Source: a virus
Virus record (IMG/VR): IMGVR_UViG_3300033146_007355
Span: 1-23,265 of that record
DNA: 23,265 bases
Reading direction: 5' to 3' (one strand)
This document shows, piece by piece, positions 1 to 23,265 of this stretch. The notes under the pieces are model-generated. The model was not told where the DNA came from. It did not search any database and worked only from the letters and a program-made list of their open reading frames with translations. A program made the position numbers and the translations under genes. Within the stretch, counting starts at the first letter, position 1. Each line of letters opens with the position of its first letter.

Positions 1-149
1 ATAGATAATATAATACATTATTTAAATTAAATAACGTTTATTTTGCTTAAATTATCTAAGTTCTTAGTTTTCAAGCACTTATAGCATAAAATAGTTTTTA
101 ACTATTCTTAAGTTTTTGTTAAGTTCTTTAAAATCAAGGAGTTATGGAT
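1..149 (+). repeat. 149-base direct repeat, copy R1
   Basis: This segment matches 19558-19706 at a constant offset with no insertion or deletion. Positions 1-70 differ at one base (T62 against G19619). Positions 109-135 are nearly identical. Positions 82-108, the central hairpin, have diverged. The left arm holds TTTATTTTGCTTAA (37-50) and a dyad CTAAG-TT-CTTAG (56-67). The repeat may extend left beyond the window edge. No open frame, transposase or target-site duplication is visible, so it is not an insertion sequence. The rest of the leader (150-247) is low-complexity AT with only the ribosome binding site of the next gene. Confidence 0.9.
90..106 (+). other. AT-rich hairpin at the centre of repeat R1
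   Basis: A perfect 7-base-pair stem, AATAGTT-TTT-AACTATT, sits at the same place in R1 as the strong GC-rich hairpin in R2. It contains little GC and is followed by CTTAAG rather than a clean T run, so it would be a weak terminator at best. Its interest is that a stem has been kept while the bases forming it changed. Confidence 0.45.
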
Positions 150-247
150 ATTGAACAAATAATCTATTTTTCTATTTCATTTTAAGAAATAAAATTATAT
201 ATTATATTATAATAAAAATAGAATTTTTTATAAAAAGGAGTGAATAT

Positions 248-1681
248 TTGACTGAAATTACTAATTTTAAAATTGAGAAAATAAGAAGACCGTTATTAGA
301 TAATTTACAAAAAACACCTTTATCAGAGAAAAAGACTTGGAAAATCTCTAACGGCGATTTTACAACAGGTGGAATATATTTTGATAAAAGCAAGCAATCA
401 ATAATATCTAAAATAGTTGAATTTGGATTTAATAAAAGATTAGAAGAAAAAGCTAAAAAATCAATTCAGTATTGGAAAGAGCAAGGACTCAGAAATGAAG
501 AGTTATTTTTAAAGACCAAATTATCTAATAAAGATTTTATTAAATATTCAGATGATATTGAAAAAGAAGGAAATATGCCTTCTGATTATTATGATAGGTC
601 TCAGCATAGATGGAAGATTAGGATAAATAGTTTATATGGAGCATTAGGCTCTGAGTATTTTCATTTATTTAATATAGATAACGCAAGAGCTATTACCCTC
701 ACCGGTCAGAATTTAATTCAATTTATGACAAAAACTTTTAATGATTATTTTAAAAATGAGTTTTATAAAAATTTAGATTACTTTGATTCTATAGATGAGA
801 AAAATAAAATACAAAAAGATGTGGTTAGACTCGTAGATACTGATTCAAATTATTTATCTTTAGAAGAAGTTGTTGAAAAATTAGACTTAAAATTTAAGAA
901 TTCAGCTGAATTCAGAAATTGGACACTAGATTTTATAGATAAAATAATTAATCCTTTAATTGCAAATGCCACTAAAATATACGATGAATTTTATGATTCA
1001 GGCAGAAGCATTAATTTTAAGCCAGAAAAAATAATAGAAAATATGTTTGTAACTGGCCGCAAACATTACGCCTCTAATATCGTTGATGACGAGGGAATTG
1101 ATTATTCTGATTGCCCTAAATTTAAAAATGTTGGAATTGAGTTTAAAAAACGAGATAAACCATTTTTTATTAGGATAGTTCTTGAGAAGGTTCTTAAGAT
1201 GATTTTGAATAAAGAAGATAAAGATAAAGTGAATAAATATATTAGAGAATCAAAAGAACTCTTTGAAAAACAACCTATTTCTGAAATTGCTATAAGAGGT
1301 GGAATAAGTTCTTATGATAAATATTCAATCCCGCTTGTTTTAAAAAATGGTAAATTAGAATATAAATTAAAGAGTCCTCCAAGAAATAAAGCAGCAGTAA
1401 ATTATAATTTTATGATTAGTAAATTAAAACTTAAAAAAGAAACCAAAATAACTAATGGTGATTTAATGTGCTACATTGCTATAAAACCGAATAACGAATT
1501 TAAATTCAAAACAATTGGGTTTTTAGATAAATGGATTCCAGAATTTGATAATTATTTCGAAGTTGATTATAATGCTATATGGGATAAATCCTGTATACAG
1601 CTAATTAATAAATGGTTTGAAATTATGAATTGGGGAAAAGTTAAAACTGAGCTAAATACATTTGATTCTATATTTGGCTAA
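248..1681 (+). CDS. 43B: Family B DNA polymerase, C-terminal half (gp43B-like)
   Basis: This is the fingers, palm and thumb portion of a T4/RB69 gp43-type replicative DNA polymerase. Motif B reads KIRINSLYG (residues 123-131), and the following stretch on helix GALGSEYFHLFN matches gp43 closely. Motif C reads DTDS (197-200), carrying palm catalytic aspartates. The C-terminus ends in DSIFG, like the LDFLFG end of T4 gp43, the clamp-binding tip. The 3'-5' exonuclease domain and motif A, which supplies the other palm aspartate, are missing: 477 residues against 898 in T4. The start is TTG, chosen because AGGAG lies at 236-240 with 7-base spacing, no ATG lies nearby and an in-frame stop occurs at 152-154. 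It must pair with a separately encoded N-terminal half. Split gene 43 (43A/43B) is known in some Aeromonas T4-like phages. Confidence 0.93.
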   Translation: MTEITNFKIEKIRRPLLDNLQKTPLSEKKTWKISNGDFTTGGIYFDKSKQSIISKIVEFGFNKRLEEKAKKSIQYWKEQGLRNEELFLKTKLSNKDFIKYSDDIEKEGNMPSDYYDRSQHRWKIRINSLYGALGSEYFHLFNIDNARAITLTGQNLIQFMTKTFNDYFKNEFYKNLDYFDSIDEKNKIQKDVVRLVDTDSNYLSLEEVVEKLDLKFKNSAEFRNWTLDFIDKIINPLIANATKIYDEFYDSGRSINFKPEKIIENMFVTGRKHYASNIVDDEGIDYSDCPKFKNVGIEFKKRDKPFFIRIVLEKVLKMILNKEDKDKVNKYIRESKELFEKQPISEIAIRGGISSYDKYSIPLVLKNGKLEYKLKSPPRNKAAVNYNFMISKLKLKKETKITNGDLMCYIAIKPNNEFKFKTIGFLDKWIPEFDNYFEVDYNAIWDKSCIQLINKWFEIMNWGKVKTELNTFDSIFG

Positions 1682-1683
1682 AA

Positions 1684-1691
1684 AATAAATA
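1684..1691 (+). promoter_or_regulatory. Candidate T4-type late promoter octamer
   Basis: AATAAATA lies 43 bases before the ATG at 1735, directly after the polymerase stop codon. It differs by one base from the T4 late consensus TATAAATA. In such AT-rich DNA the octamer alone is weak evidence. Support comes from similar placement before other genes at 8516, 11195 and 21148. Confidence 0.42.
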
Positions 1692-1734
1692 TTTAAAATA
1701 GAAGTTATTAAAGTTAAAAAAAAAGAGGACTTAA

Positions 1735-3120
1735 ATGAAAGTATCAGATAATAAAAGCATAGATAAAATTTTTAATAAATTAAATAAAGAGCAATCTGAT
1801 TTAATAGCAAGTATTGAAGCAGTGAATAAGCTAACAGGTAAAAGCAAATACCCTAAAAAAATAAAAATTAAAAGTAAAATAAGAGCATCTAGTAAAGCTT
1901 ATTTTGCTAGAATGCTCTCTAAAAATAAAAATGTTCAAAATCTAGATTTAAATTATGATGTGAAAAGTTCTCTAAGTGGAATCGCTTTTAATGTAAAAGA
2001 TGAAGAGCGTGGATATGTACTTATTTTTAAACCAGTTTTTGGGGGTATGGCTTCAACAACAATAAATTCCACCATTACTGAATTAGTTCCTTTAATTCTG
2101 CTTATAAATAAAGCTAACAAAAATATCACAGCAGTTAAAGCTTTAGAGGTTATTAAAAACTCAATAAATGATTTTGAAAAATATTTTAAGAAAAATCAGA
2201 TATTTGTAAATAAACAAGACCTTACTGCTGGTCAGAAATTTATGCTAGATTTTATAGATGGGTATAATGAAAATAAGTTATTCCAAGAAAAATTACAAAA
2301 TGCACTTGGAATTTATAAATATTTAATTGATGAAGGTGGTTTAAAAAATATAAGCAAATATTTTTGGGGCTATAGAAAAAAACCTGGTCTAAGTAATGGA
2401 TTAAGTGTTGATGTTCCTTCTGCCCATAAGGGTGATATTTTTATTCAATATAAAAGCGCTTCTGGAGATAAGAATAATGTGCTAGGTGTTTCATTGAAAG
2501 CTGGAGGAAAGAAAACTAAAGAGCCTCAACTTAATACATATACAGGCAAACTCTATAAATTCTTTAATGCTGATAAAGAATATTTTAAATTAATAAAAGG
2601 CTTTGCTAAAATAATTTCAGGAATCACAGGAACAAATGATATTTATAAAAAACAAGCAATACCTGCTCAAATAAAAGTAGAGCATAAAAAACAAATTGCT
2701 GAATATGAACAAACAAATGTAATAGATTATCAAATAAAATATAACACTATGCTTGAACAAAACAGAAATGGTTTGATTAATTTATTTAATAAATCAAATA
2801 TTGTTGATTTTAAGCAATTCATATTAAATGAAGTAATTGGCGAAGATACCGCGGTAGCACTCACTGTTGTAAAAGCGGTTGGCAATTCTTATGAGTTTAA
2901 TAAGAATAATAGTGAACTGAAAAATTTACTTCCTATGCTCGTTACAAAAGAAGCATTACCTGGCTCAGGCAAACAAGATTTTGTTATTAATTTAAAAGAT
3001 AAAAATAATGCAATAATGGCAACAATGGCTATGAGTACAAGAACTAATAAAGCTGGTTCGGAACATAAAATAAATCAAATTACTAATTTGGCTGTAAAAT
3101 ATAATGGATTAAAAGGCTAA
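1735..3120 (+). CDS. Unknown protein, possible PD-(D/E)XK nuclease-like core
   Basis: A 461-residue protein that I do not recognise by family. It has no signal peptide or membrane segment and its first 70 residues are rich in lysine. The middle contains an arrangement resembling a restriction-endonuclease fold: a glutamate in a helix (ITELVPLI, E116), then GDIFIQY (D234), then about 20 residues later a buried strand ending in SLK (253-255), followed by AGGKKTKEPQLNTY. Serine in place of the usual acidic residue before L-K is seen in some nucleases of this fold, so this is suggestive only. The start has GAGG at 1725-1728, 6 bases upstream. The stop is followed 3 bases later by the next start, so the two genes are co-transcribed. 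A structural or DNA-binding role is equally possible. Confidence 0.85.
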   Translation: MKVSDNKSIDKIFNKLNKEQSDLIASIEAVNKLTGKSKYPKKIKIKSKIRASSKAYFARMLSKNKNVQNLDLNYDVKSSLSGIAFNVKDEERGYVLIFKPVFGGMASTTINSTITELVPLILLINKANKNITAVKALEVIKNSINDFEKYFKKNQIFVNKQDLTAGQKFMLDFIDGYNENKLFQEKLQNALGIYKYLIDEGGLKNISKYFWGYRKKPGLSNGLSVDVPSAHKGDIFIQYKSASGDKNNVLGVSLKAGGKKTKEPQLNTYTGKLYKFFNADKEYFKLIKGFAKIISGITGTNDIYKKQAIPAQIKVEHKKQIAEYEQTNVIDYQIKYNTMLEQNRNGLINLFNKSNIVDFKQFILNEVIGEDTAVALTVVKAVGNSYEFNKNNSELKNLLPMLVTKEALPGSGKQDFVINLKDKNNAIMATMAMSTRTNKAGSEHKINQITNLAVKYNGLKG

Positions 3121-3123
3121 GAA

Positions 3124-4017
3124 ATGGCAATATATAAAAAAGATGACGAACTAAGAGATAAGATAATAGCAGCGCTTAAGAGCGCTGCTTTAAATATCAG
3201 AGTAAAGAATGATGAAACAGGTGATTGGGAAAATTTACCTATAATAGATGATACTAATTATAATGATAAAAAACCAAAGAATACAATGGCTAGAGCTTAT
3301 AATGTTGAAGAGCTAGCTAAAGCAACCCTTTTATCTATAAAAGCATCTGATGAAGATACAGAGATTACTGAGTCTGAACTTATCGAAAATATGCGTCAAA
3401 CATATTTTAAAGATGCCGTTGAACATATCTTTTTAGATGATTTTGATAATTCAAAAAAATTAAATGGAATAGAGACAATTGCTTACGCTATTAGTAAAGA
3501 AATTGTTGATTATTTATTAAAGAATGCCGAAGTTGTTATTGAAAACAGATTTAATGATTTAGACTCTGATTTTAATGTTTTACTTGATAAATTGCTTTTA
3601 GCAAAATCTTTCTATAATACAAATAAAAATATTAAAATCCTTGCTACAGATTATGACGCAGTAACAACAGCTTATGAGAAAAGCACATCTGATATTGCAG
3701 AATTAAATTACCCAGCTGATGAATTAGATATAGTGAATAAAATTAACGAAATAGTTAGGGTGATAAATGATAATAAGCTAAAACGCTCTGAGGGCATATA
3801 TAAGGCTGTTTCTAAGCTAACTGGCACTATTAAGAATGATATTAATAATGCAAAATTCGAAGACTATAATCAGCACGATATCACTTTAGCAAAGATTATG
3901 AATTCTACCGCAAATGTGTCTTTAGGTGCTAGAGAACAATTATCTCAAGACACCAAAAACACATTTGAAAAATTAGAAAATAATAATGGAGATAAAGAAA
4001 AAATAAGTATCAAATAA
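3124..4017 (+). CDS. Unknown acidic helical protein
   Basis: A 297-residue protein of unknown function. The sequence is largely charged and predicted helical by eye, with few aromatic residues, no cysteine clusters, no membrane segment and a low-complexity polar C-terminus (ENNNGDKEK). The start is 3 bases after the preceding stop, and AAAAGG at 3111-3116 inside the end of that gene serves as its ribosome binding site, so translation is probably coupled. It is the last gene of its plus-strand run and converges on the gp6-like gene with only 9 bases between stops. The composition fits a virion core or scaffold-type protein, but nothing in the sequence demonstrates that. Confidence 0.85.
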   Translation: MAIYKKDDELRDKIIAALKSAALNIRVKNDETGDWENLPIIDDTNYNDKKPKNTMARAYNVEELAKATLLSIKASDEDTEITESELIENMRQTYFKDAVEHIFLDDFDNSKKLNGIETIAYAISKEIVDYLLKNAEVVIENRFNDLDSDFNVLLDKLLLAKSFYNTNKNIKILATDYDAVTTAYEKSTSDIAELNYPADELDIVNKINEIVRVINDNKLKRSEGIYKAVSKLTGTIKNDINNAKFEDYNQHDITLAKIMNSTANVSLGAREQLSQDTKNTFEKLENNNGDKEKISIK

Positions 4018-4026
4018 ACCGAAGCT

Positions 4027-6993
4027 TTAATCTTTATAGCCAACAAGAGCATTAAATTTTATTCTTATTATTTCATTATTTAAAGTGTAGCCGCCTCGAT
4101 CTCTTATTTTTACCATAACACCATCTCTTAATTCTTCATAATATTCATTAGCAATATCCCCGTTTTTAGTGAGCATATTATATTTTATAATTTCTTTAAA
4201 ATCATTATGAATATCTGATAATAGCATAAAGAATTCTGGTGTTCTTGTAATAGGTGCACCAGCTCTAGGTGAAGAATTCAAAGTATTAATATCTTTTAAT
4301 TTTTCAATCATTGGAGCAACTAATTCGTACATAAAAGACCTTTCAGTAAAACCGGCAGAGATTTTTTGAGATAAATCATAAAGTTTATGTGAATCTCCAT
4401 AAATAATAGAATCTGTTATTTCCAATACTTTATCACCAATTTGTGAATTATTCATAAGCTCATATTTATTAAGATATTGATATATTGAATCAAAGATATA
4501 ACTTCTAGCATAATTGGCATCACCAGCTTCTAAATATGTGTAAATATAATGATTAAGGTTCGCTAGCCTTTGTTGATCCAAATGCTGCGTTTGTCCTTTA
4601 TATAATTCTACTGTTTCTAATGGTTCTAATTTTACATTCACATTAATCACTTCATCGAAGCTTTCAATTATTTCTATAATATTTGAAAGGTAAAGACTTT
4701 TGCCAAAATCATTTCTTTCAGAGAGAAAATTATAAACTTTTGTTTTAATTTCCTTTTCAATCTCTGTTCTATTTATCAAATTCTTAATATTAATCTTACC
4801 AACCAATGCAAAATCATGTATTACCGGACTAACATAAATAGGTTGCTCAGTAACCATACTTCTAGGTTTTAAATATTTAATAAATTGTTCGATTTTGCTA
4901 GAAGTAACTAAGCCTGGGTAAATTGATTGTTCTGAAGATTTAAAAGTGCTCATCTCTTCGAATTTAAATGGATCTTCGCCAATATCATTTGATATTGCTT
5001 CATCAACATTCTCTGGCCAAATAAATTTAACTTTGATTTTAATATCATCAAATTTATGAGTTGGAATTGTATCATTTACATAATTGCCTTCAACTTTTAA
5101 CTTATAAGAAGGAGAAGGATATGTATATTGATTTTCGCCATTATCATTCCAATATTTAATATCTTTTTCTAAATTACTTGAAAGCTCTATATAACTTGTG
5201 TTAGTGATTGAGCCATTCAAACCCGTATCAATTAATCTGTTTAATTCTATTTCAAGATCATTCAAAATAGCAGCATAACTAGGATTTAAATTTTGATCAT
5301 TGAAGACTTTAGAAATACCTTTAAATGTTCTTGAATTCTCTGATGAATCTTTGGGAATAAGCTCTATTTCACATTCTATATCTAAATCTTTAATTTGATT
5401 AAGAAATTTATCAGCACCATAATACATTGTTTTTGAATCAGAAGTTTTATTTTGAAACGCAGTCATAATTGGTATTGTGCCATCAAAATTTATTTGATTA
5501 AATTTAATTTGCCCAACAATATCGCCTGAGCTTACTATATTTACATAACTTTGTCCTGGTATCTGATACGGAGAATACCCAGCATCTAGTACTTGGTCGT
5601 CTAAGTCTTTTCTTAAATCATTATTTTCATATAAATCACCCAACACAGTAAATAGCATTACGTTACTTAATTTTTTAATTGCATTAAAACTAATATTTTC
5701 TGTTTCATCTGTTAAATATTTTATATTTTCTAACTCTTCTTGTTCTCCCCAAGCAATAGCGTTTTTAACAAGAATTGGAGCAGTAAGAGATTTCATAAAA
5801 TTAAAATAATCTTTCTTTGAAACAAGTCTATCAAAAGTTTGGTAAACACCCGGAGCGTTAACCCCTATACTATCTAAGCTCTCTAGGTCTGCACCACCTG
5901 TTATATTTGTTTCAAAAAATGCTTTTAATTTAAGATCATCTTTAAGAATCCAATCAGCATCATTCACTATAGTTAGAGAATTATTGATTACGCCAGTTTC
6001 ATTTGCTTCTGCTCCATTAGTGCTGAGATACCTTACAAACAAACTTAAATCTTCAGAGTCGATTCCTGATGAAATTACTTCTCCATCACCAAATCTAAGC
6101 TCTACGCCCATTCCGTCAAAACTCTCTGCGCTTGTTCTTATAAGAACAACCTTTTTTAATTCTTTAAAATCAGTGTTTCTTTTATAATAATCGTTTAGGG
6201 CATCTGAACTAAGTAAAGAACTTCTTTCAATTGAGTAAATATTTTCTCCACTAAAAGCATCCGATTCATTTATACCAATCGCAACTACAGTAGTCTTACC
6301 GTCTATTAAATCATATTCTCCATAAAGATTAGAGAAAGTCGGATCTTCAATAAAATATTTTTGAAACTTAGGAAACTTTATTTTTCCATTTTTATCTGGA
6401 GCAACCTCTTCAGGTATTATTTTTATTATTCTAAAAACTCCCTGAAGTAAAGTGATTGGAGAAGTCTCTGTGATTTCTTCAGTAACTGAATCATTTACAA
6501 AAGTTCCCTTTTTAGGTATTGAGTTTATAATAATCTTTTCACCTCTTGCTAATTTTCTAAGAGCTTCGGCGTTTAATTCATAAGAGATTGAATCTTTTAA
6601 AATATACTTTAAACCATTATAACTAAAATCTGTGTATTGTGGTATTTCAATATTTCTTACATCATCAAAAGGAATATCACCTTCATCAGGAAAGCTTGAG
6701 TCTTTTGTCACTTCGATTCTTATATTAGCGCTAGATGGGATAGGTCTCTTAATATCATACCCTTGATTATTAGCTAATTTAACATGCCCACGATACCTTT
6801 TACCTGTATTATAGAATTGCTCTTCAACCGCTCGCTCTATGTTATAATTTGCATAATCGATAGTACCTGCCATAAGATCTAAAAGCAAAGTAGTAATATC
6901 TGCATCTGTGAAATTAGAAAACCTATCATCTGATTTAAGTTTATTCTTTAAATCTTCTAAAATATCTTGGTGTGTTATATTTGTATATTTCAT
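4027..6993 (-). CDS. 6: Baseplate wedge protein, gp6/Baseplate_J-like
   Basis: A 988-residue structural protein related to T4 gp6 and the Baseplate J family, which forms the inner ring of wedges around the baseplate hub. The N-terminal 90 residues have the family layout: a short helix, a phrase reading DADITTLLLDLMAG, a helix ending in FYNTGKRYRG, and a GYDIKRPIPSSA strand. Around residue 364 the hallmark NITGGADLESLDSIGVNAPG appears, followed by DRLVSKKDYFNFMKS, equivalent to the gp6 or gpJ segment before the C-terminal domains. T4 gp6 is 660 residues, so about 300 extra residues lie mostly C-terminal, where gp7-like or dimerisation functions could reside. It lies 21 bases downstream of the gp25-like gene in the same operon. 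The ribosome binding site (GAGAG) is weak, suggesting dependence on upstream translation. Confidence 0.85.
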   Translation of the reverse strand: MKYTNITHQDILEDLKNKLKSDDRFSNFTDADITTLLLDLMAGTIDYANYNIERAVEEQFYNTGKRYRGHVKLANNQGYDIKRPIPSSANIRIEVTKDSSFPDEGDIPFDDVRNIEIPQYTDFSYNGLKYILKDSISYELNAEALRKLARGEKIIINSIPKKGTFVNDSVTEEITETSPITLLQGVFRIIKIIPEEVAPDKNGKIKFPKFQKYFIEDPTFSNLYGEYDLIDGKTTVVAIGINESDAFSGENIYSIERSSLLSSDALNDYYKRNTDFKELKKVVLIRTSAESFDGMGVELRFGDGEVISSGIDSEDLSLFVRYLSTNGAEANETGVINNSLTIVNDADWILKDDLKLKAFFETNITGGADLESLDSIGVNAPGVYQTFDRLVSKKDYFNFMKSLTAPILVKNAIAWGEQEELENIKYLTDETENISFNAIKKLSNVMLFTVLGDLYENNDLRKDLDDQVLDAGYSPYQIPGQSYVNIVSSGDIVGQIKFNQINFDGTIPIMTAFQNKTSDSKTMYYGADKFLNQIKDLDIECEIELIPKDSSENSRTFKGISKVFNDQNLNPSYAAILNDLEIELNRLIDTGLNGSITNTSYIELSSNLEKDIKYWNDNGENQYTYPSPSYKLKVEGNYVNDTIPTHKFDDIKIKVKFIWPENVDEAISNDIGEDPFKFEEMSTFKSSEQSIYPGLVTSSKIEQFIKYLKPRSMVTEQPIYVSPVIHDFALVGKINIKNLINRTEIEKEIKTKVYNFLSERNDFGKSLYLSNIIEIIESFDEVINVNVKLEPLETVELYKGQTQHLDQQRLANLNHYIYTYLEAGDANYARSYIFDSIYQYLNKYELMNNSQIGDKVLEITDSIIYGDSHKLYDLSQKISAGFTERSFMYELVAPMIEKLKDINTLNSSPRAGAPITRTPEFFMLLSDIHNDFKEIIKYNMLTKNGDIANEYYEELRDGVMVKIRDRGGYTLNNEIIRIKFNALVGYKD

Positions 6994-7014
6994 TATTATA
7001 TTTTTCTCTCTTTT

Positions 7015-7440
7015 TTAAAAATAAAGAATATCTTTCCAGCTATGTTTAATAGCCTTTTTCTTTAACATAAATTCAATATAAATCTCTATAGAATTATCAT
7101 CAATGAAAACTGCAGTGCATTCTGAATTATTTATTTTAATTTCTTTTATTTGTTTTAGAACATCTTGAATAGCAAAATCCAATATTTTATTAGCGGTAGC
7201 CTCTGAAACATCTTCGTTAAATAAAAAGCCGTAAATTCTTGTGCCAAAAGTATTATTAAAAAAACGTTCTCCTGGTATTGTACTTAATATTGTGCTAATT
7301 CTTTGTTTTATTACATCAATGTTTTTGATTTCGCCTTTTTTATCTAATTCATAAGATAAATCATATAAATAGTCATCATTCGAAGTCGAAGTCCTATTAA
7401 AAGAGCTAATTTTAAAATCATTTTCAAATTTACTTCTCAT
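7015..7440 (-). CDS. 25: Baseplate wedge protein, gp25-like
   Basis: A 141-residue protein of the gp25/GPW lysozyme-like baseplate wedge family (T4 gp25 is 132 residues). The family core is clear: an N-terminal DLSYELDKKGEIKNI segment, then IKQRISTILSTIPGERFF, then FGTRIYGFLF, and a C-terminal strand with EIYIEFMLKK. In contractile tails this protein joins the wedge to the sheath and helps start sheath assembly. The ATG has AAGGAG about 11 bases upstream, inside the 15-base gap after the lectin-fold gene. The gp25-gp6 pair in this order is a common arrangement in myoviruses and contractile injection systems, which supports both calls. Confidence 0.92.
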   Translation of the reverse strand: MRSKFENDFKISSFNRTSTSNDDYLYDLSYELDKKGEIKNIDVIKQRISTILSTIPGERFFNNTFGTRIYGFLFNEDVSEATANKILDFAIQDVLKQIKEIKINNSECTAVFIDDNSIEIYIEFMLKKKAIKHSWKDILYF

Positions 7441-7455
7441 AAGAATTAAGCTCCT

Positions 7456-8451
7456 TTATTCTGTGATTTTTTCATCGTAAGATTGAACGTCCAATTTATA
7501 TTTAAAATTATTCCAATAAGCACTAATATCATCATCAGAGCTTGCTTCTAATTTTAACAGATATGAATCATAGTCAATACTAAGGGTGGTCACATTTGCT
7601 GTTTCACCAATACAAAAATCATGCCCTTTTATATTTGTTAAATTAAAATTAATAGGCAAACTTGCGAGCTCAAAACCATCAAAATATAATTTTAATTTAT
7701 TTGCAGGACGGTCGAAAACCAAGCTACATAGGTGCCAATCATTTCCTGTTAAATATAAGCCAGTATTAACAAGTTGGTTATTAAATGAAAACATCATTTC
7801 TGAAGTTGTTTGATTTAAATAAATATGAGCCTTTTGTTTTGTAGTTCCTCCCTGTGCAAAATCAGGGGTATATAATATATTAATATTCCTTGAATTAGAA
7901 TTATAATCATTAATTCTAAAAATCAAACTATTTGTAAAGCCTTGTAAACCTGACTGAATAAATTTATCATAATATACTTTATAATATTTATTTGCCCCAA
8001 TTGCTCTAGCAAATGAATTAGCTTTTCCATCTGCATAATTTACTAATGAAAGACCGGCAGTGTTAACAGAGCATCCAGATGTTTCGTTTTTAATAATAGT
8101 GCTAGGTGAACTTGCTCCACCATCTGTAAAATCAGTATAAAAGAACTTTACTCCATTAGTTTTAATAAAAGCATTTTTGCTAATAGGAATAGCCTTATAT
8201 GATATTTTGATATAAAAATCTGGGTTGCTATTATCCTGAACTTCAGGAATTCTAATATAAGCAAAAAGCTTTTTCTCTGGAACATTAAAATCATTAATGT
8301 ATCTTGCTAATTCATTCTCGCATGCTTCATCTGAGAAAAATCTAATATTACCACTACTTTTATTAATAGCATCTTGCCAGAATTCAGCAGGCAAATTGGC
8401 ATCATCGCCTCTTGCTTCGAAATATAATGTAAAATTTTGTACGCTAGCCAT
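7456..8451 (-). CDS. Virion protein with DUF2341-like and LamG-like domains
   Basis: A 331-residue protein, probably a baseplate or fibre accessory protein that binds a surface sugar. The N-terminal third (NIRFFSDEACENELARY, then a strand with KLFAYIRIPEV) resembles the DUF2341 module, which often precedes a lectin domain. The remainder has the jelly-roll pattern of a concanavalin A-like (LamG) fold, with the diagnostic WHLCSLVFDRPANKLKLYFDG near residues 240-262. No catalytic residues or signal peptide are visible. It is the first gene of the wedge operon, with AAGGAG just upstream of its ATG. Position before gp25 and gp6 argues for a virion component. Ligand binding is inferred from the fold alone. 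Confidence 0.82.
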   Translation of the reverse strand: MASVQNFTLYFEARGDDANLPAEFWQDAINKSSGNIRFFSDEACENELARYINDFNVPEKKLFAYIRIPEVQDNSNPDFYIKISYKAIPISKNAFIKTNGVKFFYTDFTDGGASSPSTIIKNETSGCSVNTAGLSLVNYADGKANSFARAIGANKYYKVYYDKFIQSGLQGFTNSLIFRINDYNSNSRNINILYTPDFAQGGTTKQKAHIYLNQTTSEMMFSFNNQLVNTGLYLTGNDWHLCSLVFDRPANKLKLYFDGFELASLPINFNLTNIKGHDFCIGETANVTTLSIDYDSYLLKLEASSDDDISAYWNNFKYKLDVQSYDEKITE

Positions 8452-8475
8452 AATGTTTGAATCTCCTTTTAATAC

Positions 8476-8483
8476 TATTTATT
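8476..8483 (-). promoter_or_regulatory. Candidate late promoter for the wedge operon
   Basis: On the minus strand this reads AATAAATA, 24 bases before the ATG of the lectin-fold gene, within the divergent region 8452-8569. The spacing is shorter than for the plus-strand candidates. A second similar site lies at about 8491, so the assignment is tentative. Confidence 0.3.
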
Positions 8484-8515
8484 TTGAAAATTTATTTGAA
8501 ACTTAACCCAGCAAA

Positions 8516-8523
8516 AATAAATA
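8516..8523 (+). promoter_or_regulatory. Candidate T4-type late promoter for the tail operon
   Basis: AATAAATA lies 46 bases before the ATG at 8570 in the region between divergent structural operons. Spacing matches the candidates at 1684 and 21148. This region must contain start sites for both directions, because both flanking genes begin here. Confidence 0.45.
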
Positions 8524-8569
8524 GCTTTATAGAGGTTTGAATTAAAGGTGATTAAATAGGAGAAAAATA

Positions 8570-9283
8570 ATGAAAGGTAAATTAGATTATTATTACCCTG
8601 AAACTATTAGGGGAACTATAGAGGCTCTGGCGAATATATTTTCAGATATTATAGTTTATAAATATGATAAAACTAATTCTAAAATTGAATTAATAAATGT
8701 ACCTTTGCAATTTGGCTCTCAACAAGCTGAGAGCAAAGTAAATGATAATGGCGAAGTTGAATCGTATACGCCTCAACTTCCTAGAATAGAATTAATATGG
8801 GGAGGACTTTCTCTTGCTCCAGATAGAGTGATTTCACCTATGAATGATAGATATTGGAATGAAGAGAATATAATTTTTGAAGATCCAGACGTCGACCCAA
8901 ACGAGTTTCTGACACAGATTAATGGTTTATTTAAGGACAAAAATCCTATACCTTATGATTATGCATTTACTGTCCGAATCATCTCAGATTCACTCTCTTA
9001 CACTTCTCAGATATTAGAAAACACTTTACCTTATTTTACTCCAAAGAACACCGGAATAATAAGAGTAAAGGAGTTCGCTTTTCTAAATGTTGAAAGAGAT
9101 TTAGTCGTTGAAATGGGAGGTATCTCGGTAGATATGCCAGATGAATTAAGTTTTGAAGATAACAGAATTATAACATCTGAATTCGATTTAGTTGTTGAGG
9201 GCTTTATTTATAATAAAATAAGAGCGTCGAAATTAGTGAATAAAATTACTACAAAAATTTTCACTGAGTACGAAATAGGTTAA
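8570..9283 (+). CDS. 15: Tail sheath stabiliser and completion protein, gp15-like
   Basis: A 237-residue homologue of T4 gp15 (272 residues), the hexameric tail terminator that caps the tube and sheath and joins the tail to the neck. The family pattern runs along the whole length: DYYYPETIRGTIEALANIFSD at the N-terminus, IELINVPLQFG, LPRIELIWGGLSLAPDR, PYDYAFTVRI, QILENTLPYFTPKNTG, and a closing ITSEFDLVVEGFIY strand. Each corresponds in order to gp15-type segments. AGGAG precedes the ATG. The following gene, 10 bases on, looks like gp16, so the T4 order 15-16 is kept. Confidence 0.85.
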   Translation: MKGKLDYYYPETIRGTIEALANIFSDIIVYKYDKTNSKIELINVPLQFGSQQAESKVNDNGEVESYTPQLPRIELIWGGLSLAPDRVISPMNDRYWNEENIIFEDPDVDPNEFLTQINGLFKDKNPIPYDYAFTVRIISDSLSYTSQILENTLPYFTPKNTGIIRVKEFAFLNVERDLVVEMGGISVDMPDELSFEDNRIITSEFDLVVEGFIYNKIRASKLVNKITTKIFTEYEIG

Positions 9284-9293
9284 GGGGCAAAAT

Positions 9294-9902
9294 ATGGATG
9301 AATATATTACTAAAAAATTAAATAACAAATTGAATACAGAATATATCACGGATGAAATTATAGATGAAAAAAATCTTTTAAAACAATTTGAAAAAGTGGA
9401 GGAAGTATATGAATCGAATAATACTGAGAGCGAGAAAATTATTGAAGAAGAAAATTTTATCGAGAAGCCAGACAAAAAAGAGCATAAGACCAAAGAAGGA
9501 AAAGAGCTAGTAGCTTCAGAGACAGGAAGCGAAGTTGCTGTTTTTACTGAGAAAACTCCAGAACCAGTAATAAGAGACCAGGAATATATTATTGGTGAAA
9601 CTCATTTAAATATTTCAAAAATATCAGAAGTTCTGGGTGTGTTAGGGGATACGTTACAAGACGGTTCAAGAGCTTCTGAGTTTGAAGCTTTTGGTAATGT
9701 TTCTAAAGCACTTACAGATAATTTAAAATTTCTTTCAGACTTTCATTTTAAAATAAAAGACCAAGAGAGGATGCAGGAAGAAATTGCACCTCCTCAAAAC
9801 GTTACTAATAATCTTGTTTTATCAGGTGCTGATATGTTGGATAAAATATTAGAATTAAAAGAGCAAGCAAATAAGAGTAAGGAGATAAAACAAGATGGCT
9901 AG
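9294..9902 (+). CDS. 16: Probable terminase small subunit, gp16-like
   Basis: A 202-residue acidic protein. The first half is low-complexity and rich in glutamate and lysine. The second half carries what looks like the T4-like small terminase core: SRASEFEAFGNVSKALTDN (a helix matching the family's AYEV helix), continuing into LKFLSDFHFKIKDQ, then a short linker and NNLVLSGADMLDKIL, matching the family's C-terminal NN..F.G...L segment. Small terminase regulates genome packaging by the large subunit. Position just after gp15 matches T4. The large subunit (gp17) is not in this window. Its stop overlaps the next start by 8 bases. Identification rests on the pattern of the last 110 residues and on order, so it is probable rather than certain. 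Confidence 0.62.
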   Translation: MDEYITKKLNNKLNTEYITDEIIDEKNLLKQFEKVEEVYESNNTESEKIIEEENFIEKPDKKEHKTKEGKELVASETGSEVAVFTEKTPEPVIRDQEYIIGETHLNISKISEVLGVLGDTLQDGSRASEFEAFGNVSKALTDNLKFLSDFHFKIKDQERMQEEIAPPQNVTNNLVLSGADMLDKILELKEQANKSKEIKQDG

Positions 9903-10572
9903 TTTTTTAATAAATAACGATTTCACTAGTATTTCTGAAACAGGCGGCATACAAAGAGATTGGCTATTTAAGGTAGAGATAATTATACCTGATGGTTTAC
10001 CAGAGATTCTTAAAGATGAAAAGGACCAATTAAGTCCTCTTGGGTATATTGAGAATTTTTTAACATTTAAAGTCAGAAGTTTTACACTTCCAAGTATAAA
10101 ATTAGCTACTGTTCCTATTAAATTTTTGGGGTACACTAAAGATATTCCGATGGATATTGAGCAAGAAGAAACCGTTGATATTTTATTTGAAGAGAATGAA
10201 TCAAAAGATATTTATAATCTTTTCTATAATTGGATCACTACAATTAGAAAAATGAAAAAATTGGAAAATAAAAATAAGAAAAAATCTCCATTAGAAACTA
10301 TGAAAACTAAAATTAAAATTTATACTTTGGATAGTACGACACAATTTCATGACACTAAATATGTTTTTTATAATGCTTATCCGTTAGATATTGGTGGAGC
10401 AGAGTATAATTATAATGGCACTGGCTCAATTACATATAATGTAAAATTTAGCTTTGGTGAAATGGAGCAAGAGACGAATAAAGAAGAAAATAGTGTTGTA
10501 GAAAATAAAAGAAGAAACGCAAAAGAAAAGAAAATAGAACCGATACTGAAAATTGGAAAGGGTAAAAAATAA
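9895..10572 (+). CDS. Tail-tube-fold protein (gp19 / gp48 / gp54 group)
   Basis: A 225-residue protein with the beta-barrel pattern of the T4 tail tube family. It starts QRDWLFKVEIIIPDG, continues FLTFKVRSFTLPSIKLATVP and FLGYTKDIPMD, then has the characteristic NLFYNWITTI helix and a final pair of strands (NAYPLDIGGAEYNY, then ITYNVKFSFGEME). T4 gp19 (163 residues) shows the same succession. The extra length is a lysine-rich loop (residues 118-138) and a basic C-terminal tail ending IGKGKK. It is either the major tube protein or, given the similar next gene, a tube initiator like gp48 or gp54. The start codon lies inside the end of the previous gene, and its stop overlaps the next start by one base (TAATG). 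Confidence 0.68.
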   Translation: MASFLINNDFTSISETGGIQRDWLFKVEIIIPDGLPEILKDEKDQLSPLGYIENFLTFKVRSFTLPSIKLATVPIKFLGYTKDIPMDIEQEETVDILFEENESKDIYNLFYNWITTIRKMKKLENKNKKKSPLETMKTKIKIYTLDSTTQFHDTKYVFYNAYPLDIGGAEYNYNGTGSITYNVKFSFGEMEQETNKEENSVVENKRRNAKEKKIEPILKIGKGKK

Positions 10573-11171
10573 TGGGTAATTTTAGTGCTCCAAGCTCGGT
10601 AATTAATTTTTATAATAAAGCTGAAGTTCAAGATATATCAAAATTTGTAGCGATTTTTACAGATGAAATTAATGATGAAAAAGAGACTCTCTATAAGAAA
10701 ATAGGAAATATGCCTTTAATTCATCCGTGGCAAATAAAATCTATTGAATACCCATACGGACCAGCAATAGAAAATAAACCAGTATTTATGCAAAATATAC
10801 TTACTGTTTCATCATATAGTGAGTTTAAAGAAGCAACAATAAGTTTTGTAGAAAATAAAAATAATAATATATTAGCTTTTCAAGAATGGTGTTTCAGGAA
10901 AATAGTAGATGAGAATGGAATGCACAGACCAATTCCGAGTAGTTCAATATCTTATTTAGATATTTACGAATTTGACGAATATGGAGATATAACGAATCAT
11001 GAAAGATTAAAAGATTTAACTATTAGCACATTAAGTAGGAATCTTAGAAATTATGAAGGACACGAGATTATTTATAGAGATTTAGCATTCAAATATGAAG
11101 ATAGACTTAGAGAAGATTTAGATCCGAGTACTCCAACTAATTATGAAGAGGTTTTAAAAGACTATATCTAA
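10572..11171 (+). CDS. Possible second tail-tube-fold protein
   Basis: A 199-residue protein that looks like a distant relative of the preceding tube-fold protein. The first half alternates strands (KFVAIFTDEI, then PWQIKSIEYPYGPAI, then QNILTVSSYSEFKEATISF). An ILAFQEWCFRKIV helix stands where tube proteins have their NWI helix, and another strand-rich half follows. No catalytic motifs are visible. Translation is coupled to the upstream gene through a TAATG overlap, which fits proteins needed together. In T4, gp48 and gp54 are consecutive tube-fold proteins that start the tube on the baseplate, so this pair could be their counterparts. A neck or connector role is the alternative. Confidence 0.45.
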   Translation: MGNFSAPSSVINFYNKAEVQDISKFVAIFTDEINDEKETLYKKIGNMPLIHPWQIKSIEYPYGPAIENKPVFMQNILTVSSYSEFKEATISFVENKNNNILAFQEWCFRKIVDENGMHRPIPSSSISYLDIYEFDEYGDITNHERLKDLTISTLSRNLRNYEGHEIIYRDLAFKYEDRLREDLDPSTPTNYEEVLKDYI

Positions 11172-11194
11172 AAAATAGCACGCTTGATAAAAAA

Positions 11195-11202
11195 TATAAA
11201 TA
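11195..11202 (+). promoter_or_regulatory. T4-type late promoter, exact consensus
   Basis: TATAAATA is an exact match to the T4 late promoter octamer, in the 82-base gap before the hub-chaperone gene and 51 bases before its ATG at 11254. This is the best-supported promoter in the window and argues for late transcription by host polymerase with a gp55-type sigma factor. Confidence 0.55.
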
Positions 11203-11253
11203 ATTTTAAGAAAGAATATTAATTTAAAGGTATATTTGAAAAGGAGAAAAATA

Positions 11254-12093
11254 ATGCCAATTTCACAACAATCATCTTCGAAAAGCTTAGGTGAAAAACC
11301 AACTAAAGACCGCGCTATAGAGATTAGGGAAATACCTAAAGATTTCGTTGAAATGCCAAATAATAATTTGAGCACTTCGGGAAAATATTATAATAGTAAA
11401 ATTTATTGTCGTCCGTTAAAAGGCTCTGAGATAATGACTCTAGCAGATATAGATGAAAATAATGCAGATGATATTATTGATTCAGTATTAAAAGGAGCCA
11501 CTTGGTTTGATAATGAAGATTTTAGTATTGATGATATTTTCGTAAATGATAAATTGAATTTAATCTTTTATATAAGAGTATTAACATATAAAGATCCTAA
11601 TTTCAAAATAAATCATTATTGTCAGAATGAAGATTGCGGCGCAAATAATAAAATCTTTTTTGATATGGGTGATGTTAAAATCAATTATATCTCAGAGAAT
11701 CTTACTGAAGATGATTTTGTTTTTGTCACTTCGGATAAAGTAAAGCTAGAATTTAATTTAATCACTATAAAGAAACAAAAATATATTAAAGATATGTTGC
11801 CAAAACTTGAAAAATCTATAAAAGGAAAGAAACTATTTTGGGATAAAGAATTAGCCCAAATGAGTTTAATGATGGATATGGATAATAAAGAGTTTGTGAA
11901 TGAGTTTTTAAAATATATGTATTTTGCTGATAAAATCATTGCCACTGACTTAGTGAAATTAAAATCTAAGCTAAATAAGTTGGACTGTGATATAGATACT
12001 AATATAGAACATACTTGTTCGGAATGTGGAGGCACGGACTTAGTTCCGGTAATATTTTACTCCGAGTTCTTTATTCCCGAATATATCGCGTAG
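11254..12093 (+). CDS. Baseplate hub assembly chaperone, gp26/gp51-like (zero-frame product)
   Basis: A 279-residue protein resembling the T4 gp26/gp51 family, proteins needed to assemble the baseplate hub. After a polar N-terminus, the core has KIYCRPLKGSEIMTLADI, then a paired-cysteine knuckle: C-x4-C in the middle (HYCQNEDCGANNKIFF) and C-x2-C near the end (TCSECGGTD), which together could bind zinc. It then reaches FYSEFFIP, a phrase followed in this type of protein by a further helical segment. Here the zero frame stops six codons after FFIP. The start is ATG 11254 with AGGAG at 11242-11246. An upstream in-frame TTG at 11236 is rejected because it precedes that site. See the +1-frame extension. 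Confidence 0.7.
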   Translation: MPISQQSSSKSLGEKPTKDRAIEIREIPKDFVEMPNNNLSTSGKYYNSKIYCRPLKGSEIMTLADIDENNADDIIDSVLKGATWFDNEDFSIDDIFVNDKLNLIFYIRVLTYKDPNFKINHYCQNEDCGANNKIFFDMGDVKINYISENLTEDDFVFVTSDKVKLEFNLITIKKQKYIKDMLPKLEKSIKGKKLFWDKELAQMSLMMDMDNKEFVNEFLKYMYFADKIIATDLVKLKSKLNKLDCDIDTNIEHTCSECGGTDLVPVIFYSEFFIPEYIA

Positions 12094-12250
12094 AGATTTT
12101 TTAGATTTAAGTTTTAAGTTAGCAAGTGTTTTTAAAATTAGTCCGTTTGATTTTAAAGATAAATTATTATCAGAAATGATTTATTATTCAGATTTAATTG
12201 ACGAACAAGAAGAAAATAATAATAATAATGTTGCTCAGCCAACATACTAA
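12053..12250 (+). CDS. +1-frame extension of the hub chaperone (candidate programmed frameshift)
   Basis: This is a 65-codon open frame, +1 relative to the upstream gene. It has coding character but no ATG, GTG or TTG start before residue 41 and no ribosome binding site. It overlaps the zero frame for 41 bases. If the ribosome slips +1 at the rare proline codon CCC (12076-12078, ATT CCC GAA), pairing CCG instead, the product reads FFIP-NISRRDFLDL and continues SFKLASVFKISPFDFK, an amphipathic helical tail ending in an acidic, asparagine-rich stretch. The fused sequence is natural for this family. The stop TAA at 12248-12250 is 16 bases before the next ATG. Alternatives are a real frameshift mutation or a sequencing error near 12070-12080. 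Confidence 0.55.
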   Translation, partial: YFTPSSLFPNISRRDFLDLSFKLASVFKISPFDFKDKLLSEMIYYSDLIDEQEENNNNNVAQPTY

Positions 12251-12266
12251 AAAGGAGATTATAAAA

Positions 12267-12818
12267 ATGGTAGTTATAAATAGAACAAAAGAAGATATTA
12301 GAATTAAAGAATTAAAAAGTATTGTACCTGCTGATGGTAAAAAATATATTTTGCCTAAGGAAATAGCTTTTAAATATAAAGCAGTATTAATACCTGTTCA
12401 AATGAGCGATAGCTTTCTTGATGAGAAAAGTAAAACGCCACCTAAGGAAAGAAGTACACAGAAAAAGCTTACCTCAGAAGATTATGCTTTTTACAAAAAT
12501 AAAGCGATTGATTTGTTTTTTAATAAGGGTATCAAGACTTTCAATGAAATTTATAGAATGATTCCTGAAGTAAATAAACAAACATTAAGACAGGCAATCG
12601 GAAAAGAAGAGAAAAGGCGCAAAGACGCTATTTCAGAGAAACTTTTTAGATCAGCTGAGAAAATTACTCAAGCAAAAGTAGCTTATAATATTCTTGATGA
12701 AGATTTAGTGGTTGACACTTTTGTTGACGGAACACTTACCACTGTTCCTGAAATAGCTAAAGCTCTTGAATTCACTGAAGAGTTTGTTGCTAAAACTTTA
12801 AAAAACAGAATATCTTAA
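12267..12818 (+). CDS. Unknown protein with possible helix-turn-helix segments
   Basis: A 183-residue basic protein that I do not recognise. The start is ATG 12267 because AGGAG lies just upstream at 12252-12257. An upstream in-frame ATG at 12198 would put the ribosome binding site inside the reading frame and overlap the frameshift extension. A beta-rich N-terminus (residues 1-45) is followed by a charged linker and a helical region with two trihelical-looking segments, FNEIYRMIPEVNKQTLRQAI and VPEIAKALEFTEEFVAKTL, each like a helix-turn-helix. No catalytic motif is visible. It sits between a tail assembly gene and a neck gene, so it may be an assembly or packaging factor. DNA binding is a guess. 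Confidence 0.82.
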   Translation: MVVINRTKEDIRIKELKSIVPADGKKYILPKEIAFKYKAVLIPVQMSDSFLDEKSKTPPKERSTQKKLTSEDYAFYKNKAIDLFFNKGIKTFNEIYRMIPEVNKQTLRQAIGKEEKRRKDAISEKLFRSAEKITQAKVAYNILDEDLVVDTFVDGTLTTVPEIAKALEFTEEFVAKTLKNRIS

Positions 12819-12836
12819 AAAGAGGAAGAGCCTAAA

Positions 12837-13733
12837 ATGCCTAAAATAAGGAATGAAGAAGATTTAATTAAATATACCAAATTAAAACTTGGTAGCCCAA
12901 TGCATAACATTGAGGTTACCGAGGAACAATTTGTTATATTAATAGATGATAGTATTGATATGTTTAGACGTTTAAATTACGGAGAAGGCTCTATATTTTC
13001 ATACGGAGTCTTTGACGTTAAAAAAGGTAAAACGCAATATAATTTAAGGAATGTAGATGCTGGTTTTATACGAGATACTTATGGAAATAATATCCCGTCA
13101 TCAACAAATCTTGATGCTCCATCTTGGGAAGATTCAACAATTAATATTCAATCAGTTCTTGAAATAAAACTAACAGGTGGCGGCACAAGAGGAATAAATC
13201 ATTTATTTAGTCCAGATGCGATGATATTAAATAATGGCTCAGATTCTATTGTGAATAATTTATTTAATGCTCCAACAGCTTCTGACGGAGTCACTACAAA
13301 TCAGAGTGGAACTATTGGTGGAGGAGCTGGGCAGGTTTATGATTATATGATGCCGCTCACCAATTTCGTTCAATCGAGTGCTTATTTAGAAACTTTTAAT
13401 AAAATATTTAAAAGACAATATGAAGCAATTTGGAGAGCTCAGGAGGGTATTCTTAATATTTATCCTACTCCAGACCACGATGATACTGCTATGATTATTT
13501 ATTGGGCACATGAAAATAAAAGAGCTCTTTTCAACAATCCTCTTTTTAAAGAGTATTTTCTATTAGTTGTACAAAAGCAATGGGGTGCAAATCTGAAGAA
13601 GTTTACGCATACCTTAGCAGGTGGTGGAGAAATTGATGCTCAAGGGCTCTATGACTCAGCCAATGATGCTCTAGTTGAAATATTAGAACAAATACGACTT
13701 GAGTCTGAGCCACCTGGATTTTTTATAGGCTAA
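12837..13733 (+). CDS. 13: Probable neck/head-completion protein, gp13-like
   Basis: A 298-residue structural protein resembling the T4-type neck protein gp13 (309 residues), which closes the filled head and connects it to the tail. The N-terminal signature, LIKYTKLKLGSPMHNIEVT followed by EEQFVILIDDSIDMFRRLN, is typical of this connector class in T4-like phages, where a short basic helix precedes an 'LG.P...I.VT..Q....ID.A' motif. A glycine-, serine- and asparagine-rich middle (about 140-165) looks like an exposed loop. The C-terminal half has a helical region with conserved-looking WAHENKRALFNNPLFKEYF. The gene follows the preceding stop by 18 bases and ends at the two-way terminator. Confidence 0.65.
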   Translation: MPKIRNEEDLIKYTKLKLGSPMHNIEVTEEQFVILIDDSIDMFRRLNYGEGSIFSYGVFDVKKGKTQYNLRNVDAGFIRDTYGNNIPSSTNLDAPSWEDSTINIQSVLEIKLTGGGTRGINHLFSPDAMILNNGSDSIVNNLFNAPTASDGVTTNQSGTIGGGAGQVYDYMMPLTNFVQSSAYLETFNKIFKRQYEAIWRAQEGILNIYPTPDHDDTAMIIYWAHENKRALFNNPLFKEYFLLVVQKQWGANLKKFTHTLAGGGEIDAQGLYDSANDALVEILEQIRLESEPPGFFIG

Positions 13734-13750
13734 GTAAAAAATAATTTTTT

Positions 13751-14884
13751 TTAAAATAGTCCGAGAGTTTCGTTTGAACCTTTCGGACTATAATTTTTAA
13801 TAAATAACTTCGCTTCTTTATTACTTAATCCTATTATTTTTTTTAAATCTACATTTGCAGCTTTAGCAGCTTTAATAGTGAACCAATTTACTTTGGCATT
13901 CTTAAGTCCTTTTTTTAAATCTAATCTAGCAAGTCCTGAGCCCCATTTTTTTAATAAAAGATCTGTATTTATTTCACATCTTTTTGCTAGAGCAGATGCT
14001 TCTGCTGACATTTTTGATGAACCAGATTTTAGTGCAGGAGTTATGTAACTCATATAGAGTAATTGTGTTCCTTCACTAAAAACAGATTGCTGAATAAGAA
14101 AATCGTAATCATCCCAACCACTATTCGGATCGAATTTAAGATTTTTCTCTTTACATAATTTCGTATTTATATGAACTATTTGAACAGTTTGTCCGTCTCT
14201 TTTTATAAAACCTTTATTAAGAGTATCGCAAGCATATTGCGGCTTCCTAATATCTCTAAAAGTAAATTCCATATTATTCATTAAACCCGAATAAGTTAAC
14301 TTATATTTTTTAATAAGGAATTCCCAATATGTATATGCTAAGTTGAAACTCATTAGAAATTTTTTATTTCTAAAATTCTTGGTTCCGTCCGTTCCATAAC
14401 TTCCAACTGGAAGCATAATTCTTTTCACATCATCTTCAACGAAAAAAGCATCATCATAATTATTTCTTTGAGTCCATTCTAAAATATAATTTCGTTTACC
14501 ACTTAATGTAGAATATTCTTTCTGAATAACTGGGATATAAATAACTTTTACTCTTTCAATTTTTTCAAACTCTTCATAAAGCTTTTTCTGATCATCATAA
14601 GTAAATATAAAATAATCTCTATTTAACTTATGTTTTTCTGATTCTTTTAAGAGCGAGTATAAGCCTATACTGCTCTTTTTATCATATTTATGCGATAATA
14701 TACATACAGGTATAGATGTGTAGTTTTTGAGCCCTTTATTCATTAGCTCAGTTAAATGCTCTCCTACTATTTTATCTGTGTAACAATCAATTTTTAAATA
14801 TTCTTTAATTTCCTCTTCAGGCGTATTAAAAAGAAAGTCACCTTCACTGACTTTCAAAGTTTGAAAATTTACTGCTTTTTTCAT
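13751..14884 (-). CDS. GT-A-like glycosyltransferase, candidate DNA base glycosyltransferase
   Basis: A 377-residue protein. From residue 58 it follows the GT-A plan: strand SIPVCILSHKYD, a helix, strand YFIFTYDD, a helix, strand VKVIYIPVI, then GKRNYILEWT and the strand DDAFFVEDDVKRI, whose EDD (150-152) occupies the metal-binding DxD position. A later GWDDYDF phrase could contribute an acceptor or base residue. The layout resembles the TET-associated phage glycosyltransferases (TAGT) that glycosylate hydroxymethylated bases. That is a recollection of pattern, not an alignment. The 50-residue N-terminal extension and the lysine-rich C-terminal 50 residues are additional, and the latter could bind nucleic acid. 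It is the last gene of the sugar cassette, with AAGGAG before its ATG, 15 bases after the nucleotidyltransferase. Confidence 0.7.
   Translation of the reverse strand: MKKAVNFQTLKVSEGDFLFNTPEEEIKEYLKIDCYTDKIVGEHLTELMNKGLKNYTSIPVCILSHKYDKKSSIGLYSLLKESEKHKLNRDYFIFTYDDQKKLYEEFEKIERVKVIYIPVIQKEYSTLSGKRNYILEWTQRNNYDDAFFVEDDVKRIMLPVGSYGTDGTKNFRNKKFLMSFNLAYTYWEFLIKKYKLTYSGLMNNMEFTFRDIRKPQYACDTLNKGFIKRDGQTVQIVHINTKLCKEKNLKFDPNSGWDDYDFLIQQSVFSEGTQLLYMSYITPALKSGSSKMSAEASALAKRCEINTDLLLKKWGSGLARLDLKKGLKNAKVNWFTIKAAKAANVDLKKIIGLSNKEAKLFIKNYSPKGSNETLGLF
13756..13791. terminator. Bidirectional terminator between convergent operons
   Basis: A 12-base-pair stem (13756-13767 with 13780-13791, one G-U pair, core ATAGTCCGA) encloses a 12-base loop. 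On the plus strand the stem is followed by AATTTTTAA. On the minus strand it is followed by a long A/T stretch with T runs. The hairpin lies inside the last codons of the minus-strand glycosyltransferase gene (stop at 13751-13753) and just after the plus-strand neck gene stop, so one structure serves both operons. Confidence 0.72.
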
Positions 14885-14899
14885 ATTTTAAACTCTCCT

Positions 14900-16408
14900 T
14901 TAAGATTCTAACCAATATTTATTTTCATTATATTCTTCTGGTGTTCCTAAACTAAAATAATCATTAACATTTACGGTTGCTACATTATAAAATTCAGATA
15001 AATATTTAAATGCGTTATCCAAATAATATTCACCATTAGTTTTTAACTGGTGATAGAAAATATAAATTATAGCAAGTTTTAAAAGTTCTTGATTATTTAC
15101 ATAAAAACTCCCTATAAGCAATTTTTGAGTTTTTAATTCTCTATTTTCAAATGGCTTTTTAATTGAGATTTCTACTTTATCATTTTCCTCAAGTACCCAA
15201 GCAAATGAGTTTGGATTTTTTAATGAATATTCTGTAGGTTCACTAACAAAAACAATGGCATCATGTTTTTTATATTTTTCTTTAAATTCCTCATTAATAT
15301 GATTAGCAACTAAATCACAAGGAGCAATAAGCACTGAACCCTTAATATCTCTAGTGCCTTCAATATAAGAGTAAGCAGCTCCTTTTTTATTTGGCGGTAT
15401 TAATTTAGTATCTTTAAATAAGGAACTATTTTTCCAATAAAGAGAATGGTCCTTTGCTCCGATTAATCTTAATTTCTTATAATTATTATCAAATGATTTT
15501 AAAGAAGTTGTGATTATATCGTTATTATTTATTGGCAAAAATGGTTTAGGAATATTCCAACCTAAATTTAAAAATCTTTCACCTCTCCCAGCTCCTAATA
15601 AAATCAAATTATCAATTTTATCATCTATTTCAGTAGTTTCGTTTATTTTTCTCAATAAATTTAATTTAGTTTTAGCATATTCAAAATCAACAGGTATTCC
15701 GAATTGATAAAAATGCTCAACATAAGGATAACTAACCGATTTATTCTCTAAATAATTATAAGCTAGTGAAACATAAAACTCATTATTTACTTTATCATCA
15801 GCTTCAATCAGAAGGTTAAAACTATTCTTCATTATTTCAAATGTTTTAAAATAATAAACTCCAGGACTCCAATAATGATCTTCTTTATTTTTGGTTTTGA
15901 ATTTTTCTTTAACTTCAATTATTTCGTTATCTCTTTCGCAAAGAGCACAAGCATATACATTTTCAGGTTTTCCCAGATGAGGATGATACCCATAATAAGT
16001 GGGCATTATTGCATCATATTCAGATTTAGCAGCATACCTTAGGAATTTATTATAATTCCAATCCATTCCAAAATCGCAATATGAAATAATTACATCATCA
16101 TCTTTTTTAATATACTTTGAAAGTTCAGAATAAGTATCTATAATTGCTCCAACAGGTCCTAGCTTTGGTCCTTTTTCTAAAAGTATTTTATAATTTTTTA
16201 CTTTTGAGAGGGCTAGAAAAGATTTGAATTTTTCTATATTAGAATTAGATAGAATGAAATAAAATTCATCATTCTCAATATCAAAAATATTCAAAACATA
16301 ATCAATTATTCTTTTATGTTCATTAACCTTAATTAAAGGCTTATTCTCTTTATATCCTGCATCAATAAATCTTTGTCCAGAACCACTGGCCGGAATTATA
16401 ATTTTCAT
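14900..16408 (-). CDS. Tandem sugar-phosphate nucleotidyltransferase (two NTP-transferase domains)
   Basis: A 502-residue protein with two complete-looking nucleotidyltransferase domains of the sugar-1-phosphate type, which join a sugar phosphate to an NTP. Domain 1 begins MKIIIPASGSGQRF, with KPLIKV after it and the metal-binding aspartate in ISYCDFGMD. Domain 2 begins near residue 267 with IDNLILLGAGRGERF, with KPFLPI after it and APCDLVAN. Both keep the G-x-G-x-R-F and K-P signatures, so both may be active. The chosen start is ATG 16408, one base after the upstream stop, with GGAG suitably spaced. An upstream ATG at 16441 lacks such a site. In context it would activate the sugar used by the glycosyltransferase immediately downstream. 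Confidence 0.85.
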   Translation of the reverse strand: MKIIIPASGSGQRFIDAGYKENKPLIKVNEHKRIIDYVLNIFDIENDEFYFILSNSNIEKFKSFLALSKVKNYKILLEKGPKLGPVGAIIDTYSELSKYIKKDDDVIISYCDFGMDWNYNKFLRYAAKSEYDAIMPTYYGYHPHLGKPENVYACALCERDNEIIEVKEKFKTKNKEDHYWSPGVYYFKTFEIMKNSFNLLIEADDKVNNEFYVSLAYNYLENKSVSYPYVEHFYQFGIPVDFEYAKTKLNLLRKINETTEIDDKIDNLILLGAGRGERFLNLGWNIPKPFLPINNNDIITTSLKSFDNNYKKLRLIGAKDHSLYWKNSSLFKDTKLIPPNKKGAAYSYIEGTRDIKGSVLIAPCDLVANHINEEFKEKYKKHDAIVFVSEPTEYSLKNPNSFAWVLEENDKVEISIKKPFENRELKTQKLLIGSFYVNNQELLKLAIIYIFYHQLKTNGEYYLDNAFKYLSEFYNVATVNVNDYFSLGTPEEYNENKYWLES

Positions 16409-16409
16409 T

Positions 16410-17093
16410 TTACTTCTCCATTCTATATTTTTCATTTTCATCTAATTCTAATTTGATTTGCTCTTTTTCAGTAAGCTCTTTGAGTTCGATACCTTTTAAT
16501 TTGCTTAAATAGAGCAACCCTAATTTATATAAATAATTTTCATCACCATTATCAACTACTAAATCTGGAGTATAAAAAGCATCAATGTATATATAAAATT
16601 CATTAAATATTTCACTATGCAATTTTTCTATTATTTCAATTTTATCAGCATAAATGGTAACTCCATGATTTTTAAGATAAATAACTCCATAGCCACTAAG
16701 ATTTAATTTTTTAATCTCTTCACCTAATTTCTTTCCAGGCCTAATATAATCTATCGTTTTAGAAATTAAATTATTTTTATTAAAATGTTCTGAGCATAAT
16801 TCAGGCATTAAATAGATAGGATGATAGTGAAGCACATATTTTGAATTTATGTTTAAATGCATATCTATTTCCATAGATACTTTTGGTAAAACATCTTCAG
16901 ATTTCATTTTTCTATAATCAAAACAAACAAATTTTTCAGCATCTTTTTTTAAGTCAATCCCGGAGGGCTTAATCATAATATAATCATCTTGTTTTACTGA
17001 GCAATTTCCTCCTTTTGAGGGCGTATCCAAAATACCCAATAATATTTTATTTAAGCTTAAATATTCATCCCTCATTTTTGTATCATTGTACAT
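16410..17093 (-). CDS. Class II aldolase / L-ribulose-5-phosphate 4-epimerase family
   Basis: A 227-residue member of the zinc-dependent class II aldolase/epimerase family (FucA, AraD, MtnB). Family residues are in order: phosphate-binding GGNCSV (28-33) and KPSG (42-45), the catalytic glutamate in SMEIDMH (E75), zinc histidines in LHYH (H89, H91) and the third zinc histidine in KNHGV (H143). Members cleave or form ketose 1-phosphates or epimerise pentulose 5-phosphates. I cannot separate aldolase from epimerase by eye. Length fits the family. The start overlaps the upstream gene by 11 bases with AAGGAG at spacing 7, so expression is coupled. Beside a phosphoribulokinase-like kinase, a pentulose phosphate substrate is plausible. 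Confidence 0.88.
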   Translation of the reverse strand: MYNDTKMRDEYLSLNKILLGILDTPSKGGNCSVKQDDYIMIKPSGIDLKKDAEKFVCFDYRKMKSEDVLPKVSMEIDMHLNINSKYVLHYHPIYLMPELCSEHFNKNNLISKTIDYIRPGKKLGEEIKKLNLSGYGVIYLKNHGVTIYADKIEIIEKLHSEIFNEFYIYIDAFYTPDLVVDNGDENYLYKLGLLYLSKLKGIELKELTEKEQIKLELDENEKYRMEK

Positions 17094-18396
17094 ATCTTGA
17101 CTCCTTAATATTTTTAAATATTTTCTTAATATCTTTAATTAAATTATCATATTTTCCTTTTAAAATCAATTTATCATTTATTATATTAAACCCAGTAAAA
17201 CCGTTCATTATTGCCTCAAAATCTAAATCATCTGAAATAATTATTTCATACTCTTTATCTTTATTTATGTTTATGAGGAAATTGCTTAAATTCTTTTGAA
17301 TTTGAATATAATTATTAAAATCATTTTCTCTTTTATTTATTGACTCAGTGACTTTAGATAAATTAGCACCTCTGTTTTGAGTATCTCTTTTTATCTTCTG
17401 AATATCAGCAATATCGTTATTAATAAAAATTTTAATTTTGATATAATCACCTGTTACTTCATTATAGAGACTATGTAAACCGTCTAAGATTATAACATCT
17501 GTTTCTCTATTTTTTATTTCTTTATTTTTCTTGAACATTCCGTCAGAATGGTCGTAAACAGGAATGCTCACAATATCAGAAATATTATGATATAAATCTT
17601 TAATATCTAAAGATAATTTAATCAAATTATTAGCATCAGGGTTATAATGGGTAAGGGAATCCCATTTGCTTGAAGTCCTATTATATTTATGGTACCCATC
17701 TCCCTCAATTATAATAGCATTAAAAATATCTTTTATCTCTTTTGAGATTACTGATTTCCCGGCACCACTCTTTCCTGAAACACCAATTATTAATTTAGAG
17801 CAATTATATGCGTGATATTTTATTCCTAGATTGCTAAGGTCGTCAACAACGGAATCCCCAAACATAATCACTTTTGATTTATCAGGATTATTCACTAATT
17901 CTAATGCTCTATTAATTAAATTCTTATTTGGTTTTTCGATTTCATATTCTTCTGAAGTTACTATAAAATCAATCAAATCAATAAATCCTGTTTGCCTTAA
18001 TTTATTTAATTGGTTCATTAAATAGAAGTTCGTAATGGCAACTATTTTTTTATTTGATAATTTAGAATGCTTTAAAATATAGAACATATTTTTATCTACT
18101 TTCAGATTTTTAATAAAAATAGATTCGTAATTCTCAATAATAGATAGAATTTTAGATAATGAAAAACCATTATTCTCACCAAGCACCTTAAAATATAATT
18201 CTTTTTTATGGTGATTAGCTTGCAAATCTCTACACTTAATTTCGTTCTTAGCTAAATTATATTCTTTTTCAGAAATATTATATTTATCAAAAGTATTCTC
18301 TAAAGCCATTTTATGGGCTAAAGAATAATTGAAAATAGTATCATCAATATCTAAAAATATAAAATCGTAATTTTTAACTAATTTAATTAAATTCAT
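17083..18396 (-). CDS. HAD phosphatase fused to phosphoribulokinase/uridine kinase-like kinase
   Basis: A 437-residue two-domain enzyme. Residues 1 to about 195 are a HAD phosphatase of the YjjG type: FLDIDDT (nucleophile D16, acid D18), AITNFY, EIEKPN and GDSVVDD are motifs I to IV. Residues about 203 to 400 are a P-loop kinase: Walker A GKSGAGKS, EGDGYHKYNR and THYNPDAN, and further on RDTQNRG, all matching phosphoribulokinase/uridine kinase signatures. A phosphatase and a kinase in one chain suggests the product of one is the substrate of the other, as when a sugar bisphosphate is made and then trimmed to the 1-phosphate. The start is ATG 18396 with GGAG 6 bases before, sharing one base with the upstream stop (TAATG). 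An upstream TTG at 18408 is rejected. Confidence 0.88.
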   Translation of the reverse strand: MNLIKLVKNYDFIFLDIDDTIFNYSLAHKMALENTFDKYNISEKEYNLAKNEIKCRDLQANHHKKELYFKVLGENNGFSLSKILSIIENYESIFIKNLKVDKNMFYILKHSKLSNKKIVAITNFYLMNQLNKLRQTGFIDLIDFIVTSEEYEIEKPNKNLINRALELVNNPDKSKVIMFGDSVVDDLSNLGIKYHAYNCSKLIIGVSGKSGAGKSVISKEIKDIFNAIIIEGDGYHKYNRTSSKWDSLTHYNPDANNLIKLSLDIKDLYHNISDIVSIPVYDHSDGMFKKNKEIKNRETDVIILDGLHSLYNEVTGDYIKIKIFINNDIADIQKIKRDTQNRGANLSKVTESINKRENDFNNYIQIQKNLSNFLININKDKEYEIIISDDLDFEAIMNGFTGFNIINDKLILKGKYDNLIKDIKKIFKNIKESRYVQ

Positions 18397-18995
18397 TAAT
18401 TTCTCCAAAAAGATGGTAAATCAGTACATATAGATAAGTTTATAGGCTTCATAACTTTATTTACTTTTTCAACAATTATTTTTGTGAGTTCTTGACTTTC
18501 GCCATATAATTCCGGCGAAACTAAAATTACTTTTTGCTCCTGATGTGTTAAAGCTATATATAATAATTCATCATAAGGCTTTAAATTATTCCAATCACTA
18601 TAATCTAACCAAACATATTCAGGCTTCACCAAATTCATAAGTTTTGTGGTAATAATTTCATATTCTGAAATTCTTAAAATAAATTTATTAGAAATTTCAG
18701 GATTTGACTTAGAAATTCTAATAATATCTGGAATCTGTGAATCTAGAAAATAATACTTATTGCTAAATTTTTTCATAATATCGATTATTTTCTCTTCAAT
18801 CCCAGACTCTTTGGAATTAATAATAATATCAACATCAGAAGATAACTTTTTCATAAAATCAATAAACGGAACACCATTACCAGGGTCATGTGTTACAACC
18901 AAGCTATTTTCATAAAATCTAATATCAATTTCAATAGCTTTATTTTGGCCAATCTTATCTATCTGTGCTCTATGTAAAAATATTTTATCAATCAT
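18396..18995 (-). CDS. Glycerophosphodiester phosphodiesterase-like protein
   Basis: A 199-residue protein with the N-terminal active-site pattern of the GDPD/PI-PLC TIM-barrel group: LHRA (H8, R9), EIDIRF (E22, D24) and VVTHDP (H36, D37). These are the metal-binding and catalytic positions in glycerophosphodiesterases, which hydrolyse phosphodiesters to an alcohol plus a sugar or glycerol phosphate. It is shorter than typical members (about 240 or more), and the later barrel strands (KYYFLDSQ, FILRISEY, YVWLDYSD) are abbreviated. No signal peptide is present, so it acts in the cytoplasm, unlike many secreted GDPDs. It overlaps the upstream gene by 8 bases and the downstream one by 1. The substrate is unknown and may be a precursor or donor in the sugar pathway. 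Confidence 0.72.
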   Translation of the reverse strand: MIDKIFLHRAQIDKIGQNKAIEIDIRFYENSLVVTHDPGNGVPFIDFMKKLSSDVDIIINSKESGIEEKIIDIMKKFSNKYYFLDSQIPDIIRISKSNPEISNKFILRISEYEIITTKLMNLVKPEYVWLDYSDWNNLKPYDELLYIALTHQEQKVILVSPELYGESQELTKIIVEKVNKVMKPINLSICTDLPSFWRN

Positions 18996-19296
18996 TATCG
19001 TTCTCCCAATCTGCCTTCTTACGTCTGTATGTTAGAAAAATAGCGTGGAGCTGATTATCATCAGCTAATTCTTTATTTTTAACAAATTCATCATAACTTA
19101 TTGAGTCATTACGAACAAAATAATCTGAAATGAAACTGAAATTATTAATTCTGAGCTTCTCTTTAATTTTATTCTTTTTTATAAATTCATCAATAATATC
19201 TAAATTAATAATATCCTTAGAAAAGAGAAGAGCTTTGAACTCTTCATCTTTTTCTATTTTTTCAAATATTTCTTCTTTAAGAACTTTAGTTCGCAT
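18988..19296 (-). CDS. Small unknown protein
   Basis: A 102-residue charged, helical protein of no recognised family. It has no cysteine, membrane segment or catalytic motif, and ends in an acidic tail WENDND. AAAAGG precedes the ATG. The 8-base overlap with the GDPD-like gene implies translational coupling, so it belongs to the cassette's transcription unit. It may be an accessory subunit, but nothing shows what it does. Confidence 0.75.
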   Translation of the reverse strand: MRTKVLKEEIFEKIEKDEEFKALLFSKDIINLDIIDEFIKKNKIKEKLRINNFSFISDYFVRNDSISYDEFVKNKELADDNQLHAIFLTYRRKKADWENDND

Positions 19297-19314
19297 TTTT
19301 AACCTTTTCCTTTT

Positions 19315-19509
19315 TTAGAGATATTTTTTTACATAAGCTCCATTTATTGTAATAAAAACTGATTTCCTACCGTTAGGTGTTTCGGTATGTAAGTTATCCT
19401 TTGAAGATAACTGACTCTGTCTTGATTTCATTATTCTGTGCTCTTTAAGAATTTTGTTTAGATTTGTTGATCCTGTAGGTATTCCTGATTTTAATCCTGA
19501 CTTAGCCAT
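19315..19509 (-). CDS. Small basic unknown protein
   Basis: A 64-residue lysine-, serine- and threonine-rich protein with a good ribosome binding site (AAGGAG before its ATG). It has a central basic stretch (KEHRIMKSRQSQ) and ends in a strand-like KSVFITINGAYVKKYL. It is the first gene after repeat R2 on this strand, and R2 lies in its presumed leader. No family is recognised. The net positive charge and small size would suit a nucleic-acid-associated or host-interaction role, without further support. Confidence 0.62.
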   Translation of the reverse strand: MAKSGLKSGIPTGSTNLNKILKEHRIMKSRQSQLSSKDNLHTETPNGRKSVFITINGAYVKKYL

Positions 19510-19557
19510 AATTGGGCTCCTTTGTTTTGGTTATTTGATTTATTTCCCTTACCTTAT

Positions 19558-19706
19558 ATAGATAATATAATACATTATTTAAATTAAATAACGTTTATTT
19601 TGCTTAAATTATCTAAGTGCTTAGTTTAGAACAACTTAGGGCCCAAATAAATTTGAGCCCTTTTGTAAGTTTTTGCTAAGTTCTTTAAAATCAACAACTT
19701 ATGGAT
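19558..19706 (+). repeat. 149-base direct repeat, copy R2
   Basis: This is the second copy of the repeat at 1-149, same orientation, same length, offset 19557 throughout. It separates the hydroxymethylase gene (stop at 19719) from the sugar cassette (first ATG at 19509), all on the minus strand. The left arm contains TTTATTTTGCTTAA (19594-19607) and the dyad CTAAG-TG-CTTAG (19613-19624). The core hairpin is GC-rich here rather than AT-rich as in R1. On the minus strand, the arm nearest the small basic gene could hold its promoter, but no clear -35/-10 pair is seen. Confidence 0.92.
19639..19664 (+). terminator. Rho-independent terminator inside repeat R2
   Basis: A 10-pair stem with one mismatch (left arm GGGCCCAAAT, right arm ATTTGAGCCC, 2-base loop) is followed by TTTT. 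Plus-strand orientation is favoured because the minus side lacks a T run. Yet both neighbouring genes run on the minus strand, so it would stop antisense transcripts or be a passenger of the repeat. Confidence 0.6.
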
Positions 19707-19718
19707 TCTAAGTATCTT

Positions 19719-20414
19719 CTACTGTTCTGCTTCTATATATTTTTCTATGAATTTAAAATGCCGTTCATAAACATGCAAACTAGAAGTAGTCCAAATAAGT
19801 TCACCCTTTTTTAGCTTTGGATAAGTTTTAATTAAATCATAATATAATTTATTAAAAACGAAATTAGCCCAATAAACATCATTATTATATCCCATTACAG
19901 AATCTCCGCTCCTCATCAAATAATGAGAATATAATGCACCTTCTCTAATAAAGAATTGATTTGCATAGGTGCAAATAAAATCACTCATTCCATCTTTATT
20001 AAAATCTTTATGCATACTGGGTCTATTATATAGCATCACTGCTCTTCTACTAAACTCATTATTTTTAAGTTCATTTAGGGTATTTTTATATTGCTCTCCA
20101 TTTTCTTTTGAGAATATACACCAACCATAATTTGAATTTATTTCGCCATTTTTGCTAGAGACATCTTCCCATATTTTAGGAGTTTTTCCAGGAATATCTT
20201 TAACAAATAAACTTTGGCTTAAATACCATTCTATTTCTCGGTCTGCATATTCATAACTAGGTTTGCGAATAATGTAAGGTTCATCAGCAATAAAATTAGC
20301 TCCGATTATTTCAATTAATTTAACGCCGGTTTTGTCAATTACGAAATTCTCTTTTTTATATTCATCAATGAACATATTCCTAATATCTTTAACTTTTATT
20401 ATTTTATTAATCAT
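19719..20414 (-). CDS. 42: dCMP hydroxymethylase-like enzyme (thymidylate synthase fold)
   Basis: A 231-residue enzyme of the thymidylate synthase superfamily, which transfers a one-carbon unit from methylene-tetrahydrofolate to C5 of a pyrimidine nucleotide. Visible family elements are NYGWCIF, SRRAVMLYNRP, the nucleophile cysteine in DFICTY (C148), phosphate-binding R-S-x-D in MRSGDSV (R168, S169, D171), and LHVYERH (H214, Y216). The residue that reads the base is Asn in thymidylate synthases (GLPFN) and Asp in T4 dCMP hydroxymethylase. Here the aligned GYNND gives Asp179, so a cytosine substrate is predicted. Methylation rather than hydroxymethylation of dCMP cannot be excluded. It overlaps the pyrophosphatase by 8 bases and has AGAGG before its ATG. 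It is shorter than most family members (T4 gp42 has 246). Confidence 0.8.
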   Translation of the reverse strand: MINKIIKVKDIRNMFIDEYKKENFVIDKTGVKLIEIIGANFIADEPYIIRKPSYEYADREIEWYLSQSLFVKDIPGKTPKIWEDVSSKNGEINSNYGWCIFSKENGEQYKNTLNELKNNEFSRRAVMLYNRPSMHKDFNKDGMSDFICTYANQFFIREGALYSHYLMRSGDSVMGYNNDVYWANFVFNKLYYDLIKTYPKLKKGELIWTTSSLHVYERHFKFIEKYIEAEQ

Positions 20415-20871
20415 TTTGTGCTGCCTCTATTAAATCTAAAAAGTATGGCGCCTTCCATTCTGGTGGTTTTATGCAATCAAATGTAGTGCCTCGTTTTGTT
20501 TTTCTTTCTGCTCTTACTTTACTCATATTAGCGGTTTGAATTCTATCCCAGGCTTCTTCAGCCAGAAGTTTATTATTAACTTTTTTAGAAAAGCCAAATA
20601 AATGAACATTTCCCATAGCTACATAAACTAAGTCGAGCAAGCCGTCTATAAATTCTGATTCTGAGATTTTACTTTCATCTCCATCTACAATTATTCCATT
20701 TTTTATTTTAAAGCCTGCAGATTCCACAGTTTCTGTAAGTTCTTCTAATAGGAAATTAAGCCTCATTTTCAGAATTTCTTTATTAGCTTTCTTAAGGTTT
20801 GGTTTATGATCAAATTCATCAGGAAAGAATTTGTTCTGAAATTTAATTACATCTTCTAGTGTTTTGAGCAT
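20407..20871 (-). CDS. MazG-like nucleoside triphosphate pyrophosphatase
   Basis: A 154-residue all-alpha NTP pyrophosphohydrolase of the MazG/HisE-like group. The metal-binding signature is EELTE (43-47) in one helix and EFIDGLLDLVYV (E73, D76, D80) in the next, followed by the phrase AWDRIQTANMSKV and a C-terminal FDCIKPPEWKAP that is typical of phage members. Such enzymes convert dNTPs to dNMPs plus pyrophosphate. Paired with a dCMP-type hydroxymethylase it most likely hydrolyses dCTP, doing the job of T4 gp56 from an unrelated fold: it supplies dCMP and keeps unmodified dCTP out of phage DNA. It is the first gene of the minus-strand operon, with AGGAG upstream and a TATAAATA octamer 53 bases before its ATG. 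Confidence 0.86.
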   Translation of the reverse strand: MLKTLEDVIKFQNKFFPDEFDHKPNLKKANKEILKMRLNFLLEELTETVESAGFKIKNGIIVDGDESKISESEFIDGLLDLVYVAMGNVHLFGFSKKVNNKLLAEEAWDRIQTANMSKVRAERKTKRGTTFDCIKPPEWKAPYFLDLIEAAQND

Positions 20872-20924
20872 ATATTTTTCTCCTCTTTTAAATTAAAATT
20901 TTTCTATAATATAATATATAATTT

Positions 20925-20932
20925 TATTTATA
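20925..20932 (-). promoter_or_regulatory. T4-type late promoter octamer for the nucleotide-modification operon
   Basis: On the minus strand this reads TATAAATA, exact consensus, 53 bases before the pyrophosphatase ATG. If used, the modification genes are transcribed late, or also late, which would be unusual because T4 expresses the equivalents early. Chance occurrence is possible in AT-rich DNA. Confidence 0.4.
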
Positions 20933-21025
20933 GAAATGAAACAATTATTTTAACTTTTTTAATCTTTTATTTAAGCATCTAATAGGGCTTTTAAGGACTT
21001 TGTCTTAAACTAATGGTAATACTCA

Positions 21026-21039
21026 TTTATTTTGCTTAA
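21026..21039 (+). repeat. 14-base word shared with R1 and R2
   Basis: TTTATTTTGCTTAA occurs exactly at 37-50, 19594-19607 and here, each time in an intergenic region. It may be the functional core of the repeat (promoter or protein-binding site) kept where the rest has decayed, or an independent regulatory word. Confidence 0.55.
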
Positions 21040-21147
21040 GTTGCTTCTACTTATCCAGATTTCATTCTTAGGGCAAATTAGAAGAACTCTTATATACCCA
21101 TTTTATAATATATAATTTTACCTCTAAAAATAAAAGGATTTTTTAAA

Positions 21148-21155
21148 AATAAATA
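21148..21155 (+). promoter_or_regulatory. Candidate T4-type late promoter octamer
   Basis: AATAAATA lies 43 bases before the ATG at 21199, the same spacing as at 1684 and close to that at 8516. It would drive the baseplate gene and the fibre-like gene that follows. Confidence 0.45.
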
Positions 21156-21198
21156 TCTATAATTGAACAAAACAGAATAGATAGGAAAAATACATAAT

Positions 21199-22317
21199 AT
21201 GGCACAAAACGTAGAATATAATTCCGATAAAAAGTTGAATCTGGAGACATTGGTTCCTGAGCAGACTATTCATACCGATTATATGCGATTAATAAAAATG
21301 TATGAAGATTATTTAAATAATATGTATAATGACGATAATATTGGAAATAATGTGTCAAATTATTTAGTGGTTGAAAAAGTTCCATATTTCGATAATATAG
21401 ATACAGAGATGGATATTCAAAACACTACCGCTAAAGTCGAAAGATGGAAAAATAAAAGTATTAATGATTATGCTAATGATAATATTAAGAATGTTTCTAA
21501 AAACGTAACATTCGATTATATTAAATCACATATTCCTAGTGGAGCTCAATTATATGTTCAAAAACCTAAAATTGCTGAAACAATAAATTCAAATGGAATC
21601 TCTTTATTAGAAAAAATCTATAGGATTGCAGACGTTCACGATCCCTGGCTTACTCCTTTTAATTTACTTCAAGAGCACGCTGATTTTATGGGTTACGATA
21701 ATAATTTAAGTTTGGTAAATTTAGAACGAGATTCTGATTATGAAACTGAGCAGCAATCAAGATTTATGATTGAGAGCTTACCTCATTGGTATAAAATCAA
21801 AACAACAGAAGACAGTATTAAATTATTATTATTTACTTTCGGCTTATATGGTGGTCTTTTAAATTATTATACAAAAGATTATTCAACAAATAGAGAAAAC
21901 TGGAGTAGTGCTAAAAATTACTTTAATGAAAAAACAGGATATAATCTTACTGATTTAACAGATATTCCTGATGATTATTTTCCAACTCCTCATTTCGCTA
22001 TTTGGTATGATATGGGCGTTGTTGGCGGTAACACATTAAATAATGATGAAACAAGGAAAACAGTAGTAAGAGCAATAAATGCGATAAAACCAGTGAATAA
22101 AATTTTTAGTGGAATAATTTCTATTTATCAAGCTGATCCTGCAAAAATAAGAATTCAAACTGCCCAGATTAGCAAGTGGAGATTAAAAGCCAATTCTTTA
22201 TTATATGGAACTACAAATACCCAAGGTGATACAGGATTTTTTGATTCCATAGATAATGAATATGTGACAAATACGACAAGTTATAGTTATGCTGTGAGTA
22301 ATAGCATTCTGACTTAA
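21199..22317 (+). CDS. Baseplate protein, tail protein I-like
   Basis: A 372-residue structural protein. Its middle and C-terminal part resemble the P2 gpI/T4 gp7-type wedge domain: DPWLTPFNLLQEHADFMGYD, then SRFMIESLPHWYKIKTTEDS with a following hydrophobic helix and glycines (LLLFTFGLYGG), then a strand HFAIWYDMG and TRKTVVRAINAIKPVNK. That succession (entry phrase, an 'H..KGT' type turn, a strand, and a helix ending in KP) is the tail protein I plan, in which the protein links the wedge to the fibres. The first 130 residues are polar and asparagine-rich. A fibre-like gene follows 31 bases later, which supports a fibre-attachment role. Similarity is by pattern only. Confidence 0.6.
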   Translation: MAQNVEYNSDKKLNLETLVPEQTIHTDYMRLIKMYEDYLNNMYNDDNIGNNVSNYLVVEKVPYFDNIDTEMDIQNTTAKVERWKNKSINDYANDNIKNVSKNVTFDYIKSHIPSGAQLYVQKPKIAETINSNGISLLEKIYRIADVHDPWLTPFNLLQEHADFMGYDNNLSLVNLERDSDYETEQQSRFMIESLPHWYKIKTTEDSIKLLLFTFGLYGGLLNYYTKDYSTNRENWSSAKNYFNEKTGYNLTDLTDIPDDYFPTPHFAIWYDMGVVGGNTLNNDETRKTVVRAINAIKPVNKIFSGIISIYQADPAKIRIQTAQISKWRLKANSLLYGTTNTQGDTGFFDSIDNEYVTNTTSYSYAVSNSILT

Positions 22318-22348
22318 CTTTTTAAAAGAGAAGAAACAAGGAGAGATA

Positions 22349-23265
22349 ATGAATATAAAAGAAAAACATATTTCGGATATTGAATACGGAACAAAAATAG
22401 AAGCCGTTGAACCAAATACCGGAATTGGTCCAGGACAATCTGGCTTTATATCTGAGAATGGGCAGAGTCTTTATAGAACCGAAGATGGCACACGTTGGTT
22501 CTTATATACTCCAGATAACGGGAACCCAGTATTTAATATAATAAACGCAAGTACAATTCGTGCTCAAGCTTTTAGTGGTGCAGGGATGGATTTAAGTGGA
22601 ACTATTGACACTAAATATTTAAAATTTAAAACATTGAATTCCGGTATCTTAGCTTTAGATTCAAATGGTAATGCTAAAATTTATGATGGTGGCCCTTTTC
22701 CGGCAGAGGGAGATAAAAACGCAGTACTTAAGATGATTTCTCAAGATGGCAGCTATAGAGGAAGTAATTTATTAAAATTAGATGACGCAGAATCTGAAGC
22801 CATTTTCTCTGAGAATTCAACTATTTTAAAAGGTGATGATGCTCTTTTGAGTTCTCCATCAGTTGACGAAAAAGTCGCGAGTAATATAGATATTGATATA
22901 GAGACCGGATCAGTTAAAGATTCCATAATAATTTATGATGTTCAAAGCGTTAGCAATAATGAACAGAAAATAAGATTAAGAGATACGGTCTCTACGGGTT
23001 TACCTAAAAATGGATTAATTTTTCAAATTCATTTTAAGAATAATACGAATGATATTTTAAATTTCGTTTTAAATTCTGAAGCAAATAAAGAAATTAAATT
23101 TATTGGAGGAGATTCAAACGAATTAGAAAATATACCTGATGGTGAAGATATAATTATTATGCTTCAATTTATTTCAGATAAATGGTATGTTATCACCACA
23201 GTAGGAAGAGCTGTTGTTCCTCTTTGGAAAGCTGAAAATAGTACACTAAAACCTTCAGACTCTTC
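22349..23265 (+). CDS. Large virion/fibre-like protein, N-terminal part (runs off the window)
   Basis: This frame stays open for 305 codons to the window end and starts at ATG 22349 with AAGGAG upstream. The sequence is rich in Gly, Asn, Ser and Asp with alternating strands and no enzymatic motifs: HISDIEYGTKIEAVEPNTGI near the start, GGPFPAEGDKNAVLKMISQD in the middle, and later EDIIIMLQFISDKWYVITTV. This pattern suits a trimeric fibre or baseplate-attached structural protein. Its position after the tail protein I-like gene supports that. The receptor-binding end would lie beyond the window, so host range cannot be read here. Confidence 0.72.
   Translation, partial: MNIKEKHISDIEYGTKIEAVEPNTGIGPGQSGFISENGQSLYRTEDGTRWFLYTPDNGNPVFNIINASTIRAQAFSGAGMDLSGTIDTKYLKFKTLNSGILALDSNGNAKIYDGGPFPAEGDKNAVLKMISQDGSYRGSNLLKLDDAESEAIFSENSTILKGDDALLSSPSVDEKVASNIDIDIETGSVKDSIIIYDVQSVSNNEQKIRLRDTVSTGLPKNGLIFQIHFKNNTNDILNFVLNSEANKEIKFIGGDSNELENIPDGEDIIIMLQFISDKWYVITTVGRAVVPLWKAENSTLKPSDS

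Follow-up and report, generated by a model that had tools for sequence, protein, structure and literature searches.

A block of genes on the minus strand of a viral DNA fragment (positions 13751-20871 of the 23,265-base window, the whole stretch of DNA analysed, which is a complete IMG/VR fragment of 28% GC) is likely, with a probability of roughly 0.78, to constitute a self-contained cytosine hypermodification unit, in which hydroxymethyl-deoxycytidine would be combined with a phage-made and probably pentose-derived sugar. The enzyme families, active-site residues, gene order and recurrence of this cassette are established directly; the identity of the sugar and the role of DNA as its acceptor are inferred, with no chemistry to support them. 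The window additionally encodes a T4 gp15-type tail sheath stabiliser, a gp25-like baseplate protein and a family B polymerase, the last of these being ~27% identical to known T4-like counterparts compared with 54% for the window hydroxymethylase, and its source is likely to be a deep-branching T4-like phage.

In order of transcription, the cassette codes for a MazG protein, a dCMP hydroxymethylase, two small ORFs, a GDPD-fold protein, a HAD-phosphoribulokinase (PRK) fusion, a class II aldolase, a tandem nucleotidyltransferase and a GT-A-like transferase, all on the minus strand and mostly overlapping or abutting. The exception is a gap of 209 bases located 3' of the hydroxymethylase gene, which together with the two small ORFs parts that gene from the sugar genes in the window phage. 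The gap contains a hairpin (19638-19661, minus strand; detected by pattern scan alone) that could serve as a terminator or attenuator, with the hydroxymethylase upstream of it and other genes downstream. The sugar genes may therefore have their own promoter in the window, and it is possible that the hydroxymethylase and the sugar block form separate transcription units there. No function could be assigned to either small ORF: that of 64 aa (19315-19509) gave no Pfam or PHROG match and that of 102 aa (18988-19296) no convincing one, and neither had a counterpart in the relative carried on the 104-kb G400 contig.

The enzyme encoded at 19719-20414 exhibited a thymidylate-synthase fold (Pfam, E = 1.2e-18) and matched T4 dCMP hydroxymethylase (1b49) with an E value of 7e-72, as against ~3e-11 for thymidylate synthases; its identity to the T-even gp42 enzymes was 52-55%, compared with 26% to RB69p048. 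Cys148 is the catalytic residue of such enzymes and Asp179 that of the cytosine type, while Glu60 likewise has a recognised role. All three (C148, D179 and E60) were retained in the hydroxymethylases of the window and of two related contigs, L065 and L014, whereas RB69p048 lacks E60. Closeness to the T-even enzymes, retention of these residues and the distance of an RB69 enzyme devoid of E60 therefore indicate that the product is most likely hydroxymethyl-dCMP and not 5-hydroxy-dCMP. The assignment as a T4 gp42-type dCMP hydroxymethylase is firm and very likely to be correct, the function being one predicted from sequence, and an RB69-type 5-hydroxy-dCMP synthase was ruled out by the 26% identity and the E60 difference. 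The preceding gene (20407-20871) codes for a MazG-fold nucleotide pyrophosphohydrolase (Pfam PRA-PH, E = 6.9e-5; phrog_671, E = 1.5e-19) to which the closest phage proteins are ~40% identical. Its proposed role as a dCTPase, removing dCTP and supplying dCMP, is inferred; a MazG gene is also present downstream of the cassette in the relatives L010, L011 and L014.

The product of the gene at 18396-18995 gave no Pfam match, and was characterised as a GDPD-fold phosphodiesterase-like protein from an AlphaFold model (pLDDT 89.8) built from 50 homologues, the predicted fold matching solved GDPDs with a Z of up to 16.3 and an rmsd of 2.8 over 188 residues. Residues H8, R9, E22, D24, H36, N60 and K62 were invariant in those homologues. 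Of the GDPD catalytic set, H8, E22, D24, H36 and K62 are kept, and the invariant Asn60 occupies the position where typical GDPDs have a metal-binding Glu. A WbbM profile match of the same gene (E = 0.0099 over 40 residues) was discarded because the fold is clearly that of a GDPD.

The adjoining fusion (17083-18396, with an ATG start at 18396) combines a HAD phosphatase domain (Pfam HAD_2, E = 3.1e-13) with a phosphoribulokinase domain (PRK, E = 2.5e-26), and is 47-50% identical to the fusions of L065, L011, L014 and Helicobacter. The PRK domain lies nearest to cyanobacterial phosphoribulokinases (E = 2e-30). The motifs D-x2-H-x3-R and R-D-x3-R are those of the PRK-type ribulose-5-phosphate site, and the corresponding residues (D237, H240, R244, R341, D342 and R346) were invariant in the phage and Helicobacter homologues. 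Membership of the phosphoribulokinase family is shown by the sequence; generation of ribulose bisphosphate (RuBP) from ribulose 5-phosphate is an inferred activity. The HAD domain retains its catalytic aspartates and matched YjjG-type nucleotidases and a halophile RuBP 5-phosphatase about equally. In halophiles, the non-carboxylating pentose bisphosphate pathway deploys a HAD RuBP phosphatase followed by a FucA-family ribulose-1-phosphate (Ru1P) aldolase (PMC9700705); unlike the window system, that pathway is catabolic, and the version described has no phosphoribulokinase, nucleotidyltransferase or transferase.

The class II aldolase/epimerase-family enzyme (16410-17093; Pfam, E = 3.6e-11; matching FucA, 2opi) has an intact metal site, the three Zn histidines of the FucA type and the catalytic acidic residue being present, and E75, H89, H91 and H143 plus N30, S44 and G45 were invariant in phages and bacteria alike; its matches to the FucA and ribulose-1-phosphate aldolase families were weak. 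The tandem sugar-phosphate nucleotidyltransferase (14900-16408; Pfam NTP_transferase, E = 5e-13) consists of two halves that align with each other (E = 2e-10), each bearing a GxGxRF...KP signature whose residues were kept in both halves throughout an alignment of ten diverse proteins, and is 45-50% identical to its phage and Campylobacter/Helicobacter relatives. For both the fusion and the nucleotidyltransferase, the likely starts (18396 and 16408, respectively) were preferred to the first TTG/ATG. Assignment of the pathway to a pentose is an inference of moderate confidence, its basis being the kinship of the PRK domain with phosphoribulokinases.

The last gene (13751-14884) codes for a protein of 377 aa with EDD and GWDDYD motifs, GT-A-like and proposed to be the DNA transferase, which is 47-54% identical to its counterparts in L065, L011 and L014. 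Its resemblance to TAGT was no more than weak (Pfam TAGT, E = 0.0016; phrog_842, E = 5.7e-4) and, because the TAGT (PF20691) scores of 18.8 and 19.9 bits fell short of the curated cut-off of 27.5, the protein was not assigned to that family. A profile comparison with the T-even TAGTs by hhalign, a check of the kind proposed in advance for this protein, was not significant with four sequences on each side. The AlphaFold model was poor (pLDDT 58.7), and since it is weak in residues 197-296 the resultant fold matches to GT-A enzymes and TAGT-domain proteins (BFVD, E = 5e-4 to 1e-3) are merely suggestive. The transferase was not found in 50,697 phage records or 72,556 plasmid records, nor in 397 genomes from the class to which the Campylobacter and Helicobacter carriers of the sugar genes belong, a genome search for which the positive control worked. 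Within the data searched, the family is so far confined to a few viral DNA fragments, and DNA as its acceptor is inferred.

Most of the gene calls made in a first-pass annotation survived this scrutiny. Its genes were said to lie mostly overlapping on one strand, which held, with the 209-base gap and the two small ORFs now added. The claims of an NTP pyrophosphatase (MazG/PRA-PH matches), a thymidylate-synthase-fold enzyme with the dCMP-type Asp (the 1b49 match and conserved D179), and a phosphatase-kinase fusion, class II aldolase and tandem nucleotidyltransferase (Pfam matches and self-aligning halves) all held, as did that of a GDPD-like protein, by structure model and not by Pfam. That of an EDD-type GT-A enzyme held only in part: the motif is present, and the GT-A/TAGT likeness is weak.

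Profile scans demonstrated that the succession GDPD, HAD-PRK, aldolase, nucleotidyltransferase and transferase occurs in identical order in another four IMG/VR contigs, which stand for three phages (L010 and L065, which are the same phage; L011; and L014), with 35-54% identity to the window across the block. Alignment-based scans were necessary to detect these relatives: nucleotide similarity and single-protein scans returned no transferase relatives from phages or IMG/VR, and no nucleotidyltransferase or HAD-PRK relatives from IMG/VR. The transferase and the HAD-PRK fusion, each taken as the query of its own independent scan, led to precisely these four viral contigs, and in all relatives the nucleotidyltransferase is followed directly by the transferase. 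The hydroxymethylase gene immediately precedes the GDPD gene in L065/L010 and in L014, while L011 is truncated upstream such that the hydroxymethylase side is not visible. In L010/L065 and L014 the cassette is flanked upstream by a thymidylate-kinase-like gene, and downstream by a C5-cytosine-methylase-family gene, MazG, a clamp loader and more replication genes, the downstream part of this flank being present in L011 also; a T4-type DNA polymerase lies near the cassette in L010. The setting in the relatives is hence a nucleotide-metabolism and replication region and not one of virion genes, whereas in the window the cassette is situated amid tail and baseplate genes.

When the window was compared with the 104-kb G400 contig that carries L014, the common cassette was 32-54% identical (MazG 32%) and otherwise only a polymerase tail (28%) was shared; the G400 contig is partial, and missing structural matches do not prove absence. 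That the cassette is shared with little else therefore identifies it as a unit exchanged between distant phages, and the retention together of hydroxymethylase, sugar pathway and transferase across such phages argues for one DNA-directed function. Repetition of the gene order in four other viral contigs exceeds chance, and there is little doubt that the cassette exists as a unit and is mobile.

The four sugar genes (GDPD, HAD-PRK, aldolase and tandem nucleotidyltransferase) were also located in the same order in Helicobacter sp. 11-8110, Campylobacter volucris and six more genomes of the class, where they are 37-53% identical to those of the window and the HAD-PRK fusion is likewise present. 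These bacterial loci contain no phage transferase and no adjacent hydroxymethylase; several have kpsC/kpsS-like genes downstream plus other sugar genes, as judged by reading the sequences, and a capsule-locus setting is claimed solely for those whose context was read. The capsule (CPS) locus of C. coli 76339 includes a protein listed as HAD/phosphoribulokinase (PMC3928612). In a tree, the nucleotidyltransferases of the phages and of the Campylobacter/Helicobacter class formed one fully supported clade. A wider operon, in which the PRK domain is fused to a membrane protein and accompanied by HAD, aldolase, tandem nucleotidyltransferase and GDPD genes, was recorded in 49 of 80 cellular loci, all but two of which (47/49) included a GtrB-like transferase. 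A partial block of nucleotidyltransferase and aldolase occurs in cyanophage glycan clusters; these were rejected as examples of the same system, only those two genes being common and the cyanophages concerned giving no TAGT match and no match to the phrog_160 TS family. The likely history is one in which a sugar pathway of capsule type came to be linked, in phages, with a phage hydroxymethylase and the phage-only transferase, although which way the genes moved is not proven.

The proposed mechanism comprises three steps. In the first, MazG is inferred to lower dCTP and provide dCMP, which the T4-type hydroxymethylase would convert to 5-hydroxymethyl-dCMP for incorporation into phage DNA. In the second, which is inferred, the four imported enzymes would generate an activated sugar: the PRK domain would phosphorylate C1 of a pentulose 5-phosphate, ribulose 5-phosphate being the most likely; the fused HAD domain would remove the 5-phosphate; the aldolase-family enzyme would reshape the ketose 1-phosphate by epimerisation or by a retro-aldol/aldol sequence; and the tandem nucleotidyltransferase would couple the sugar phosphate to a nucleotide, with the GDPD-fold protein in some unspecified accessory role. 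The same order of kinase, phosphatase and nucleotidyltransferase is used in ADP-heptose synthesis. In the third, also inferred, the phage-only GT-A-like enzyme would move the sugar onto hydroxymethylcytosine in DNA, the likely purpose being to shield it from restriction and other DNA-targeting defences. The phosphate-transposing kinase/phosphatase step, the nucleotide activation and the transfer to hydroxymethylcytosine are thus all inferences, and the exact donor is the chief unexplained chemistry of the cassette: a ketose 1-phosphate is not anomeric, and therefore either the PRK substrates are non-classical, or the carbon skeleton is altered at the aldolase step, or the group transferred is a phospho-sugar.

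Weighing against this reading are the sub-cut-off transferase score, the non-significant hhalign result and the poor model of that protein, the capsule-type block in bacteria, the partial block in glycan clusters of cyanophages that gave no TS-family match, the tail-gene setting in the window, the uncertain donor and the possibly separate transcription units. The first-pass interpretation, a sugar on hydroxymethylcytosine, is nevertheless supported, with DNA transfer and sugar identity still inferred and the sugar pathway itself of capsule type. One condition set for its refutation was that the cassette should occur mainly in phages without a hydroxymethylase and the transferase group with capsule or O-antigen enzymes. 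The search for the gene set in other phages that it had proposed yielded the four contigs described above, in which a hydroxymethylase adjoins the block wherever the upstream side is visible; as to the transferase, none was found in the 397 genomes from the class whose members carry the block of capsule type.

Of the alternatives, the best supported is that the sugar is destined for a virion glycan or the host envelope (tail fibres or host surface), and that the hydroxymethylase is a neighbour by chance. In its favour are the presence of the four-gene block in genomes of the Campylobacter/Helicobacter class, with kps-like surroundings in the loci whose context was read, and the HAD/PRK protein of the C. 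coli CPS locus (PMC3928612), together with the related genes in GtrB-containing operons, the cyanophage clusters with nucleotidyltransferase and aldolase, and the tail-gene neighbourhood of the window cassette. Against it stand the hydroxymethylase directly before the block in every relative with a visible upstream side, conservation of the unit between phages otherwise sharing little, the failure to find the transferase in the 397 class genomes, the lack of any visible GtrB/GtrA or kps gene within the window, and the replication-region setting in the relatives; on balance, this explanation is considered unlikely. A much less probable alternative is that the DNA bears plain hydroxymethylcytosine or glucose from host UDP-glucose, the sugar block being a pentose-diverting metabolism unlinked to DNA. 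The PRK, RuBP-phosphatase-like and Ru1P-aldolase-like enzymes could indeed together make up a catabolic sequence ending in DHAP and glycolaldehyde (PMC9700705), but conservation of the tandem nucleotidyltransferase and the presence of a dedicated transferase would then have no explanation, and the cellular homologues reside in polysaccharide-type loci and not in catabolic operons. Equally improbable is a non-glycoside, whereby the phage would synthesise a pentulose or polyol phosphate linked to a nucleotide and attach a phospho-sugar to hydroxymethylcytosine: the PRK/HAD pair, if acting as in halophiles, would leave a ketose with its phosphate on C1, a non-anomeric position, and the GDPD-fold protein, conserved in phages and bacteria, would gain a role, but the transferase is GT-A-like and the bacterial versions accompany GtrB-like family 2 transferases, enzymes which use anomeric nucleotide sugars.

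Should the preferred reading of a DNA hypermodification cassette be true, it would add to the RB69 module a second, apparently non-homologous route by which a phage builds its own activated sugar for DNA, would introduce a new family of DNA transferases, and would connect the sugar chemistry of capsules, in the form of an exchangeable module, with the armouring of DNA. The cassette predicts a definite modified nucleoside, and may disclose the product of a widespread and apparently undescribed bacterial surface-sugar operon. A bolder reading, possible but no more than that, is that a sugar new to DNA (a ketopentose or a pentulose unit derived from ribulose 5-phosphate) is placed on hydroxymethylcytosine by a new DNA glycosyltransferase family and is the same sugar as that of the Campylobacter/Helicobacter capsule-type loci, in which case a single activated sugar, as yet undescribed, would be common to the virus and the capsule. 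The first-pass annotation knew of no description of this gene set as a DNA-modification pathway, and the literature searched likewise gave nothing; novelty with respect to Mahler 2025 and Iyer 2013 was outside that scope.

Like T4 and the T-even phages (gp42, agt, bgt, TAGT), whose dCMP hydroxymethylases are 52-55% identical to that of the window and belong to one family with it, the window has a transferase gene near the hydroxymethylase, with dCTP removal proposed in the window; however, T4 uses host UDP-glucose while the window phage carries a sugar pathway, and the window transferase belongs to a separate family of marginal similarity to TAGT. The Campylobacter/Helicobacter capsule-type loci have the four sugar genes in order, but flanked by capsule-type genes and without hydroxymethylase or transferase. 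Like the window, the RB69/Mosigvirus module (ORF003c, 48c, 51c-55c) places phage genes for a sugar-phosphate isomerase and for kinase-like and nucleotidyltransferase-like proteins next to that of a TS-family cytosine enzyme (PMC6024577, PMC13390438). Blastp comparison of RB69 003c, 47c, 48c, 50c, 52c and 53c with the window revealed no clear homologue except the TS-family enzyme (26%), and the arabinose module was rejected as a homologue in the absence of a significant match for ORF003c, 52c or 53c, the SIS isomerase ORF055c being outside the comparison. The initial premise that RB69 carries arabinosyl-hydroxymethylcytosine needs updating: the current description of RB69-type DNA is of arabinosyl-5-hydroxycytosine, which depends on a divergent 5-hydroxy-dCMP synthase (PMC13390438), an enzyme reported as such and without E60, unlike the T4-type enzyme of the window. 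For the Shewanella phage Thanatos, a pentose on cytosine, a phage pentose pyrophosphorylase and a TS-family enzyme have been reported (PMC12838424); it has a homologue of the RB69-type NTase-kinase protein, and a PRK-HAD fusion, aldolase and tandem NTase were not reported among its candidate genes. By analogy, the logic of the window cassette would be T4-like in hydroxymethylation followed by transfer and RB69/Thanatos-like in deploying a phage-made activated pentose, with sugar enzymes non-homologous to those of RB69 that were compared.

Other IMG/VR loci sharing the cassette order, unlike the window, coded for a member of the C5-cytosine DNA methylase family (PF00145; L065:12507-13697, L011:5256-6461, L014:13261-14511) between their transferase and MazG genes. 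The PF00145 matches (E 1.7e-17 for the L065/L010 copy, two loci of the same phage; 3.2e-15 for L014) were accompanied by retained PC, EN and RxR-type motifs, and the protein may possibly serve as an additional modification enzyme. A thymidylate-kinase-like gene directly upstream of the hydroxymethylase (L065:6156-6710; L014:6170-6721), assigned to phrog_761 by testing the L010 copy, could conceivably code for a hydroxymethyl-dCMP kinase.

Within window 13600-21300, eight terminator-like hairpins were observed vs 1.8 expected from shuffles, several lying within cassette genes. Adjoining the baseplate genes, a Laminin_G_3/concanavalin-like lectin domain protein (window 7456-8451; slightly under the Pfam cut-off) is a tentative candidate host-binding protein.

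A widespread bacterial operon (L075-L151; e.g. L082:678-7793) coded for a membrane protein fused to a phosphoribulokinase domain, together with HAD, aldolase and tandem nucleotidyltransferase, frequently with GtrA-like, GtrB-like and GDPD genes; no description of its product was found. Cyanophage Bellamy gp206 (L002:7782-8939) carries a phosphatase annotation; the protein combines a nucleotidyltransferase and a ribose-5-phosphate isomerase B domain in one fusion.

In L011, an insertion containing intein-like (C-terminal HNC) and GIY-YIG-like sequence appeared to split the clamp-loader gene (L011:8266-10711).
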